From positions 2,604,001 to 2,668,000 of the forward strand of contig NZ_CP101988.1 of assembly GCF_024508335.1 (NCBI RefSeq): a stretch of DNA of 64,000 nucleotides, written 5' to 3'. Positions 1-64,000 of this stretch are shown in pieces (position 1 is the first letter of the stretch; the number at the start of each line of letters is the position of its first letter). This DNA is from Cellulomonas chengniuliangii (GTDB lineage Bacteria > Actinomycetota > Actinomycetes > Actinomycetales > Cellulomonadaceae). Below the pieces are notes generated by a model. It was not told where the DNA came from and did not search any database. It worked only from the letters and a program-made list of their open reading frames with translations. Made by a program: the position numbers and the translations under genes.

Positions 1-154
1 TGAGCGACGGCTCCCCCCCGGGGATCGTCGATGACACCGCGCGGGTCACGTCGACGGGATGCGATCGGGTGGCGGGCACCGCGGGTTCCACGGTGTGCGG
101 GGGCGCGACCGCGAGCAGTGCTGCGACAACGATGAGGCGAACAAGCACTGTCAT
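1..154 (-). CDS. Partial exported protein, N-terminus only
   Basis: A minus-strand reading frame starts at ATG 154 and runs off the left edge, giving 51 residues. The N-terminus (MTVLVRLIVVAALLAVAPP) looks like a signal peptide: one early Arg, then a hydrophobic stretch, then Pro/Ala. An AAGG lies about nine bases before the ATG. The family cannot be named because the mature part is outside the window. It is divergent from the glycosyltransferase at 306, so the intervening 150 bases should hold both promoters. Confidence 0.5.
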   Translation of the reverse strand, partial: MTVLVRLIVVAALLAVAPPHTVEPAVPATRSHPVDVTRAVSSTIPGGEPSL

Positions 155-293
155 GTCCAGACCTTGGCGGTGAGAGCAACGCGAGTCTCTGTCGGCCATG
201 ACTTGCGGTCAAGGACCGCCACGCAGCTCGACCAACATCGTTGAGAATTGGCTGGCTCCACGCGCGGGCTCCGACCGGCGTGATCCCCTGTGA

Positions 294-299
294 GATCAT
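294..299 (+). promoter_or_regulatory. Candidate -10 box, leaderless start
   Basis: GATCAT fits the loose nAnnnT pattern and lies exactly six bases before GTG 306. No ribosome binding site precedes that GTG. The arrangement matches other leaderless-type starts in this window, but the hexamer itself is weak. Confidence 0.35.
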
Positions 300-305
300 G
301 TCCGC

Positions 306-1396
306 GTGCGGATCACCCTGGATGCGACTCCGCTGCTCGGAGCTCGGACCGGTGTCGGGCAGTATGTCCAGCACCTGGTCGCGGAGTTACCCGCCGCTAT
401 CGCGCGACGCGACCTCGACGCCGAGGTGCGCGCCACGACCTGGACGGCACGGGGCTCGAGGCTGACCGATCTTCCTCAGGAGGTCGCCCAAGTCGGGCCG
501 CGCGTCCCCGCGCGCCTGCTCCGCGAGCTCTGGCGCCGTGGCGACCACCCCCGCATCGAGACGCTGGTGGGCAGGACAGAGGTGTTCCACGGGACGAACT
601 TCACCTCTCCACCGACCCACCGTGCCCGAGAGGTCGTCACGATCCACGACCTCACCTACGTCCTGCACCGGAGCACCGTGAGCTCGGCGAGCGTCCTCTA
701 CCAGGAGCTGGTCCCCCGCGCCCTGGCACGCGGGGCGCATGTGGTGACGCCAAGCCACGCGGTCGCAGCGGAGGTCGCGGCCTTCTACGACCTGGACACC
801 TCCCGGGTCACGGCGACGCCCCTTGGCGTCGAGCTCGACTGGTTCGACGCCACGCCGGCCTCTCCCGCCTGGCTGTCCACTCACGGCCTCCCCACGGACT
901 ATCTCGTGTTCGTGGGCTCGCTCGACCCTCGCAAGAATCTGCCGACCCTTCTGGCCGCACACAGCCAACTCCGTGCCGAGCACCCCGACACTCCAGCCCT
1001 CGTCCTCGCGGGGCCTGCCGGGCGCGAGGCGTCGCTCGCCAACCGAGCCGGGCTCCACCTCACCGGGTGGCTGAGCACGCCGGATCTTCAAGCGTTGGTC
1101 GCCGGCGCACGGGCGCTCGTGCTCCCATCGATCGACGAGGGCTTCGGGCTGCCGGTCATCGAGGCCCTCGCGACCGGCCGGCCAGTCGTGACGTCGGACA
1201 TCCCCGCGCTCCGTGAGGTGGGCGGCCCCCACGCCGTGGTCGCTGACGCACTCGATCCCGCGTCTCTGGCCACAGCCCTGAGCGACGCGCTGCAACTCGC
1301 CGACGGCCCCGTGGACAGGGCGCGCCGCCGGGAATGGGCCCGCCGGTTCTCCTGGAGCGCGTTCGCGGACCGCACCCTCGACGCCTACCTCGCCTC

Positions 1397-1400
<4 letters not shown>
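306..1400 (+). CDS. Glycosyltransferase, GT4 family
   Basis: A 364-residue GT-B-fold glycosyltransferase with GTG start. The N-terminal half has an acceptor-side Rossmann fold with a Gly-rich GARTGVGQY segment. The C-terminal half has the GT4 donor-binding pattern: DPRKNLPTLL in the first donor helix and the E-x7-E motif EGFGLPVIE, with glutamates at about residues 278 and 286. GT4 enzymes transfer a nucleotide-activated sugar with retention of configuration, normally at the cytoplasmic face of the membrane. The donor cannot be told from sequence. Its stop overlaps the next glycosyltransferase start by four bases, so the two are translationally coupled, and rmlB follows on the same strand. 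It most likely builds the surface glycan of this locus. Confidence 0.85.
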
Positions 1401-3545
<2,145 letters not shown>

Positions 3546-3551
3546 TAGGAG

Positions 3552-3588
3552 AACGGCCCTCGGAGACTTCCGAGGGCCGTTCTTCTTT
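3552..3588 (+). terminator. Intrinsic terminator after rmlB
   Basis: A perfect 13-base-pair stem (3552-3564 with 3569-3581), a GACT loop and a T-rich tail TTCTTCTTT. It separates rmlB from the convergent minus-strand operon ending at 3602. It is one of the few hairpins in the window with a U-rich tail. Confidence 0.9.
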
Positions 3589-3601
3589 GTCGGGATGAGG
3601 C

Positions 3602-5131
3602 TCAGCCGACGAGTTCCTCGACGCGCGCGATCACGACGGGGTCGTCACAGAATGGCTCGCCGAACACACTCTCGAAGTTCTCCTGCACATCGGTCGTGAC
3701 CACTGTCAGGTAATAGGTGGGCCAGGGCCGCTCGATCCAGCCGGCCAGCGCGTCACACCGCGCCTGCTCGGTGCCGTCGTCGGTGATCGCGGCCCCGGCA
3801 AGCGTCCGGTTCGGCGCGAACGCCATCGCGCTCTCGGTCGCGAGCCGCCAGTTCAACGACACCTGGGTGACGAGGAGCGCCCCGATGACCAGCAGCACCA
3901 GAGGCCGCCCTGCCATCGGAATCCGCTCGGCCCAGGCCATGATCCCCCAGGAGATCAGGATGGCGACGCACACGACCCCGACGCCGTAATACAGGTAGAC
4001 CTGCCCGGGCACCTTGATCTCGTCGATGTACTTCACCGTCGTCGCATGCGTCGCGGTCGTGAGCGCCCACGTCACCAGGACCGCCCCGAGCGGGATCACC
4101 GCCGAGCGCGTGGCTGGTGGCGTCAACGACGAGCTTCGCCGCCAGCCGTACATCAGCAACGCCGTGCAGCCGCACAGCAGCAGCGCCACGATCAACGACT
4201 TGGCATTCAGGCTGACCTGCCCGCCGAGCATCGAGAACAGGTACGGCCATCCCCCACCCGGCAGCGCGCCGACCATCGCGGCCCACCACGTCGCCAAGGC
4301 GTCGCCGCCGAGCGACAACGACGTTCCTGTGTAGTTGCTCTGATCCGCGGGGATCGCCAGGAGCGCGCGTCCGACGACGAAGACGACTGCGGGCGCCACA
4401 ACACCGAGGGCGCCCATCCCGACCGCGCGCCAGGCGCCCGCCGAGTCGCGCCGGGCCCTAGCTCGAAGCAGCGCGCCGAGGTAGACCACTGCCGTGCCGG
4501 CGATCATCCCGACCAGCATCTCGTAGTACATGACCGCGCCCAGCGCGACGACGCCGACAAGGACGTAGTCGCCCCAGCCGCGCCGGCCGGGGGTGGTGCT
4601 GCGAAGAGCCAACGCGAGAAGCCAGAACCCGATCGCGGCCGAGCCCCAGCCGGCCGGCCCAAACGAGGTGACCGGGTCATTCGACCACGGGTGCAACTGG
4701 ACGGTGACAGCAGTGACCGCCGCCACCAGCGCGAAGACGCGCCAGTAGCCGACCTCCGCACGGACGCCCGCGTTCCGCAGACCCCACGTCAGCACCGAGG
4801 CCGCGGCAGCGACAGTCAGCCAGAGGAAGAGGGACCCGAAGAAGACGTCGTAGTACTGGGGGCTGATCTCGAACGCGGAGCTGAAGGCGAAGGCTCCGAA
4901 GTGGTACGCGGCTCCCGCGGCCTGGCCGACTGGGTTCAAGTGCCCGGCGAGAAACCCTTGGTTCCAGCCGAAGACAATGGCATCTAGAAAGCTGCCGTTG
5001 GAGATCCGGTAGGTCTCGAACAGCGCGTGAAAGTCGTCGCCGATGACGGGAACGCGCGCGGCCGGGACCATTCCCAGAGCGAGGAAGACGGTCCCAAGGC
5101 CCGCCCAGAAGATGCGGTGGACCCACTTCAT
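3602..5131 (-). CDS. Polytopic membrane protein, GT-C-like
   Basis: A 509-residue integral membrane protein with about ten hydrophobic helices. Just after the first helix comes an Asp pair in VIGDDFHALF. GT-C glycosyltransferases carry acidic catalytic residues in exactly that first external loop, so I infer a polyprenyl-phosphate-sugar-dependent transferase or glycan-modifying protein; no named family is recognised. The C-terminal 75 residues are soluble and end in CDALAGWIERPWPTYY. The ATG at 5131 overlaps the stop of the flippase gene by four bases; the frame continues upstream but only within that gene. It is last in a five-gene minus-strand operon. Confidence 0.7.
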   Translation of the reverse strand: MKWVHRIFWAGLGTVFLALGMVPAARVPVIGDDFHALFETYRISNGSFLDAIVFGWNQGFLAGHLNPVGQAAGAAYHFGAFAFSSAFEISPQYYDVFFGSLFLWLTVAAAASVLTWGLRNAGVRAEVGYWRVFALVAAVTAVTVQLHPWSNDPVTSFGPAGWGSAAIGFWLLALALRSTTPGRRGWGDYVLVGVVALGAVMYYEMLVGMIAGTAVVYLGALLRARARRDSAGAWRAVGMGALGVVAPAVVFVVGRALLAIPADQSNYTGTSLSLGGDALATWWAAMVGALPGGGWPYLFSMLGGQVSLNAKSLIVALLLCGCTALLMYGWRRSSSLTPPATRSAVIPLGAVLVTWALTTATHATTVKYIDEIKVPGQVYLYYGVGVVCVAILISWGIMAWAERIPMAGRPLVLLVIGALLVTQVSLNWRLATESAMAFAPNRTLAGAAITDDGTEQARCDALAGWIERPWPTYYLTVVTTDVQENFESVFGEPFCDDPVVIARVEELVG

Positions 5132-6396
5132 CGGTTGATCAGCTCCAGTTTTCTGTGATGACGGGCGTGCACGGCGAACATCAGCAGGCAGACCACCAGG
5201 CCGAGGCCGCCGATGACACCCACCATCGCGCGCAGGTCGGGGAGGACGGTGGTCGCCAAGGCCCACTGCGCAACGGCAGCCACCGCCAACAGCGCCAAGG
5301 TCACGCGCGACCCCGCGGCAGTGAGGCGGATGAGCAGGCCTTGGGCCATCGCCCATGGCAGGTAGGCGAGCGAGAGCCAAGGCAGGATCGCGGCCGCGTC
5401 CTCGTACCCCGAGCCGAAGAAGATCGAGACCACCGGGCCACCGAGCACAGCCATCGCCAGCGCGACGGCGACGCCCGAGACGAGCACTGTCAGCATGATC
5501 ACGTTCACGCCGAAGTTGGTCGTGTCCTTGTCCCCGACGCGGTTGACGAATCGCGGAAGCAGGTAGAGGGACAACGTGGTCGGGACGATCAAGATCATCT
5601 TCGCGATGACTGCCGCGGCCGCGAACATCCCGGCAGCGGACTCAGGCGCACCGATCCTGACGAGCATCACGTCGATGTTCGTGAGCCACGCGAAGGTCAG
5701 TGTCAGAAGGATGAGGACGACACTGTGGGCGCTGAACACGCCACTATTCGTCCGCAGTCGGGCTCCGCGCACCTGCCATCCGGCGGCGACGGCGACGGCG
5801 ACAACCGCTGCCAGCACTGCGACGAGCACCGAGACCGCTCCCATGCCTGCCGCGAGGGCGCCTGCCGCGAGAAGGACCCGGAGCACCTGTGACGTCGTGG
5901 ACCAACCCGCGACCGCTGTGGCCTTGGCGGCCCCCTGCAGCCGACCCTGCGCGACCGAGAACAGGAAGCTCGGAAGGATGGTCAGGGCCGCGAGGTAGAC
6001 CGCGAGCGTGCTCGTGGCGAGCCGGTCAGCCAGAAAGGGCGCGAACGCGGCGACGATGAGGGCTCCGCCGCCGCCGAGGATCAGCGCCTCGATTGTCGTC
6101 CCGTCCCACCGGCGCGTGGGTTTCGGCGTCACTATCGGGACGTGGTTGACCGGCAGCGCTCGCGCTGTTGCCACCGCCACGGAGTTCTGAACGGCAGAAG
6201 CGCCGATGGCTGCGATATTGACGATCGAGAGGAACGCCGCGAGCAACCCGAATGCCTCTGGGCCGAGGGCTCGTCCGGTCAGGGCGTGGAACAACGTTGT
6301 GGCGATGATTCCGACGACGCTGACGACGCCCACCGTGGCGAAAGGGCCAGCGTGACGTCTGAGGTAGCCCAGGCGGACCTTCATCCCCTCGCTCAC
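5128..6396 (-). CDS. Wzx-like oligosaccharide flippase (MOP superfamily)
   Basis: A 422-residue protein of about twelve membrane helices with the MOP-exporter pattern: an N-terminal GIIATTLFHALTGRALGPEAFG segment typical of the polysaccharide transport branch, and a central YLLPRFVNRVGD segment before helix 8. Such proteins flip undecaprenyl-linked oligosaccharides across the cytoplasmic membrane. I chose GTG 6396 because GGGGAGG lies six bases upstream and it overlaps the preceding stop (GTGA); ATG 6384 four codons later is the alternative. The position between glycosyltransferases supports the role. Confidence 0.8.
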   Translation of the reverse strand: MSEGMKVRLGYLRRHAGPFATVGVVSVVGIIATTLFHALTGRALGPEAFGLLAAFLSIVNIAAIGASAVQNSVAVATARALPVNHVPIVTPKPTRRWDGTTIEALILGGGGALIVAAFAPFLADRLATSTLAVYLAALTILPSFLFSVAQGRLQGAAKATAVAGWSTTSQVLRVLLAAGALAAGMGAVSVLVAVLAAVVAVAVAAGWQVRGARLRTNSGVFSAHSVVLILLTLTFAWLTNIDVMLVRIGAPESAAGMFAAAAVIAKMILIVPTTLSLYLLPRFVNRVGDKDTTNFGVNVIMLTVLVSGVAVALAMAVLGGPVVSIFFGSGYEDAAAILPWLSLAYLPWAMAQGLLIRLTAAGSRVTLALLAVAAVAQWALATTVLPDLRAMVGVIGGLGLVVCLLMFAVHARHHRKLELINR

Positions 6397-7133
6397 GATC
6401 GGCCTCCCCACGGCCGACGACGCCCACTGCGTCGGTGGTGCGCGACGATGAGGAGGTCGCGGAGCGCCTCTAGGATCGAGCCGACGTCGACGGTGGACGT
6501 GAACTCGTACTCGAGCACCACCGGCGCCTCGAGGACCTTCACCCGTCTGTCGGAGAGCCGAGCCAGGAACTCGAGGTCGAAGGCGAAGCCACTCGCCGTG
6601 CAATTCTCGATCGACTCCGCGACGGCCTCGCGTCGCATCGCCTTCACCCCGGTCTGGGTGTCACCGAGGTTGAGGCCGATGAGCACTCGCGTGGCCAGGC
6701 GGAACACCCTGCTGGCCATCCGGCGGAACAACGGGTAGTTGACGTTCGAATCCGGATGGATCTTCGATCCGATGACGACGTCGGCCAGGCCGGACTCGAT
6801 CGAGTCGAGGTAGCCGGGCAGGACCACGGGATCCAGGTCGAGGTCGCCGTCGATGAATGCCACGAACGGGTGCCGCGCGTGCGCGAATCCGGTCCGCAGG
6901 GCATGGCCCTTCCCGCAGTTCTCCTCGTATTCGAGGACCTGGAGCATGGGCGAGTCCACGGACCTCGCGAGCTTCGCTGTCGCGTCCGTGCTCCCGTCCG
7001 ACACGACGATGACCTCGTAGGGGCGCTTAGAGCCGTCCAGCACCGCGAGCAGGCGCTGCAGCGCCCGGACGATGCTCACTTCCTCTTGGTAGGCCGGGAC
7101 GACAACCGACACTGCGGTGGCCTCAGCTCCCAT
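6393..7133 (-). CDS. Polyprenyl-phosphate glycosyltransferase, GT2 (DPG-synthase-like)
   Basis: A 246-residue GT2 enzyme. Motifs: SVVVPAYQEE, VVSDGSTDAT, the catalytic AFIDGDLDLDP with DxD, and GDTQTGVKAMRR, which is characteristic of the dolichyl/polyprenyl-phosphate glucosyl- or mannosyltransferase group. It lacks the C-terminal membrane helices seen in GtrB or DPM1 forms, so it should be a peripheral enzyme. The family charges polyprenyl phosphate with a sugar that GT-C transferases then use outside, which fits the GT-C-like gene two positions downstream. Start ATG 7133 overlaps the epimerase gene by 11 bases. Confidence 0.82.
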   Translation of the reverse strand: MGAEATAVSVVVPAYQEEVSIVRALQRLLAVLDGSKRPYEVIVVSDGSTDATAKLARSVDSPMLQVLEYEENCGKGHALRTGFAHARHPFVAFIDGDLDLDPVVLPGYLDSIESGLADVVIGSKIHPDSNVNYPLFRRMASRVFRLATRVLIGLNLGDTQTGVKAMRREAVAESIENCTASGFAFDLEFLARLSDRRVKVLEAPVVLEYEFTSTVDVGSILEALRDLLIVAHHRRSGRRRPWGGRS

Positions 7134-8196
7134 AACCGCGCTCCAGCAGATCAGAGACCACCACATCGGACGGTGACGTCTGGAGGGACTGCGGCGGGCG
7201 ACGATACGACTTGTGGTCGGCCAGGAATCTCTCAAGCGTCTCGATCGACCAGTCAGACAGCATGACGTTCTCGCCCAAGCCCTGACCGCGCTCTGTGGCG
7301 CGGCGATGCACCAATGTCGGCACACCGAGGAGTGCCGCTTCTTCCTGCACTCCCCCGCTGTCGGTCACGATGAACGATGCCCGCCCCAGCATCGGCGCGA
7401 ACTCGGCATGCCCCAACTTGTCGATGACCTGGATCTTGTCGGTTGGAAGGGCTGCCAGCACACCGCGCATCCCGTGGCGCGCGAGGTCGTCGACGACCAT
7501 CACGATCCGGACCGGGGAGTTCTCACTGACGCTCTGCAACGTCGCGCGCACGAGCCCGGGATTGCCCAGGAACTCGAACCTGTGCAGAAGGAGCACTCCA
7601 TAGGGGTCAGCCTCATCAGGCTCGTAGGAAGAGCCTCTGTCGAGCACCGCGTCGACGACAGTGTTCCCGTGCGTCAACACGACGTTGGATCTGCCTGCGA
7701 GGTTCCGCGCCGCCTCGGCGGTCGGCGCGTAGTGGACATCGGCGAGCCGCCCGACTATCCGCCGGTCGAGCTCCTCGGGGAATGGGTGCTTCCAGTCGCC
7801 CGAACGGAGGCCAGCCTCGACATGCGCGCAGTCGAAGCCCAGGAATCGAGCGATCACCGCGCCCACGACGCTGGTCATCGTGTCGCCGTGCACCACGATG
7901 ACGGAGCGCCCACGCGGTGTCCTGCGAACCTCCGCCCGATGGCGTACCGCCCACCTGGCGATGCGCAGAAGCCACACCAGCACGTCGATTTTCGTGGACA
8001 GGGCGCGACCCGAGCGGCCATTGGCGATCACGTGGTCAGGCGTGGGAATGCCCAGGCCAGGGAGCGCGCCGAGGACGGTGTCGGCCTGCTGCAGAGTGAC
8101 CCATTGCTCGAACGGCACGCCACGCTGAACGAGCCGCTGCATGACGGGGGCGAGCTTGATCGCCTCAGCAGTCGTGCCGTAGCAGAAGACGATCAC
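7123..8196 (-). CDS. UDP-N-acetylglucosamine 2-epimerase family protein
   Basis: A 357-residue GT-B-fold sugar-nucleotide 2-epimerase of the WecB type. The residues used by WecB are present: Asp in VHGDTMTSV, Glu in HVEAGLRSG, Glu in FPEELDRR and the His of LLHRFEF. Two normally strict motifs differ: HRxEN reads HRFEF, and TERPE reads TERGQ in VHRRATERGQG. The fold and catalysis may be kept but the substrate or efficiency could differ. The product of canonical members is UDP-ManNAc. GTG 8196 overlaps the upstream stop (GTGA); the frame extends further but only inside the upstream gene. Confidence 0.75.
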   Translation of the reverse strand: MIVFCYGTTAEAIKLAPVMQRLVQRGVPFEQWVTLQQADTVLGALPGLGIPTPDHVIANGRSGRALSTKIDVLVWLLRIARWAVRHRAEVRRTPRGRSVIVVHGDTMTSVVGAVIARFLGFDCAHVEAGLRSGDWKHPFPEELDRRIVGRLADVHYAPTAEAARNLAGRSNVVLTHGNTVVDAVLDRGSSYEPDEADPYGVLLLHRFEFLGNPGLVRATLQSVSENSPVRIVMVVDDLARHGMRGVLAALPTDKIQVIDKLGHAEFAPMLGRASFIVTDSGGVQEEAALLGVPTLVHRRATERGQGLGENVMLSDWSIETLERFLADHKSYRRPPQSLQTSPSDVVVSDLLERGYGS

Positions 8197-9281
8197 CGGC
8201 CCACTCCGTTCACTGCGGTGCGACGTGCGTGCTTCCTGACAGACAGCTGAGAGCCATGCACGCGCAAGCCGCGGATCAGGCCCGCCCAGTACGGGATGAC
8301 GAACAACGGGAGGTAGGCCAGGTAGGCGCCCAACCCGCGCCGTGGACACCCGCGCGTGGCGGCCACCACCGCGGGCGAAGCCCCAACGACAAGCGCCCCG
8401 GCCGCAAGCCATCCCGCCCACGGGAGCATTCCGCTGAGCGAGAGTCCGAGAAGGGCCGCCACACCCGCGACGGGAAGAGCCGCAAGACCCAGCAGCCCAG
8501 CGGTCCAGCCACGTGACGTGCCACCAAAGCTGTCGACCAGGAACGTCCCGCGGCCGTAGCTGTGACGGATGAAAGCGCGGGCGTTCGTCCGCGGCCGGTA
8601 CAGCGCCCAGAACCCGGGATCAAGCTGGATGGGGTGCGCCTCGGCGATATGCCGGATCAGCTTCGTGTCGTCACTCGCCAACGCCGCGTTCTTCTCCGGC
8701 CAGACGGCGAGGCACGCATCGACGAGGACCTCGCGCGGCACGAAGAACACTCCAGTGCCCTTGGGGTAGCGGTTGAAGTTGTCGGCACGAACCTCGACCG
8801 GGCGGGGGTTTCCCAGGAAATCACCCCAGTACACGTGGACTGGGACTTCCCAGAAGTGGCCGACGAGCGGGGCCGCGGGATCCGTCACCGCGTGGCCGTT
8901 CCAGATCTGCCGGCTCGGATCTGCATCAAGTGCGCTCTCGATGTGGCGGAGCGACTCAGGGCCGAGCAGCACGCGACTGTCGAGAAGGAGCACGTTGCGT
9001 CCTGACGCGGCCTCGATCCCCGCCCAGCGCGCAAGGAACCTTCCGCTGTTCGGCTGCGTCATCAGACGAAGCGCGAAGGGGAACGTCCGGGCGATCTCCT
9101 CGACGACCTCGCTTGTCGCGTCCGTCGAGCCGTCATCCACCACGATCACCTCGGCAGACCACGACGTTCGGCTCAGCGCCGCCGCACAGGCCTCGAGCGT
9201 GCTGGCAAGGTACGAGGCGGAGTTGAAGGACGGGATGACCACGGTGGTGTCGAGTGCCAAGGGCGGCAGGCCGGAAGCCAA
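8193..9281 (-). CDS. Glycosyltransferase, GT2 family, membrane-anchored
   Basis: An approximately 362-residue GT2 enzyme and first gene of the minus-strand glycan operon. Motifs: TVVIPSFNSASYL, VIVVDDGSTDAT, and LLLDSRVLLGPES, where the metal-binding DxD is replaced by DSR. After the catalytic domain a long hydrophobic stretch (about three helices, LLGLAALPVAGVAALLG onward) anchors it to the membrane. The start is uncertain: TTG 9281 has GGAAAGG nine bases before it; TTG 9287 and ATG 9383 are alternatives, but the upstream extension is Arg-rich and does not look coding. The divergent neighbour is an LCP gene. Confidence 0.75.
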   Translation of the reverse strand: MASGLPPLALDTTVVIPSFNSASYLASTLEACAAALSRTSWSAEVIVVDDGSTDATSEVVEEIARTFPFALRLMTQPNSGRFLARWAGIEAASGRNVLLLDSRVLLGPESLRHIESALDADPSRQIWNGHAVTDPAAPLVGHFWEVPVHVYWGDFLGNPRPVEVRADNFNRYPKGTGVFFVPREVLVDACLAVWPEKNAALASDDTKLIRHIAEAHPIQLDPGFWALYRPRTNARAFIRHSYGRGTFLVDSFGGTSRGWTAGLLGLAALPVAGVAALLGLSLSGMLPWAGWLAAGALVVGASPAVVAATRGCPRRGLGAYLAYLPLFVIPYWAGLIRGLRVHGSQLSVRKHARRTAVNGVGR

Positions 9282-9430
9282 GACCAAGTACCTTTCCGGT
9301 GGGGGCTCGCCTGCCCCGTTCGGCAAGCCACGACAGCGTACTCGTGTTCGCTTCCGCCATCTCCGGCGCGCCTCGGACTCCACGAGACGTCAGAGGTGAG
9401 TTCCAGATCTGCACAGATCCCTTACGTCAA

Positions 9431-9464
9431 GCGCGCGGCGCACCCCCGTGGGTGCGCCGCGCGC
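9431..9464. repeat. Perfect 15-bp inverted repeat upstream of LCP gene
   Basis: Arms 9431-9445 and 9450-9464 are perfect complements around a CCGT loop. No T-run follows on either strand. It lies between two divergent genes, so a normal terminator role is unexpected; it sits about 17 bases before the LCP GTG and would cover the -35 region of the promoter proposed at 9469. Confidence 0.7.
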
Positions 9465-9468
9465 CTCA

Positions 9469-9474
9469 TATGCT
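9469..9474 (+). promoter_or_regulatory. Candidate -10 box, leaderless start of LCP gene
   Basis: TATGCT matches TANNNT and ends six bases before GTG 9481. No ribosome binding site is present; the bases before the GTG (CTCCTCCG) are of the wrong strand sense for one. Transcription starting at or next to the GTG would give a leaderless message. Confidence 0.5.
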
Positions 9475-9480
9475 CCTCCG

Positions 9481-10782
9481 GTGACCACCCGCCACGCAGC
9501 CTCATCACGCCCGCGCGCAGCCCGCCACTCGCGGCGCGCCCGCACGCACCACGTGATGCGCGGCGTCGCGCTCGTCACCACCGGCGCGCTCGCCTTCGGC
9601 GTCACCGGCATGGCCACCGCGCTCGGCAAGCTCGAGGGCAACATGAACACGGTCGACGTGACCGACCTCATCGGCGCGGTCCCGGTCCCGACCAGCACCG
9701 ACCCCAGCGACCCGAACGCCGGCCAGCCGATGAACATCCTGCTGCTGGGCTCCGACCAGCGCGACGGCGAGAACGGCGCTATCGGTGGCGACGCCTCAGG
9801 CATGCGCTCCGACACCACGATCGTCATGCACATCTCCGCGGACCGGTCACGGGTCGAGCTGGTCTCGATCCCCCGCGACTCGCTTGTGGACATCCCGTCC
9901 TGCACGATGACGGACGGGTCCACCTCGTCTCCCCGGCGGAACGCGATGTTCAACGAGGCGTTCGCGATCGGGGCGGACAAGGGCGGCGACATGGCCTCCG
10001 CCGCCGCCTGCGCGATGAAGACCGTCATGGCGACGACCGGCGTCCCCCTCACCGACTACGCGGTGATCGACTTCGTCGGCTTCATCAAGATGGTCGACGC
10101 GCTGGGCGGGGTCTCGATGTGCATCCCGACGGACATGAACTCGTCCGACGCCGGGCTGGACCTGACGGCGGGCTGGCACACCCTCGACGGGAGCACGGCC
10201 CTGGCCTTCGCCCGCGCCCGGAAGGGCAAGGGCCTAGGGGACGGCTCGGACACCCAGCGGCTGGGCCGACAGCAGGAGTTCCTCTCGGCGATGGCGAAGA
10301 CCGTGTTCGAGAAGAACCTGATGACGGACGTCACCAGCCTCATCCGGTTCCTCGACGCCGCGACGGAGTCCGTGACCGCCAGCCCCAACGTCTCGTCGGT
10401 CCCCAGCATCGGCGGACTGGCCTTCAGCCTGCGCAACATCTCCACCAGCGACATCACGTTCATGACGATCCCGTGGGGCGCGGCCCCCAGCGACCCGAAC
10501 CGTGTCGTGTGGACGTCCGAGGCCGACGTCGTGTGGGACAACCTCGCCAACGACCGCCCGATGCTGGGCGTCGAGGAGGCCGTCGACACGTCGGCCGGCG
10601 CGGACGCCGGCGCAGGCGCGGACGCCGGTGCAGGCGCGGGTGCCGGTGCAGGCGCGGGTGCCGGCGCGGACGCAGGCGCGGACCCGGCCGCTCCAGCGCC
10701 TCCCCCGGTCCCCGAGCCAGCTGCGACCAAGAAGGCGGGCAAGGAAGCCTTCTCCGCGAGCGACGTCACCGCCACCTGCTGA
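9481..10782 (+). CDS. LCP family glycopolymer ligase (LytR-CpsA-Psr)
   Basis: A 433-residue membrane-anchored LCP protein: a basic cytoplasmic tail of about 25 residues, one helix (GVALVTTGALAFGVTG), then the extracellular LCP domain. Signature segments are MNILLLGSDQRDG, RSDTTIVMHIS, VSIPRDSLVDIP and the late AFARARKGKG...RLGRQQEF pattern, which carry the phosphate- and Mg-binding Arg/Asp residues. LCP enzymes transfer lipid-linked glycopolymers to peptidoglycan. The C-terminus has a low-complexity run of Gly-Ala and Asp-Ala pairs followed by a Pro-rich tail. GTG 9481 has no ribosome binding site but a well-placed -10 box. It pairs with a second LCP gene. Confidence 0.88.
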   Translation: MTTRHAASSRPRAARHSRRARTHHVMRGVALVTTGALAFGVTGMATALGKLEGNMNTVDVTDLIGAVPVPTSTDPSDPNAGQPMNILLLGSDQRDGENGAIGGDASGMRSDTTIVMHISADRSRVELVSIPRDSLVDIPSCTMTDGSTSSPRRNAMFNEAFAIGADKGGDMASAAACAMKTVMATTGVPLTDYAVIDFVGFIKMVDALGGVSMCIPTDMNSSDAGLDLTAGWHTLDGSTALAFARARKGKGLGDGSDTQRLGRQQEFLSAMAKTVFEKNLMTDVTSLIRFLDAATESVTASPNVSSVPSIGGLAFSLRNISTSDITFMTIPWGAAPSDPNRVVWTSEADVVWDNLANDRPMLGVEEAVDTSAGADAGAGADAGAGAGAGAGAGAGADAGADPAAPAPPPVPEPAATKKAGKEAFSASDVTATC

Positions 10783-10790
10783 CGGCGCCG

Positions 10791-12218
10791 ATGGCCACCG
10801 ACGACAGCACGCCTCCCCGCGGCTCGCGGGCCCGCCCCGGCGGCGCAGCGCGTCCCACGGGCGGGCGGCGGCCACCGCCCGACGACGCCCCGCCGAGCTT
10901 CGCGCCGGGCGCGAGCAGCCCTCGGGGGGGCTCGACCCCCGGACGCCCGGCGCCCGTCCCGCCGAGCGCCCAGCGCGTCGGCCGCCCCGCTGCCCCTCCG
11001 GCCCCCCGGACCGGGTCGAGGAACGCGCCTGGACGCCCGCCGACGATCGCCCCGGCCTCGACTCCCCGGCCTGGGTCGGACGCGGCGCCCGCGAGCATCG
11101 CTCCCGTCCGCGTCACCGGCCGCCCCGCCGACCCCACCACTCCGCGGCCCGCCTCACCGCGGCCTGCCACTTCGCGCTCGAGCCAGTCAGCGGCCAGCCG
11201 AGGGCTGGGACCGGCCGCTCCCGCGGGACCCCGTCCGCCAGGGCCTGGCGCGCCCGGATCCGCGCGCGCGCGCCTGCCGCGCCGGAAGATGGTCCTGATC
11301 GGCGTCGCACTGCTGCTGGTCCTCATGCTCGCGTGGCCGATCGGCCTGCTGATCTGGGCGAACGGCAAGATCGACCACATCGAAGCGCTGTCAGGAGCCG
11401 CGGACACCCCGGGTACCACCTACCTTCTCGCCGGCTCCGACTCGCGTGAGGGCGGCGTCATCGAGGACCCGGAGACGCAGGGGGCGCGCACCGACACGAT
11501 CATGGTGCTGCACGTCCCCGAGAGCGGCCCCACGGCGCTCATCAGCCTCCCCCGTGACGCGTACGTCGAGATCCCGGGCCAGGGCGCGTCGAAGCTCAAC
11601 GCGGCGTTCTCGTGGGGCGGCGCCCCGCTCCTGGTGCAGACCGTGGAGCAGCTCACCGGCCTCACCGTCGACCACTACGTCGAGGTCGGCTTCGGCGGCA
11701 TCGAGCAGCTGGTCGACGCCGTCGGAGGCGTCGAGCTGTGCTCGGACCTGACCGTCGACGACGCTGACAGCGGCATGGTGTGGACGCCCGGCTGCCGTGA
11801 GGTGGGCGGTGTGGACGCGCTGGCCTTCGCGCGGATGCGCAAGGCCGACCCGGCGGGCGACATCGGGCGGGCGGAGCGCCAGCAGCAGCTCATCGCCGCG
11901 CTGTCCGGCAAGGTCGAGAACCCGGCGCTGGTGCTCAAGCCCGGACAGCAGACCGCCCTGCTCTCCGCGGGGACGGGCGCCCTGACCGTCAGCGAGGGCA
12001 CCGGCATCCTCGACCTGGGCAGCCTCGCCCTCGCGTTCCGGAACGCCAAGGGTGAGGGCGGCATCACGGGGACGCCGCCCATCGTCGACCTCGACTACCG
12101 CCCCGGCAACGTCGGATCGACGGTGCGGCTCGACCCGGACCAGACACCGGGGTTCTTCGCCGCGATCGCGGCGGGGACGTGGCCGGCCGGCCCGACGGGC
12201 GGGATGCCCGGGGGCTGA
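10791..12218 (+). CDS. LCP family glycopolymer ligase with long Pro/Arg-rich N-terminus
   Basis: A 475-residue second LCP protein, eight bases after the first. About 165 residues of Pro/Arg/Ala-rich, probably disordered cytoplasmic sequence precede the single helix MVLIGVALLLVLMLAWPIGLL. The LCP domain shows TYLLAGSDSREG, ARTDTIMVLHVP, ISLPRDAYVEIPG and LAFARMRKADPAGDIGRAERQQQ. These are the conserved Arg/Asp positions of the glycan ligase family. The long charged tail could be a phosphorylation or scaffold segment; that is inference. It ends four bases before the convergent purE gene, with no space for a terminator between them. Confidence 0.87.
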   Translation: MATDDSTPPRGSRARPGGAARPTGGRRPPPDDAPPSFAPGASSPRGGSTPGRPAPVPPSAQRVGRPAAPPAPRTGSRNAPGRPPTIAPASTPRPGSDAAPASIAPVRVTGRPADPTTPRPASPRPATSRSSQSAASRGLGPAAPAGPRPPGPGAPGSARARLPRRKMVLIGVALLLVLMLAWPIGLLIWANGKIDHIEALSGAADTPGTTYLLAGSDSREGGVIEDPETQGARTDTIMVLHVPESGPTALISLPRDAYVEIPGQGASKLNAAFSWGGAPLLVQTVEQLTGLTVDHYVEVGFGGIEQLVDAVGGVELCSDLTVDDADSGMVWTPGCREVGGVDALAFARMRKADPAGDIGRAERQQQLIAALSGKVENPALVLKPGQQTALLSAGTGALTVSEGTGILDLGSLALAFRNAKGEGGITGTPPIVDLDYRPGNVGSTVRLDPDQTPGFFAAIAAGTWPAGPTGGMPGG

Positions 12219-12222
12219 GCCC

Positions 12223-12768
12223 TCAGGCCCCGAAGCCGATGGGCGCCCGATGGCCCGTCCCGGCGGTGGCCCGGAGCCGCTCGCCCTTGGCCTCCGCCTG
12301 CTCGCGCAGGCCGTCCTGGAACGCCGCCATCGCCGCCGCCCAACGGGCCGACCGCTCGTCGGTCCCCGAGGCGAGGATGCGGACGGCGAGCAGGCCGGCG
12401 TTGCGCGCCCCGCCCACGGACACCGTCGCCACCGGCACCCCGGCGGGCATCTGCACGATGGACAGCAGCGAGTCGAGGCCGTCGAGGTGCGCCAACGGGA
12501 CGGGCACCCCGATGACCGGCAGGGTGGTCACGGACGCGAGCATCCCCGGCAGGTGGGCTGCTCCCCCGGCGCCGGCGATCACCACCCGGAGCCCGCGCGC
12601 TGCGGCGGAGCGCCCGTACTCGATCATCTTGGCGGGCTGCCGGTGCGCCGAGACGACGTCCACCTCGACCGGGACGTCGAACTCGGAGAGCGCCTCGGCC
12701 GCGGCCTGCATGACCGGCCAGTCGGAGTCGGATCCCATCACGATGCCCACCAACGGCTGCTCGCTCAT
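12223..12768 (-). CDS. purE: N5-carboxyaminoimidazole ribonucleotide mutase PurE
   Basis: A 181-residue class I PurE. It converts N5-CAIR, made by PurK, to CAIR in de novo purine synthesis. The signature [10 protein letters not shown] near residue 8 binds the ribose phosphate, SAHRQP carries the catalytic His, and [11 protein letters not shown] lies in the CO2 region. Length is usual for the family. ATG 12768 follows the purK stop by one base, so the pair is one transcriptional unit. The C-terminal 25 residues ([19 protein letters not shown]) are a poorly conserved tail. Confidence 0.95.
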
Positions 12769-12769
12769 C

Positions 12770-13951
12770 TCAGCTGTCCTTCGGTTCGGGGTGGTCGCCG
12801 CGCAGCAACGCGGCGGCGGCGCGGGCACGGGCCCGCACGTCGGCGAGGTCGTCCCCGGAGACGTTGACGTGGCCGAGCTTGCGGCCGGGACGCACGCCCT
12901 TGCCGTACAGGTGGACCTTCGCCGCCGGATCGTGCCGCATGACCGGCGCCAGCCCGTCGGTCAGCTCCGCGCGTGCTGATCCGAGGACGTTGACCATCAC
13001 GGTCCAGGGCGCCCGCGCCGTGGTGTCGCCCAGCGGCAGGTCGAGGACGGCCCGCAGGTGCTGCTCGAACTGGCTCGTCACGGCGCCGTCGATGGTCCAG
13101 TGCCCCGAGTTGTGCGGGCGCATCGCGAGCTCGTTGACGAGCACGCGCGGGGCCTCGCCCGGCGCGGAGCCGGGCACCTCGAACAGCTCGACGGCGAGCA
13201 CGCCGGTCACCCCCAGCCCTTCCGCGATCCGCACAGCGAGGTCGTTGGCGGCGGCAGCGGTCTCCGGATGGAGGCCGGGCGCGGGAGCGACGACCTCAGC
13301 GCACACGCCGCCCTCCTGCACGGACTCGACGACCGGCCAGGTCCGGACCTCGCCCGAGGGGTTCCGGGCGACGAGGACCGCGAGCTCCCGGCTGAACGGG
13401 ACCAGCTCCTCGGCGATGAGCGGGGCGCCCGAGCCGCTCTCGGCCCTGGTGATCCAGTCCGCCGCCTCGGCGCTCGAGCGGACGACCCGGACCCCCTTGC
13501 CGTCATACCCGCCGCGCACCGTCTTGACGACGGCGGCGCCCCCGCCCGCGGCGAGGAACGCGTCGAGCGAGGCGGCGTCGGTCACCGGGGCCCAGCGCGG
13601 GCATGGGACGCCGAGGGCGGTGAGCCGCTCGCGCATGACCCGCTTGTCCTGGGCGTGCACGAGCGCGTCCGGGCCGGGATGCACGGGCACCCCCCGCCCG
13701 ACGAGCTTCTCCAGGAGCGCGTTCGGCACGTGCTCGTGCTCGAACGTCAGGACCTGCGCGCCGTCCACCAGCGCGTCGACGTCCGCAGCCTCGCTCGCGA
13801 CGCCGACCGGCGAGTCCACCACGACCTGCGCCGCGGAGGACTCAGCGTCCTCGACGAGAACGCGCAAGCGGACGCCGAGCGCCGTCGCCGCCGGCGCCAT
13901 CATGCGGGCGAGCTGCCCGCCCCCGACCACTGCCACCACTGCTGCTGCCAC
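12770..13951 (-). CDS. purK: 5-(carboxyamino)imidazole ribonucleotide synthase PurK
   Basis: A 393-residue ATP-grasp enzyme that carboxylates AIR with bicarbonate and ATP. The N-terminal [13 protein letters not shown] motif, TFEHEHVP, the [17 protein letters not shown]-grasp loop and [17 protein letters not shown] near the C-terminus are diagnostic. I set the start at GTG 13951 because the family begins only a few residues before VAVVGGGQ and a TAGGCT -10 box lies eight bases upstream; ATG 13999 adds 16 residues and has no clear ribosome binding site. Divergent from gtrA. Confidence 0.93.
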
Positions 13952-13959
13952 AGCGCCCG

Positions 13960-13965
13960 AGCCTA
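13960..13965 (-). promoter_or_regulatory. Candidate -10 box for purK-purE
   Basis: TAGGCT on the minus strand, eight bases before GTG 13951. It supports the shorter PurK start and an almost leaderless message. Confidence 0.45.
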
Positions 13966-14069
13966 GTCGAGCGCTCCACGGCCGAACGGAGGCGTCCATC
14001 GAATGCTCGACTCACGCCGCACCGCGCACAAGGGCGCTTGTTTCGCGGGCGTGCCGGCGGTCCCCGGCA

Positions 14070-14075
14070 TAAAGT
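14070..14075 (+). promoter_or_regulatory. Candidate -10 box, leaderless start of gtrA
   Basis: TAAAGT fits TANNNT and ends exactly six bases before GTG 14082. There is no ribosome binding site. Confidence 0.5.
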
Positions 14076-14081
14076 CGGTCA

Positions 14082-14591
14082 GTGACTGAGACCCGCCGGG
14101 CGTCGCTGCGTTCCCGGATCCTCGAGCTCTCCCGATTCCTGTCGGTGGGGGCGGTGGCCTTCGTGGTCGACCTGGGCCTGTTCAACGTGCTGCGGTTCGG
14201 ACCGGGCCGGCTGCTCGAGGACAAGCCGCTGACCGCCAAGATCGTCTCGGTGGCGGCGGCGACGCTCGTCTCGTGGCTGGGCAACCGGCACTGGACGTTC
14301 TCCTCGCACCGCACCACGCATCGAGGCCGGGAGCTGACGCTCTACGCGGCGATCAACGTGCTGGGCGTCCTCATCGGCATCGGGACCCTCGCCTTCTCGC
14401 ACTACGTGCTGAACCTCCGCACGCCGCTCGAGGACAACATCTCGACCGTGCTCGGCATCGTGCTGGGCACGATCGTGCGCTACGTCGGGTACAAGAAGCT
14501 CGTCTTCACCGCACCCGTCACGCAGCCGCCACATACGGGCTCCATCGGCGAGTCCGAGCCCAATCCGAAATCGGCTCCACCAGTGGTGTAG
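14082..14591 (+). CDS. GtrA family membrane protein
   Basis: A 169-residue protein with four membrane helices in the GtrA arrangement: ELSRFLSVGAVAFVVDLGLF opens the domain, and the paired motifs VSWLGNRHWTF and the late RYVGYKKLVF are typical of the family. GtrA proteins are thought to flip polyprenyl-phosphate sugars or assist GT-C transferases. The gene stands between purK and ugd. In Mycobacterium tuberculosis a GtrA-like gene (Rv3277) also lies next to purK-purE, so this part of the locus appears syntenic. Two polyprenyl-phosphate glycosyltransferases in the window could supply its substrate. Confidence 0.88.
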   Translation: MTETRRASLRSRILELSRFLSVGAVAFVVDLGLFNVLRFGPGRLLEDKPLTAKIVSVAAATLVSWLGNRHWTFSSHRTTHRGRELTLYAAINVLGVLIGIGTLAFSHYVLNLRTPLEDNISTVLGIVLGTIVRYVGYKKLVFTAPVTQPPHTGSIGESEPNPKSAPPVV

Positions 14592-14627
14592 TTTCTCGGA
14601 CTTCTCGCCCGAGCACTCGACCGTGCT

Positions 14628-14690
14628 GTGTACAGGCGCCCACACTCGTCTCTTGGTCACAGAACGGACGGCCCGCAGAGGCCATCGCCA
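14628..14690 (+). pseudogene. Possible C-terminal remnant of an IS3-type transposase
   Basis: In one frame this patch encodes YRRPHSSLGHRT, which closely resembles the RPHSSLGYRTP motif at the end of IS3-family OrfB transposases. Nothing before or after it looks like transposase, and no inverted repeats were found. It lies in the short gap between gtrA and ugd. The call rests on about 12 residues only. Confidence 0.35.
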
Positions 14691-14762
14691 CCGATCCGCT
14701 TCCGTAGCAATCGTGCGGAAAACTGCGCACTTGCGCCCGGGGGCCGCGCCTTGGGGGCGCGC

Positions 14763-14768
14763 TATATT
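14763..14768 (+). promoter_or_regulatory. Candidate -10 box for ugd
   Basis: TATATT, a strikingly AT-rich hexamer in GC-rich surroundings, 33 bases before GTG 14802. A clear -35 at the right distance is not seen. Confidence 0.5.
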
Positions 14769-14801
14769 GAGGGACCTGCAGCCCCCTGCCGAGGAGTCTT
14801 C

Positions 14802-16127
14802 GTGCGCATTTCTGTCATCGGTTGCGGCTACCTGGGCGCCGTTCACGCAGCGGCCATGGCGAGCCTTGGCCACGAGGTCGTGGGCATCGAGGTGGACGCC
14901 CACAAGGCTGCTTCACTCAGCGCCGGAAATGCCCCCTTCTTCGAGCCGGGCCTTCCCGAGATCCTCCGTGAGGGGGTGGCCTCCGGCCGCCTCGCCTTCA
15001 GCACCGACATGGGCGATGCCGCCGGGGCCAAGGTGCACTTCGTCTGCGTGGGAACGCCACAGAAGCCCGGCGAGTTCGCCGCCGACCTGACCCAGGTCGA
15101 ACAGTCGTTCACGATGCTGCTGCCCCATCTGGCGGAGGGTGACGTCGTCGTCGGCAAGTCGACAGTGCCCGTGGGCACCGCCGAGGCGCTCGCTGTGAGG
15201 CTCACCAGCATCGGGGCAACGCTGATCTGGAACCCCGAGTTCCTCCGGGAGGGTTTCGCGGTCCAGGACACTCTCCACCCCGACCGCCTTGTCTACGGCT
15301 TGCCGACTGACGACACCGGAACAAGTACCGAGGCAGGCGAAAAAGCCCGGCAAGCACTCGACGAGGTCTACTCGGTCACGCTTAGCGAGGGGACGCCGCT
15401 CGTCGTCACTGACTATGCGACCGCCCAACTTGTCAAAGTTGCCGCGAATTCGTTCCTCGCCACCAAGATTTCCTTCATCAACGCAATGTCCGAGTTGTGC
15501 GAGGTGACAGGCGCCGACGTGACCCGGCTCGCTGACGCCATCGGATACGACGTGCGGATCGGCCGTCAGTTCCTCAATGCCGGGCTTGGCTTCGGCGGAG
15601 GTTGCCTCCCCAAGGACATCCGCGCCTTCATGGCTCGCGCCGGTGAGCTGGGGGTCGACCAGGCGTTGTCGTTCCTACGCGAGGTCGACGCGATCAACAT
15701 GCGCCGTCGCGTCCGCATGGTCGACCTGGCACGCGAGATGTGCAACGGCTCGATCGCGGGGCTGAACATCGCCGTCCTCGGCGCCGCGTTCAAGCCGCTC
15801 AGTGACGACATCCGCGATTCGCCGGCCCTGTCCGTCGCGGCTCAGATGCAGCTCCAAGGCGCTCGAGTGACAGTGACCGACCCTCAAGCCATCGACAACG
15901 CCCGGAGGAAGTGGCCGGAACTGCGGTTCGCGCCCACCGCACTCGAGGCAGCGGAGGGTGCGGACGTCGTCCTGCTCGCTACCGAGTGGGCGGAGTACCG
16001 CGAGCTCGACCCAGTCAGCCTCGGCAAGGTCGTTCGCGAGCGCCGGATGCTCGACGGGCGCAATGTGCTCGACCCGACGGTATGGCGTGGAGCCGACTGG
16101 ACGTATCGGGCCCTCGGCCGCCCCTGA
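14802..16127 (+). CDS. ugd: UDP-glucose 6-dehydrogenase
   Basis: A 441-residue UDP-glucose/GDP-mannose dehydrogenase. Order: NAD-binding Rossmann fold (ISVIGCGYLGAVHA), central helical domain with KVAANSFLATKISFINAM, the catalytic Cys268 in FGGGCLPKD, and the C-terminal UDP-binding domain with LGAAFKPLSDDIRDSPA. It oxidises UDP-glucose to UDP-glucuronate with two NAD. GAGGAG five bases before GTG 14802 fixes the start. A GDP-mannose or UDP-ManNAc dehydrogenase cannot be fully excluded, but the motifs fit the UDP-glucose branch best. It probably supplies uronic acid to the surface glycan. Confidence 0.88.
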   Translation: MRISVIGCGYLGAVHAAAMASLGHEVVGIEVDAHKAASLSAGNAPFFEPGLPEILREGVASGRLAFSTDMGDAAGAKVHFVCVGTPQKPGEFAADLTQVEQSFTMLLPHLAEGDVVVGKSTVPVGTAEALAVRLTSIGATLIWNPEFLREGFAVQDTLHPDRLVYGLPTDDTGTSTEAGEKARQALDEVYSVTLSEGTPLVVTDYATAQLVKVAANSFLATKISFINAMSELCEVTGADVTRLADAIGYDVRIGRQFLNAGLGFGGGCLPKDIRAFMARAGELGVDQALSFLREVDAINMRRRVRMVDLAREMCNGSIAGLNIAVLGAAFKPLSDDIRDSPALSVAAQMQLQGARVTVTDPQAIDNARRKWPELRFAPTALEAAEGADVVLLATEWAEYRELDPVSLGKVVRERRMLDGRNVLDPTVWRGADWTYRALGRP

Positions 16128-16154
16128 CCTGCGGGCATGGTGTCCGCCTGCACG

Positions 16155-16188
16155 CTGGACGTCACTGCCCGCGGGCAGTGATGTCCAG
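16155..16188 (+). terminator. Hairpin terminator after ugd
   Basis: A 16-base-pair stem (16155-16170 with 16173-16188) with one G-T pair and a two-base loop, 28 bases after the ugd stop. No T-run follows, so it would be a tail-less actinobacterial terminator. Confidence 0.6.
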
Positions 16189-16337
16189 CCTCGGAGCAGC
16201 CCTTCCGCGCTTTCGCCCCACAGATTTCAAGACCGCTCCCGCACCTGGGCGCTCATAGCCAATCCAGCCCGGCCATCAGATCCCCGTGCTGTAAGGTTCA
16301 ACAAGCCTTTGTCTACACCTCACCATTGGACTGCAAC

Positions 16338-16997
16338 GTGCCTGTTCCCCCCTCGCCCGTCGCGATAGCGGACGGTGTTGTAGTAATCGGCAACGGAGGA
16401 CACGCACGCTCATGCCTGGACGCATGGAGCGCATCAGCGCCTCCCCCGCTGGGATGCACGGGGGAAGACCCAGGCGAGCTCAGCGAAGTGCCCTACCTCG
16501 GCACGGACGACGCGCTCGATGCGCTTCGTCTGCAAGGTTGCCGACTCGCCTTCGTAGCGCTGGGGGCTGCACAGCTGCGGGAACACCTCACGACTTCGGC
16601 TCTGTCCCGCGGCTTCGAGATAGCCTCCGTCATCGCTGACACCGCCCAGGTGTCTCGGACCGCTCAGATCGGCGCGGGGGCAGCGATCATGCACCGAGCC
16701 GTCGTCGGTGCCTTCGCACGTGTAGGAGGCGGGGCGATCATCAACACCTCGGCCTCGATCGACCACGATTGCGTGGTCGGCGCCTTCGCGCATCTGGCGC
16801 CCGGCGTCCACCTTGCCGGCAATGTCACGATCGGCGCTGGGGCCCTTATCGGGGTCGGAGCCTCAGTCATCCCGGGCGTCACCGTCGGCGCGGGCGCGAC
16901 TGTCGGCGCCGGAGCTGTCGTGGTCGACGACGTTCCCGCTCACACCACTGTCGTCGGCGTCCCCGCACGCCCGCTGAAAGGACACCCAGCATCGTGA
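16338..16997 (+). CDS. NeuD/PglD/VioB-type sugar acyltransferase
   Basis: About 219 residues. The N-terminal half is a small Rossmann-like fold beginning VVVIGNGGHARSC, the sugar-nucleotide site of NeuD/PglD proteins. The C-terminal half is a left-handed parallel beta-helix with hexapeptide repeats such as IGAGALIGVGASVIPG and VGAGATVGAGAVV. His in ASIDHDCVVG corresponds to the catalytic base of PglD. The family N- or O-acylates amino sugars with acyl-CoA. The next gene is a DegT aminotransferase overlapping by four bases, so the substrate is probably the amino sugar it makes. GTG 16338 is chosen; TTG 16326 is the alternative; neither has a ribosome binding site. Confidence 0.85.
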   Translation: MPVPPSPVAIADGVVVIGNGGHARSCLDAWSASAPPPLGCTGEDPGELSEVPYLGTDDALDALRLQGCRLAFVALGAAQLREHLTTSALSRGFEIASVIADTAQVSRTAQIGAGAAIMHRAVVGAFARVGGGAIINTSASIDHDCVVGAFAHLAPGVHLAGNVTIGAGALIGVGASVIPGVTVGAGATVGAGAVVVDDVPAHTTVVGVPARPLKGHPAS

Positions 16998-18103
16998 TCT
17001 ACGTTGCCAGCCCCGATTTGACGGGCAATGAGAAGGCCTACGTCAACGAGTGCATGGACTCGACCTGGATCTCGTCGTCCGGGCACTTCATCACTGACTT
17101 CGAGCGGCGTTTCGCCGACGCGTGTGGCGTCAAGCACGCGATCGCCACGAATAACGGGACGACCGCACTCCACCTCGCGCTCGCCGTGATGGGCATTGGC
17201 CCCGGCGACGAGGTGATCGTCCCGGTGCTCACTTATATCGCCACCGCTAATGCGGTGAGGTACTGCGGCGCAGAACCCGTGTTCGTCGATGTCGAGTCCG
17301 ACACCATGAACATGGACCCGGCCCAAGTCAGACTTGCCATTACCGAGCGCACCAAGGCAATCATTCCCGTTGATCTCTACGGGCATCCGTCGGACATCAA
17401 CGCAATCAACGCGATCGCCGACGAGCACGGCATAGCGGTCCTCGCCGACTCCGCCGAGGCCCACGGCGCCGAGGTCGATGGGAGACGAGTCGGCTCGCTG
17501 GCATTCGCCACCGCCTTCAGCTTCTTTGGTAACAAGATCCTCACCACCGGCGAGGGTGGTGCTGTCACGACCGACGACGACGACTTCGCAGCCCGCCTCC
17601 GACTGCTGCGCGGCCAGGGAATGGACCCCACGCGCCGCTACTGGTTCCCCGAGGTTGGCTTCAACTACCGGATGACCAACATCGCCGCAGCGATCGGCGT
17701 TGCTCAGCTCGAACGGTTCGACGACATTCTCGACCGCCGCGACCAGATTGCGAAGCAGTACGACTCCTTGCTGGCTGAGCTGCCTGGCGTGACGCTGCCC
17801 GCGCAGCGTGCGGGAATGCGCCGCGTCAACTGGCTCTACACAGTCACATTGGACGGGGTGTCTGCCGAGCAACGGGACACCATCATCCGCGCGCTCGACG
17901 GTGAGGGCATCGAGACACGCCCAGTCTTCCACCCACTGCACCATCTCCCGCCCTACGCGCACACCACGTCGTACCCCGAAGCAGAGCGTCTCGGCGCCAC
18001 AGGCATCTCGCTGCCCACGCACCTCGGGCTGACGGAAGCCGACATCACGACGGTGGCTGACTCGCTCGCCGCTCAGCTTGTCCTCGCCGCCCCAGCACGG
18101 TGA
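16994..18103 (+). CDS. DegT/DnrJ/EryC1/StrS sugar aminotransferase
   Basis: A 369-residue PLP-dependent aminotransferase acting on nucleotide keto-sugars. TNNGTTALHLAL binds PLP phosphate, DSAEAHGAE holds the PLP-ring Asp, and Lys181 in FFGNKILTTGEGG forms the Schiff base. The sequence resembles perosamine/4-amino-4,6-dideoxyhexose synthases of the VI-beta group (for example Per, VioA, PglE). Together with RmlB and the acyltransferase just upstream it could convert dTDP-4-keto-6-deoxyglucose to an N-acylated 4-amino sugar; the nucleotide (dTDP, UDP or GDP) is not determined. GTG 16994 overlaps the upstream stop. Confidence 0.9.
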   Translation: MIYVASPDLTGNEKAYVNECMDSTWISSSGHFITDFERRFADACGVKHAIATNNGTTALHLALAVMGIGPGDEVIVPVLTYIATANAVRYCGAEPVFVDVESDTMNMDPAQVRLAITERTKAIIPVDLYGHPSDINAINAIADEHGIAVLADSAEAHGAEVDGRRVGSLAFATAFSFFGNKILTTGEGGAVTTDDDDFAARLRLLRGQGMDPTRRYWFPEVGFNYRMTNIAAAIGVAQLERFDDILDRRDQIAKQYDSLLAELPGVTLPAQRAGMRRVNWLYTVTLDGVSAEQRDTIIRALDGEGIETRPVFHPLHHLPPYAHTTSYPEAERLGATGISLPTHLGLTEADITTVADSLAAQLVLAAPAR

Positions 18104-20037
18104 CGCGCTCTCAAGTCGCGCTGCCCATCGAGCCTGAATCGCAGCCCAGCGATCCCCCGGCCCGCAGGCTGCTAGCACGACTTCGGCAGCCGAGTCTCGG
18201 GGACATCGCGATCGGCGCGACAGGTATTGCGGCATTTGCTTTCGTCATCGCATTGCATGGTTTCATCCCGGGCAGAAGCCAGCCCGCGTTGATGACGATG
18301 CACGGCGCGGGAATGATCCAGTGTCTCCGCGAACAGGGCATCAGCTCGCTGTGGAACTGGTGCATGGATGTTGGGGCGCCCGCGGGAACCCCGTTCCTCA
18401 CGGGGCTCCCGCAGATCTACCTCGGCTGGCTCGTGAACTACCTCCCGTTCATTGGGCCCTGGGAGGCGCACCAGATCTCGAATGCGCTGGTCGATGCCAT
18501 CGCACTCATCGGCGGCTACATGCTCATGCGTCGATGGTCCGCTCCCCGGTGGGTCGCGCTCCTGACATCGACCGTGTACCTGACCTCGCTCAGCATCACT
18601 CGGATGAACGGCTTCGCCTACACGTTCTCGGGTTTTGTGCTCTTGCCCGCCTACATCGCAGTCGCCCTCTGGATCCTCGACCAGTTCGTGCGCGGCCGAC
18701 GCCTGTGGGCCACCCTCGCGACCTTCATCCTCGCATTTGTCGTAGTCTTCACCGACGGGTACTCATTCTTCGGCGCCGCTCTCGCCATCGGCGCACTCGT
18801 GCTCGTCTGGGGGCTCCAGCGCCGGGAGGCGTGGCGGAGCGTGCTGTGGGCAATAGCCACGTTTGGCGCCGCAATCGTCTCGGCAGGCCTGGCCTTCCTC
18901 GTCTACACACCCGACAACGTCGCAGAGGTGCCAGTCGGAATCGGCGCCTTCCGGTATTTGGGGCTCGATATCGCGACCCTCTTCATTCCCCAGCCATCTC
19001 TGTGGTGGGCGAGCGAAGCCGGGCTCCCGAGCTTGGTCGGGGAGCTCTGGGGCGACGGCTCCAATGTGGCCGGCAACTACGTCGGGTTCTCTGTGATCGG
19101 TTTGATCGCCTGGTGGTTGTGGAGGGGCCGGAGAAGGCAGTCGCCTCAGACGCGATCAGAAGTCTTCGCCCTTCTCGCTGTCGCGCTCGTCGCGCTTGTC
19201 CTCTCGCTCGGGCCGGCACTCAAAGTCTTCTCGATGACTCAGGAGATCACCCCCGAATGGGATGTCCCCACGTCAATGACGACACTTGGGCTTCCGACGA
19301 CCTGGCTCTACGAGTCGATGGCGGGCTTCGACGCGATGCGTGCCACGTACCGCTGGTTTGTCGTCACGCGCTTCGTGCTGGTCTTCGCCAGTGGGGTCGC
19401 GCTCGGGGCGATCTGGAGGTCGACGACCAAGCGACCCGTTCCAGCCGAGGGTCTTCTACTTACTCGGACAGGAGCGCACCGATGGGCGCAGGCGGCAACC
19501 TGCCTGCTCGCGGTGCTCATGGTGGCGGAGACTGCGGTCAATGTTCCCGCTGTGATGGCGAGTGGCGCGGCGCACAGACGGCACGTCGACGCGATCAGGT
19601 ATGGAATCGTGCCGGAGATGGCAGCGATGATCCGCCCAGGCGAACGCTTCCTCGTGGTCCCGACTCGGAACGACTTCATGCTCAACGGAGTCATCCCCTT
19701 CACCGAGGGAATCGGGTTCAACTCGGCTCCTGACAAGAACTACAACTTCGCGCGCGCATCGTGGCCAGATTCCGTCGTCGCCGCCGCCGACGCTGTCGGT
19801 GAACCGGAACAGAACGCCGCTTTCTGCCAGGCCCTGGCGGCTGGTGACACCGACGCCATCGTGATCAGCTACCTCGATCCGCACTATGACGCGCGCAGTT
19901 GGCCCCCGGATGCTGACAGGACGGCCTATTACCAGTGGCTCGCAGATGGCGTGGCTCAGGACGCCAGGTTTGACGTCACACGGGGCGCCTACCTCTCAGT
20001 GATCCGTCTGGGCCCCGAGTGCGACGACGGTCGATGA
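18100..20037 (+). CDS. Large polytopic membrane protein, GT-C/YfhO-like
   Basis: A 645-residue protein with an approximately 40-residue cytoplasmic lead, about twelve membrane helices and a soluble C-terminal domain. The first external loop carries WNWCMDVGAPAGTPFLTGLPQIYLG, split here only for reading; the Asp and the TGLPQ segment recall YfhO and related GT-C proteins. It likely transfers a sugar from a polyprenyl carrier outside the membrane, but no donor or acceptor can be assigned. GTG 18100 overlaps the aminotransferase stop, and its own stop overlaps the next start, so five genes from ugd onward look co-transcribed. Confidence 0.65.
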   Translation: MTRSQVALPIEPESQPSDPPARRLLARLRQPSLGDIAIGATGIAAFAFVIALHGFIPGRSQPALMTMHGAGMIQCLREQGISSLWNWCMDVGAPAGTPFLTGLPQIYLGWLVNYLPFIGPWEAHQISNALVDAIALIGGYMLMRRWSAPRWVALLTSTVYLTSLSITRMNGFAYTFSGFVLLPAYIAVALWILDQFVRGRRLWATLATFILAFVVVFTDGYSFFGAALAIGALVLVWGLQRREAWRSVLWAIATFGAAIVSAGLAFLVYTPDNVAEVPVGIGAFRYLGLDIATLFIPQPSLWWASEAGLPSLVGELWGDGSNVAGNYVGFSVIGLIAWWLWRGRRRQSPQTRSEVFALLAVALVALVLSLGPALKVFSMTQEITPEWDVPTSMTTLGLPTTWLYESMAGFDAMRATYRWFVVTRFVLVFASGVALGAIWRSTTKRPVPAEGLLLTRTGAHRWAQAATCLLAVLMVAETAVNVPAVMASGAAHRRHVDAIRYGIVPEMAAMIRPGERFLVVPTRNDFMLNGVIPFTEGIGFNSAPDKNYNFARASWPDSVVAAADAVGEPEQNAAFCQALAAGDTDAIVISYLDPHYDARSWPPDADRTAYYQWLADGVAQDARFDVTRGAYLSVIRLGPECDDGR

Positions 20038-21026
20038 GCCAAGAGCCGCTCATCGAGCCCTCCTCGGATGCGGTGCCGCCGGGGAACGTCGGCAAGCGCC
20101 GCCGCTCGTTGTCCTCCGGGCTACGGGTGGCATTCGCTGTCGCCATCCTCGGAGCGCTGACGCTGACGCTGGTCAACCGGTTCGAGGACATCCGCCATGC
20201 CTTGTCGAACCTGGAGTGGCAGCAGGTGCTGGTGTCGCTCGGCTGCGTCGCCCTCGGGCTCTTCGCGCAGTGGCATGCGTGGCACGCGCTCTTGGCCGGC
20301 ACCGGCACAAGCACGCCCCCTCGCCACACGAGTGCGCAGATCTTCTTCGTTGGACAACTGGGCAAGTACATCCCGGGGGGCGTGTGGACGCTCCTCGCCC
20401 AGGCCGAGCTCGGTAGTGCTCATGCGGTGTCACGTTCACGGAGCCTCGTTGTCGGGTCCGGAGCGCTTGGCGTGACGGTGGTCTCGGGTGCGGGCGTCGG
20501 CGGACTCGCGCTCGCCCTCGCGTCGCCGGGCTTCTTGTCCACCTACTGTTGGGCGCTCCTTGCGCTACCGGCGGGGGCCGTCGCGCTCACCCCTCGCGTC
20601 TTCAACTGGCTGGTCGCCCTGGTCCTTCGGACCACCCGCAAGGACGTCGGCGACCTCGCGGTCAGCGCGAAGCCGTTGATGCTCTCGGCGCTGTGGTCGA
20701 GTGCGATGTGGCTTGCCTTCGGGTTCCACGCCTGGGTGCTGGTCAGGGCCCTTGGCGGCCGAGGAGACCACGTCGGTCTCGTGACCCTCGGCGCGGTCAC
20801 ACTGTCGTGGGTGATCGGAATTGTCGTGATCTTCGCGCCGGCCGGCGCGGGCGCACGTGAGGTGGCGTTGATCGCCCTCATGGCTCCGGTGCTGGACGCG
20901 CCCGAGGCGCTGGTCCTCGCGCTCTCAAGCCGGGCGCTCCTCATCGTCGGGGACGTCGCCGCGTCCACCGCTGTCGCCCCGCGCTACATTCGCGCCAAGC
21001 TCACCGCTGCGCGACGCCGCCGTTAG
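20034..21026 (+). CDS. Lysylphosphatidylglycerol synthase TM-like (UPF0104/AglD-like) protein
   Basis: A 330-residue membrane protein of about eight helices. FFVGQLGKYIPGGVWTLLAQ is the signature of the UPF0104/LPG-synthase transmembrane family, and FAPAGAGAREVALI is its second conserved block. The synthetase domain of MprF is absent. Members occur in glycan and lipid-linked sugar clusters (for example archaeal AglD) and are thought to act in lipid or lipid-sugar translocation. ATG 20034 overlaps the upstream stop. Last gene of the ugd operon; no strong terminator is visible in the 57 bases before the convergent gene. Confidence 0.8.
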   Translation: MSQEPLIEPSSDAVPPGNVGKRRRSLSSGLRVAFAVAILGALTLTLVNRFEDIRHALSNLEWQQVLVSLGCVALGLFAQWHAWHALLAGTGTSTPPRHTSAQIFFVGQLGKYIPGGVWTLLAQAELGSAHAVSRSRSLVVGSGALGVTVVSGAGVGGLALALASPGFLSTYCWALLALPAGAVALTPRVFNWLVALVLRTTRKDVGDLAVSAKPLMLSALWSSAMWLAFGFHAWVLVRALGGRGDHVGLVTLGAVTLSWVIGIVVIFAPAGAGAREVALIALMAPVLDAPEALVLALSSRALLIVGDVAASTAVAPRYIRAKLTAARRRR

Positions 21027-21083
21027 GGCCGGTCGGCTCGTCCTTCGACGGCACCGCCTCTTCCCCGTCTCGCGCGCTCCGCG

Positions 21084-22097
21084 TCAACTCATGGACGTGG
21101 GCAAGCCGACCTGATGACGCTCCACGAGTGGCGACACCGTGCGGTCCGCCGTCAGCTCGCGCGCGTACTGCATATCCTTGATCCGCTCGAGCGACTCTTC
21201 CAGAAGGATGCGGTTGGTTCGTTGCAGATCGGACAGGACGCCCAGTGCGAATGAGAGAAGCGCCGCTACCAGAAGCAGCAGTCCAACCATGAGCGACTGC
21301 AGATGCCCGCCGTGGGTGCCTGACAACCAGAGCACGCCGTATCGCACGAAGGGAATGAGGCCCGCGACGGTGAAGGCGCCGCCGAGGGTGGCGAACACGC
21401 GGTAGGGCTTGAACATGATGTAAGCCCTGATGATCGCCGAGGCGGACTTCGCGATGTGCTGCGCACTGTTCTTGAAAAGACGCGACTCTCGGGTTTTCGC
21501 GTTCGTGACCACCGGAATACTGACAATTCGCAGACGCTTGTTCCCCGCCTGGATGATCGTCTCCATGCAGTAGCTGAATCGCGTGATGATGTTGAGCCTG
21601 AGGAGCGAGTCTCGCGAGTATGCGCGGAAACCACTCGCCGCGTCGGGGAGATCCGTGCCCGCCGCCATGTTCACCACCTTGCTGCCGACCTGCTGCAACA
21701 ACTTCTTGGCGCGGGAGAAGTGCGCGATTTTGGAGGTCTGGCGGTCGGCGATGACAATGTCAGCCTCCCCCCTGACGATCGGAGCGACAAGATCTCCGAT
21801 CCGTTCCTGCGGGTACTGGTTGTCGCCGTCGGTGTTCACGACGACGTCCGCGCCATGTGCGAGCGCGTAGTCGACCCCATCCCTGAACGACCGGGCAAGG
21901 CCCATGTTCCGTGTGTGCCTCACCACGTGACGCACCCCGTGCTCGAGCGCCACCTCCACTGTCCGGTCGGTGGAACCGTCATCGACGACGACGATCTCGA
22001 TCTCGTCAACACCCGAGATCTCTTGGGGGATGGAGCGGAGGACGAGCGGCAGCGTCTCTTCCTCATTGAGGCACGGTATCTGCACAAAAACCTTCAC
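21084..22097 (-). CDS. Polyprenyl-phosphate glycosyltransferase, GT2 with C-terminal helices
   Basis: A 337-residue GT2 enzyme of the DPM1/GtrB type. Motifs: VFVQIPCLNEEETLP, IVVVDDGSTDRT, DVVVNTDGDNQYPQ (DxD) and SGFRAYSRDSLL. Two C-terminal helices (residues about 235-290) anchor it. It should transfer a sugar to polyprenyl phosphate, feeding the GT-C-like proteins and GtrA of the locus. GTG 22097 has GGGAAGG seven bases upstream. It is transcribed convergently to the ugd operon, and its upstream region contains the IS256-type insertion about 230 bases away. Confidence 0.85.
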   Translation of the reverse strand: MKVFVQIPCLNEEETLPLVLRSIPQEISGVDEIEIVVVDDGSTDRTVEVALEHGVRHVVRHTRNMGLARSFRDGVDYALAHGADVVVNTDGDNQYPQERIGDLVAPIVRGEADIVIADRQTSKIAHFSRAKKLLQQVGSKVVNMAAGTDLPDAASGFRAYSRDSLLRLNIITRFSYCMETIIQAGNKRLRIVSIPVVTNAKTRESRLFKNSAQHIAKSASAIIRAYIMFKPYRVFATLGGAFTVAGLIPFVRYGVLWLSGTHGGHLQSLMVGLLLLVAALLSFALGVLSDLQRTNRILLEESLERIKDMQYARELTADRTVSPLVERHQVGLPTSMS

Positions 22098-22314
22098 GGC
22101 GGGGCCTTCCCGTAACCTTGGCGGGTCAAAATCGCAATACCCACGCGGCCAGAAGCCACGGGGATGCGCTCATGCGTCCCCGGCCTGCTCACGAAGGCGT
22201 GGTTCCATCTCTGCCGCACGATACCTGTGGTGTTCGGCTCATGGCCAAACGCGACTGAGGAACGTTGCCGTGCCCCTGTCCGTCCGGCAGACGCGCGAGG
22301 TTGCGCCGACCGAC

Positions 22315-22325
22315 ACCGGACAGCG
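22315..22325. repeat. Left flanking direct repeat of the IS
   Basis: ACCGGACAGCG, identical to 23705-23715. A likely target-site duplication, slightly longer than the 8-9 bases usual for IS256. Confidence 0.7.
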
Positions 22326-22331
22326 AGTGGC

Positions 22332-22351
22332 GTCCCTGATAGTGGTGTAGC
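22332..22351 (+). repeat. Left terminal inverted repeat of the IS
   Basis: GTCCCTGATAGTGGTGTAGC; 18 of 20 bases match the complement of the right repeat. Confidence 0.8.
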
Positions 22352-22419
22352 GCTGGTGGCTGGGTCGTCGCCCGTAGACGACGAGGCGGTCACCGCGTGA
22401 TCCTTCGAGTGAACCTCTC

Positions 22420-23660
22420 ACAGCACCCTCGACCACACCACACATTGTCGACTCCGGGGCTGTTCTGGGCCAGGCCCTCTCGCAGGCGTCCCCGGACCTG
22501 ATGCGTGACCTGCTGGGCACGGTGATCAATTCGCTGCTGTCCGCGGAGGCCGACGCGGTCTGCGGCGCCGAGTGGGGCCGACCCTCCCCTGACCGGGTCA
22601 ACCAGCGCAACGGCTACCGCCACCGCGACCTGGACACCCGTGTCGGAACCATCGACGTCGCCGTGCCCAAGCTGCGCACGGGCTCCTACTTCCCCGAGTG
22701 GCTCCTCGAGCGCCGCAAGCGCGCCGAGGCCGCCCTGATCTCGGTCGTGGCTACCTGCTACCTGCTCGGGCTCTCCACCCGCCGCATGGACAAGCTCGTC
22801 GAGTCGCTGGGCATCACCTCGCTGTCCAAGTCCCAGGTCTCGCGGATGGCCAGCGACCTGGACGCCCAAGTCGCCGCGTTCCGGACCCGGTCCCTGGCCG
22901 ACACAGGGCCTCCACGTTCGTCGCCGCGGACGCCCTGACGATGAAGGTCCGCGAGGCCGGACGGGTCATCAACGCCGTCGTGCTGGTCGCGACCGGGGTC
23001 AATGCCGACGGGCACCGGGAGGTCCTGGGCTGCACCGTCACCTCGAGCGAGACCAAAGAGGCGTGGAACGTGTTCTTCGCCGACCTGGTCGCCCGGGGTC
23101 TTTGCGGGGTCCGCCTGGTCACCTCCGACGCCCACCGCGGGCTGGTCGAGGCGATCGCGGCGAACCTGCCCGGGGCGACCTGGCAGCGGTGTCGCACCCA
23201 CTACGCCGCGAACCTGATGTCCGCGTGCCCGAAGAGCTCGTGGCCGGCCGTGAAGACGATGCTCCACTCCGTCTACGACCAGCCCGACGCCGACTCGGTC
23301 CACGCCCAGTTCGACAAGCTCCTGGACACCGTCGCCGACAAGCTCCCGGCCGTCTTCGAGCACCTGGACGCCGCACGGGCGGACGTGCTCGCGTTCACCA
23401 GCTTCCCCAAGGAGATCTGGCGGCAGATCTGGTCGAACAACCCCAACGAGCGCTTGAACAAGGAGATCCGCCGCCGCACCGACGTCGTGGGGATCTTTCC
23501 CGACCGCGACTCCGTGACCCGCCTGGTCGGCGCCGTCCTGGCCGAACAGCACGATGAGTGGGCCGAAGGACGCCACTACTTCGCTCTGGACGTCCTGGCC
23601 ACGGCCCGACTCACCCTCATCACCGACACCGAGGAGGAGCCCCCGGCCCTGTCTTCCTGA
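22420..23660 (+). pseudogene. IS256-family transposase, frameshifted
   Basis: The mutator-type transposase is read in two frames. The first covers IVDSGAVLGQALSQASPDLM to about 22908 (VVGAEW-like CGAEWGRPSP, RNGYRHRDLDTRVGTI, STRRMDKLVESLG). The second resumes at ACG 22914 (TFVAADALTMKVRE, VTSDAHRGLVEAI, NPNERLNKEIRRRTD) and ends at 23660. Comparing with the family pattern GPYTFVAADAL shows one base missing in 22906-22914. The DDE residues are split across the break: both Asp and the Glu are in the second part. No start codon in frame with the first part was found, so the N-terminus also looks damaged. Not expected to be active unless the shift is a sequencing error. Confidence 0.85.
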
Positions 23661-23681
23661 CCTCGAGGATCACGTCGAACG

Positions 23682-23701
23682 GCTACACCACTCCCAGGGA
23701 C
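23682..23701 (-). repeat. Right terminal inverted repeat of the IS
   Basis: GCTACACCACTCCCAGGGAC; complement of the left repeat except for two bases. Confidence 0.8.
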
Positions 23702-23704
23702 TTG

Positions 23705-23715
23705 ACCGGACAGCG
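23705..23715. repeat. Right flanking direct repeat of the IS
   Basis: ACCGGACAGCG, matching 22315-22325. Confidence 0.7.
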
Positions 23716-23898
23716 CGTCGAGTCCCCTGCACGCGGCCACCTAGCCCGCCACATGACCGCTGAGAGCTGTTCAGGTCGATCTCCCGCAGGCGGTCCCCCA
23801 TGGAGTCAGTCGATGACACCATCAGCCGGCTGGCTTGGACGAGCAAGCCCCTCCGTATCGCAACGATGGAGCCCACACTTCGTGGTCAGAACGTGGCG

Positions 23899-25251
23899 TC
23901 AGCGCGGGTGAGACAAGGTCGGGTTCGCACCGGCGCGATCGGCAACGTGCGGGAGCACTCGTGGCTCACCTCCGAAGAGGTCCTCAACGCGCTGGCTCAC
24001 CGCCTCGACAACTCGAAGGTCCTCCGAGAGACCGAGGCTGAGCAGCACGCCGCCAAGAGAGCTCGTCAACTGATGCCTGATCTCGGCGTCTCGATCTGCT
24101 TCGAGCACCTCCATCACGCGACGCGCATAACCTGCTGGCTCATGGTGCGCCCGTACATGCAGGCGGGCTGCCTTGGATGCCTCCGGTAGATCACTTCCCA
24201 GAATTGAGTCCAGCGCGGCAGCCACTGGGACGGCGGTCGGCGGGGCCTCGACATGCCTCATGAATGAGCCCACAACCTCGCGGTAACTGCCCTCAGCAAC
24301 CGCCACAACCGGAAGGCCAGCGTCAAGGCTCTCGAGAAGGGCATACGAGGCGCCCTCGAGGCAAGGCTCGCGCAGCACCGTTGCCACAGTCGCATGCTCC
24401 CGCAAACTCGCCATAACCTCGTCGGATGGGCTTGAGAAGGCCGTGAATGAACTCGCCATCCCCGCTCGCTCCGCCCAGGCTGTCACCTGCTCCATCGAGA
24501 CGCCGCCGTCCTTGCCCGCGACCACAAGATGCACGGCCCGGGTGGCGAGGAGTTCTGCGACGGCCTCGACCACCACGTCGATCCGCTTGTTCACATTGAG
24601 AACACCGGCTTGAAGGATGATCGGGACATCACGTGGCAGCCCAAGTGCTTCTCGGTCGAGCCCACCAGACCGCTGAGTCAGCAACGGCAATCCGATGACG
24701 TCCACCTCGGCCAGGGCAGTGGTGGCTAGCGCGCCCGCCGCGTACTGCGAATGCGCGATGAGATGTCTCGCTCCAGACGCGGCGAGCGACAAGAACGGGA
24801 ACGTCATCCCGTCGCCGTCGTTCCACGGGGCCGCCTCGCCTGATCCGTCGAGCACGCGGCGGGTCCGATCACCGATATCTGGACCGTACCAGCGGCCAAA
24901 TTCCTCGGCGTAGTCGCCACGATCAAGAAGGTATCCGTGAAAGAGATTGCTCAGAGAGACGTCGTGGATGACGACCACACCGGGGACGGCGAGCGACGCG
25001 AGCCAGATATCGCGATGATTCGGCGCATGGTCGCCGAGGTGGTACACCGCAGCGTCGTAGTCAGTGAGCACACTGAAGTCTTCAGGATACAAAACCCGCG
25101 TTCGCCCGCTCCAGGTCCGCCCTCCGGACTCGACTGGATGCCACACGTCGACGTCTACGCCTGGGATCAGAGCGAGCTCTTCGACAATCAAAGAGCTGAC
25201 ACGCCCGATGGCACTCTCGGGCGAGAAGGGTGTGCACCAGGCTATTCTCAT
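23899..25251 (-). CDS. Glycosyltransferase, GT4 family
   Basis: A 450-residue GT-B enzyme. N-terminal MRIAWCTPFSPESAIGRVS has the Gly-containing acceptor loop; VYHLGDHAPNHRDI and VVIHDVSLSNLFHGYL recall a clade of GT4 enzymes from O-antigen and antibiotic clusters. The donor half has LQAGVLNVNKRIDVVVEAVAEL and a variant E-x7-E motif LEGASYALLESL. ATG 25251 overlaps the upstream gene stop. It is the last of a four-gene minus-strand operon (FkbM, GT4, GT4, GT4). The C-terminal 40 residues after the catalytic domain are of no recognised family. Confidence 0.82.
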   Translation of the reverse strand: MRIAWCTPFSPESAIGRVSSLIVEELALIPGVDVDVWHPVESGGRTWSGRTRVLYPEDFSVLTDYDAAVYHLGDHAPNHRDIWLASLAVPGVVVIHDVSLSNLFHGYLLDRGDYAEEFGRWYGPDIGDRTRRVLDGSGEAAPWNDGDGMTFPFLSLAASGARHLIAHSQYAAGALATTALAEVDVIGLPLLTQRSGGLDREALGLPRDVPIILQAGVLNVNKRIDVVVEAVAELLATRAVHLVVAGKDGGVSMEQVTAWAERAGMASSFTAFSSPSDEVMASLREHATVATVLREPCLEGASYALLESLDAGLPVVAVAEGSYREVVGSFMRHVEAPPTAVPVAAALDSILGSDLPEASKAARLHVRAHHEPAGYARRVMEVLEADRDAEIRHQLTSSLGGVLLSLGLSEDLRVVEAVSQRVEDLFGGEPRVLPHVADRAGANPTLSHPR

Positions 25252-26288
25252 GAGAGCAACTCCTGGATCACGTGGTCCCACGACAGATTCAATTCTGCGA
25301 CTGCCTCGAGTGCTGCTCGCCCCATCGAGGCAGCGAGCTGGCGGTTCTCCCAAATCCGATCGAACGCCCGGGCGATATCGAGTGGGTCGGCGCGGGAGAC
25401 AATCCCCGTGACGCCATCCGTCACCAGATTGAGGATTCCACCCGAATCCTCAAGGGTGACGACGGGCCGGCCCGCGGTCATTGCCTCGGCGGTGACATAG
25501 CCGAATGAGTCTTCGTCGAGCGGGAAGTAGGCGACCGCCAATGAGGACGCTATCAATTCGCGCTTTGTCTCGGTCTCGACAAACGAGAGCCGCAACTCGA
25601 CGCGGTCACCGAGATCATTCTCCTCAACCGTTCTCCGTATCGCCTCGGCGAGCGCGGGGTCGTCAGGCTGCCCGGCAACGATGAGCCGGACCGGAGTGGT
25701 GACGTGTGCCATCGCCTGCACCGCGAGCAACGCCCGCTTGCCCGCGGACACGCGGCCGATGGACAAGACATAGTCGCCCTGGACATCACTCACGGGGATC
25801 GATCCCTCGTCAGGCAACGGCGGATAGAGCACGCGAGCATCAAGACCGTTGTGCTCACGCAAGCGCTGTTGAGTGACGTTGTCATTCGTGAAGAGCTTTC
25901 GGGCTGAACTCAAGGCCGCGGTATCGGAGAAGGTGATCGCCGCCTTGAGGTCCTTCCAAGCCTGATCGTCTACTGGAGGGCCCCAAGGGGTATCCCACAG
26001 GTCGTAGACCTGTCTGAACTGATGCAGAAGCCAAACAACCGTCTCTGGGTGAGGGACCAGGTACGCCGGGAACTTCAGGGCGATCACACGATCGACCTCA
26101 CGCAGGTCGATCGTGCGTGCGAAGAACATGGAGTCAGCGACCTCGAGCGGACTCTCCCATCGGAACGGGAGACGGATGACTTCTGCCTCGTGCCCCCGCG
26201 AGCGAAGTTCCCGGGCTAATGCGTCGGCGAGGAGTTCAGCTCCCCCCTGAATGAATGGCACGCCGTTGTTGAGGATCAGCACCCTCAT
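25248..26288 (-). CDS. Glycosyltransferase, GT4 family
   Basis: A 346-residue GT4 enzyme. It begins MRVLILNNGVPFIQGGAELL with the Gly-Gly acceptor loop; the donor half shows LSIGRVSAGKRALLAVQAM and the E-x7-E region DEDSFGYVTAEAMTAGRPVV. It is clearly related to the next gene upstream: both share PFxxGGA, the HxxxxxYDxWDT segment and NxxWDHV at the end, so the pair looks like a tandem duplication that has diverged. Overlaps of four bases on both sides indicate tight coupling. The sugar donor is not known. Confidence 0.83.
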   Translation of the reverse strand: MRVLILNNGVPFIQGGAELLADALARELRSRGHEAEVIRLPFRWESPLEVADSMFFARTIDLREVDRVIALKFPAYLVPHPETVVWLLHQFRQVYDLWDTPWGPPVDDQAWKDLKAAITFSDTAALSSARKLFTNDNVTQQRLREHNGLDARVLYPPLPDEGSIPVSDVQGDYVLSIGRVSAGKRALLAVQAMAHVTTPVRLIVAGQPDDPALAEAIRRTVEENDLGDRVELRLSFVETETKRELIASSLAVAYFPLDEDSFGYVTAEAMTAGRPVVTLEDSGGILNLVTDGVTGIVSRADPLDIARAFDRIWENRQLAASMGRAALEAVAELNLSWDHVIQELLS

Positions 26289-27322
26289 GCGAGGAGCCTG
26301 GTGACGACGTGATCCCAATTGATGTTCAGAGCGTCCACCTTCTGCTTTTGTGCTGCGCCGAGCGCGTCCGCCATGAGCCGGTCCTCATAGAGCCGGTCGA
26401 AGGCTCGACCCAGGTCTTCCGGGGTCGGGGGCACGACCAAGCCGTTGACACCGTCCTCGATCAGCTCCGTCACCCCGCCGCTGTCCGGCGTCGTAATGAC
26501 CGGTCGGCCCATTGCGGCCGCCTCGAGCGACGGATAGCCGTATGAGTCCTCGTCATGGGGCAGATATGCCACCGCAAGCGCCTCCGAAATCCTTCGGCGC
26601 TTCTCCCCTTCGTCCACCCAGCCCGGACTAATCGTCACCCGTTCCTCTAAGCCCAGTGCTCGAATCGTCCCAAGTATTTCTTTCCGATACGGCGCGAGCG
26701 GGTTATCGAAAGCACCCAATAGGTCGAGCCTCACCGCTGACCTTGTGTGCGCCAGGGCTTCCACTGTCAGAAGTTGCCGCTTGTGCGAAACGAGTCGTGC
26801 TGGATAGACAATGGTGTCGCCTGCCGTTCCCAATGGATAGCCTCCATCCGGGTCCAACGGCGGGTAGAGCACCTCGGCTCGGAGGTTGTTGTACCGAAGA
26901 AGCCGCTCCTGAATCACGCGCGAATTGCAGAAAACTCGACTCTCGGAGAGCGACGCGTCGTCCGACGAGAACATCATGCGGCGAAACTCTCGACCATGGG
27001 GGTCGTCCGCGACGTCGCGCGCAGTGTCCCACATGTCATACGAAGGTCGATGGTGGTGCAGGAACCAGACACTCTTCTTTGGGTGCCGCACCAGGTGGCT
27101 CGGGGTGCGAACGGCAATGAGGCGATCACACCGGTCGCTAAAATCGAGTGACCTCAGTCCGACCATCTGGCTGGGCATGGTGCGCGGATCAGAAGCGAAC
27201 GGCAGGGAGAAGAGATCAACCTCGTGCCCGCGCTGCTCCAATGCGCGGACGAGCCAATCGATAATAATCGTCGCCCCACCACGCAGGAATGGCACGTGTG
27301 TCGTAACCACGACGACCTTCAT
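26285..27322 (-). CDS. Glycosyltransferase, GT4 family
   Basis: A 345-residue GT4 enzyme, paralogous to its downstream neighbour. N-terminal MKVVVVTTHVPFLRGGATII; donor half VYPARLVSHKRQLLTVEAL and DEDSYGYPSLEAAAMGRPVI with E-x7-E. ATG 27322 is chosen because AAGGA lies nine bases upstream; ATG 27331 would have the same AAGGA directly abutting it, which is too close. The gene follows the FkbM methyltransferase by 37 bases. Confidence 0.83.
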   Translation of the reverse strand: MKVVVVTTHVPFLRGGATIIIDWLVRALEQRGHEVDLFSLPFASDPRTMPSQMVGLRSLDFSDRCDRLIAVRTPSHLVRHPKKSVWFLHHHRPSYDMWDTARDVADDPHGREFRRMMFSSDDASLSESRVFCNSRVIQERLLRYNNLRAEVLYPPLDPDGGYPLGTAGDTIVYPARLVSHKRQLLTVEALAHTRSAVRLDLLGAFDNPLAPYRKEILGTIRALGLEERVTISPGWVDEGEKRRRISEALAVAYLPHDEDSYGYPSLEAAAMGRPVITTPDSGGVTELIEDGVNGLVVPPTPEDLGRAFDRLYEDRLMADALGAAQKQKVDALNINWDHVVTRLLA

Positions 27323-27359
27323 GAAAGCCATTCCTTATGACCTAGAGCGATCCGCCAAT

Positions 27360-28976
27360 TCACAGCGGTGACCGCGCCGAGCGAGAGTTCGCGCTCCGCG
27401 TCAGATACACGCTCAGGGGAAGCTCCGAGCCAGGCTCGGGGTGCTCGCCGGAGACGGTCTCGAAGATGTCATGGTCCCAACCACGCTGTGTGGCCTCGGC
27501 GATCAGCGCATCGATTGATGTCTCGGCTCGAGTCAGATGCTCGGCAGCGAGTTCTGCGAACACGACGATATCCGGGTTGTCCTCCGCGATCCGCTGCATT
27601 CCTCTCAGCACTTCAAGTTCCGCGCCCTCAGCGTCGATCTTGACGACATCGACTTTGGTGCCAGGAGGGAAGACCTCATCGAGAGGAACGATCTCCACGC
27701 TCACCGTTGGATCAGTCAGCTCTTTGGAATAGAGCGAGTTGTGGCCAGAGTCGGCGTCATAGACCGCGAGCTTCCCGGTGCCGCGTACCGCCCCCGCCGC
27801 CTTCTCGTGGATGGCGACCCTCCCGGTTTCGAGCAGCCCGTTGAGTTGGACGTTGTCCCTCAGCATCTGCGCAGTCCGGGGCGCCGGTTCGAATGCTGTC
27901 ACCCTGCCTGACGACCCCACCAGCGAGGTTGCCGCGACTGTGTACAGACCGAGGTTCGCCCCGACGTCGACGAAGTGAGCGCCAGGCACGATGTGCCGCG
28001 TCATGAGTGACCAGAATCCGGGCTCGGGGTGTCCCCTGTGCTCCAGGAAGGCAGCCAGGCGCCACTCGGCCGCAGGCACACCAAGGAGCATCGAGCCGAT
28101 CTCCACCACGCGGACCGCCTCCTGCGCGGGAGCGCCGGTCGCGTCACCGGTCCCAGCTTTCAGGTCATTGACCACACGCTGAAGGGCGATGACGCGATCA
28201 TTCAACCGCTCGATCGATGCGTCGAGATTCGCACGTCGAGCCACGTCCTGTCGACGATCTGTCGCACTTCCGGGCGTCATCCGCGGCAAACTGTAGATCA
28301 TCTGGAGTTGAGCCATGTCGAACGCACGTGAAGCAAGCACGTGACGCCTCCACCGAGCCCTGGGGCCACGACCGGGCACGTGCGTGAATATCGCCGACTC
28401 CAAGGGGACGCCTCGGTGTAATTGGGCCACCATGTCGTCGACGCGGTCCTCGCGCTCGGGCACCCCCAGCAACGACGCCATTGCCCGTGCCACGGCAAGT
28501 TCCCACGGCGGACCGCTCCGGACCGGATCCAACTCGTGGGCGAGGACTCCCAGAGGAACTCCCGCCGCCCAGCGTTCGTGTTGCCGCGCGATCGTCTCGT
28601 CGTCGCGCAGCTCGCCTTCGACTTCAAGCTGGAGACCCCGAATCACCAACGTGTCGAGATTGTACTCATCGGGGTAGTCCGCTGATACGCGACCGGGAAT
28701 CGCTCGGGCTTCCATCGATCCGTGAAGTCCGGTGAAGAGTTCCGCGCGGGTCGAGCCCTGCCTCAGCGCATCGACATGGGCGGCGAAGCCGTGAGGGTCG
28801 GGCTCGCGCTGGAGCACGAGATCGTAGAGGCCCACGACGAACAGCTCATCGGCCTGATACGGAGTGGATCGAGCCGACTTGCGAGTCCGCGAAGGGCCCG
28901 ACAATCCCGATGGTGGGAGGGAAGAACGAGCAGAAGCCTGAATGTGCGCAACTACAGACTGCGTTGTCAACGGCAC
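27360..28976 (-). CDS. DUF4214-FkbM methyltransferase fusion
   Basis: A 538-residue two-part protein. Residues about 45-110 (ELFVVGLYDLVLQREPDPHG) match the DUF4214 pattern, a domain common in surface-associated and glycan-related proteins. Residues about 320-520 form an FkbM-type SAM methyltransferase: HFVDVGANLGLYTVAA is the SAM loop, VTAFEPAPRTAQMLRDN the acidic end of strand 2, and VDVVKIDAEGAELEVLRGM the family hallmark. FkbM enzymes O-methylate sugar or polyketide hydroxyls, so this may cap or decorate the glycan. GTG 28976 has GGAAGG six bases upstream; TTG 28994 is the longer alternative. First gene of the minus-strand operon. Confidence 0.85.
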   Translation of the reverse strand: MPLTTQSVVAHIQASARSSLPPSGLSGPSRTRKSARSTPYQADELFVVGLYDLVLQREPDPHGFAAHVDALRQGSTRAELFTGLHGSMEARAIPGRVSADYPDEYNLDTLVIRGLQLEVEGELRDDETIARQHERWAAGVPLGVLAHELDPVRSGPPWELAVARAMASLLGVPEREDRVDDMVAQLHRGVPLESAIFTHVPGRGPRARWRRHVLASRAFDMAQLQMIYSLPRMTPGSATDRRQDVARRANLDASIERLNDRVIALQRVVNDLKAGTGDATGAPAQEAVRVVEIGSMLLGVPAAEWRLAAFLEHRGHPEPGFWSLMTRHIVPGAHFVDVGANLGLYTVAATSLVGSSGRVTAFEPAPRTAQMLRDNVQLNGLLETGRVAIHEKAAGAVRGTGKLAVYDADSGHNSLYSKELTDPTVSVEIVPLDEVFPPGTKVDVVKIDAEGAELEVLRGMQRIAEDNPDIVVFAELAAEHLTRAETSIDALIAEATQRGWDHDIFETVSGEHPEPGSELPLSVYLTRSANSRSARSPL

Positions 28977-29046
28977 GGCAGGCCTTCCATTCAAGAGACT
29001 CGTGATCGCACGGAGTCTAACTGCAACACGTTGCGGCGCTGTTGCC

Positions 29047-30369
29047 TCACCGCCACCGCCGGTCGGTCCGCGGGGAGATCACGGACCCGCGCGGCAGCAC
29101 CACGTCGGGCGCGAGCGACGCGGGCACGCCGGCAAGGAAGAGCGCGAACACCGCGGGACGACGCTGCGCCAGCTCGAGCCGCCCACCGTCGGCCGAGGCG
29201 AGGTCACGGGCCAGGGCGAGTCCGAGGCCGGTGCCGGCGCCTGAGGTGACCTCCCGCTCGAAGATGCGCGGCGCGAGGTCGTCGGGCACACCGGCGCCCT
29301 CGTCCGCGACCTCGACGACCACGGCTCCCGAGGCGCCGCTGGGCCTCGAGCGGACGGTGGTGGTCCCGCCGCCGTGCTTGAGCGAGTTCTCCAGCAGGGT
29401 GGCGATCACCTGGGCGAGCGCCCCGGGTGTGGCGAGGACCTGCACGTCGGGGTCGATCTCGAAGACGAGGCGCCGCTCGGCCGCGGCGTAGGCGGGGGCC
29501 CACTCCTCGCGCTGCTGGCGCAGCACGTCGGCGAGTACCACTGCCTCGGTGGTGCCGCCCTGGGCACGACGGGAGCGCGCGAGCAGGTCGTCGACCACGG
29601 TGACGAGCCTCTCCACCTGCTCGAGGGAGATCCGGGCCTCCTCGCGGACCTCGGGCTCCTGGGTCGCCAGCGCGATCTCCTCGAGCCGCATCGACAACGC
29701 CGTCAGCGGCGTGCGGAGCTGGTGGGAGGCATCGGCGCCGAACTGCCGCTCAGCGGCGAGCCGCCCGGCCATGCGGTCGGCGCTACGGGCGAGCTCGGCC
29801 GCGACGAGGTCGATCTCCTCGACGCCGGACGGGCGCAGCTGTGGGCGCACCTGGCCGGACCCGAGCTGCTCGGCGGAGGCTGCGAGGTACACGAGCGGGG
29901 CGGCGAGCCGGTTCGCCTGCCAGATGGCCATGGCGATGCCGGCGCCAAACGCCACGACGGCCGCGACCACGACGAGCGCGATCACGCGGGCGCTGATCCA
30001 GAACACGTCCCACCAGGAGACGTAGAGGGTGATGTTGGCGCCATTGGCCGACTCGGTGACCACCGAGACGTAGCGGCCCTCGATCGGGGGGCCGGCCTGG
30101 AACTGGGCGCCACCCGGCGCCGACACCACGACCGTCGCCTCGAGGGCCCCGTCGCCGCCGACGGCCACCTCGAGCATGCGCGCCGTGAGCGGGATGCCCT
30201 CCTCGATGCGGAAGTCGACGGAGCGGGCGAGACCGGCGGCTCGCGCCTCGAGCGCGCTGACCTCGTTCTCGCGCACCAGCTGCGCCACGAGGAACGCGAG
30301 GGGGAAGCCGAGGAGCACCACCGCGACGGTGACCGCCGCGATCGTCGACTGCAGGACCCGACGGCGCAC
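29047..30369 (-). CDS. Sensor histidine kinase, HisKA type
   Basis: A 440-residue membrane kinase. Helix 1 (IAAVTVAVVLLGFPLAFLVAQL), an extracellular sensor of about 110 residues, helix 2 (VIALVVVAAVVAFGAGIAMAIW), HAMP, HisKA with His216 in ASHQLRTPL, and an HATPase domain with N-box LLENSLKHGG, ADEGAGVP and GTGLGLALA. It should phosphorylate the response regulator two bases upstream. GTG 30369 follows that gene's stop after two bases. The ligand is unknown; the pair is of the MprAB/TcsRS-like general type. Confidence 0.9.
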   Translation of the reverse strand: MRRRVLQSTIAAVTVAVVLLGFPLAFLVAQLVRENEVSALEARAAGLARSVDFRIEEGIPLTARMLEVAVGGDGALEATVVVSAPGGAQFQAGPPIEGRYVSVVTESANGANITLYVSWWDVFWISARVIALVVVAAVVAFGAGIAMAIWQANRLAAPLVYLAASAEQLGSGQVRPQLRPSGVEEIDLVAAELARSADRMAGRLAAERQFGADASHQLRTPLTALSMRLEEIALATQEPEVREEARISLEQVERLVTVVDDLLARSRRAQGGTTEAVVLADVLRQQREEWAPAYAAAERRLVFEIDPDVQVLATPGALAQVIATLLENSLKHGGGTTTVRSRPSGASGAVVVEVADEGAGVPDDLAPRIFEREVTSGAGTGLGLALARDLASADGGRLELAQRRPAVFALFLAGVPASLAPDVVLPRGSVISPRTDRRWR

Positions 30370-30371
30370 GT

Positions 30372-31064
30372 TCAGCCTCGGTCGCCCTCGCCGGTCTCGA
30401 ACCGGAAGCCCATGCCGCGCACGGTGGTGACGTAGCGCGGCGCGTTGGCGTCGTCCCCGAGCTTGCGGCGCAGCCACGAGACGTGCATGTCGAGGGTCTT
30501 GGTGGAGCCGGACGGGTCAGAGCCCCAGACCTCCCGCATCAGGACGTCGCGGCCGACCACGGTGCCGGCCGCGCCGACGAGCACCCGCAGGAGGTCGAAC
30601 TCCTTGGCGGTCAGGTGGAGCTCCCGCTCCCCCTGGAACGCGCGGTGCGCGGCGACGTCGACGCGCACGTTCTGGGCGTGCAGCTCGTCCTCGTCGGGGA
30701 CATCGCCCACGGTGCGGCGCAGCAGCGCCCGGACGCGCGCCAGCAGCTCGGCGAGCCGGAAGGGCTTGGTGACGTAGTCGTCGGCCCCGGCGTCGAGCCC
30801 CACGACCAGGTCCACCTCGTCGGCGCGCGCGGTCAGCACCAGCACGGGCGTCGTCAGCCCCTGGTTGCGGATGGCGCGCGCGACGTCCAGGCCGTCCATG
30901 TCAGGCAGGCCCAGGTCGAGCACCACGAGATCGGCCTCGCTCGCGTGGTCGATCGCGCCTTGACCCGTTCCTTGCACGTGCACGTCGTAACCTTCACGCC
31001 CGAGGGCTCGGGCCAAAGGCTCGGCAATCGCGGGGTCGTCCTCCGCCAGCAGCACGTGGGTCAT
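30372..31064 (-). CDS. OmpR-family response regulator
   Basis: A 230-residue regulator. Receiver domain: acidic pair Asp9/Asp10, phosphoacceptor Asp50 in VVLDLGLPDMDG, Thr78, Lys100 in VTKPF. The C-terminal winged helix has LTAKEFDLLRVLV and TLDMHVSWLRRKLG, the recognition-helix region, and ends RGMGFRFE. Paired with the histidine kinase downstream. ATG 31064 has no ribosome binding site; a TAGCAT box six bases upstream suggests a leaderless transcript. It is divergent from the NarL-type kinase gene, with under 200 bases between. Confidence 0.93.
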   Translation of the reverse strand: MTHVLLAEDDPAIAEPLARALGREGYDVHVQGTGQGAIDHASEADLVVLDLGLPDMDGLDVARAIRNQGLTTPVLVLTARADEVDLVVGLDAGADDYVTKPFRLAELLARVRALLRRTVGDVPDEDELHAQNVRVDVAAHRAFQGERELHLTAKEFDLLRVLVGAAGTVVGRDVLMREVWGSDPSGSTKTLDMHVSWLRRKLGDDANAPRYVTTVRGMGFRFETGEGDRG

Positions 31065-31070
31065 CGGCCC

Positions 31071-31076
31071 ATGCTA
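31071..31076 (-). promoter_or_regulatory. Candidate -10 box, leaderless start of OmpR-type regulator
   Basis: TAGCAT on the minus strand, exactly six bases before ATG 31064, with no ribosome binding site. Confidence 0.5.
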
Positions 31077-31249
31077 GGTCATGGGCGCGGTCATGCACTG
31101 GTCGTGGACACGCCCGGTTCGTCGCGTCGCGGGGACGCGGGCGGCGGGCAGCGAGCGGCGGCCGCGCAGGTCCAGGGCTCAGTCCGTGGACGTACCCCCG
31201 CGCCCGCCCGTCAGCCCAAGGGCGGAAGCGCACGCCCGGGTACGGCGTC

Positions 31250-31255
31250 TAGGCT
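31250..31255 (+). promoter_or_regulatory. Candidate -10 box, leaderless start of NarL-type kinase
   Basis: TAGGCT exactly six bases before GTG 31262, with no ribosome binding site. Confidence 0.5.
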
Positions 31256-31261
31256 CGCCAC

Positions 31262-32656
31262 GTGGGTCTCTGGGAGCGCTGGAACCGATGGGAGGACTCC
31301 CATCGGTTCGCCATCGACGCCACCCTGACGGGCCTCGTGATGCTCGTGGCGGTGCCGCTGTCGGCCGCCAGCGCCGACAGCTTCTACCCGGTGCCGTTCG
31401 ACTTGTACCTCTGGTCTGCCGCCGTCATCGCGCCGTTGGCGTGGAGGCGTTCCCACCCCGCAGCCTCGGCGGCCGTCGTCTTCGTCGTGGGCCTGCTGCA
31501 GGTGCTCGCGGGACACAGCTTGATCTTGCCCGCTGACCTGGCGGTGCTGGCCGCGCTCTACTCGGTCACCGTCCACGGCCCGCGGTGGGCGCACCGCGTC
31601 GCGATCACCGGCGCCCTGCTCGGCTCGCTGCTCATGAGCGCAGCGTTCAGCGGCAACGACCCGGTCTCGCTGATCGGCACCACCCTCTTCGCCAGCTCCG
31701 TCGCGCTCGCCGTCTGGGCGTTCGGCCTGGTGCGCCGACAGCGCCGGCTGACCATCGACGCCCTCGTCGACCGCACCCACCGCCTCGAGGTCGAGCGCGA
31801 CCAGCAGGCCCGGCTCGCCACGGCGGCGGAGCGCTCCCGCATCGCCCGCGAGATGCACGACATCGTCGCGCACTCCCTGAGCGTGATCATCGCGCAGGCC
31901 GACGGCGGCCGGTACGCGGCCGAGGCCGACCCCGCCGCGGCGACCCGCTCGCTGGGCACCATCTCCGAGACTGGCCGCGCGGCGCTGGCCGACATGCGCC
32001 GGCTGCTCGGCGTGCTGCGGACCGACCCAGCGGACGCGGCGCGCCCTCGCACGCCCGGCCTGGTCGCGGCGGCCGGCCACCAGGACACCGACGCGTCGGG
32101 GGCCACGACGTCGCCGATGCCCGCGGCCCACGATCTCGACTCCCTGGTGGAGCAGGTCCGCGCGAGCGGCCTCCGGGTCTCGTTGGTGCGGATGGGCACC
32201 CCGCGCCCCCTGCCGCCCGGCGCCGGGCTCACGGTGTACCGGATCTGCCAGGAGTCGCTGACGAACGTGCTCAAGCACGCGGGCCCCGACCCCGCGGTGA
32301 CGGTGCTGGTGCAGTGGCAGGCGGCGGCCATCCAGCTCGAGGTCAGCGACGACGGCCGTGGCGCCTCGGCCGAGTCGGACGGGCTGGGCCAGGGCCTGCT
32401 GGGGATGCGAGAGCGCGCGGCGATGTTCGGCGGGTCCGTCAAGGTCGGGCCGCGGCCCGGAGGAGGGTTCCGGGTGCGCGCCCAGCTCCCCCTGCCGCCC
32501 GTCGCCAACGACGACGCCCCCGCCATGCCGGCGCCCTCCGAGCCAGTGGAGTCCGTGGACTCCTCGAGCACCCCACCACCACTCGATGACCCCGCCACGG
32601 GGTCACACACCACCCACCGGGAGAGACCTCCGATGAACCACCGGCAGCAGGCATGA
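31262..32656 (+). CDS. Sensor histidine kinase, NarL/DesK type (HisKA_3)
   Basis: A 464-residue kinase with about five N-terminal membrane helices and little extracellular sequence, so it may sense the membrane itself. HisKA_3: His199 in REMHDIVAHSLSVII. HATPase: CQESLTNVLKHAG and VSDDGRGASAESDGLGQGLLGMRERAAMFGG, cut here at the motif core. The C-terminal 50 residues are Pro/Ser-rich and acidic, then basic, and look disordered. Its stop overlaps the start of the LuxR-type regulator. Downstream of the pair is an ABC exporter that it may control, as in many BceS/LiaS-like layouts. Confidence 0.9.
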   Translation: MGLWERWNRWEDSHRFAIDATLTGLVMLVAVPLSAASADSFYPVPFDLYLWSAAVIAPLAWRRSHPAASAAVVFVVGLLQVLAGHSLILPADLAVLAALYSVTVHGPRWAHRVAITGALLGSLLMSAAFSGNDPVSLIGTTLFASSVALAVWAFGLVRRQRRLTIDALVDRTHRLEVERDQQARLATAAERSRIAREMHDIVAHSLSVIIAQADGGRYAAEADPAAATRSLGTISETGRAALADMRRLLGVLRTDPADAARPRTPGLVAAAGHQDTDASGATTSPMPAAHDLDSLVEQVRASGLRVSLVRMGTPRPLPPGAGLTVYRICQESLTNVLKHAGPDPAVTVLVQWQAAAIQLEVSDDGRGASAESDGLGQGLLGMRERAAMFGGSVKVGPRPGGGFRVRAQLPLPPVANDDAPAMPAPSEPVESVDSSSTPPPLDDPATGSHTTHRERPPMNHRQQA

Positions 32657-33369
32657 CCACACCGATCAGGGTCGCGCTGATCGACGACCAGCAGCTCGTC
32701 CGGGCCGGCTTCCGCATGGTCATCGACTCGCAGCCCGACCTCGAGGTGGTGCTCGAGGCGGGCGACGGCGCCCAGGCCGTGCGGGCGTTGACCCCCGGCA
32801 CCACGCCCGCCGCGCACGGCCGCGTGGACGTGGTGCTGATGGACGTGCGCATGCCGCACATGGACGGGCTCGAGGCCACCGCCGCGATCACCGCCGCCGG
32901 CACCGAGGACGCTCCCGCGCCGCGCGTCATCGTGCTGACCACCTTCGACCTCGACGAGTACGTGCTCTCCGCGATCCGCGCCGGGGCTAGCGGGTTCCTG
33001 CTCAAGGACGCGCCGCCGGAGGAGATGCTCGGCGCCATCCGCACGATCCACCACGGGGACGCCGTCATCGCGCCGTCGAGCACCCGCCGCCTGCTCGAGC
33101 ACCTCGTCACGGCCCTCCCCCCCGAGCGGCTCGCCCACGAGGACGAGCCCGCCCATGCCGCGCTCGCCGACCTCACCGACCGCGAGCGCGAGGTCCTCGT
33201 GCTGATGGCACGGGGCCGCTCCAACACGGAGATCGGCGCCGACCTGTTCGTCGCAGAGGCCACCGTCAAGACCCATGTGGGCCGCGTCCTGGCGAAGCTG
33301 GGCGTGCGGGACCGGGTCCAGGCCGTCGTCGCGGCGTACGAGGCAGGGCTGGTCCGCCCCGGGGCCTGA
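32653..33369 (+). CDS. NarL/LuxR-family response regulator
   Basis: A 238-residue regulator: receiver domain with Asp11/Asp12 and phosphoacceptor Asp64 in VVLMDVRMPHMDG, and a C-terminal GerE helix-turn-helix LTDREREVLVLMARGRSN with VAEATVKTHVGRVLAKLG. ATG 32653 overlaps the kinase stop by four bases. Two short insertions, after residue 48 and around residue 87, lengthen the receiver compared with typical members. The ABC exporter 170 bases downstream is the obvious candidate target, but no operator was identified. Confidence 0.93.
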   Translation: MTTPIRVALIDDQQLVRAGFRMVIDSQPDLEVVLEAGDGAQAVRALTPGTTPAAHGRVDVVLMDVRMPHMDGLEATAAITAAGTEDAPAPRVIVLTTFDLDEYVLSAIRAGASGFLLKDAPPEEMLGAIRTIHHGDAVIAPSSTRRLLEHLVTALPPERLAHEDEPAHAALADLTDREREVLVLMARGRSNTEIGADLFVAEATVKTHVGRVLAKLGVRDRVQAVVAAYEAGLVRPGA

Positions 33370-33499
33370 CGGACGGCCAGGTGGGGGCTGTTGTCGTCGC
33401 CGAAGTCAGTGCCTGGTCGCAGACTGCTGAGCGGCGGGTCCACCCGTGGGCGGACGAAGGCCGCGACCCCAGCCCGACGCGGGGCCCCCCGGCGGTCCG

Positions 33500-33505
33500 T
33501 AGCGT
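33500..33505 (+). promoter_or_regulatory. Candidate -10 box for the ABC exporter
   Basis: TAGCGT 36 bases before GTG 33542. The predicted start site near 33512 leaves room for the TGGAG ribosome binding site at 33531. Confidence 0.35.
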
Positions 33506-33541
33506 CGACGCTGACGCACTCACCGAACTTTGGAGCTAGTC

Positions 33542-34375
33542 GTGGACACCACCGTCTACCAGAACACCTCGCCCGGGCAGCAGTCCGGCCCTCCTGCGAT
33601 CGCCGTCCGGGCCCGTGAGCTCGCCAAGGTCTACGGCGACGGCGCGTCGGCCGTGCACGCCCTGGCTGGTGTCGACGTCGACTTCACCGCCGGCGCGTTC
33701 ACCGCGATCATGGGGCCCTCCGGCTCGGGCAAGTCCACCCTCATGCACCTGCTCGCCGGGCTCGACTCGGCGTCGTCGGGCCACGCGTACCTGGGCGAGA
33801 CCGATGTCACCACGCTGGACGACGACGCGCTGACGCGTCTGCGACGCGACCGGGTCGGCTTCGTCTTCCAGTCCTTCAACCTGCTGCCGATGTTCACGGC
33901 CGAGCAGAACATCACGCTGCCGCTCGAGCTCGCAGGGGCGAAGGTCGACCGCCAGTGGTTCGACACGCTCGTGCAGGCCCTCGGGCTGGGCCAGCGCCTG
34001 ACGCACCGGCCGTCCGAGCTCTCGGGCGGGCAGCAGCAGCGGGTGGCGATCGCCCGCGCCCTGATCACCAAGCCGGAGGTCGTCTTCGCCGACGAGCCCA
34101 CCGGGAACCTCGACTCCCGCTCGGGCGCCGAGGTGCTGAGCTTCCTGCGCCGCTCGGTGCGCGAGCTCGGCCGCACGATCATCATGGTCACCCACGACCC
34201 GACGGCCGCCGCCTACGCGGACCGTGTCGTGCTGCTCGCCGACGGCCGCATCGCCGGGGACATCGCGGACCCGACCCCCGAGTCGGTGCTGGCGGGCCTG
34301 GACGCCCTGCGCCAGCTCGACGAGCCGGTCGCCACGACCGGCGCCATCAACACCGCTCGCACTGCGGGGCTCTGA
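33542..34375 (+). CDS. ABC transporter ATP-binding protein, MacB/LolD-like
   Basis: A 277-residue ATPase. Walker A GPSGSGKST at residues 58-66, signature LSGGQ at 160-164, Walker B VVFADEPTGNLDS with Asp184/Glu185, and a VTHDP switch. GVDVDFTAGAFTAIMG and RLRRDRVGFVFQSFNLLP place it in the MacB/LolD/FtsE family that powers FtsX-type permeases. About 20 N-terminal and 35 C-terminal residues are extra. It overlaps the permease start by one base. GTG 33542 has GGAG six bases upstream. Confidence 0.93.
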   Translation: MDTTVYQNTSPGQQSGPPAIAVRARELAKVYGDGASAVHALAGVDVDFTAGAFTAIMGPSGSGKSTLMHLLAGLDSASSGHAYLGETDVTTLDDDALTRLRRDRVGFVFQSFNLLPMFTAEQNITLPLELAGAKVDRQWFDTLVQALGLGQRLTHRPSELSGGQQQRVAIARALITKPEVVFADEPTGNLDSRSGAEVLSFLRRSVRELGRTIIMVTHDPTAAAYADRVVLLADGRIAGDIADPTPESVLAGLDALRQLDEPVATTGAINTARTAGL

Positions 34376-37053
34376 TGCTGCGACTCACACTGGCCCAGAT
34401 GCGGCGCAGCGTCGGGCGCCTGGCCGCGGGTGGCATCGCCATAGCCATCGGCACCGCCTTCGTCGCCGCCACCCTGCTCGCCGGCGCGGTCATGACGCGG
34501 GCCAGCTATGACGCCATCACGGCCTCCTTGGCCCGCGCGGACCTCGTCACCTATGTGGCGTTCCCGGAGACCATCGACCGGGTGGCGGAGCTGCCCGCCG
34601 TCGAAGCGGTCCATCCGGCGACGACGAGCGGGGTCGAGCTGCACCACGGCTCGCTCCAGATCTGGGCGAACGCAACGCCCCGTGCCCCCCACCGGGACCT
34701 CGAGGTGCAGACGCTCGTCGAGGGCTCGCTGCCCGCAGGCTCCGGCGAGATCGCCCTGCCCGGCCCGATGGCCGAGCGTCTCAAGGTGTCCATCGGAGAC
34801 GAGATCGAAGCGCCGTACACCGTGTGGGTTGCGTCCGACGCCGTGACACCCGAAGGGTCCACCACCGGCGAGGCCCTCCCGCCGACCAGCGCTGAGCCGA
34901 CGACCACTCGTGGCGAGGCGGCGCACGACTCCGCAGAGGAGGAAGGCGACTGGGAGTCGGCGTCCATCGTGTTGCGCGTGGTGGGCCTTCTGGACGACCC
35001 GCTCGGCGCCTACACCGACGGCGGGGGCGCGGCCGTCATCAGCGTCGAGGACACCGAGGCGTTCACCGGGATGTCGCTGGCGGACATGTCCATCGGCGCC
35101 GATGCGCTCATCGTCCTGGCGCCAGGCGCCGACGTGCGCCAGGCGAGCGCCGAGATCAGCGCGATATCGGAATCCGCGGTGCTCACCAAGGACGAGGCTG
35201 CCGAGTTCCGCATCTCGAAGACCGGGGCCGACGGGAAGGTCGTCACCCAGGTGGTGCTGGCCTTCGCGGCGGTGGCCCTGATCGTGGCCGCGCTTGTCAT
35301 CTCGAACACGTTCCAGGTGCTCGTCGCCCAGCGCACGCGGACGCTCGCGCTGCTGCGCTGTGTTGGCGCCGGCAAGCGCCAGCTTCGCTCGTCGGTGCTG
35401 ATCGAGGCGACACTGCTCGGGGGCATCTCCTCGATCGTGGGCATCGTGAGCGGAACCCTGCTCGCGCAGGTCGCGCTCACCGTGCTGCGCTCCTCGACAG
35501 ACACGCCGCTGCCCGCGACGGTGTCCATCTCCCCCTCGGTGGTTCTGGCTCCGCTCATCGTGGGCACGGCGATCACCGTGCTCGCCGCCCTGATGCCGGC
35601 GCGGGCTGCGACACGGGTTGCCCCCATTGCAGCGCTGCGGCCGGCCGACACCCCGATGGTCACCTCGCGCAGTAGCCGGGTCCGGCTGGTTCTCGCGTCG
35701 CTGCTCGTCGTCGGCGGCGTGACGGGTCTGGGTCTGGGCCTGACGCTGGGGACGGACGACCCCGGGCTCGGGCTGGCTCTCGGTCTCCTGGGTGGCGCAG
35801 CGTCGTTCGTCGGGTTCCTCCTCGGCTCGGTGTTCTGGGTGCCGAGGGTCGTCTCCGCCACGGGACGACTCCTCTCTCTGACCGGATCGAGCGCCAAGCT
35901 CGCTGCGGCGAACACCGGGCGGAACCCTCGGCGCACGGCTGCGACCAGCACCGCGCTGCTGATCGGTGTCACGTTGGTCGCGATGATGAGCACGGGTGCG
36001 GCGAGCGCGCGCTCGACGCTCGCAGGGACGCTCGACTCGCAGTACCCCGTGGACGTCTTGATCGCCACTCCGGGACAGCAGGACGGCGGGACGACCGCTT
36101 TGCCGTCCACCGTCGAGGCGACCCTCCGGCAGATGGACGACGTCGCCGACACTGTGCCGGTGCACTCCATCACCGTGGAGATGGGCCAGGCAGGCTCCAC
36201 CACGACCGAGGACGGGGCGGGCTGGGCGGGGCTTCGGGCGATCGACGCCGCCGACGCGAACCGGGTGATGCGCACGAGCCCGTCGGCAGACCAGCTGCGA
36301 GACGGGGCCGTGGTGATGAACACGAGCGTCGCCTCCCGGTTCGGGGTCTCGGAGGGCGACATGGTCCCCGTGGCACAGGCCAACGTGGGCGGGCTGTCCT
36401 CCTGGTCCCCGCTCGTCGTCCAGCTCGAGGTCGTGGTGGCCGACATCAAGAGCAGCGGCTTCCTCGTCACGCGCAGCACGTTCGCCGAGCTCGTGCCCGA
36501 CCCGGTGGGCCCGGACGAGCTGTGGGTGCGGCTCGCGGATGTCAATGACGCCGGCGCCGCGTTCCCGCGGATCCAGGACGCCCTGCTCGACCAGTCCGTG
36601 ATGATCACCGGGGCCGCCGCCGAGCGTGCGCAGTTCCAGCAGGTCATCGACACGCTGCTCGCAGTGGTCGTGGGGCTGCTCGGGGTGGCCGTGGTGATCG
36701 CCATCGTGGGGGTCGCGAACACGCTGTCCCTGTCGGTGCTCGAACGCCGTCGGGAGTCGGCGACGCTGCGTGCGATCGGCCTCTCCCGCCGGCAGCTGCG
36801 GCTGACGCTGGCCATCGAGGGGGTGCTCATCGCCGGGGTGGGAGCCGTCCTCGGCGCGGTGCTGGGCCTGCTGTACGGCTGGGCCGGATCCGCCATCGTG
36901 CTCGGCACGCTCGGGGACGTCTCCCTCGACGTGCCGTGGCGGGACATGGGGATCGTCGTGGTCGTGGCGCTCGCCGCCGGTCTGCTGGCCTCGGTCCTGC
37001 CGGGCCGCTCGGCGGCCCGCACGTCACCGGTCGCCGCGCTCGCCGTGGACTGA
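34375..37053 (+). CDS. FtsX-like ABC transporter permease
   Basis: An 892-residue permease with two FtsX repeats. A first helix (LAAGGIAIAIGTAFVAATLL) is followed by a large extracellular MacB-like domain with an acidic, Thr/Glu-rich insertion around residues 155-190. Then come three helices (FQVLVAQRTRTLALLRCVGAGKRQL contains the coupling helix), a second unit, and a final three-helix FtsX domain with TLSLSVLERRRESATLRAIGL. Such DUF214-type exporters move peptides, antibiotics or lipids, or act as mechanical transmitters. Probably regulated by the upstream NarL-type pair. A strong hairpin follows the stop. Confidence 0.9.
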   Translation: MLRLTLAQMRRSVGRLAAGGIAIAIGTAFVAATLLAGAVMTRASYDAITASLARADLVTYVAFPETIDRVAELPAVEAVHPATTSGVELHHGSLQIWANATPRAPHRDLEVQTLVEGSLPAGSGEIALPGPMAERLKVSIGDEIEAPYTVWVASDAVTPEGSTTGEALPPTSAEPTTTRGEAAHDSAEEEGDWESASIVLRVVGLLDDPLGAYTDGGGAAVISVEDTEAFTGMSLADMSIGADALIVLAPGADVRQASAEISAISESAVLTKDEAAEFRISKTGADGKVVTQVVLAFAAVALIVAALVISNTFQVLVAQRTRTLALLRCVGAGKRQLRSSVLIEATLLGGISSIVGIVSGTLLAQVALTVLRSSTDTPLPATVSISPSVVLAPLIVGTAITVLAALMPARAATRVAPIAALRPADTPMVTSRSSRVRLVLASLLVVGGVTGLGLGLTLGTDDPGLGLALGLLGGAASFVGFLLGSVFWVPRVVSATGRLLSLTGSSAKLAAANTGRNPRRTAATSTALLIGVTLVAMMSTGAASARSTLAGTLDSQYPVDVLIATPGQQDGGTTALPSTVEATLRQMDDVADTVPVHSITVEMGQAGSTTTEDGAGWAGLRAIDAADANRVMRTSPSADQLRDGAVVMNTSVASRFGVSEGDMVPVAQANVGGLSSWSPLVVQLEVVVADIKSSGFLVTRSTFAELVPDPVGPDELWVRLADVNDAGAAFPRIQDALLDQSVMITGAAAERAQFQQVIDTLLAVVVGLLGVAVVIAIVGVANTLSLSVLERRRESATLRAIGLSRRQLRLTLAIEGVLIAGVGAVLGAVLGLLYGWAGSAIVLGTLGDVSLDVPWRDMGIVVVVALAAGLLASVLPGRSAARTSPVAALAVD

Positions 37054-37063
37054 CGGCACGCCG

Positions 37064-37123
37064 GGCGACGGGCCGGCCTGTGGAGGGACTGAGCGTCCAC
37101 CCTTCGCAGGCCGGCCCGTCGCC
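37064..37123 (+). terminator. Long GC-rich hairpin after the ABC exporter
   Basis: A perfect 17-base-pair stem (37064-37080 with 37107-37123) around a 26-base loop. There is no T-run. It ends only 28 bases before the next gene start and just before the proposed promoter at 37140. Confidence 0.75.
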
Positions 37124-37139
37124 GTGCGGGTCCCCCCGG

Positions 37140-37145
37140 CAGTGT
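37140..37145 (+). promoter_or_regulatory. Candidate -10 box, leaderless start of the FHA-FtsK gene
   Basis: CAGTGT (nAnnnT) exactly six bases before GTG 37152; no ribosome binding site. Weak hexamer, judged by position. Confidence 0.3.
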
Positions 37146-37151
37146 GGCGGG

Positions 37152-40100
37152 GTGCGCCTGACCCTCCACAGCCCTGATCCCGCGAGCCCCCAGGCCTGGC
37201 GGAGCGTCGATGTGGAGGTCGACGCCGGCGCCCGACTGGGCGACCTGCGCGCGCACCTGGCCAAGGTCACCGGGCACCTCGGGTGGGCGTGCTCCGAGCG
37301 GCTGGCGGTGGGGGCGAGTCCGCTGGACGACGCCCACCCGTGCGGCACCTCCCCTCTCGTCGCGGGCGCCGTCCTGCGGCTCGGGCGGGGCCCCCGATCG
37401 GAGGACGAGGCGGCCCTGCGGGCGAGCGTCCACCTCGCCGTCGTCGCCGGGCCGGACTGCGGAGGGCTGCTGGCTGTCACGCCCGGGACCGTCGTCGGAC
37501 GCAGGGGCTCCGACGAACTCCCGGGCGCAGCCGGCGCCCTCCTGCTGGCCGACCCGCTGATGTCGTCCCGGCACCTGGAGCTGCGCCCGCACCACCGCGG
37601 AGCGCGGGCACGAGACCTGGGATCCTCCAACGGCACGACGCTGCGCCGCGCGAGGCGGTGGCTGCCCCGACCGGCACGGGCCGACGGACGGCTGCGGCTC
37701 CGACGCGCCGGCGCCGGCGCCCTGCGCGGCCGGTGGACGGTGCTGCGCCCTGGTGACCAGATCGTCACCGGCGCGTCCGTGCTCGAGCTGCGGTCCACCG
37801 CCCGCGAGCACCAGGGTCGTCCGGCGGGCACATCGCCTGCGGGCCCCTCGGCTTGGACGTGGGCGACCCCGGCCGCCGGCTCGGTGGCGCTCGCGATCGC
37901 CACCGGCCACCGCGCGCTGCTGCTGGTCGCGTTGATCGGCCCGCTGCTGGGGATGGGCCAGGTCCTCGCCGAGCGGCGCCGCCGGGCTCGCGGCAGACCA
38001 GCCGCCCTCTCGCACCCGGGCAGCCCGATGGACGCCTCCACCGACGGGACTCCCCTGCGCGACCCCGCTGACCTGGCGATGGCCACCCTGCGTGCCTGCG
38101 GGGCGCCCGGGACGCCGCGGTTCGGCGCCGACCTGGCAGGGCCCGACAGGGTGCTCTGCATCGTCGGACCCCGACCGCAAGCCCTCGGCTGCGCGCGTGC
38201 CGTGGCGCTCGCCGCGGTGGGCACCCACGGCACGGCGGGCCTGACGATCCACGCCGACCCGGCGCTGCTCCAGGACTGGTCGTGGGCGCGATGGCTGACG
38301 AGTGCCGACGCGCCCACGATCGGCCCTGGGGACGGGCAATGGCACTTCACGGTCGTGGACGGGCCTGCGAGCATCGCCGGGGCGGCGCGCCACCTGGCCG
38401 CCGCGGCCGGCGAGGGGCGCCTGGTGGTGCTCGCTTCCACCCTGTCCTCCGTGCCTGCCTGGTGCCGCACGGTGCTGCGGGTCGACGCCCACGGGGCCCG
38501 CCTGAGCACGCCGTTCGCCGACACCGACACGCCGCTGCAGGCCGTCTCCGAGGAGTGGGCCGAAGCGCAGGCCCGCCGCGTCGCCGGCCTACGGCTCGAC
38601 CCCCGTGCGCGTCCTGCCCCGGCCACGGCGCTGGGCGGCGCCCTTCTCGGCACGCCGGGCGGGGGCGCCGGGGGCGAGCCTGCGCCGGGAGCGGATGCCC
38701 TCCCCCGCGACGTCGCCCTCGGCGACTTGCCCGGCATGCCCCCGCCCACCGCCGCGGCCGTGGCCCGAGCGTGGGCCACCGGATCCCACACCGGGCTCGA
38801 GGCGGTGCTGGGGCAGGGCGCGAACGGCCCGGTGCGGGTCGACCTCGTCCGCGACGGCCCGCACGCCCTGGTCGCCGGCACGACGGGCGCGGGGAAGTCC
38901 GCCCTGCTGCGCACCCTGGTGATGTCCCTCGCGCTCACGCACCCGCCGGAGCGCCTCGCCATCGCCCTCATCGACTACAAGGGCGGCGCGAGCTTCGGGC
39001 CCTGCGCCGAGCTTCCGCACGTCGTGGGGCAGGTCACCGACCTCGACGGGCGGCTCGCCCTGCGCGCGTTGGCCGGGCTCCGCGCAGAGCTCCGGCGTCG
39101 CGAGCACACCCTCGCCGCCGCCGGGTGCGCAGACCTCGCCGCGTTGTGGGCGGCCACCGCGCCGGGCTCCCCCACGCCTCCGCCGCGGCTCCTGGTGGTG
39201 GTCGACGAGTTCCGCGCGCTGGCCGACGAGGCCCCGGACTTCATCCCCGGGCTGCTGCGGCTCGCCGCGCAGGGCCGCTCGCTGGGCATGCACCTGGTGC
39301 TCGCCACCCAGCGACCCGCAGGAGCTGTCAACGCCGACCTCCGCGCGAACATCGCGCTGCGCGTCGCGCTGCGGGTCACCGACGCCACGGAGTCCCTCGA
39401 CGTGATCGACGTCCCCGACGCGGCCGGGCTGCCCGCGGACCGCCCTGGCCGAGCAGCGCTGCGCAGGAGCAACGGGCCCGTCGAGCTCCTCCAGGTGGCG
39501 CAGATCCGCGCCCCCGGGACGCGGCCTCCCGTGCGGCTGGCGCCCGCGTGGACCACGCCGCCGGCAGCCGCTTCCCACCCGGCGCAGGACGAGCAGCAGG
39601 ACGACCAGCGTCTCTACCTGGCGGCCGTCCAAGCGGCAGCCCAGGGCCATGACATGCCCCGTGCCCCCTGGCTGCCCGAGCTCCCGCCTGCGGTACGGCT
39701 CTCCGAGCTCGACCCTCCGATGGGTCCTTCCCCGCCGCGACACGGGACAGGCGCCCAGTCAGCAGTGCCCTCCGCCGATGTCCCGACGACCCGGTCCACA
39801 GTGCCGCTGGCCCTCGCCGACCTGCCGGACGAGCAACGCCGCGCCGTGGTCGGGTGGGATCCCGCGCGAGGCCACCTCCTGGTGCAGGGCGCCCCGAGCT
39901 CCGGGCGGACCACCACGCTCCGCACCGCCGCGGCGGGAGCCCTGGCACTGGGGTGGGACGTGCACGCCGTGGGACTGTCGCTGCCCGAGGCCGCGTCAGC
40001 CGACGCTGCCCCAGGGATAGGCACGACGGTGGACGTCGACGACCCCCGTCGGCTCGCCCGCCTGCTGGCGCTGCTGATGGACGGGCCCCACGGCGACGGG

Positions 40101-41162
40101 CGACCCGGGCAGCTGCTGGTGGTCGACGGATGGGAGGCGGCGCTCGAGGCGCTCGACGCCGTGGGGCGCGGCGGCGCCGGGGACCTGCTGCTCGGAGTCG
40201 TGCGCGATGGGCTCGCCAACGGCGTGACGGTGGCGGCCGCCTGCGGCCCGACCGCGCGCACCGCGGCCCTCGCAGGGATGTTCCAGGACCGGATCGTGCT
40301 CGGGCTCGACCCGGTCGACCAGGTGCTCGCCGGCGTCCCCGCCGAGCTCGCCACACGGCCGCGCCGCCCGGGCCGGGCCGTCCACCTGCACGGCGCCGAC
40401 GCCCGCGACTGCCAGGTCGCCGAGCCGGACCGGTGGCCCGCCCTCAGCGGTCGCCCTCCGGCCACGCTGCGGCTGCGCCCCGTTCCCCGGCGGATCGCGT
40501 GGACTGATCTCGGCGCGGTCGCCCCCGACGCGTCTCGGGCCGCCGTCGGGCGGGGCGGCGACGACGCCGCCGTGACGTTCCTGGACGTCACCCGAGGGGC
40601 CCTCGTGGTGGGTCCTGCGGGTTCGGGCCGGACGAACACGCTCACCGTGATCGCCACCGGCCTCGTCCACGCGGGCAGGGCGGTGGCCGTGGTGTCGTCA
40701 GACGCCGCGCTGCTCGCCGTCCCGGGCGCGCGCTGGGCGTCCGAGCCGAACGGGCTCGCCGCCCTGCTCGACACCATCGCCGCCACAGGGCGCCGTGCGG
40801 GCGCCGCCGACGCCGACCACGACGTCGACCTCGTGGTGGACGATCTGGACGTCCTCGAGCAACTGTTCCCGGTCGAGGCCGAGCGGCTGGCCAGCGCGGC
40901 CGGCCGGGTCCGCCTGATCGCCTCAGCCCGCACCGCCCGCGCGGCGACCGCCTACCGCGAGCCGATGGCCCGGCTGCGCGCCATCCGCCAGGGCGTGGTC
41001 CTCGACCCCGCCGAGCCGGGCTCGTCGGACGTGTTCGGGGTCGACCTGGCGCGCGTCACAGATCCAGCCCACCCGCACGCCGCGGGTCGTGGCGCCGTCG
41101 TGCACGGTCGGCTGCTCACACCGGTCCAGGCGGCCTTGCCGCCCACGGCCACTAACGGCTGA
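37152..41162 (+). CDS. FHA-FtsK/SpoIIIE ATPase, EccC/EssC-like
   Basis: A 1336-residue protein. Residues 1-80 look like the ubiquitin-like N-terminal domain of such ATPases. An FHA domain covers about 105-215: GTVVGRR at 112, SRHLEL from 139, SSNGTT at 158-163. One or two helices (ALAIATGHRALLLVALIGPLLG) lie near residue 250. Three ATPase domains follow. Only the first is canonical: Walker A GTTGAGKS at 576-583 and Walker B VVVDEF with Asp685. The second has GAPSSGRTT at 913-921 and the third GPAGSGRTN near 1154, both with Lys replaced by Arg. This layout is that of type VII secretion motors (EccC/EssC). No WXG100 substrate, EccB, EccD or mycosin gene is in the window. Confidence 0.85.
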   Translation: MRLTLHSPDPASPQAWRSVDVEVDAGARLGDLRAHLAKVTGHLGWACSERLAVGASPLDDAHPCGTSPLVAGAVLRLGRGPRSEDEAALRASVHLAVVAGPDCGGLLAVTPGTVVGRRGSDELPGAAGALLLADPLMSSRHLELRPHHRGARARDLGSSNGTTLRRARRWLPRPARADGRLRLRRAGAGALRGRWTVLRPGDQIVTGASVLELRSTAREHQGRPAGTSPAGPSAWTWATPAAGSVALAIATGHRALLLVALIGPLLGMGQVLAERRRRARGRPAALSHPGSPMDASTDGTPLRDPADLAMATLRACGAPGTPRFGADLAGPDRVLCIVGPRPQALGCARAVALAAVGTHGTAGLTIHADPALLQDWSWARWLTSADAPTIGPGDGQWHFTVVDGPASIAGAARHLAAAAGEGRLVVLASTLSSVPAWCRTVLRVDAHGARLSTPFADTDTPLQAVSEEWAEAQARRVAGLRLDPRARPAPATALGGALLGTPGGGAGGEPAPGADALPRDVALGDLPGMPPPTAAAVARAWATGSHTGLEAVLGQGANGPVRVDLVRDGPHALVAGTTGAGKSALLRTLVMSLALTHPPERLAIALIDYKGGASFGPCAELPHVVGQVTDLDGRLALRALAGLRAELRRREHTLAAAGCADLAALWAATAPGSPTPPPRLLVVVDEFRALADEAPDFIPGLLRLAAQGRSLGMHLVLATQRPAGAVNADLRANIALRVALRVTDATESLDVIDVPDAAGLPADRPGRAALRRSNGPVELLQVAQIRAPGTRPPVRLAPAWTTPPAAASHPAQDEQQDDQRLYLAAVQAAAQGHDMPRAPWLPELPPAVRLSELDPPMGPSPPRHGTGAQSAVPSADVPTTRSTVPLALADLPDEQRRAVVGWDPARGHLLVQGAPSSGRTTTLRTAAAGALALGWDVHAVGLSLPEAASADAAPGIGTTVDVDDPRRLARLLALLMDGPHGDGRPGQLLVVDGWEAALEALDAVGRGGAGDLLLGVVRDGLANGVTVAAACGPTARTAALAGMFQDRIVLGLDPVDQVLAGVPAELATRPRRPGRAVHLHGADARDCQVAEPDRWPALSGRPPATLRLRPVPRRIAWTDLGAVAPDASRAAVGRGGDDAAVTFLDVTRGALVVGPAGSGRTNTLTVIATGLVHAGRAVAVVSSDAALLAVPGARWASEPNGLAALLDTIAATGRRAGAADADHDVDLVVDDLDVLEQLFPVEAERLASAAGRVRLIASARTARAATAYREPMARLRAIRQGVVLDPAEPGSSDVFGVDLARVTDPAHPHAAGRGAVVHGRLLTPVQAALPPTATNG

Positions 41163-41230
41163 CGGCTGACGGCTGACGGCTGACGGCTGACGGCTGACGG
41201 CTGACGGCTGACGTTGACGTTGACGTTGAC
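41157..41230. repeat. Tandem heptamer and hexamer repeats
   Basis: Eight exact copies of GGCTGAC (41157-41212) run directly into three copies of GTTGAC (41213-41230). The first unit supplies the stop codon of the FHA-FtsK gene. Because the unit is 7 bases and contains TGA, stops occur in all three forward frames. Confidence 0.95.
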
Positions 41231-41291
41231 AGCAGAGCGCCATCACCTGCCCGTGCGGCGAGGACCCGCTGCCCTGGGGCGCGTGCCGCCG

Positions 41292-41714
41292 CTATCGCCG
41301 GGGCGACCGCGGCGCAGCGGGCTCGTCCTCGTCGCCACGCCCGGTCGTCGCGGCGACGACCCCGGGCGTCAGGAGCCCGACGCCGACGGCCAGGGCGGCC
41401 GCCAAGATGCCCGCAGCCCAACCGGTCGCCTCCACCTGGAGCCATCCCACCGAGAGGACCACGAGGAAGAGCTGCCAGGTGAGCACCGGCGACCGGGCCC
41501 AGCGTCGCCCGCGCCACAGCCCACGGGCACTGAGCGCCAGGACGGCGGCCACCGCCAGAGAGAACACCACGAGGAACGCCATCGCGCCCACCACCTGCGA
41601 GCCACGCACGATCTCGACGGCGAACGCCACACCCAGGCCGACCAGCAGCGCGGCCTCGAGCAGGACGAGCAGGCAGAGGGGGGCAAGCAGGCGGGGCGCA
41701 CGTCGCAAGGGCAC
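41292..41714 (-). CDS. Small four-helix membrane protein
   Basis: A 140-residue protein with four hydrophobic segments (LLAPLCLLVLLEAALLVGLG; VVGAMAFLVVFSLAVAAVLA; LTWQLFLVVLSVGWLQV; AAGILAAALAVGVGLL) and an acidic-basic tail. No family recognised; it resembles many unnamed actinobacterial integral membrane proteins. GTG 41714 has no ribosome binding site but TAGGGT sits six bases upstream, which fixes the start as leaderless. It is convergent with the FHA-FtsK gene, the heptamer repeat lying between their ends. Confidence 0.7.
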   Translation of the reverse strand: MPLRRAPRLLAPLCLLVLLEAALLVGLGVAFAVEIVRGSQVVGAMAFLVVFSLAVAAVLALSARGLWRGRRWARSPVLTWQLFLVVLSVGWLQVEATGWAAGILAAALAVGVGLLTPGVVAATTGRGDEDEPAAPRSPRR

Positions 41715-41720
41715 CGGCTG

Positions 41721-41726
41721 ACCCTA
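41721..41726 (-). promoter_or_regulatory. Candidate -10 box, leaderless start of small membrane protein
   Basis: TAGGGT on the minus strand, exactly six bases before GTG 41714. Confidence 0.5.
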
Positions 41727-42157
41727 CGCGAGGCCCCCCACAGGCGAGGGCGCTGACGGCGGACCACCGTCGTACCGCCCTTCCGTCAGGGTGTGCCCAG
41801 TCCCCGGCCGCCCCCGAACCGAGGGCTCTGTCGAACCCGCAGGTCAGCGCGTCGCACAGTGGGTCATGCACGACACCCAGGCCGATTTCGCCCTGCGGGC
41901 CGACCAGGATAGGGTGACCAGTCCATTCACAGGTGGCGTCCAGGTGTGATGAAGACCTCAGGCCACGTGGAGAACCGGCGCGCCCATAGATCTTGTGCTG
42001 CGTGCCCGCAGGTGTGAGGCTGTTTCCAGCAGTTGATCCCCCCACCCATGCGCCGCAGGATTCACACGAGCCGCCACATTGCTGTGCCGTGCTGCGCGCA
42101 TCAAGCCCGGAGCCCTCGTGAGGACCCTGGCTTGCCCTGTGCAAGGAGAGAGATTTC
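41727..42157. other. Intergenic region upstream of whiB
   Basis: About 430 bases with no supportable gene. It should hold the promoters of both divergent neighbours. On the minus strand, roughly 41840-41960 translates to protein-like sequence containing CEWTGHPILVGPQGEIG and DPLCDALTCGFDRA but has no clear start and no recognised family; it may be a gene remnant. Just before whiB is the ribosome binding site AAGGAGAG (42141-42148). Confidence 0.5.
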
Positions 42158-42406
42158 ATGGACTGGCGCCACCGCGCAGCGTGCCTGGACGAAGACCCCG
42201 AGCTGTTCTTCCCGATCGGCAACACCGGTCCCGCACTGCTGCAGATCGACGAGGCGAAGGCTGTCTGCCGTCGCTGCGAGGTCGTGGACACCTGCCTCAA
42301 GTGGGCCCTCGAGTCCGGCCAGGACGCCGGTGTCTGGGGCGGCCTCTCCGAGGACGAGCGTCGCGCCCTCAAGCGGCGCACGGCACGCCAGCGCCGCGCG
42401 AGCTGA
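42158..42406 (+). CDS. whiB1: WhiB-family iron-sulfur regulator, WhiB1-like
   Basis: An 82-residue WhiB protein. The four cluster-binding cysteines are Cys9, Cys37, Cys40 and Cys46 (C-x27-C-x2-C-x5-C), the same spacing as M. tuberculosis WhiB1. GVWGGLSEDER at 58-68 is the family G(V/I)WGG turn that contacts the housekeeping sigma factor, and the KRRTARQRR tail should bind DNA. WhiB1-type proteins carry a nitric-oxide-sensitive 4Fe-4S cluster and act with sigma-A. AAGGAGAG lies about ten bases before ATG 42158. Two hairpins follow, and a PdtaS-like kinase gene converges on it. Confidence 0.93.
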   Translation: MDWRHRAACLDEDPELFFPIGNTGPALLQIDEAKAVCRRCEVVDTCLKWALESGQDAGVWGGLSEDERRALKRRTARQRRAS

Positions 42407-42428
42407 GCATCCGCACGACCCGCTGAGC

Positions 42429-42457
42429 ACCGGGCGGCAGTCCCCCCGCCGCCCGGT
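42429..42457 (+). terminator. First hairpin after whiB
   Basis: Perfect 10-base-pair stem (42429-42438 with 42448-42457), nine-base loop with a C-run, no T tail. Confidence 0.65.
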
Positions 42458-42469
42458 CAAGCGAACACC

Positions 42470-42509
42470 CGAGAGCCGCCCCAGCATCCTCCGCTGAGGG
42501 CGGCTCTCG
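42470..42509. terminator. Second hairpin, shared between whiB and the convergent kinase gene
   Basis: Perfect 12-base-pair stem (42470-42481 with 42498-42509) and a 16-base loop. It ends five bases before the stop of the minus-strand kinase gene, so it could serve both directions. Confidence 0.7.
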
Positions 42510-42513
42510 CGTG

Positions 42514-44001
42514 TCACATCGAGCCGGCGCTCTCCCTGCTCGGGTTGCGAAGCACAGCCTCGAGCACGACCTGAGTCCCCCGGCTGCCCTCGCGCGGTCC
42601 CCACTCGATGCTCCCGCGCAGCTCGTTGGCGACCAGCGTCGAGACGATCTGGGTTCCCAGCCCGCTGCCCGCGCCGGCCAGCTCCGGCAGCCCGCCGCCG
42701 TCGTCGGCCACCACCACCCGCAGCGCCTGGCCCTCCCGCTCGGCGGTCACCTCGACCGTCCCACCGCCCACGGCGGAGAGCCCGTGCTCGACGGCGTTCG
42801 TGACCAGTTCGGTGAGCACCAGGGCGAGCGCGGTGGCGTCCTCGGCGGGAACCATCCCGAACGACCCGCTGACCACGGTGCGCACCCGGCTGCCGGCCGA
42901 CGCGACGTCCGCGGCCAGCCGCAGGCTCCGGCCCACCAGGTCGTCGAACGGCACCGACTCGTCGAGGGTCTGCGACAAGGTCTCGTGCACGAGGGCGATG
43001 GTCGCCACCCGGCGCATGGCCTCGTCGAGGGCCTCGCGCGCCTCCGGGTTGCTCATCCGGCGCGACTGGAGACGGAGCAGCGCCGCGACGGTCTGCAGGT
43101 TGTTCTTGACCCGGTGATGGATCTCCCGGATGGTCGCGTCCTTGGTGATGAGCTCCCGCTCGCGGCGACGCAGCTCTGACACGTCGCGGCAGAGCAGCAC
43201 CGCGCCGGTCCGCTGGCCACGCTCGGTGAGCGGGACGGCGCGCAACGACAGCGCCACGCCACGGGCCTCGATGTCGGTGCGCCACGGAGCCCGGCCCATG
43301 ACCACCAACGGCATCGACTCGTCCACCGGCGCCTTGTGCTCCACGAGCTCGGCGGTGACCTCTATCAGCGATCTGCCCACGAGGTCGCCGAGCGCCCCGA
43401 GCCGGTGGAAGCAGCTCAACGCGTTCGGGCTCGCGTAGAGCACCTCCCCCTCGGAGTTCAGGCGGATGAGCCCGTCGCCGACCCGCGGCGCCCCACGACG
43501 GGGTCCGGTGGGCGCGTTCGTGGCGGGGAACTCGCCGCGCCCGATCATCCCCATGAGCTCGTCGGCGGACTCGACGTAGTTGAGCTCGAGCCGGCTCGGC
43601 GTCCGAGCACCGCCGAGGTTCGTCTGCCGTGCGATGACCGCGATCGCCCGCCCTTCGCGGACCACCGGGACAGCTTCCTCCCGCACCGCGTAGGAGCCGA
43701 ACCAGCGCGGCTCGCGGGACCGCTGCGCGCGCACCTCGGTGAGGGAGCGCTGCAGCTGCGGGCGCTGGCCGTCCGGCGCGTGCGAGCCGACCACGTCGTC
43801 GTAGTGGACGGTGGCCCCCGTGCTGGGACGGCACTGCGCGATCGCGATGAAGTCGCCGTCGTCGGTGGGCAGCCACAGCACGAGGTCCGCGAAGGCCAGG
43901 TCGGAGATGACCTGCCAGTCTCCGACGAGCAGGTGCAGCCACTCGAGGTCGGCGGCGTCGAGCGAGGCATGACGTGTGGCGAGGTCGCTCAGGGTGGACA
44001 C
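42514..44001 (-). CDS. pdtaS: PdtaS-like sensor histidine kinase (GAF-PAS-HisKA_2)
   Basis: A 495-residue soluble kinase. An N-terminal GAF domain (about 1-150) and a PAS domain (about 175-285) precede HisKA_2 with His295/His296 in REIHHRVKNNLQTVAALL and an HATPase with ELVTNAVEHGL and ADDGGGLPELAGAGSGLGTQIV. This is the architecture of M. tuberculosis PdtaS, whose partner PdtaR is an ANTAR antiterminator that acts on RNA. No PdtaR gene is in the window. GTG 44001 has TAGGCT seven bases upstream and no ribosome binding site. It is convergent with whiB1, a neighbourhood seen in other actinobacteria. Confidence 0.9.
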   Translation of the reverse strand: MSTLSDLATRHASLDAADLEWLHLLVGDWQVISDLAFADLVLWLPTDDGDFIAIAQCRPSTGATVHYDDVVGSHAPDGQRPQLQRSLTEVRAQRSREPRWFGSYAVREEAVPVVREGRAIAVIARQTNLGGARTPSRLELNYVESADELMGMIGRGEFPATNAPTGPRRGAPRVGDGLIRLNSEGEVLYASPNALSCFHRLGALGDLVGRSLIEVTAELVEHKAPVDESMPLVVMGRAPWRTDIEARGVALSLRAVPLTERGQRTGAVLLCRDVSELRRRERELITKDATIREIHHRVKNNLQTVAALLRLQSRRMSNPEAREALDEAMRRVATIALVHETLSQTLDESVPFDDLVGRSLRLAADVASAGSRVRTVVSGSFGMVPAEDATALALVLTELVTNAVEHGLSAVGGGTVEVTAEREGQALRVVVADDGGGLPELAGAGSGLGTQIVSTLVANELRGSIEWGPREGSRGTQVVLEAVLRNPSRESAGSM

Positions 44002-44008
44002 GGGATCC

Positions 44009-44014
44009 AGCCTA
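44009..44014 (-). promoter_or_regulatory. Candidate -10 box, leaderless start of pdtaS
   Basis: TAGGCT on the minus strand, seven bases before GTG 44001, with no ribosome binding site. Confidence 0.45.
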
Positions 44015-44112
44015 GGCGCGGTGACTCATGCCGTCGGCCAGCGCAGGGCGCTAGCCTCGACCTGTGCCACCCCCGCGGTGCGCACGTCGACATCCTCGAA
44101 AGGAGCCGATCG

Positions 44113-44628
44113 GTGCACCTGCGCGTCAGCTTCGCCCTCCCGGCGTCTCCGGCCACCGTCGCCGAGATGCTCGCAGACCCCGCGTACGTCGAGGCCAAGG
44201 TCCGCGCGACCGGCGCCATCGAGCAGCAGGTGGACGTGGTGCCGGCCGAGGGCGGCGCGTTCACCGTCACGACGCGGCGCTCGCTCCCCACCGACCAGAT
44301 CCCGGCGAACATGCGCGGGTTCGTCGGCTCGCAGATCGATGTGCGGCAGGTCGAGGCGTGGGAGGCCGCCGGCCCCGACGGCGGGCGCGCGGGCACCGTG
44401 GTCGTCGAGATCGCCGGGGCCCCCGTGCGCCTGACGGGCGCCGTGCGGCTGCTGGCCGCCGAGGACGCGTCCACCCTCAGCTACGAGGGCGACCTCAAAG
44501 CCGCGATCCCGCTGTTCAGCGGGGCCGTGGAGGAGGCCGCGGCACGGGCGATCCGTTCCGCGCTGGAGGCCGAGGAGGGCGTCGCGCGCCGCTGGCTGGA
44601 AGGTCACGAAGCGAGTTCCCAGCCGTAA
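44113..44628 (+). CDS. DUF2505 (SRPBCC-like) protein
   Basis: A 171-residue soluble protein that begins MHLRVSFALPASPATVAEMLADPAYVEAK, cut at the domain opening; this is the pattern of DUF2505, an actinobacterial relative of the START/SRPBCC hydrophobic-ligand fold. TRRSLPTDQIPANMRGFVG and GDLKAAIPLFSGAVEEAA are its other conserved parts. Function unknown; a lipid or hydrophobic ligand pocket is inferred from the fold. GTG 44113 has AAAGGAG eight bases upstream. It is followed by a terminator with a T-run. Confidence 0.82.
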   Translation: MHLRVSFALPASPATVAEMLADPAYVEAKVRATGAIEQQVDVVPAEGGAFTVTTRRSLPTDQIPANMRGFVGSQIDVRQVEAWEAAGPDGGRAGTVVVEIAGAPVRLTGAVRLLAAEDASTLSYEGDLKAAIPLFSGAVEEAAARAIRSALEAEEGVARRWLEGHEASSQP

Positions 44629-44677
44629 CAATTCGGTAACACGCTCTGAGGCGAAATGGCCCTGACCTGCAAGAACG

Positions 44678-44706
44678 CGGGTGTGGGATCGCTACCACAC
44701 CCGTTT
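44678..44706 (+). terminator. Intrinsic terminator before the ceb promoter
   Basis: Perfect 9-base-pair stem (44678-44686 with 44695-44703), eight-base loop, then TTT. It isolates the DUF2505 gene from the ceb operon. Confidence 0.75.
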
Positions 44707-44721
44707 GGCGGGTTCTCCTCC

Positions 44722-44750
44722 TTGACACCTGACCAGGTGGCGGCCAGAGT
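44722..44750 (+). promoter_or_regulatory. ceb operon promoter
   Basis: A consensus -35 TTGACA (44722-44727), a 17-base spacer and a -10 of CAGAGT (44745-44750, nAnnnT). The predicted start is near 44757. This is the only perfect TTGACA noted at correct spacing in the window. Confidence 0.7.
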
Positions 44751-44763
44751 TCCAGGCAGCGCG

Positions 44764-44777
44764 TGGGAACGCTCCCG
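44764..44777. promoter_or_regulatory. CebR-like operator box 1
   Basis: TGGGAACGCTCCCG matches the Streptomyces CebR box TGGGAGCGCTCCCA at 12 of 14 positions. It lies just downstream of the predicted transcription start. Confidence 0.75.
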
Positions 44778-44788
44778 CATTTCGTCCC

Positions 44789-44802
44789 TGGGAGCGTTCT
44801 CA
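44789..44802. promoter_or_regulatory. CebR-like operator box 2
   Basis: TGGGAGCGTTCTCA matches TGGGAGCGCTCCCA at 12 of 14 positions. Its centre is 25 bases from the centre of box 1. Confidence 0.75.
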
Positions 44803-44914
44803 AGCGAGGGTCCACAAGGCCCACACGAGCCGGACGACACCGCTGCCAGCGGTTCCGGGCGGTGCGTGTCCCATGGGTACGGCGACGACGCCGTCAACTG
44901 ACAAGGGAGTCATA

Positions 44915-46219
44915 GTGCGCAAGACCACACGCAAGATGTGGGCGGCTGCGGCCGGGGTCACGGGCATCGCCCTCCTGGCCACCGCCTGCGGAAGCTCGGA
45001 CAGCGGCAGCGGCGAGCCCGCCGCCGACGGCGACGAGCAGATCACGCTCACCATCGGCACGTTCAACGAGTTCGGCTACGAGGAGCTCATCCCCGAGTAC
45101 GAGAGCCTGAACCCGAACATCAAGATCGAGCACAAGAAGGCCGCCACGGCCGACGAGGCTCGCGCCAACATCAACACGCGTCTCGCCGCGGGCTCCGGCC
45201 TGTCGGACATCGAGGCCGTCGAGGTCGACTGGCTGCCCGAGCTGCTCCAGTACCCCGACAAGTTCACCGACCTCACCTCTGACGAGGTCGAGGGCCGCTG
45301 GCTCGATTGGAAGTCCGCCCAGGCGACCGACCCCGAGGGCCGCCTCCTCGGCTATGGCACGGACATCGGCCCCGAGGCCATCGCGTACCGCGCGGACCTG
45401 CTCGAGGCCGCTGGCCTCCCGTCGGACCGTGAGTCGGTCGCCGCGCTCTTCGGTGGCGACGACGCCACGTGGGACAAGTTCTTCGAGGTCGGCAAGCAGT
45501 ACACCGCCGCCACCGGGAAGCCGTTCTACGACTCGGCCGGCGCCATCTACCAGGGCATGATCAACCAGGTCGAGGCCGCGTACGAGGACCCCGACACGCT
45601 GGAGATCACCGCCGCGGACAGCGCCGAGGTCAAGGACATCTTCACCACCGTCCTCAACGCCTCCACGCAGGACAAGCTGTCGGCCGGCTTCGCGCAGTGG
45701 AGCGACGACTGGCAGTCCGCCTTCCAGAACGACGGCTTCGCCGTCATGCTGGCCCCGGGCTGGATGCTCGGTGTCATCGAGGGCAACGCCGAGGGCGTGA
45801 CCGGCTGGGACATCGCTGACGTCTTCCCCGGCGGCGGCGGCAACTGGGGCGGCGCGTTCCTGACCGTCCCGACCCAGACGGAGCACCCGGAGGAGGCCAA
45901 GGCTCTCGCCGCGTGGCTCACCGCTCCCGAGCAGCAGATCAAGGCGTTCAAGTCGAAGGGCACGTTCCCGAGCCAGGTCGAGGCGCTCTCCAGCCAGGAC
46001 CTGCTCGGCCAGACCAACGCCTTCTTCAACAACGCGCCCACCGGCGAGATCCTCGCCAACCGCGCCGCAGCGGTCACGGTCACCCCGTTCAAGGGCCCGA
46101 ACTACTTCGCGGTGAACGACGCGATGGGCAGCGCCCTCACGCGTGTCGACGTGGAGAAGACCGACGACATTGACACGTCCTGGACGAAGTTCGTCGAGGC
46201 AGTCAAGGCACTGGGCTGA
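44915..46219 (+). CDS. cebE: Cellobiose-type ABC transporter substrate-binding lipoprotein
   Basis: A 434-residue lipoprotein: basic MRKTTRKMW, hydrophobic core, lipobox LATAC with Cys about residue 25, then a Ser/Gly linker. The mature part is a family 1 solute-binding protein; ITLTIGTFNEFGYEEL near its N-terminus and SGLSDIEAVEVDWL match the CebE group that binds cellobiose and cellotriose. The substrate is inferred from this likeness, the CebR boxes and the gene order. GTG 44915 has AAGGGAG six bases upstream. A hairpin after the stop probably lowers expression of the permeases relative to the binding protein. Confidence 0.8.
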   Translation: MRKTTRKMWAAAAGVTGIALLATACGSSDSGSGEPAADGDEQITLTIGTFNEFGYEELIPEYESLNPNIKIEHKKAATADEARANINTRLAAGSGLSDIEAVEVDWLPELLQYPDKFTDLTSDEVEGRWLDWKSAQATDPEGRLLGYGTDIGPEAIAYRADLLEAAGLPSDRESVAALFGGDDATWDKFFEVGKQYTAATGKPFYDSAGAIYQGMINQVEAAYEDPDTLEITAADSAEVKDIFTTVLNASTQDKLSAGFAQWSDDWQSAFQNDGFAVMLAPGWMLGVIEGNAEGVTGWDIADVFPGGGGNWGGAFLTVPTQTEHPEEAKALAAWLTAPEQQIKAFKSKGTFPSQVEALSSQDLLGQTNAFFNNAPTGEILANRAAAVTVTPFKGPNYFAVNDAMGSALTRVDVEKTDDIDTSWTKFVEAVKALG

Positions 46220-46226
46220 CGCTCAT

Positions 46227-46267
46227 GGTGCCGGGGCGCCGGTCTTGACGACCGGCGCCCCGGCGCC
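46227..46267 (+). terminator. Intercistronic hairpin between cebE and cebF
   Basis: An 18-base-pair stem with one G-T pair (46227-46244 with 46250-46267) and a five-base loop, no T-run. Hairpins here are common in binding-protein operons, where they protect the upstream message or cause partial termination. Confidence 0.7.
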
Positions 46268-46307
46268 CCCCTGTAACCGCCCTGCTCAGCGCCCTCAAAG
46301 GATTCTG

Positions 46308-47312
46308 ATGGTCACCTCCACGACGCCGAAGCTCGACCGTAGGCCCAGCCGGTCCCAGGACCGCGAGCCCCGCCGGCTCGGCTTCGGTCAGCGGCTTGGC
46401 CGGTGGGACGTCAAACTCTCGCCGTACCTCTACATCTCCCCGTTCTTCATCCTCTTCGCCATCGTGGGCATGTTCCCGCTGCTCTACACGGCGTGGGTCT
46501 CGATGCACCAGTGGCACCTCATCGGTGGCCAGGGTGAGTTCGTCGGGATGGAGAACTTCCTGCACGTCCTGCAGCAGCCGCCCTTCTGGAAGGCGCTGCG
46601 GAACACGTTCAGCATCTTCTTGCTCTCCTCGGTGCCGCAGGTCCTTCTCGCGATCACGATCGCGGCCGTCCTGGACGCGAACCTCCGCGCCAAGACCTTC
46701 TGGCGGATGGGCGTTCTCCTGCCGTTCGTCGTCGCCCCCGTCGCGGTCTCCCTGATCTTCGGCAAGCTCTTCGCCGACCAGTCGGGCCTGATCAACGCCG
46801 TCCTCGGCGGCATCGGGATCGAGCCGATCCGCTGGCACGCCGACGTCCTCGCGAGCCACGTCGCCATCTCCTCGATGGTGAACTTCCGCTGGATCGGCTA
46901 CAACACGCTGATCTTCCTCGCCGCGATGCAGGCCGTGCCGCGCGAGCTCTACGAGGCCGCGATCCTCGACGGCGCCGGCCGGCTCCGCCAGTTCTTCTCG
47001 GTCACCGTGCCCATGCTCCGCCCGACCATCATCTTCGTGGTCGTCACGTCCACCATCGGCGGCCTGCAGATCTTCGACGAGCCGCGACTGTTCGACCAGT
47101 TCGGCCTCGGCGGCGGCGACCGCCAGTGGATGACCGTGACGATGTACCTGTACGAGATCGGATGGGGTTCCCAGAAGAGCTTCGGCCGCGCTGCCGCAGT
47201 CGCCTGGATCCTCTTCATCATCATCCTGGTCATCGGGCTGATCAACTTCTCCATCACCCGTCGCATCGCGTCCGACTCGGCGCCCAAGTCCAGGAAGAAG
47301 CAGAAGCGATGA
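46308..47312 (+). CDS. cebF: Cellobiose-type ABC transporter permease
   Basis: A 334-residue MalF-type permease. About 40 basic N-terminal residues precede six helices; the cytoplasmic coupling loop EAAILDGAGRLRQFFSVTVP holds the EAA motif contacting the ATPase. SPYLYISPFFILFAIVGMFP is the first helix. AAAGGA lies six bases before ATG 46308. The stop overlaps the next start. No ATP-binding gene is present, as in Streptomyces ceb where the shared ATPase MsiK is encoded elsewhere. Confidence 0.85.
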   Translation: MVTSTTPKLDRRPSRSQDREPRRLGFGQRLGRWDVKLSPYLYISPFFILFAIVGMFPLLYTAWVSMHQWHLIGGQGEFVGMENFLHVLQQPPFWKALRNTFSIFLLSSVPQVLLAITIAAVLDANLRAKTFWRMGVLLPFVVAPVAVSLIFGKLFADQSGLINAVLGGIGIEPIRWHADVLASHVAISSMVNFRWIGYNTLIFLAAMQAVPRELYEAAILDGAGRLRQFFSVTVPMLRPTIIFVVVTSTIGGLQIFDEPRLFDQFGLGGGDRQWMTVTMYLYEIGWGSQKSFGRAAAVAWILFIIILVIGLINFSITRRIASDSAPKSRKKQKR

Positions 47313-48226
47313 GCGCGCCTTCGATCCCCGTCATCCAGCAGACCGCTGGACGCGGCGCCGCACGCGCCGCCGCCAGCCGCCGCAAGTCCAAGGGCGCTGG
47401 CTCGGACCGCAGGCCGGGCTGGGTGACCTACGCGATCCTGACCCTGGTCATCCTGATCTCGGCGTACCCGCTGTACTTCGCCTTCCTTCTGGCGACGTCG
47501 GACTCGGGCACGATCGCGCAGAACCCGGTCCCCTCGCTGATCCCCCGGGGCGAGTTCTTCACCAACGTGGAGCGCGTCCTCAGCGCGGACATCCACTTCT
47601 GGAAGGCGCTCTGGAACTCGGTCATCGTCTCGACGGTGACCGCCGTCTCCGTCGTGTTCTTCTCGACGCTCGCCGGGTACTCGTTCGCGAAGCTCCGCTT
47701 CAAGGGCCGCGGGCCGCTGCTCGTGTTCGTCGTGGCGACCACGGCCGTCCCGACCCAGCTCGGCATCGTCCCGCTGTTCATCGTGATGTCGGAGCTCGGT
47801 TGGACCGGCAAGCTCATCGCGGTCATCGTTCCCGGGATGGTCACCGCGTTCGGCGTGTTCTGGATGACGCAGTACCTTGAAGGGGCGCTGCCCTACGAGC
47901 TGATCGAGGCCGCCCGTGTGGACGGCGCGTCGATGATCCGCACGTTCTGGCACGTCGCACTCCCGGCGGCCCGCCCGGCCGCCGCGATGCTCGGGCTGTT
48001 CTCCTTCGTGGGGTCCTGGACGAACTTCTTCTGGCCGTTCATCGTCCTGGGGCCAAGCAACCCCACGTTGCCGGTGGCGGTCCAGCTGCTTCAGGCGACG
48101 TACTTCAAGGACATGTCGCTCATCATGGCGGGCGTCACCCTCTCGGTGATTCCGCTGGTCATCGTGTTCATCTTCGCGGGACGCCAGCTCGTCGCTGGCA
48201 TCATGCAGGGCGCAGTCAAGGGCTGA
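47309..48226 (+). CDS. cebG: Cellobiose-type ABC transporter permease
   Basis: A 305-residue MalG-type permease with a basic N-terminal tail, six helices and EAA motif IEAARVDGASMIRTFWHVALP. GYSFAKLRFKGRGPLLVFVV and TQLGIVPLFIVMSELGWTG are typical of the family. ATG 47309 overlaps the cebF stop by four bases. A strong hairpin follows, then the regulator gene. In Streptomyces a beta-glucosidase (bglC) follows cebG; none is seen here. Confidence 0.85.
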   Translation: MSAPSIPVIQQTAGRGAARAAASRRKSKGAGSDRRPGWVTYAILTLVILISAYPLYFAFLLATSDSGTIAQNPVPSLIPRGEFFTNVERVLSADIHFWKALWNSVIVSTVTAVSVVFFSTLAGYSFAKLRFKGRGPLLVFVVATTAVPTQLGIVPLFIVMSELGWTGKLIAVIVPGMVTAFGVFWMTQYLEGALPYELIEAARVDGASMIRTFWHVALPAARPAAAMLGLFSFVGSWTNFFWPFIVLGPSNPTLPVAVQLLQATYFKDMSLIMAGVTLSVIPLVIVFIFAGRQLVAGIMQGAVKG

Positions 48227-48242
48227 CCCTGAGCGATCGGAT

Positions 48243-48275
48243 GTGCGGCGGTGGTCACCTCGACCACCGCCGCAC
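48243..48275 (+). terminator. Hairpin terminator after cebG
   Basis: Perfect 14-base-pair stem (48243-48256 with 48262-48275) and a five-base loop, 16 bases after the stop. No T-run. Confidence 0.75.
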
Positions 48276-48329
48276 CCCGTTCACCGGTGCGACATCACGC
48301 TGCGTGAGCGGCTAAGGAAGGGACGACCA

Positions 48330-49367
48330 ATGACGGTCGACAGCACCACGACCAGAACGGACGCGGGACGCCCGATCGCGCCCACGCTCGAGCAGGTTGC
48401 CGAGCGGGCCGGCGTCTCCCGATCCACCGCGTCACGCGCCATCAACGGCGGGCTCCGCGTCTCCCCCGAGGCGCTGGCCTCGGTCGAGGCCGCGGTGGCA
48501 GAACTCGGGTACACGCCCAACCGTGCCGCGCGCTCGCTGGTCACCCGTCGCACGGACTCGATCGCCCTGGTCGTGCCCGAGCCTGACGACCGCGTGCTCT
48601 CGGACCCGTTCTTCGCCGGCACGCTCAACGGGTTGAGCAGCGCCCTCTCCGACTCGGACCTCCAGTTGGTGCTGGTCATCGCCCGCCCGGGCGACAGCGC
48701 GCGCACCATCCGGTACCTGCGCAACGGGCACGTCGACGGGGCCATCGTCGTCTCCCACCACCGGGACGACGCGCTCGACCAGGCGCTGCGCCAGTCGCAC
48801 CTTCCCAACGTCTTCGTGGGGCGGCCGCTGTCGGAGGGCGACACCCAGTACGTCGACACCGACAACGTCGCGGGCGGACGCATCGCGACGCAGCACCTCA
48901 TCGACCTCGGCCGCCGCCGGATCGGCACCATCGCGGGCCCGCTCGACATGTCCGCCGGGATCGACCGGCTCGCGGGATGGCGGCAGGCCGTCACCGCCGC
49001 AGGGCTCTCCGAGGCCGCCGTCGTGCACGGCGACTTCACCATCGCGTCCGGCGCCTCCAGCGCGCGCCGCCTGCTCGAGGACCACCCCGACCTCGACGCG
49101 ATCTTCATCGCGTCCGATCTGATGGCCGCGGGCGCCCTAGGCGTGCTGGCCGAGCTCGGATACGACGTGCCTGGCGACATCGCCGTCGTCGGCTATGACA
49201 ACCTCGGGGTCGCGACGTCCACGAACCCCGCGCTGACCACGGTCATCCAGCCCGTGGCCGCGATGGCGCGGGCGGCCGGGGAACGGCTGCTCGAGCAGCT
49301 CAGCGGTGGCTACGCGGACGCGCCGCTGATCTTCGCGCCCGAGCTCGTCATCCGCGCCTCTGCGTGA
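48330..49367 (+). CDS. cebR: LacI-family regulator, CebR-like
   Basis: A 345-residue LacI/GalR repressor. Helix-turn-helix TLEQVAERAGVSRSTASRAI at about residues 19-38, hinge GYTPNRAARSLVTRR, then a periplasmic-binding-protein-like domain with SIALVVPEP, the ligand/dimer segment RRRIGTIAGP, and FIASDLMAAGAL. Its position next to cebEFG and the CebR-like boxes upstream of cebE make it the likely cellobiose-responsive repressor. AAGGAAGGGA precedes ATG 48330. No matching box was seen before its own start, so autoregulation is not evident. Confidence 0.8.
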   Translation: MTVDSTTTRTDAGRPIAPTLEQVAERAGVSRSTASRAINGGLRVSPEALASVEAAVAELGYTPNRAARSLVTRRTDSIALVVPEPDDRVLSDPFFAGTLNGLSSALSDSDLQLVLVIARPGDSARTIRYLRNGHVDGAIVVSHHRDDALDQALRQSHLPNVFVGRPLSEGDTQYVDTDNVAGGRIATQHLIDLGRRRIGTIAGPLDMSAGIDRLAGWRQAVTAAGLSEAAVVHGDFTIASGASSARRLLEDHPDLDAIFIASDLMAAGALGVLAELGYDVPGDIAVVGYDNLGVATSTNPALTTVIQPVAAMARAAGERLLEQLSGGYADAPLIFAPELVIRASA

Positions 49368-49400
49368 GCCCGTGCGGAGCCTGATGGCCAACCACCGGTC

Positions 49401-49838
49401 ATGAGTCGCTCCCTCGCGTACCTGCTGGTCGGGGTCGGCGGCGCCGTCGGCGGCCTGCTGCGATGGGGCGCCACCACGGTCGTCGACGAGGCCGCTGGCG
49501 CATTCCCGTGGACGACCTTCACCGTGAACATGGTCGGCGCGTTCGCGCTGGGGCTGCTGGTCGTGGGGATCGTGGGGCGGCGGCAAGCGCCGCCCTGGGT
49601 GCGTACAGCCCTCGGCACCGGCCTCCTGGGCGGCTTCACCACGTTCTCCGCGTACGCGCACGCCGTCGACGTCCTCGCGACGGGCGGCGAGGTGGGGACC
49701 GCGATGGCCTACCTGGTGTCGTCCGTCCTCGTCGGGGTCGCCGCTGCCGGCGCGGGGGCGGCTGTGGGCGCGCGACTACCGGCGCGGCGACGCCGCGCCG
49801 GCGACTCCCCCACGACCGCCCACGGGTGGAGCAAGTGA
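49401..49838 (+). CDS. crcB: Fluoride channel CrcB/Fluc, first subunit
   Basis: A 145-residue four-helix protein. GVGGAVGGLLRWG, TTFTVNMVGAFALG with the central Asn, and GLLGGFTTFSAYA with the Phe box are the Fluc signatures. The family exports fluoride through antiparallel dimers. The C-terminal 25 residues are basic and variable. It overlaps the second crcB gene by four bases, so the functional form may be a heterodimer. No fluoride riboswitch could be confidently placed in the short upstream gap. Confidence 0.93.
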   Translation: MSRSLAYLLVGVGGAVGGLLRWGATTVVDEAAGAFPWTTFTVNMVGAFALGLLVVGIVGRRQAPPWVRTALGTGLLGGFTTFSAYAHAVDVLATGGEVGTAMAYLVSSVLVGVAAAGAGAAVGARLPARRRRAGDSPTTAHGWSK

Positions 49839-50224
49839 ACGGCTGGGTGGTGGTAGGCGTCGCCGTCGGGTCAGGCGTCGGCGCGCAGCTCCGCTTCGCC
49901 ACCGAGCGGCTGCACGCGCGAGCCCGGGAGCGCCGAGGACTCGGGCGCCCATCCTTCCCATGGGCGACCCTCACGGTGAACGTCGTGGGCTCGGTGGCGC
50001 TCGGGGCCGCCGCGGCGCTCGCCGCCCGCGGGGTGATCAGCTCGCCGTGGCTCACCGTGCTCGGCATCGGCCTGGCCGGCGGCCTCACGACCTTCTCGAC
50101 GTTCGCGCTCGACGTCGTGAGCCTGGCACGCGACCACCGGGTGGCGCACGCCGTCCTCGACATCGCCCTGCACCTGGCCCTCGGGCTCGGCGCCGGCGCG
50201 GCGATGTTCCACATCCTGCTCTGA
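49835..50224 (+). CDS. crcB: Fluoride channel CrcB/Fluc, second subunit
   Basis: A 129-residue Fluc protein: GSGVGAQLRFATERL, PWATLTVNVVGSVALG, GLAGGLTTFSTFALD. GTG 49835 overlaps the stop of the first subunit; the frame is open upstream but only antiparallel-shadow sequence is there. Both proteins keep the Asn and the TTFS Phe box needed for the pore. Confidence 0.93.
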   Translation: MNGWVVVGVAVGSGVGAQLRFATERLHARARERRGLGRPSFPWATLTVNVVGSVALGAAAALAARGVISSPWLTVLGIGLAGGLTTFSTFALDVVSLARDHRVAHAVLDIALHLALGLGAGAAMFHILL

Positions 50225-50291
50225 GCGCACGCCCTGCCCGCGAGACCAACCGCGGCTCCTCAGGCGGGCGCGGCGAGCACCCTCGCAGCCG

Positions 50292-53200
50292 CTAGCCCGC
50301 GCCGTCCCGCGCCTCGACGTGGCCGAACCGGTGGCGGGTCCGGCTGATCGACTGGGCGCGCAGCACGGTGAGCAGCTCGCGACGGGCGCTCGCCAGCACG
50401 GGGCAGTCGAGAACGGTCACGTGGCCGATCCGATGGGACGCCGCAGCCCGCAGGCCCTCGACCTTGCCCACCACCCGGATCCTGCCCTCCACCCTGCCCT
50501 CACGGACATGGGCGGCGAAGGCATCGTCGTCGTCGACGTCGAGCCGGCTGACGGTGACCGGCGTCCCGACGAGGCGCGCGGCGGCGAGGACGCGCTCGAC
50601 CTCCACCTCCCGGGCGCCAGCGCCGACCCGGATCGTCAGGTGGGGGACGGGCCGGTAGCGCAGGACGTTCGACTCCGCGCGCAGGCCGCTCGGGTCGTGC
50701 TCGACGCCCAGGTCCTGCGCCCAGCACCGCGCGTCGTCGGCCAAGGCCCAGGCGAGCCAGTCGGCGTCCTCACGCGGCACGTCGGGTGAGTCCGACCAGA
50801 CGCCCAGCTCGGCGACGTAGTCCGGGCCACCCGCCTTTGCCCCCGGGCCCACGACAGACGCCTTCCACCCGCCGAAGGGCTGGCGCCGGACGATCGCTCC
50901 CGTGATGTGCCGGTTGACGTAGGCGTTGCCGACCTCGACCCGGTCGAGCCACCGGTCGATCTCGTTCTCGTCGAGCGAGTGCAGCCCGCCCGTGAGGCCG
51001 AAGGGGACGGCGTTCTGCAGCACGATCGCCTCGTCGAGGGTCTCGACCCGCATGATGCCGAGGACAGGCCCGAAGTACTCGGTGATGTGGAACGGGGACC
51101 CGGGGGCGACGCCGACCTTCACGCCGGGAGTCCACAGCCGCCCCTCGTCGTCGAGCCGCCGAGGCCGCACCACCCAGCGCTCCCCCGGGTCCAGCTCCGT
51201 CAGCGCGTGCAGCAACTTGCCCGTGGCCGGCTCCGTGAGCGGGCCCATCGTGGTGGCCAGGTCGTCCGGGGATCCGACCTGCAACGACTCGACGGCGTCC
51301 ACGAGCTGGCGGCGCAGCCGCTCCGAGCGCCCGGCCGACCCCACCAGGATGAGCAGCGACGCGGCCGAGCACTTCTGGCCCGCGTGGCCGAATGCCGAGC
51401 GCACCACGTCGGCGACAGCCAGGTCGAGGTCCGCGGAGGGGGTGACGACCAGCGCGTTCTTGCCGGAGGTCTCGGCGAGGACGTCCAGGTCGGGGCGCCA
51501 GGACGCGAAGAGCCTGGCGGTCTCGATCGCCCCGGTGAGCAGCACCCGACGCACAGCCGGATGGCTCACGAGCCTGCGCCCCACGCTGCCCTCGGGCGCG
51601 AGCACCACCTGCAGCACGTCGCGCGGCGTCCCGAGCTCGTCCATCGCCCGGTGCACCGCGCCCATCGCCACCTGGACGCAGCGGGGTGTGGGGGGCGCGG
51701 GCTTGACGATCACGGGCGAGCCGGCAGCCAGGGCGGCCAGCACCGAGCCGACGGGGATCGCGACGGGGAAGTTCCACGGCGGGGTGACCACCGTGAGGCC
51801 CTCCGGGCGGAAATGGGCGCCGGGCGTCGACCCGTCGGCCAGGCGCTCGGCCTGGTCCGCGTAGTAGCGGGCGAAGTCGACTGCCTCGCTGACCTCGGGA
51901 TCGGCCTCGGCGACGGTCTTGCCGGCCTCCTGCACCATGGTGGCGACGAGGTCGGTGCGTGCCCTCTCGAGGTGCAGGGCCGCACGCCGCAGCAACCGCG
52001 CCCGGTCTCGGGGCGAGGCGCCCGCCCATCCGGCGGCCACAGCGGAGGCCCGCTCGACGGCCCGGTCCACCCCGGCGACGGTGTCCACGACGATGCCATC
52101 GGGCACGTCGACGTCCCGCGTCAGCAGGTCGCCCGCCCATCGGCGGTGCTCCGCGACAGCGGGGTCGGTGTCGGGCGCGTTGGCGAACGGGGCGCCCGGC
52201 GGCGGTTCGACCGCCTCGCCCCGAGGTGTGCGCTGCGGCGGGCTGGTGGGCTCCTGGGCGTCGCGGACGGACGCGAGGAACGCCTCGCGCTGCCCGTCGA
52301 GACCGTGCCCGCCCTCGGGGCTGAAGAGCGCGTGCAGGTAGTTCTGCGGCGCCGCGTTCTCCTCGAGGCGGCGCACCAGGTAGGAGATGGCCACGTCGAA
52401 GTCGGCGCGCGCCACCGCGGGCGTGTACAGCAGGACGTCGCCGACATCGTCGCGCACGGCGCGCGCCTGGGCGGGCGCCATGCCCTGCAGCATCTCGATG
52501 TCCAGCGCCTCTCCGACGCCTCGGTCCTCGGAGAGCAGGTGCGCGAGCGCGACGTGGAAGAGGTTGTGGCTCGCGGCCCCGATCCGCACCATCGCGGTCC
52601 GCTCGGGCTGGAGAGCCCGGTCGAGGAGCCGCACGTACTGGGCGTCCACCTCGGGCTTGGAGCGGAACGGCGCCTGCTCCCAGCCGTGCAGCTCGGCCTC
52701 GACCCGCTCCATGGCGAGGTTGGCGCCCTTGACCAGGCGGACCTTGATCCGAGCACCGCCCGCCGCCCGGCGCCGGGCGGCGATCTCTGTGAGCTCGTCG
52801 AGCGCCGCGACAGCGTCGGGAAGGTACGCCTGGAGCACAATGCCCGCCTCGGCGTGCAGGAGTGCCGGGTCGAGCACCAGCCGCTCGAAGACCTGGACGG
52901 TGAGCGCCAGGTCGCGGTACTCCTCCATGTCGAGGTTGACGAACACCCCGTGGCGGGCGGCCGCCAGGCACAGCGGACGCAGCCGGAAGACGAGCCGGTC
53001 GCGGCTTCCCACGGTGTCCCAGGTGGAGAGCTGGCTCGCGACCGCCGACGCCTTGACCGAGACGTAGTCCACGTCGGGGCGCTCGACCAGCGCGATCACC
53101 CGCTCCAGCCGCTGCGCTGCCTCGCGCTCCCCCAGCACCGCCTCGCCGAGCAGGTTGAGGTTGAGGCGGAACCCGTCGGCCCGGGCCCGGGCGAGGCGCC

Positions 53201-53591
53201 CTCCCAGGCCCGGCCCGGCGTCGGCCACCAGGTGGCCCACGAGCTGGCGCAGCCGGACGCGTGCGGCCGGCACCACCACGCCCGGCAGAACGGTGGCGAG
53301 CCGCGCGCCGCAGGCCAGCAGGGCCCGGTCGACCGGGCCGAGGAATCCGGCGGCCGCCGACTGCGCGGCGGCGAGCCCGGCGAGCTCGCGCGCCGCGACG
53401 CGCACGTCCTCTGGGCGTGCCACGCGGTCGACGAACCGCACCGCGAGGTCCAGGCCCACCGGGTCGGAGACGAGCGCTGCGAGGCGGGCCGTGGTGCGGC
53501 GCTCACGCGGGGTCTCCCCCGCTGCCGTGGCGGCGACCCAACGGTCGGCGAGGGCGAGCGACTCCTCGACCAGGGCGGTGCTGATGCGCAT
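50292..53591 (-). CDS. putA: Bifunctional proline dehydrogenase / P5C dehydrogenase PutA
   Basis: A 1099-residue protein. The N-terminal half is the FAD-dependent proline dehydrogenase barrel (SVKASAVASQLSTW, RIKVRLVKGANLAMERVE, ASHNLFHVALA with the later YLVRRLEENA Arg pair that holds proline). Residues about 500-1000 are the aldehyde dehydrogenase: PPWNFPVAIP, the Glu of LAETSGKNALVV, and catalytic Cys in FGHAGQKCSAAS. There is no N-terminal ribbon-helix-helix, so it is not a self-repressing PutA. It converts proline to glutamate in two steps. A PAS-AraC regulator is divergent and likely controls it. ATG 53591 follows a G-run. Confidence 0.93.
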   Translation of the reverse strand: MRISTALVEESLALADRWVAATAAGETPRERRTTARLAALVSDPVGLDLAVRFVDRVARPEDVRVAARELAGLAAAQSAAAGFLGPVDRALLACGARLATVLPGVVVPAARVRLRQLVGHLVADAGPGLGGRLARARADGFRLNLNLLGEAVLGEREAAQRLERVIALVERPDVDYVSVKASAVASQLSTWDTVGSRDRLVFRLRPLCLAAARHGVFVNLDMEEYRDLALTVQVFERLVLDPALLHAEAGIVLQAYLPDAVAALDELTEIAARRRAAGGARIKVRLVKGANLAMERVEAELHGWEQAPFRSKPEVDAQYVRLLDRALQPERTAMVRIGAASHNLFHVALAHLLSEDRGVGEALDIEMLQGMAPAQARAVRDDVGDVLLYTPAVARADFDVAISYLVRRLEENAAPQNYLHALFSPEGGHGLDGQREAFLASVRDAQEPTSPPQRTPRGEAVEPPPGAPFANAPDTDPAVAEHRRWAGDLLTRDVDVPDGIVVDTVAGVDRAVERASAVAAGWAGASPRDRARLLRRAALHLERARTDLVATMVQEAGKTVAEADPEVSEAVDFARYYADQAERLADGSTPGAHFRPEGLTVVTPPWNFPVAIPVGSVLAALAAGSPVIVKPAPPTPRCVQVAMGAVHRAMDELGTPRDVLQVVLAPEGSVGRRLVSHPAVRRVLLTGAIETARLFASWRPDLDVLAETSGKNALVVTPSADLDLAVADVVRSAFGHAGQKCSAASLLILVGSAGRSERLRRQLVDAVESLQVGSPDDLATTMGPLTEPATGKLLHALTELDPGERWVVRPRRLDDEGRLWTPGVKVGVAPGSPFHITEYFGPVLGIMRVETLDEAIVLQNAVPFGLTGGLHSLDENEIDRWLDRVEVGNAYVNRHITGAIVRRQPFGGWKASVVGPGAKAGGPDYVAELGVWSDSPDVPREDADWLAWALADDARCWAQDLGVEHDPSGLRAESNVLRYRPVPHLTIRVGAGAREVEVERVLAAARLVGTPVTVSRLDVDDDDAFAAHVREGRVEGRIRVVGKVEGLRAAASHRIGHVTVLDCPVLASARRELLTVLRAQSISRTRHRFGHVEARDGAG

Positions 53592-53738
53592 GCCCCCATC
53601 GTCCGGCCAACAGCGGTCACCGTCTTGTCTCGATCGGTCGCGCTGTCTGACGTTCCGCGGCGCCCTCCGCGTCGCAGCCTCCCCTGCGCGCCCAGGCATC
53701 CTCTGCGGGCGGCATCGGCGCGATAGCCTCCGGGCCTG

Positions 53739-54509
53739 ATGAGCAGCTCTCTGTCCACGGCGCCGGCGGCGCCGCCCGAATGGCCCGGCGCCGTCGACCT
53801 GCTCGCGGCCCTGGGCGACCCGATGCTCGCCCTGATGGACGAGCTGTCCACCACGATGTTCTGCGCGAAGGACGTCGACGGGCGTTACGTGGCCGTCAAC
53901 CAGGCATTCGTGGACCGGACGCCCGAACGCTCCCGTCGGGCCGTCGTCGGCCGCTGCGCGGGCGACCTCTTCGTCACGTCGCTCGCTGAGCACTACGTCC
54001 AGCAAGACGCCCAGGTGCTGTCCACCGGACGCGCGGTCCGGCACGTCCTGGAGCTGATCCGGCGCCCCGGCGGCGGCCCGGGGTGGTATCTCACCTCCAA
54101 GCAGCCCGTGCGCCTCGACGGGCGCCTGGTGGGCCTGGTCAGCGTCTCGCAGGACCTGCGCAGCCAGGACACGGACGACGTCGCCGTGAGCTCCCTGTCG
54201 CGGGTGGTGGAGCTGGTGCGCGAGCGGATCACCGACGGGATCACCGTGGCGGACATGGCCGCGGCGGCCGGCTGCTCCCCCTCGACCCTCGACCGGCGGA
54301 TGCGCAAGGTGTTCTCGCTCTCACCGCAGCAGTTCGTCCTCCGCGCCCGCATCGACCATGCCACCGCCCTGCTGGCGGTGGACGGCGTCGCCCTGGCCGA
54401 GGTGGCGGTGCGTGCGGGGTTCTCCGACCAGGCGGCGTTCACCCGCACGTTCGGGCGGCTCACGGGCGAGACACCAGCCCAGTACCGACGCAGATCGTCG
54501 ACACGCTGA
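53739..54509 (+). CDS. AraC-family regulator with PAS domain
   Basis: A 256-residue regulator. Residues about 25-145 form a PAS fold (STTMFCAKDVDGRYVAVNQAF; GWYLTSKQPVRLDG). Residues 160-250 are an AraC domain with two helix-turn-helices: ITVADMAAAAGCSPSTLDRRM and LAEVAVRAGFSDQAAFTRTFG ending in TGETPAQYRR. It is divergent from putA with 147 bases between, so proline or a derivative may be sensed; that is inference. TAGCCT at 53724 is a possible -10, nine bases before ATG 53739. Confidence 0.88.
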   Translation: MSSSLSTAPAAPPEWPGAVDLLAALGDPMLALMDELSTTMFCAKDVDGRYVAVNQAFVDRTPERSRRAVVGRCAGDLFVTSLAEHYVQQDAQVLSTGRAVRHVLELIRRPGGGPGWYLTSKQPVRLDGRLVGLVSVSQDLRSQDTDDVAVSSLSRVVELVRERITDGITVADMAAAAGCSPSTLDRRMRKVFSLSPQQFVLRARIDHATALLAVDGVALAEVAVRAGFSDQAAFTRTFGRLTGETPAQYRRRSSTR

Positions 54510-54546
54510 CGCCGTGGCGCCGGTCGCGGCGCCACGACCCCGCGGG

Positions 54547-54552
54547 CATCAT
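54547..54552 (+). promoter_or_regulatory. Candidate -10 box, leaderless start of aldo/keto reductase
   Basis: CATCAT (nAnnnT) exactly six bases before ATG 54559; no ribosome binding site. Confidence 0.4.
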
Positions 54553-54558
54553 GGTCCG

Positions 54559-55356
54559 ATGACCTCCCTCCCCACCCTCGCGCTGCGCGGCGCGGACATA
54601 CCCCTCCTCGGGCTCGGCACGTGGCAGTCGGAGGGCGACGACGCCCGCCGTGCGGTGCGCGACGCCCTGGCCCTCGGCTACCGCCACGTGGACACCGCCA
54701 CCGGCTACGGCAACGAGTCGCTCGTCGGGCAGGGCCTGGCGGACTCGGGCATCCCCCGGCAGGACGTGTTCCTGACCACGAAGCTGCCGCCGGACGCGGC
54801 CGGACGCGAGCGCGAGACGCTCGAGCGCTCGCTCGCGGACCTGGGCGTTGACCAGGTGGACCTGTGGCTGGTGCACTGGCCGCCGGCCGGCGCCGCCACC
54901 CCGTCCACCTGGGAGCAGTTCATCCAGCTCCGGGACGAAGGGCTGACCCGCGCGATCGGGGTCTCCAACTACTCCATCGCCCAGATCGACGAGCTCGTGG
55001 CCGCCACGGGCGAGGCTCCGGCGATCAACCAGATCCCGTGGAGCCCTGGCGATCACGATCCCGACCTGGTCGCGGCGCACCAGGAGCGTGGCGTCGCCCT
55101 CGAGGGGTACAGCCCGTTCAAGCGCACCGACCTCGAGGACCCGGTCCTCGTCGAGATCGCCGCAGCCCACGACGCGACCCCGCGACAGGTCGTGCTCCGC
55201 TGGCACATCGAGCACCAGGTGGTCGTGATCCCCAAGTCGACCCACCGGGACCGGATCGCGGCCAACTTCGAGATCACCGGGTTCGCCCTGACGCCGGACG
55301 AGGTCGCCCGGATCGACTCGTTGACCCGTGTCACGGACGCTGAGGCGCGCTCCTGA
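54559..55356 (+). CDS. Aldo/keto reductase
   Basis: A 265-residue NADPH-dependent reductase of the AKR5-like group (2,5-diketo-gluconate reductase type). The catalytic tetrad is visible: Asp in HVDTATGYGNE, its Tyr, Lys in LTTKLPP and His in LVHWPP. Cofactor site: VVIPKSTHRDRIAANFEI. GVSNYSIAQIDEL is the family strand 6 pattern. The frame extends upstream only as overlap with the AraC gene; ATG 54559 fits the homology start. Substrate unknown. Confidence 0.92.
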   Translation: MTSLPTLALRGADIPLLGLGTWQSEGDDARRAVRDALALGYRHVDTATGYGNESLVGQGLADSGIPRQDVFLTTKLPPDAAGRERETLERSLADLGVDQVDLWLVHWPPAGAATPSTWEQFIQLRDEGLTRAIGVSNYSIAQIDELVAATGEAPAINQIPWSPGDHDPDLVAAHQERGVALEGYSPFKRTDLEDPVLVEIAAAHDATPRQVVLRWHIEHQVVVIPKSTHRDRIAANFEITGFALTPDEVARIDSLTRVTDAEARS

Positions 55357-55367
55357 CCCTGGCGCCG

Positions 55368-56588
55368 GTGAGGACGTCCCCGTGGCGCGCGGCGGTCGCG
55401 CGCATCCGCTCGCCCGTCGAGATGAGGACGGCGGCCAGCGTGGTCGCCGCCGTCCTCATCGCGACCCTCGGAGTTGCTGTCGCCTTCCACAACGGGGCAT
55501 CCAGCCCCACCGGGGCACGCGTGGAGCCGGAGGGCGTGGTGGTGCTCGACGCCGCCCGCTCGCACCGGGCTGAGCGGGCCCGGTGGGACCGCGTCGCGCT
55601 CGCACATGCCGTGCGCCAGTCGCGCGAGACGCTGCTGGCAGCCGCGACGACGGCGGCCTCGGCGACCGCGGCGGTCGAGGTGGCGGCTGGCGAGACGGCA
55701 GCGGTGCAGGCGGCGTCGGCTGACGCTGCTGCGGCCTCGGCTGGCGAGGCCGCGGCTGCGTGGGACGCCCTCGCCGGGGCGATGACCGGCCTCGACACCG
55801 CCATGTCCCACCTCGGGGCGCGCGTCACGGCGGCAGTGGCGGCGGACGGTGGTGATCCGGCGGCGGACGTCCCCGAGGACGCGGCCTCGGCCCCTGAGGT
55901 CCTGCGGGCGGGCGCCGAGACCGAGTCGGCCCGGCTGGCGGTCGAGGCGGCTCACCACGGCTGGGCGGCCAGCATGGACGCGTGGCGGGCCGCCGAGGAG
56001 ACGAGGGCCGCCGAGGAGGCACGGGCGGCTGAGGAGTCACGAGCCGCCCCGCGGCCGAGCTCCTCTCCGGCTCCCGAGCCCGGGCCGACGGCGCCCTCCG
56101 CGGGCGGCGGCCGTCCCACCGACGCCCAGGGCAACATCCTGTGGGTCACCTCCGTGCCGACCGCCGACGGCGACGGGTCGAACGGCCAGATGCCGATGTC
56201 GGCGATGTGCCGGATCCCGTGGGGCGCCGACCAGCTCGGCTACGCCCAGTACCTGCGCTGCGACGCGGGCGCCGCGCTGACCCGGCTCAACGACGCCTTC
56301 CGCGCTGCGTTCGGGGAGGGCATCGCCATGGACCTCACCTACCGCTCCTACGAGGACCAGGTCGCGATGAAGGAGGCCTTCGGGGCGCTCGCGGCGCGAC
56401 CCGGGACCTCGAGCCACGGGCTCGGCACCGCGCTCGACGTGCAGGAGTGGCCCGACGTGTACGGCTTCGGCACCGCCCGCTACGAGTGGCTGGTCGCGAA
56501 CGGGCCGTCCTACGGGTGGACGGCCCCAGCACGCGTTCGCCAGGACGGCGCCTACCCGGAGTACTGGCACTTCGAGTACCTGCCCTGA
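55368..56588 (+). CDS. D-Ala-D-Ala carboxypeptidase-like peptidase, M15 family
   Basis: A 406-residue exported protein. A membrane segment (TAASVVAAVLIATLGVAVAF, about residues 21-40) is followed by a long Ala/Glu-rich region (about 60-230) predicted to be helical or coiled-coil, a Pro/Ser linker, and the M15/VanY domain. Zinc ligands: His350 and Asp357 in SHGLGTALD, and His401 in EYWHFEY. LTYRSYEDQ is the family substrate loop. It should trim peptidoglycan stem peptides at the cell surface. Starts 11 bases after the reductase stop. Confidence 0.88.
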   Translation: MRTSPWRAAVARIRSPVEMRTAASVVAAVLIATLGVAVAFHNGASSPTGARVEPEGVVVLDAARSHRAERARWDRVALAHAVRQSRETLLAAATTAASATAAVEVAAGETAAVQAASADAAAASAGEAAAAWDALAGAMTGLDTAMSHLGARVTAAVAADGGDPAADVPEDAASAPEVLRAGAETESARLAVEAAHHGWAASMDAWRAAEETRAAEEARAAEESRAAPRPSSSPAPEPGPTAPSAGGGRPTDAQGNILWVTSVPTADGDGSNGQMPMSAMCRIPWGADQLGYAQYLRCDAGAALTRLNDAFRAAFGEGIAMDLTYRSYEDQVAMKEAFGALAARPGTSSHGLGTALDVQEWPDVYGFGTARYEWLVANGPSYGWTAPARVRQDGAYPEYWHFEYLP

Positions 56589-56733
56589 GCCCGTCTGGCG
56601 GACATGCCTGACCGCACCCCGGTCGGGGGCGACATCGCAGGCCAGCGATGGCATGGTGTGGGCGAACGCGTCTCACGGGTCGGCAACGGAGCCGGCCACC
56701 GCGCTCTGCGTACCGCTCAGGAGGCACAACCGC

Positions 56734-58008
56734 ATGACGGTGACCGGTTCGTCGACCACGACCGCAGCACGTTCTCCGCTGGCCACAGCCCACGCCCAGC
56801 TCTCCTCAGCCATCGAGATCCTGGGGTACGACGAAGGACTGCACGCGATGCTCGCGACCCCGCGACGCGAGATCACGGTGGCGATCCCCTTGCGCCGGGA
56901 CGACGGCAGCACCGAGCTGTTCACCGGCTACCGCGTGCAGCACAACATCTCGCGCGGGCCCGGCAAGGGCGGGCTGCGGTTCGCGCCCGGCGTCGACCCG
57001 GACGAGGTGCGCGCCCTCGCGATGTGGATGACCTGGAAGTGCGCCATCGTCGACCTGCCCTACGGGGGCGCCAAGGGCGGGGTGACGATCGACCCGCGGC
57101 ACTACTCCGCCGCGGAGCTCGAGCGGGTGACCCGCCGCTACACCAGCGAGATCATGCCCATGATCGGCCCCGAGCGGGACATCATGGCGCCCGACATCGG
57201 CACCGACGAGCAGACCATGGCGTGGGTCATGGACACCTACTCGGTCAACAAGGGCTACACGATCCCGGCGGTCACCACCGGCAAGCCTGTCGCGATGGGC
57301 GGCTCGCTCGGCCGCGCCACCGCCACGTCGCGGGGAGTGGTGCACGCGGCACGGGCGGCGCTCGCCGACGCGGGCGTCGACCTGCGTGACGTGCGCGTGG
57401 CCGTGCAGGGGTTCGGCAAGGTCGGATCCCACGCGACGCGCTTCTTCGCGGAGGCGGGCGCCCGCGTGGTGGCGGTCTCCGACCAGTACGGCGGCGTCCA
57501 GGCCCCCGACGGCCTCGACGTGCCGGCGCTGCTCGCCCACGTGGCCGCGACGGGGACGGTGGTGGGGTTCGGTGGCGGCGACCCGATCGACAACACCGCG
57601 CTGCTCGCGCTCGACGTCGACGTGCTGGTCCCGGCCGCTGTCGAGGGCGTCCTCGACGAGGAGACCGCGGCCACCGTCAAGGCGCGCTGGGTGGTCGAGG
57701 GCGCGAACGGCCCCACCACGGAGGCCGGCGACCAGGTGCTCGCCGACCGCGGCATCGTCGTGGTGCCCGACATCCTGGCCAACGCGGGCGGCGTGGTCGT
57801 CTCGTACTTCGAGTGGGTGCAGGCCAACCAGGCGTACTGGTGGACGGAGCCCGAGATCGAGGAGCGGCTCGAGCAGCGCATGCTGGCCTCCTACGCCAAC
57901 GTCGCGCACGTCTCGCGGGCGGAGGGCCTGAGCCTGCGCGACGCAGCGCTCACCATCGGCGTCAAGCGGGTCGCCGAGGCCCACCAGATCCGCGGGTTGT
58001 ACCCCTGA
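56734..58008 (+). CDS. Glu/Leu/Phe/Val dehydrogenase family, likely glutamate dehydrogenase
   Basis: A 424-residue enzyme. GPGKGGLRFAPGV holds the substrate-binding Lys, LPYGGAKGGVTIDP the second Lys with catalytic Asp just upstream, AVQGFGKVGSHAT the NAD(P) loop, and VEGANGPTTEAGDQVL the cofactor segment. Length and motifs match bacterial hexameric glutamate dehydrogenase of about 420 residues. AGGAGG lies ten bases before ATG 56734. Next to PutA, which yields glutamate, it may link proline catabolism to 2-oxoglutarate, though three genes lie between. Confidence 0.9.
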   Translation: MTVTGSSTTTAARSPLATAHAQLSSAIEILGYDEGLHAMLATPRREITVAIPLRRDDGSTELFTGYRVQHNISRGPGKGGLRFAPGVDPDEVRALAMWMTWKCAIVDLPYGGAKGGVTIDPRHYSAAELERVTRRYTSEIMPMIGPERDIMAPDIGTDEQTMAWVMDTYSVNKGYTIPAVTTGKPVAMGGSLGRATATSRGVVHAARAALADAGVDLRDVRVAVQGFGKVGSHATRFFAEAGARVVAVSDQYGGVQAPDGLDVPALLAHVAATGTVVGFGGGDPIDNTALLALDVDVLVPAAVEGVLDEETAATVKARWVVEGANGPTTEAGDQVLADRGIVVVPDILANAGGVVVSYFEWVQANQAYWWTEPEIEERLEQRMLASYANVAHVSRAEGLSLRDAALTIGVKRVAEAHQIRGLYP

Positions 58009-58092
58009 TCGGCCTGTGCCCCAGATCGGTGTGACGTCGCGCCGGGCCGGCGCCGTCGGGAAGCACAGCAGCCCCGACGGTGTTGGCCCGGT

Positions 58093-59193
58093 GTGACCAG
58101 CACCCGCACCACCCCGTTGTCCGTGCTCGACCTCGCCCCCGTCAGCGCCGGCTCCACCAGCCGCGACGCGCTGCTGGACTCCACCGCCCTGGCCCGCCGC
58201 GCCGACGAGCTCGGCTACTCGCGCTTCTGGGTGGCCGAGCACCACTCGATGCCGGCGGTGGCCTCGACCAGTCCCGCAGTGCTCATCAGCCACCTGGCCA
58301 GCGCCACCCGCCGGGTGCGGGTCGGATCGGGCGGCGTGATGCTGCCGAACCACCCGCCGCTGGTGATCGCCGAGCAGTTCGCCATGCTCGAGGCGCTGCA
58401 CCCGGGGCGGATCGACCTGGGCATCGGGCGGGCGCCCGGCGCCGACCCGATGACGGCGGCAGCCCTGCGCCGCACCGTGGAAGGGCTGGGCGCCGAGGAC
58501 TTCCCGCGCGAGCTCCGGGACCTGCGCGCGATGCTGGGCCAGGAGGACGCGGGCCGGGCGAGCAGCGCCGCGCGTCGGCTCATCGCCACGCCGGTCCAAG
58601 AGTCGACGCCGCAGGTGTGGCTGCTGGGCTCGAGCCTGTTCAGCGCCCAGCTCGCGGGCGAGCTCGGGCTCCCGTTCAGCTACGCGAGCCACTTCGCGAC
58701 GGGCCGCACCCTGGAGGCCGCGGCCGCGTACCGGGCCGCGTTCCGCCCGTCGGCGGTGCTGGACCAGCCGCACCTGATGGTGTCGGCCTCGGTGATCGTC
58801 GCGGGCTCCGACGAGGAGGCGGAGTACCTCGCCGGGCCCAGCAGGGTCATGTCGCTCAGCCTGCGCAGCGGCCGCCTGGGGCCCGTGGTCTCCCCCGACG
58901 AGGCGCGTGAGCTGCTGGCCGCGCTCGACCCGCAGGCGGCCCGGGACTTCTTCGCGCAGTCCCCCGGCACCCAGGTCGCGACCACCGCCGAGCGGGCCGT
59001 CGCCGAGCTCGACGACCTGGTCGCGCGCTCGGGGGCGGACGAGCTGCTCGTCACGAGCACGACGCACGACCTGGCAGCCCGGGTCCGCACCCTCGAGGCG
59101 CTCGCCGAGGGCTGGGGCCTGACGCCCTCCGGCCAGGAGTCCTCACCGGCGTCCGGCGCAGCCGATCCGGCGTCCGCCGCGGCCGCCGTCTGA
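58093..59193 (+). CDS. LLM-class flavin-dependent oxidoreductase (luciferase-like)
   Basis: A 366-residue bacterial-luciferase-like monooxygenase of the MsnO8 group: LSVLDLAPVSAGSTSRDAL at the N-terminus, RFWVAEHHSMPAVASTSPAV, VRVGSGGVMLPNHPPLVIAEQFAML and GRIDLGIGRAPGADP, typical of the YhbW-type proteins. It would use FMNH2 or F420; the substrate is unknown. GTG 58093 has no ribosome binding site; the adjacent GTG 58091 is out of frame. The last 25 residues are Ala/Ser-rich. Confidence 0.88.
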   Translation: MTSTRTTPLSVLDLAPVSAGSTSRDALLDSTALARRADELGYSRFWVAEHHSMPAVASTSPAVLISHLASATRRVRVGSGGVMLPNHPPLVIAEQFAMLEALHPGRIDLGIGRAPGADPMTAAALRRTVEGLGAEDFPRELRDLRAMLGQEDAGRASSAARRLIATPVQESTPQVWLLGSSLFSAQLAGELGLPFSYASHFATGRTLEAAAAYRAAFRPSAVLDQPHLMVSASVIVAGSDEEAEYLAGPSRVMSLSLRSGRLGPVVSPDEARELLAALDPQAARDFFAQSPGTQVATTAERAVAELDDLVARSGADELLVTSTTHDLAARVRTLEALAEGWGLTPSGQESSPASGAADPASAAAAV

Positions 59194-59199
59194 GCGGCT

Positions 59200-59230
59200 G
59201 TCCGCCCCGGTCGAGCCGGCCGGGGCGGAC
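59200..59230. terminator. Shared hairpin between the LLM gene and hemQ
   Basis: Perfect 11-base-pair stem (59200-59210 with 59220-59230), nine-base loop, between two convergent genes ending at 59193 and 59239. No T-run. Confidence 0.7.
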
Positions 59231-59238
59231 GCGGCGGC

Positions 59239-59988
59239 TCAGGCCTCGCGCGGCTGCCGGTCTGCCCACTCGGCGAGCGTGACGCGGGGCCCGGTGTAGA
59301 ACGGGACCTCCTCGCGCACGTGCCGCCGGGCCTGCGTGGCGCGCAGCTCCCGCATGAGGTCGACGATCCGGTGCAGCTCGTCGGCCTCGAAGGCCAGGAT
59401 CCACTCGTAGTCGCCGAGGGCGAACGCGGCCAGGGTGTTGGCGCGCACGTCGGCGTAGTCCTTGGCGGCACGGCCGTGCTCGATGAGCATCTCGCGGCGC
59501 TCCGCGTCGGGCAGCACGTACCACTCGTAGGAGCGGACGAACGGGTAGACGCACAGGTAGTCGCGCGGCGCCTCCCCGGCGAGGAAGGCCGGGATGTGCC
59601 CGCGGTTGAACTCGGCGGGCCGGTGCAGGGCGACCACCGACCACACGGGCACGACGTGGCGGCCGAGCACGCTCGCGCGCAGGCGCTCGTAGGCGCCCTG
59701 GACCGCCTCGATCGAGTCGCCGTGGAACCACACCATGAGGTCCGCGTCGGCGCGCAGGCCGGCGACGTCGTACCAGCCGCGGACGACGAGGTCCCCGGGC
59801 GCGGCGCCGTCCATGGTGATCGCGGCCTCGGCCTCGCGCACCAGCTGGGCGCGCTCCTGGTCGTCCTCGGGGAGCGCCTCCTCGAGCGCGTACACCGAGA
59901 ACATCGCGTAGCGGATCTCGGAGTTGACGGTCTCAGCGACCTCTGCGGAGTGGCCGCCCTCGGGCGCCCCTGCGTGTGCCGTGCTCAT
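59239..59988 (-). CDS. hemQ: Coproheme decarboxylase HemQ (chlorite dismutase family)
   Basis: A 249-residue Hem[12 protein letters not shown] begins the domain; [32 protein letters not shown] with the catalytic Tyr, and [20 protein letters not shown] are family segments. It decarboxylates coproheme III to haem b, the last step of the coproporphyrin-dependent pathway used by actinobacteria and firmicutes. ATG 59988 overlaps the ferrochelatase stop by four bases, so iron insertion and decarboxylation are encoded together. Confidence 0.93.
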
Positions 59989-61196
59989 GCGTGCTGTGCT
60001 CCTGTCGTCGCGTCCGCCAGATCGTCCTGGACCGGGTCCGATCCGCACGCCGCGGGGATCCCGCTGTCCTGCCCCGCCCGCATGCGGCAGCACCCGGGCC
60101 GGCACACGTCCGGCCAGACGCCGAGGGTACCGGCGGACACCCGGTCGACCTCCTCGCCGCGCTCCGCGGCCGCGCGCTCGAGCACCAGGTCCACCAGGCC
60201 CTCGACGAACGGCTGGCGGGTGGAGACGGACCCGGCGCGCACGGCGGCCACCCCGGCCTCGCGAGCCGTCTCGAGCGCCTCGGTGTCGAGGTCGAAGGCG
60301 ACCTCCATGTGGTCGGAGACGAAGCCGATCGGGGACAGCACGACGGCCCGCATGCCCGCCGCTGCCCGCTCGCTGATCAGGTCGTTGACGTCGGGCTCGA
60401 GCCACGGCTGGCTGGGCGGGCCCGACCGCGAGCAGTACGCGAGGGTCCACTCGACCTCGGTGTCGAGCCGCTCGCCGACCTGCGCGGCGACGAGCCCCGC
60501 GACGTCGAGGTGCTGGGCGCGGTAACTGGGGGCCTGGGCGCCCGACGCCTCCTCCATCGTGTCGGGGATCGAGTGCGTGACGAACACCAGCGGCGCGCTG
60601 ACCGCGAGCGTCGCGACGTCGCTGCCGGTCTTCTCCGCGAGCCGCTCGTAGGCCTCGACGACGGCGTCGGCGTTGGCCCGCACGAAGCCGGGGTGGTTGA
60701 AGTAGTGGCGCAGCTTGTCGACGACGATCCCGGCGCTGCCGTCGTCCCCGGTCGGGGTGGTGGCGCCCATCTCGACGAGGGTCGCGGCGAGGTTCTCCCG
60801 GTACTGCCGGCAACCGGAGTACGAGCCGTAGGCGCTGGTCACGATCGCGAGCACGCGTCGCGCGCCGGCCGCGCGCAGCTCGGTGAGCGCGTCGACGGTG
60901 TACGGCTCCCAGTTCCGATTGCCCCAGGCCACGGGCAGGTCGACGCCGCGCCGCTCGAGCTCGGCCCGCAGCGCGTCGACCAGCGCGAGGTTCTGCTCGT
61001 TGATGGGGCTGCGGCCGCCGAAGTGGGCGTAGTGCTCGCCCACCACGGCCAGCCGCTCGTCGGGGATGTTCTTGCCGCGCGTCACGTTCCGCAGGAAGGG
61101 CAGCACGTCCTCAGGGGCGTTCGGGCCGCCGAAGGAGTACAGCATCAGGGCGTCGTACGGCGCGGTGGAGGTCGGGGGCACGGTCGTCGAATCCAC
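59985..61196 (-). CDS. hemH: Coproporphyrin ferrochelatase (HemH/CpfC)
   Basis: A 403-residue ferrochelatase. [42 protein letters not shown], the catalytic His of [12 protein letters not shown], and [17 protein letters not shown] with the conserved Glu are diagnostic. Cys in YSGCRQY and the late CRPGCC motif fit the 2Fe-2S cluster described for actinobacterial enzymes. The last 50 residues after that motif are variable. I set the start at GTG 61196 because CATGAT lies six bases upstream; the in-frame GTG 61199 is an alternative. Confidence 0.93.
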
Positions 61197-61202
61197 CACT
61201 GC

Positions 61203-61208
61203 ATCATG
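61203..61208 (-). promoter_or_regulatory. Candidate -10 box, leaderless start of hemH-hemQ
   Basis: CATGAT (nAnnnT) on the minus strand, exactly six bases before GTG 61196. Confidence 0.4.
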
Positions 61209-61381
61209 GCATCGGCGCCTGGTGGGCCGACGTCCGGGATCCCTGTCCCGCGGCGTGAGATTGTCGAGACACGCCGTCAGATCGGCTCGGCCCCTCTTCG
61301 GGACGTCAGCTGCCTGGCGTTGACGACGTGCCTGCCCAGGGCTGTTGGTGAGCACCAATGGCCGGGCGGGGCGTGGACCTC

Positions 61382-61447
61382 CGCACGGCGACCCGCGACG
61401 ACCCACGACGGTGCGCGTCGCCGTGGGTCGTCGTGGGTCGCCGTGCG
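61382..61447. repeat. 26-bp inverted repeat
   Basis: Arms 61382-61407 and 61422-61447 pair over 26 bases with a single G-T pair, around a 14-base loop. The right arm also contains the tandem units CGTGGGTCGT and CGTGGGTCGC. No T-run. It lies between divergent genes. Confidence 0.85.
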
Positions 61448-61550
61448 AAACTGCCCCGCCTTGCTACACCTTCCGGACAAACCGGTCAAGCGCCTGGGGA
61501 GGCGTGCCCGCCGTCACGCACCCCCGGATGCGGGCGCCCCACCCTGCTCC

Positions 61551-61556
61551 TACCGT
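61551..61556 (+). promoter_or_regulatory. Candidate -10 box for the Ser/Thr kinase gene
   Basis: TACCGT fits TANNNT. A start near 61563 would leave a 35-base leader containing the GAGGGAG ribosome binding site. Confidence 0.35.
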
Positions 61557-61597
61557 CATTGGGTGGGTCGACACGACGATCGAGGGAGCGCGGCACG

Positions 61598-62503
<906 letters not shown>

Positions 62504-62535
62504 CCCCCGCGAGCCGGGCTGCGGCCGGCGACGGG

Positions 62536-62559
62536 CGCCGTCGCGCGGATCCGACGGCG
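62536..62559. terminator. Possible hairpin between the kinase and flavodoxin genes
   Basis: An 8-base-pair stem (62536-62543 with 62552-62559) with an eight-base loop between convergent genes. No T-run. Confidence 0.4.
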
Positions 62560-62570
62560 ACGCCGCGCGG

Positions 62571-63077
62571 TCAGACGTGCGCGGGGTGCATCGCCGCGAG
62601 CTCGTCGACGATCTGCGCCGCCCAGGCGGCGACCGCGTTGAGATCACGGTGGTCGCCCTCGCGGGCTCGCGCCCCTGAGATCAGGGCGCGCTCGGCGAAC
62701 GTCAGCTCGCTGCGGATCAACCGGCCCGCGAAGCTGCGATGGGCCCGGGCGCCGAGGGTCTCACGGAGCTGCTGCACCTCGTGGGGGGAGTTCGCCGACG
62801 CGGCAGGCTGCGTGGCCAGCCCTGACGACAGCATCCACACGGGCCGGTTCACCAGGTCGTGGGCGCAGCGCTCGGCGAGCGCTCGCGCCGCCGGCAGCCA
62901 GTGGGCGGTGTACACGGCCGAGCCGAGCACCACCGCGTCGTAGTCGCGGACCTCGGAGACCATCTCGGGGTCGAGCTCGTCGACATCGTGGCCCGCCTCG
63001 GTGAGCACTCGCGCGACCACCGAGCCGATCTCGCGCGTGGCCCCGTGCCGGGACGCCACTGTCACCAAGATCCTCAT
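62571..63077 (-). CDS. Flavodoxin-domain protein
   Basis: A 168-residue flavodoxin fold. RILVTVASRHGATREIGSVVA is the FMN phosphate loop in variant form, DYDAVVLGSAVYTAHW the second FMN loop, and WMLSSGLATQP the third. It resembles HemG-like and other actinobacterial flavodoxin-domain proteins; the nearby haem genes make a redox role there possible, but actinobacteria normally use HemY-type oxidases. AGGAGG lies nine bases before ATG 63077. Confidence 0.8.
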   Translation of the reverse strand: MRILVTVASRHGATREIGSVVARVLTEAGHDVDELDPEMVSEVRDYDAVVLGSAVYTAHWLPAARALAERCAHDLVNRPVWMLSSGLATQPAASANSPHEVQQLRETLGARAHRSFAGRLIRSELTFAERALISGARAREGDHRDLNAVAAWAAQIVDELAAMHPAHV

Positions 63078-63325
63078 CGCGTGCACCTCCTGCTCGTGTG
63101 TGCCCTGCCCCCGCAGCCAGGCCCTGGTGAACATCGTCCGTCTCGTCCGGACACCTCGCGTGGGCCGGAGGTCCCCTTCGTCCACCGACGCCCCCCTCGC
63201 GACCAGGGGCGCGGCGCGCGGGACCCGGACGAAAGGGTCATGCTGAAAGGGCCCCGCCGTCACCCTTCTCCGGGCGCCTCGAGCGTCCGGCCGAGCGATC
63301 GGCGGGCCGTCGTCAGGGAGCCCAG

Positions 63326-64000
63326 ATGAACCCTCGACCCGCCGCGCTGGCGGCCGCCGTCCTCGCCGTCCTGCTGCTGCTCGGCTCGTGCGCGCCGGGC
63401 GTGGAGACCCGGCCCCGGGGCGCGATGCCCGTGGTGAGGGGAGAGCCGGGAGGCCGGCCCACGCTGGACTTCCCAGCGTCCGGGCCGCCGCAGGGCTTCG
63501 CCACGGAGGTCGTCGAGCCAGGGCACGGCGCCGTGGTCCACCCGGACGACCTCGTGCTGGTGCGCCACCTGGCGCAGGCGTGGGACGGCCCCGAGGTCGA
63601 CAGCTCGTACGGCGAGGGCTCCCCGGTCGTGGCGTCACTGCCCGGCCTGCCGGCGGGGTGGGCCGAGTCGCTGACGGGGTTGCGCGTCGGATCCAGGGTC
63701 CTGATGTCAGTACCGCCGGAGATCGGCTACACGCCGCCGGGAGGCGCCGCCGTCACAGGCGCCGACGACGACGTCATCGTGCTGGTCGTGGACGTGGTCG
63801 GCGCGTACGGGCGCTCCGCCGGAGGGGAGGCGGACGCCCGTCCGGACCCCGCCGCCGCGGGAGCGGTGGCCCCCCGGGTCAGCGGCGCCCTCGGCGGCCC
63901 CGCGAACGTCACGGTGCCCCCGGGCTCGCCGCCGCCGACGACGGTCGTGACGACTGTCCTGGCGCGCGGCACCGGCCCCTCGGTGTCCCCCGGCCCCGTG
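63326..64000 (+). CDS. FKBP-type peptidyl-prolyl isomerase lipoprotein, partial
   Basis: ATG 63326 opens a frame that runs off the right edge (225 residues seen). The N-terminus is a lipoprotein signal, AVLAVLLLLGSCAPG, with the lipobox Cys near residue 24. Residues about 65-165 form an FKBP domain: AVVHPDDLVLVRHLAQAWDG, LPGLPAGWAESLTG and RVLMSVPPEIGYTPPG. A linker rich in Pro/Gly follows at the edge, so a second FKBP domain may lie beyond, as in tandem FKBP lipoproteins. AGGGAG lies five bases before the start. Confidence 0.85.
   Translation, partial: MNPRPAALAAAVLAVLLLLGSCAPGVETRPRGAMPVVRGEPGGRPTLDFPASGPPQGFATEVVEPGHGAVVHPDDLVLVRHLAQAWDGPEVDSSYGEGSPVVASLPGLPAGWAESLTGLRVGSRVLMSVPPEIGYTPPGGAAVTGADDDVIVLVVDVVGAYGRSAGGEADARPDPAAAGAVAPRVSGALGGPANVTVPPGSPPPTTVVTTVLARGTGPSVSPGPV

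Follow-up and report, generated by a model that had tools for sequence, protein, structure and literature searches.

The 1336-aa protein encoded by the gene P0001 is probably a type VII secretion motor of the TsxC/EssC type that stands alone, an FHA-bearing, EssC-like ATPase that is specified by a core gene of its genus, is independent of the genome's ESX system, is driven by the first of its three ATPase domains (D1), and has its cargo and partners encoded elsewhere. The name TsxC is the one used by Garrett et al. 2024 (PMC11217815). A solitary motor that is fixed in the genus, including members in which no EccC was detected, is a minimal system provided by nature, in which one can ask what such an ATPase does alone and which of the other parts are needed, and with its intact FHA motifs and its fusion to a YukD-like domain it allows phosphorylation control to be tested directly.

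Gene and domain architecture

Features of the locus are listed below by position in the window, the term used here for the whole 64-kb stretch of DNA that was analyzed.

33530..34375, + strand: ABC ATPase, upstream conserved neighbor
34510..37053, + strand: FtsX-type permease, upstream conserved neighbor
37064..37123, + strand: long GC-rich hairpin in the gap that separates the FtsX stop from the P0001 start; comparable hairpin folds in 7/7 genus genomes
37152..41162, + strand: P0001, solitary gene for a predicted TsxC/EssC-type ATPase, 1336 aa, GTG start
37152..37391, + strand: N-terminal YukD/EsaB-like (ubiquitin-fold) domain, aa 1-80, by hhalign against YukD domains
37422..37796, + strand: FHA domain, ~aa 91-215, with GRR, SRH, and SNGT, by Pfam FHA, NCBIfam FhaB, and motif columns
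37872..37976, + strand: hydrophobic stretch, aa 241-275, interpreted as a short membrane hairpin from hydropathy and from hydrophobic segments aligned in relatives
38712..39521, + strand: ATPase domain D1, ~aa 521-790, with GTTGAGKS and VVVDEF, by Pfam, match to a structural relative, and motifs
39858..40301, + strand: ATPase-like domain D2, with GAPSSGRT and Walker B VVDG (catalytic Glu absent)
40587..41159, + strand: ATPase-like domain D3, with GPAGSGRT and Walker B VVDD
41292..41714, - strand: small hydrophobic protein without a Pfam match, convergent, conserved neighbor
42158..42406, + strand: WhiB-family regulator, conserved neighbor

The original prediction of three FtsK-type domains, an FHA domain with SRH and SNGT, a membrane segment, and a single intact Walker A was borne out. 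The P-loops begin at aa 576 (GTTGAGKS), 913 (GAPSSGRT), and 1154 (GPAGSGRT), and complete Walker A and B motifs occur only in D1, Lys being replaced by Arg in the loops of D2 and D3; Pfam FtsK_SpoIIIE matched the protein with an E-value of 5.7e-36. The Pfam FHA match (E 7.5e-4) falls just under the gathering score, at 20.3 bits against a cut-off of 20.7, while NCBIfam FhaB matched at E 2.5e-5, and the FHA motifs for phospho-Thr binding are intact (SRH at aa 139, SNGT at aa 159). The first 80 residues aligned with YukD domains in hhalign (probability 74.6%, E 2.7e-5, 75 columns), a match reached by 0 of 40 column shuffles, and gave 0.2% against FHA; a structure predicted for aa 1-230 from the single sequence had a mean pLDDT of 33.4. 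Hydropathy marked one hydrophobic stretch, aa 241-275. The orthologues share the GTG start, followed by V-R-[LI]-[TL]-L. Rfam gave no match in the 64-kb window at gathering scores, and no promoter-like or U-tailed terminator-like match was found between 36900 and 42300.

Family placement

Profile searches placed P0001 in the EssC/EccC family and pointed to no unrelated FtsK family. Among NCBIfam models, P0001 scored 1.2e-66 with EssC, 6.7e-63 with EccCa, and 1.1e-15 with FtsK, its bit scores lying far under the cut-offs of the EssC (TIGR03928; 225.2 against 778.4) and EccCa (213.5 against 509.15) equivalogs and below that of the EccCb equivalog (174.8 against 346.55). The closest solved structure is 4nh0 (E 8.6e-68), which we take to be the EccC of T. 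curvata. A DNA translocase of the FtsK/SpoIIIE kind was rejected, the FtsK score being far weaker than that of EssC and the DNA-binding gamma domain absent among the 22 Pfam matches. A distinct, putatively FtsK-like frame of 925 aa lies at 2180.6 kb of the same genome.

Two trees of 20 sequences each were built, one from D1 and one from full-length proteins, and both included one T7SSb EssC (L114). In both, five EccC-type sequences separated from the P0001 branch at a support of 1.000. The D1 motif divides the same way, reading ATQRPxG in all 14 branch members, P0001 included, and QRLxEG in the five EccC-type sequences. In the D1 tree L114 was placed next to Rothia (0.803), whereas the full-length tree put it closest to the EccC group (0.980); because its position varies, the statement that P0001 is nearer EssC than EccC is drawn from the motifs and the published tree, not from the present trees. 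Trees and motifs thus separate P0001 from EccC and place it with EssC-like motors that bear an FHA domain, of which the published T7SSd is an example. The broken Arthrobacter gene L022, with Lys in its D2 loop and Arg in its D3 loop, was excluded from the trees and the motif table, and L112 (D1 GTTGSGKS, second loop GAYGSGKT) was left unused.

Conservation and selection within the genus

An orthologue of P0001 was found at the same chromosomal place in all seven genus genomes searched, where the order FtsX, motor, small hydrophobic gene, WhiB, PdtaS is also kept, so that conservation beside a WhiB gene, a point raised for checking at the outset, extends to 7/7 genomes. Arg occupies both the D2 and D3 loops in the five orthologues that have D1-D3 in one frame (G001-G005), and the FHA R, S, and N positions are kept in P0001 and in 5/5 genus orthologues aligned over FHA; G006 was omitted from the first count and G003 from the second for their frame breaks.

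These two broken frames, together with the 45-61% identity of the motor among genus genomes (86-100% for WhiB and PdtaS) and the lack of detected partners nearby, would fit a decaying relic of a former T7SSd-like locus that has lost its partners. We nevertheless regard decay as improbable: full-length frames persist in 5/7 orthologues at the same place in every genome, the breaks fall within linkers and could be errors of assembly, the Walker and FHA motifs are preserved, and dN/dS is 0.30-0.34 overall and 0.10-0.25 in D1 (three pairs). From these ratios, the motor is under purifying selection at the sequence level, and we infer from them that the gene works despite frame breaks in two of the seven copies.

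Wider relatives of the motor

Motors of the FHA branch on Streptomyces, Embleya, Curtobacterium, and Rothia plasmids have the same domain order and 28-34% identity to P0001, and Arg occurs in most of their D2 and D3 loops. The Lys to Arg change is thus, on sequence, common among relatives and not peculiar to P0001, and a decay mark of P0001 alone was rejected as its explanation. The FHA motif is lost in all nine members compared from Streptomyces, Embleya, Nonomuraea, and Curtobacterium. In the viral-contig search, the relatives considered were the best 80 of 268, of which an ORF filter left only L030 and L031 in use; a genome-contig search with P0001 gave one match, at 28% identity on a Rhodobacteraceae contig, which was not used. 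Some relatives look like actinobacterial type VII loci beyond the published T7SSa-j scheme, and the Rothia locus L023 is T7SSd-like by our own reading only.

Of the compared relatives from outside the genus, L110 comes closest (support 0.965 and 0.993); it lies divergently to a tad-type operon, and its 12 kb showed no WXG100 gene. One Nonomuraea relative also adjoins tad genes, and T7SSg and T7SSh loci are reported beside Tad genes (PMC11217815). These neighborhoods would suit a motor re-used for another membrane task, such as assembly or regulation of Tad pili or another envelope machine via FHA, with no export of WXG100 proteins. Such re-use seems unlikely to us, since no tad gene is among the identified neighbors of the genus orthologues and other branch members lie near WXG100 genes. 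WXG100 genes are in fact often found near relatives of P0001, including several of the plasmid FHA-branch motors; none was detected near P0001 itself.

Partner genes and the ESX system of the genome

The whole-genome WXG100 profile search marked six places, none in the window, and tblastn with 14 type VII proteins (EccB, EccD, mycosin, an Enterococcus YukC, EsaB, WXG100, and accessory proteins of relatives) gave no match in the window or its 10-kb and 12-kb flanks. The original prediction that no WXG100, EccB, EccD, or mycosin gene lies within the 64 kb therefore holds, and no type VII part was detected immediately outside the window, in 10-12 kb of flank. Elsewhere in the genome, WXG-type genes include one for an unlinked WXG100 protein, at 653.7 kb, as well as two for larger WXG-type proteins, at ~768.6 kb (below cut-off) and 3284.0 kb.

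That prediction had left a choice between partners elsewhere and a stand-alone motor, and each option is partly borne out. Partner-type genes do exist elsewhere, in a full ESX locus ~350 kb from P0001 with EccB, EccD, subtilases, and WXG100, but this locus has its own EccC (L011), with GKS in all three loops. The orthologue is also kept in three of the seven genus genomes (G003, G004, G006) with no EccC match at E 0.001; a weaker FtsK-like match occurred in each, and the absence comes from one search, with G004 in 220 contigs. The distant EccC with its three GKS loops and these three genomes together suggest that the motor is independent of ESX, and they, with the tree split at 1.000, led us to reject a displaced EccC of the ESX locus. 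That P0001 is an accessory or alternative ATPase sharing the EccB, EccD, and WXG100 of that locus is very improbable, for although the locus is present and a Nonomuraea branch motor (L020) stands beside EccB, a separate EccC of three domains, all with intact loops, already belongs to the ESX locus, the two motors split at full support, and three genomes hold the orthologue with no EccC match.

A Ser/Thr kinase gene at 61598 had been proposed as one possible writer of the FHA signal, and this was not supported. It lies ~20 kb from the motor, no membrane segment was seen in it, and its retention in 4/4 genomes checked is matched by other genes of the region (one in 4/4, two in 3/4); what it shows is synteny of the region only, and it was rejected as a dedicated writer.

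Proposed mode of action

For the preferred reading of P0001 as a solitary type VII motor, we infer export and phospho-gating as follows. The protein would form a membrane-bound ring in which D1 would burn ATP, while D2 and D3 would bind cargo or hold nucleotide with no hydrolysis. The FHA domain would recruit, or be gated by, a Thr-phosphorylated partner, and the cargo would be helical-hairpin proteins of WXG100-like form whose genes lie elsewhere, those at 653.7 kb, ~768.6 kb, and 3284.0 kb serving as candidates. In a bolder version, which we think improbable, the type VII machine would consist of one gene only, its YukD-FHA-EssC fusion product exporting cargo with no dedicated WXG100, EccB/EccD, EssB, or TsdI at the locus, with phospho-Thr recruiting or gating via FHA, D1 as the sole engine, and the Lys to Arg domains D2 and D3 as non-hydrolyzing cargo clamps. 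If this were true, the fused YukD-like domain would suggest where the ubiquitin-like subunit that T7SSd is reported to lack went.

Comparison with known secretion systems

P0001 resembles EccC of T7SSa/ESX in that its membrane segment is followed by three ATPase domains of the FtsK type, with 4nh0 as its best solved match. The genome's own EccC differs in lacking the YukD-like and FHA part, in carrying GKS in three loops, and in its D1 motif, and it sits with EccB, EccD, subtilases, and WXG100, whereas P0001 is solitary. In the one survey of T7SS subtypes considered here (PMC11217815), the ATPase of each T7SS subtype is clustered with other parts; for T7SSi no TsxA is pinpointed there, and WXG100 genes are present.

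TsdC of T7SSd is described as an actinobacterial FHA-bearing EssC-like ATPase with conserved phospho-Thr residues (Garrett, Higginson and Palmer 2024, PMC11217815). P0001 is like it in belonging to the Actinomycetota, in being an FHA-bearing EssC-like ATPase, and in keeping the phospho-Thr residues, a likeness to TsdC as described and not a comparison of sequences. The T7SSd gene lies adjacent to TsdA (WXG100), TsdD (kinase), TsdH, and TsdI (PMC11217815), none of which was detected adjacent to P0001, although for TsdH and TsdI this is a weak test, the queries being putative Rothia proteins only. A ubiquitin-like protein was not found for T7SSd according to that article, whereas P0001 carries a YukD-like domain as a fused part of its motor protein.

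EssC of T7SSb (S. aureus, Geobacillus) has cytosolic N-terminal domains, two transmembrane segments, and D1-D2-D3, with D1 reportedly able to supply the motive force (PMC9436818, PMC4925161), and the D2 Walker A of S. aureus EssC carries Arg (R1020) (PMC9436818). P0001 has FHA, membrane segment, and D1-D2-D3 in the same order and shares the Arg in its D2 loop. The two FHA domains of EssC are described as lacking the phospho-Thr residues, and FHA2 recruits the pseudokinase EssB (PMC9436818, PMC4925161); in P0001, by contrast, the first domain is YukD-like, the FHA motifs are intact, and no YukC/EssB match lies in the window or flanks. In S. aureus EssC, changes to the D2 Walker motif and loss of D3 abolish secretion (PMC9436818, PMC4925161), and for that reason D2 and D3 of P0001 may be more than passive clamps.

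Architecture and ATPase motifs of the motor

The gene encoding P0001 is a real, conserved, and solitary type VII-type motor gene, whose product has putative export activity.

Features of the motor gene and its flanks (window coordinates)
37152-41162, + strand: motor gene, GTG start, product P0001 of 1336 aa
37064-37123: long hairpin, rich in GC and with no U tract, between the FtsX stop and the motor start
41155-41230: perfect 7-bp tandem repeat ACGGCTG, 8.4 copies, overlapping the motor stop codon and followed by a 6-bp repeat

The original prediction of an FHA domain and three FtsK domains with one intact Walker A was borne out by Pfam searches, which returned FtsK_SpoIIIE at E 5.7e-36, strongest over aa 545-723, and FHA at a borderline E 7.5e-4 over aa 114-166, and by readings of the P-loops (GTTGAGKS, GAPSSGRT, and GPAGSGRT in the ATPase domains D1, D2, and D3) and Walker B motifs (VVVDEF, VVDG, and VVDD), from which Walker A and B are both complete in D1 only. 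The Glu missing from D2 is not special to P0001, since D2 of the same genome's canonical EccC likewise reads VVDG. SRH, SNGT, and a hydrophobic stretch (aa 241-275) are also present. The top NCBIfam families were type VII EssC (1.2e-66) and then EccCa (6.7e-63), both scoring far below their equivalog cut-offs, with FtsK much weaker (1.1e-15); the closest solved structure by sequence was 4nh0 (8.6e-68; entry name FtsK/SpoIIIE), which we take to be T. curvata EccC.

A profile of the first ~80 residues (family of 21 sequences) was compared with three YukD-type domains, from the genome's own EccD, a Streptomyces EccD, and an Enterococcus EsaB-like protein, and matched over 75 columns at 74.6% probability (E 2.7e-5, a value for that single comparison). 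None of 40 column-shuffled profiles scored as high (best 0.71%); a reversed profile reached 0.06%, an FHA profile 0.2%, the genus-only subset 67%, and the remaining sequences 40%. Pfam YukD did not match P0001, and a single-sequence structure model of this part was poor (pLDDT 33). By profile comparison, the N-terminal domain appears to resemble YukD, with a match of moderate strength.

A separate ESX-type locus in the same genome

The window spans positions 2604001-2668000 of the chromosome, a single 3.57 Mb contig. A WXG100 profile search of the whole genome gave matches at six places, four of them above the curated cut-off and none of the six inside the window.

WXG100 genes by position (kb of chromosome)
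2997.6-2998.2: adjacent WXG100 pair, above curated cut-off
653.7: lone WXG100 gene (L014), above curated cut-off
3284.0: WXG100-type gene (L015), above curated cut-off
~768.6: WXG-like gene (L016), under curated cut-off

An ESX-type locus at ~2993-3009 kb encodes two subtilase-family (mycosin-like) proteins, EccB (5e-67), EccD, the WXG100 pair, a three-domain EccC, and a PP2C phosphatase. Each of the three loops of this EccC carries GKS, and its identity to P0001 is 35% across the best stretch. The original observation that the window lacks type VII partners held for WXG100, and the alternative that partners lie elsewhere must be qualified, since the ESX-type locus has its own EccC and P0001 is thus a second, separate motor. 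L014, L015, and L016 lie outside the ESX locus and are possible cargo of either motor.

Conservation across the genus

The P0001 gene was found in all seven genus genomes, the present one (G000) included, at 64-74% identity in the other six (query aa 521-916). The same search gave a second, EccC-type match in G000, G001, G002, and G005; G003, G004, and G006 gave none of EccC type and a weaker FtsK-like match each. Conservation beside the WhiB gene was confirmed in 7/7, in the order ABC-FtsX pair, motor, small hydrophobic gene, WhiB, PdtaS (the G004 contig stops within FtsX), with identities of 96-100% for WhiB, 86-98% for PdtaS, and 45-61% for the motor. For three orthologue pairs, dN/dS was 0.30, 0.34, and 0.32 over the gene and 0.10, 0.25, and 0.15 over D1 (G003-G004 pair: longer piece only).

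Both the D2 and D3 loops have Arg in all five genus orthologues with D1-D3 in one frame. The frame is broken in the D1-D2 linker of G006 and between the FHA domain and hydrophobic hairpin of G003; these breaks may reflect misassembly or decay, and the one in G006 may alternatively be a split at the position that divides EccCa from EccCb. A hairpin comparable to that upstream of the motor folds in 7/7 genomes, with two-sided changes in 5 of 22 consensus pairs, a covariation term of about zero (+0.35), and several pairs broken in some sequences; it is perhaps a terminator or 5' UTR element.

Searched by tblastn over ~8 kb per side (G004: 1.4 kb upstream), plus 20 kb downstream in G002, G003, G005, and G006, the neighbourhoods held no homologue of EccB, EccD, mycosin, YukC, EsaB, WXG100, or the relatives' accessory proteins beside the orthologues, an absence that is weak for WXG100 because these short proteins diverge fast. 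The sole tblastn matches to type VII partners were at two extra G002 paralogue loci. These loci (L132 and L133, contig 33) encode two further FHA-branch motors, and a WXG100 gene lies next to or close by each; their D2 loops have Lys and Thr and their D3 loops Arg.

Related motors and their gene contexts

Matches by tblastn occurred in 139 plasmid records and 21 phage-labelled records, of which 15 and three, respectively, were taken for comparison. Two trees of 20 sequences each were built, from D1 alone and from full-length sequences. P0001 grouped with L110 (phage-labelled faecal record MT836307) at supports of 0.965 and 0.993, and all five EccC-type sequences split off at 1.000 in both. L114, a T7SSb EssC with YukC and an LXG protein as neighbours, fell outside the five EccC-type sequences in both trees. 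D1 alone paired it with Rothia (0.803), and the full-length sequences placed it closest to the EccC group (0.980); because its position differs, these trees leave unsettled whether P0001 is nearer EssC. The D1 motif of L114, ATQKPSG, is of the same kind as P0001's.

Across 13 branch relatives, not counting P0001 and L114, the residue in the D2 loop is Arg in ten, Thr in two, and Lys in one, and that in the D3 loop is Arg in 12 and Lys in one. Such Lys-to-Arg changes are not unprecedented, as S. aureus EssC has Arg (R1020) in the D2 Walker A (PMC9436818). P0001, L110, L111, and L029 keep intact FHA motifs, as does Rothia L023 with an unusual S-W-E-H; the nine members from Streptomyces, Embleya, Nonomuraea, and Curtobacterium have lost them.

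Annotation or inspection shows a WXG100-type gene next to or close by the motor in Streptomyces NBC_01450, atratus, NBC_00055, and NBC_00019, Curtobacterium, L111, and both G002 paralogues; none is annotated in Rothia L023 or Streptomyces L021, and none was seen on the 12 kb of L110. Six Streptomyces/Curtobacterium plasmid loci (L018, L019, L021, L024, L025, and L026) carry a degenerate-FHA motor, most with WXG100 genes, and may represent a type VII subtype not yet described. The four of these loci that were examined (L018, L019, L021, L026) share an accessory family, A1, whose N-terminal part is hydrophobic and which has no Pfam match. The motor is divergent from a tad-type pilus operon in Nonomuraea L020, where EccB comes after the motor, and in L110, within its 12 kb. 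L110 and L111 were deposited as Bacteriophage sp. and look like bacterial contigs (L110, for instance, carries tad genes and encodes a gluconate-permease-like protein), which makes the viral assignment of both doubtful.

Proposed function and comparison with known systems

The sequence data establish the architecture of P0001, a single ATPase site with both motifs complete, its split from EccC, a conserved gene order, and selection on the gene. By analogy with EssC, P0001 would assemble into a ring and drive translocation through D1; in EssC, D1 by itself is said to provide a motive force (PMC4925161). D2 and D3 would act without hydrolysis. In S. aureus EssC, altered D2 Walker motifs impair both assembly and secretion, and removal of D3 abolishes secretion (PMC9436818, PMC4925161), which counts against merely passive D2 and D3. 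The FHA domain may bind a partner, much as FHA2 of EssC recruits EssB (PMC9436818).

Among the papers listed by searches of open-licence full texts, no title or abstract opening described a solitary motor of this kind, which is not proof of its absence from print. Two loci, read by eye, resemble T7SSe, reported from Bacillota only.

T7SSe-like loci
L111 (high-GC faecal DNA), 11162-24415: PP2C, protein with C-terminal FHA-like part, membrane Ser/Thr kinase, further FHA-like protein, FHA motor, three WXG100-like genes
L022 (Arthrobacter), 1816-11434: PP2C, protein with C-terminal FHA-like part, membrane Ser/Thr kinase, further FHA-like protein, FHA motor

Garrett et al. 2024 (PMC11217815), who defined T7SSc-j, describe T7SSd of Actinomycetota as combining TsdC, which has an FHA domain in which the phospho-Thr residues are conserved, with TsdH, TsdI, a kinase, and a WXG100 protein but no ubiquitin-like protein, and place TsdC closer to EssC than to EccC. 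Compared with T7SSd as described there, P0001 has the motor type in common, but not the locus.
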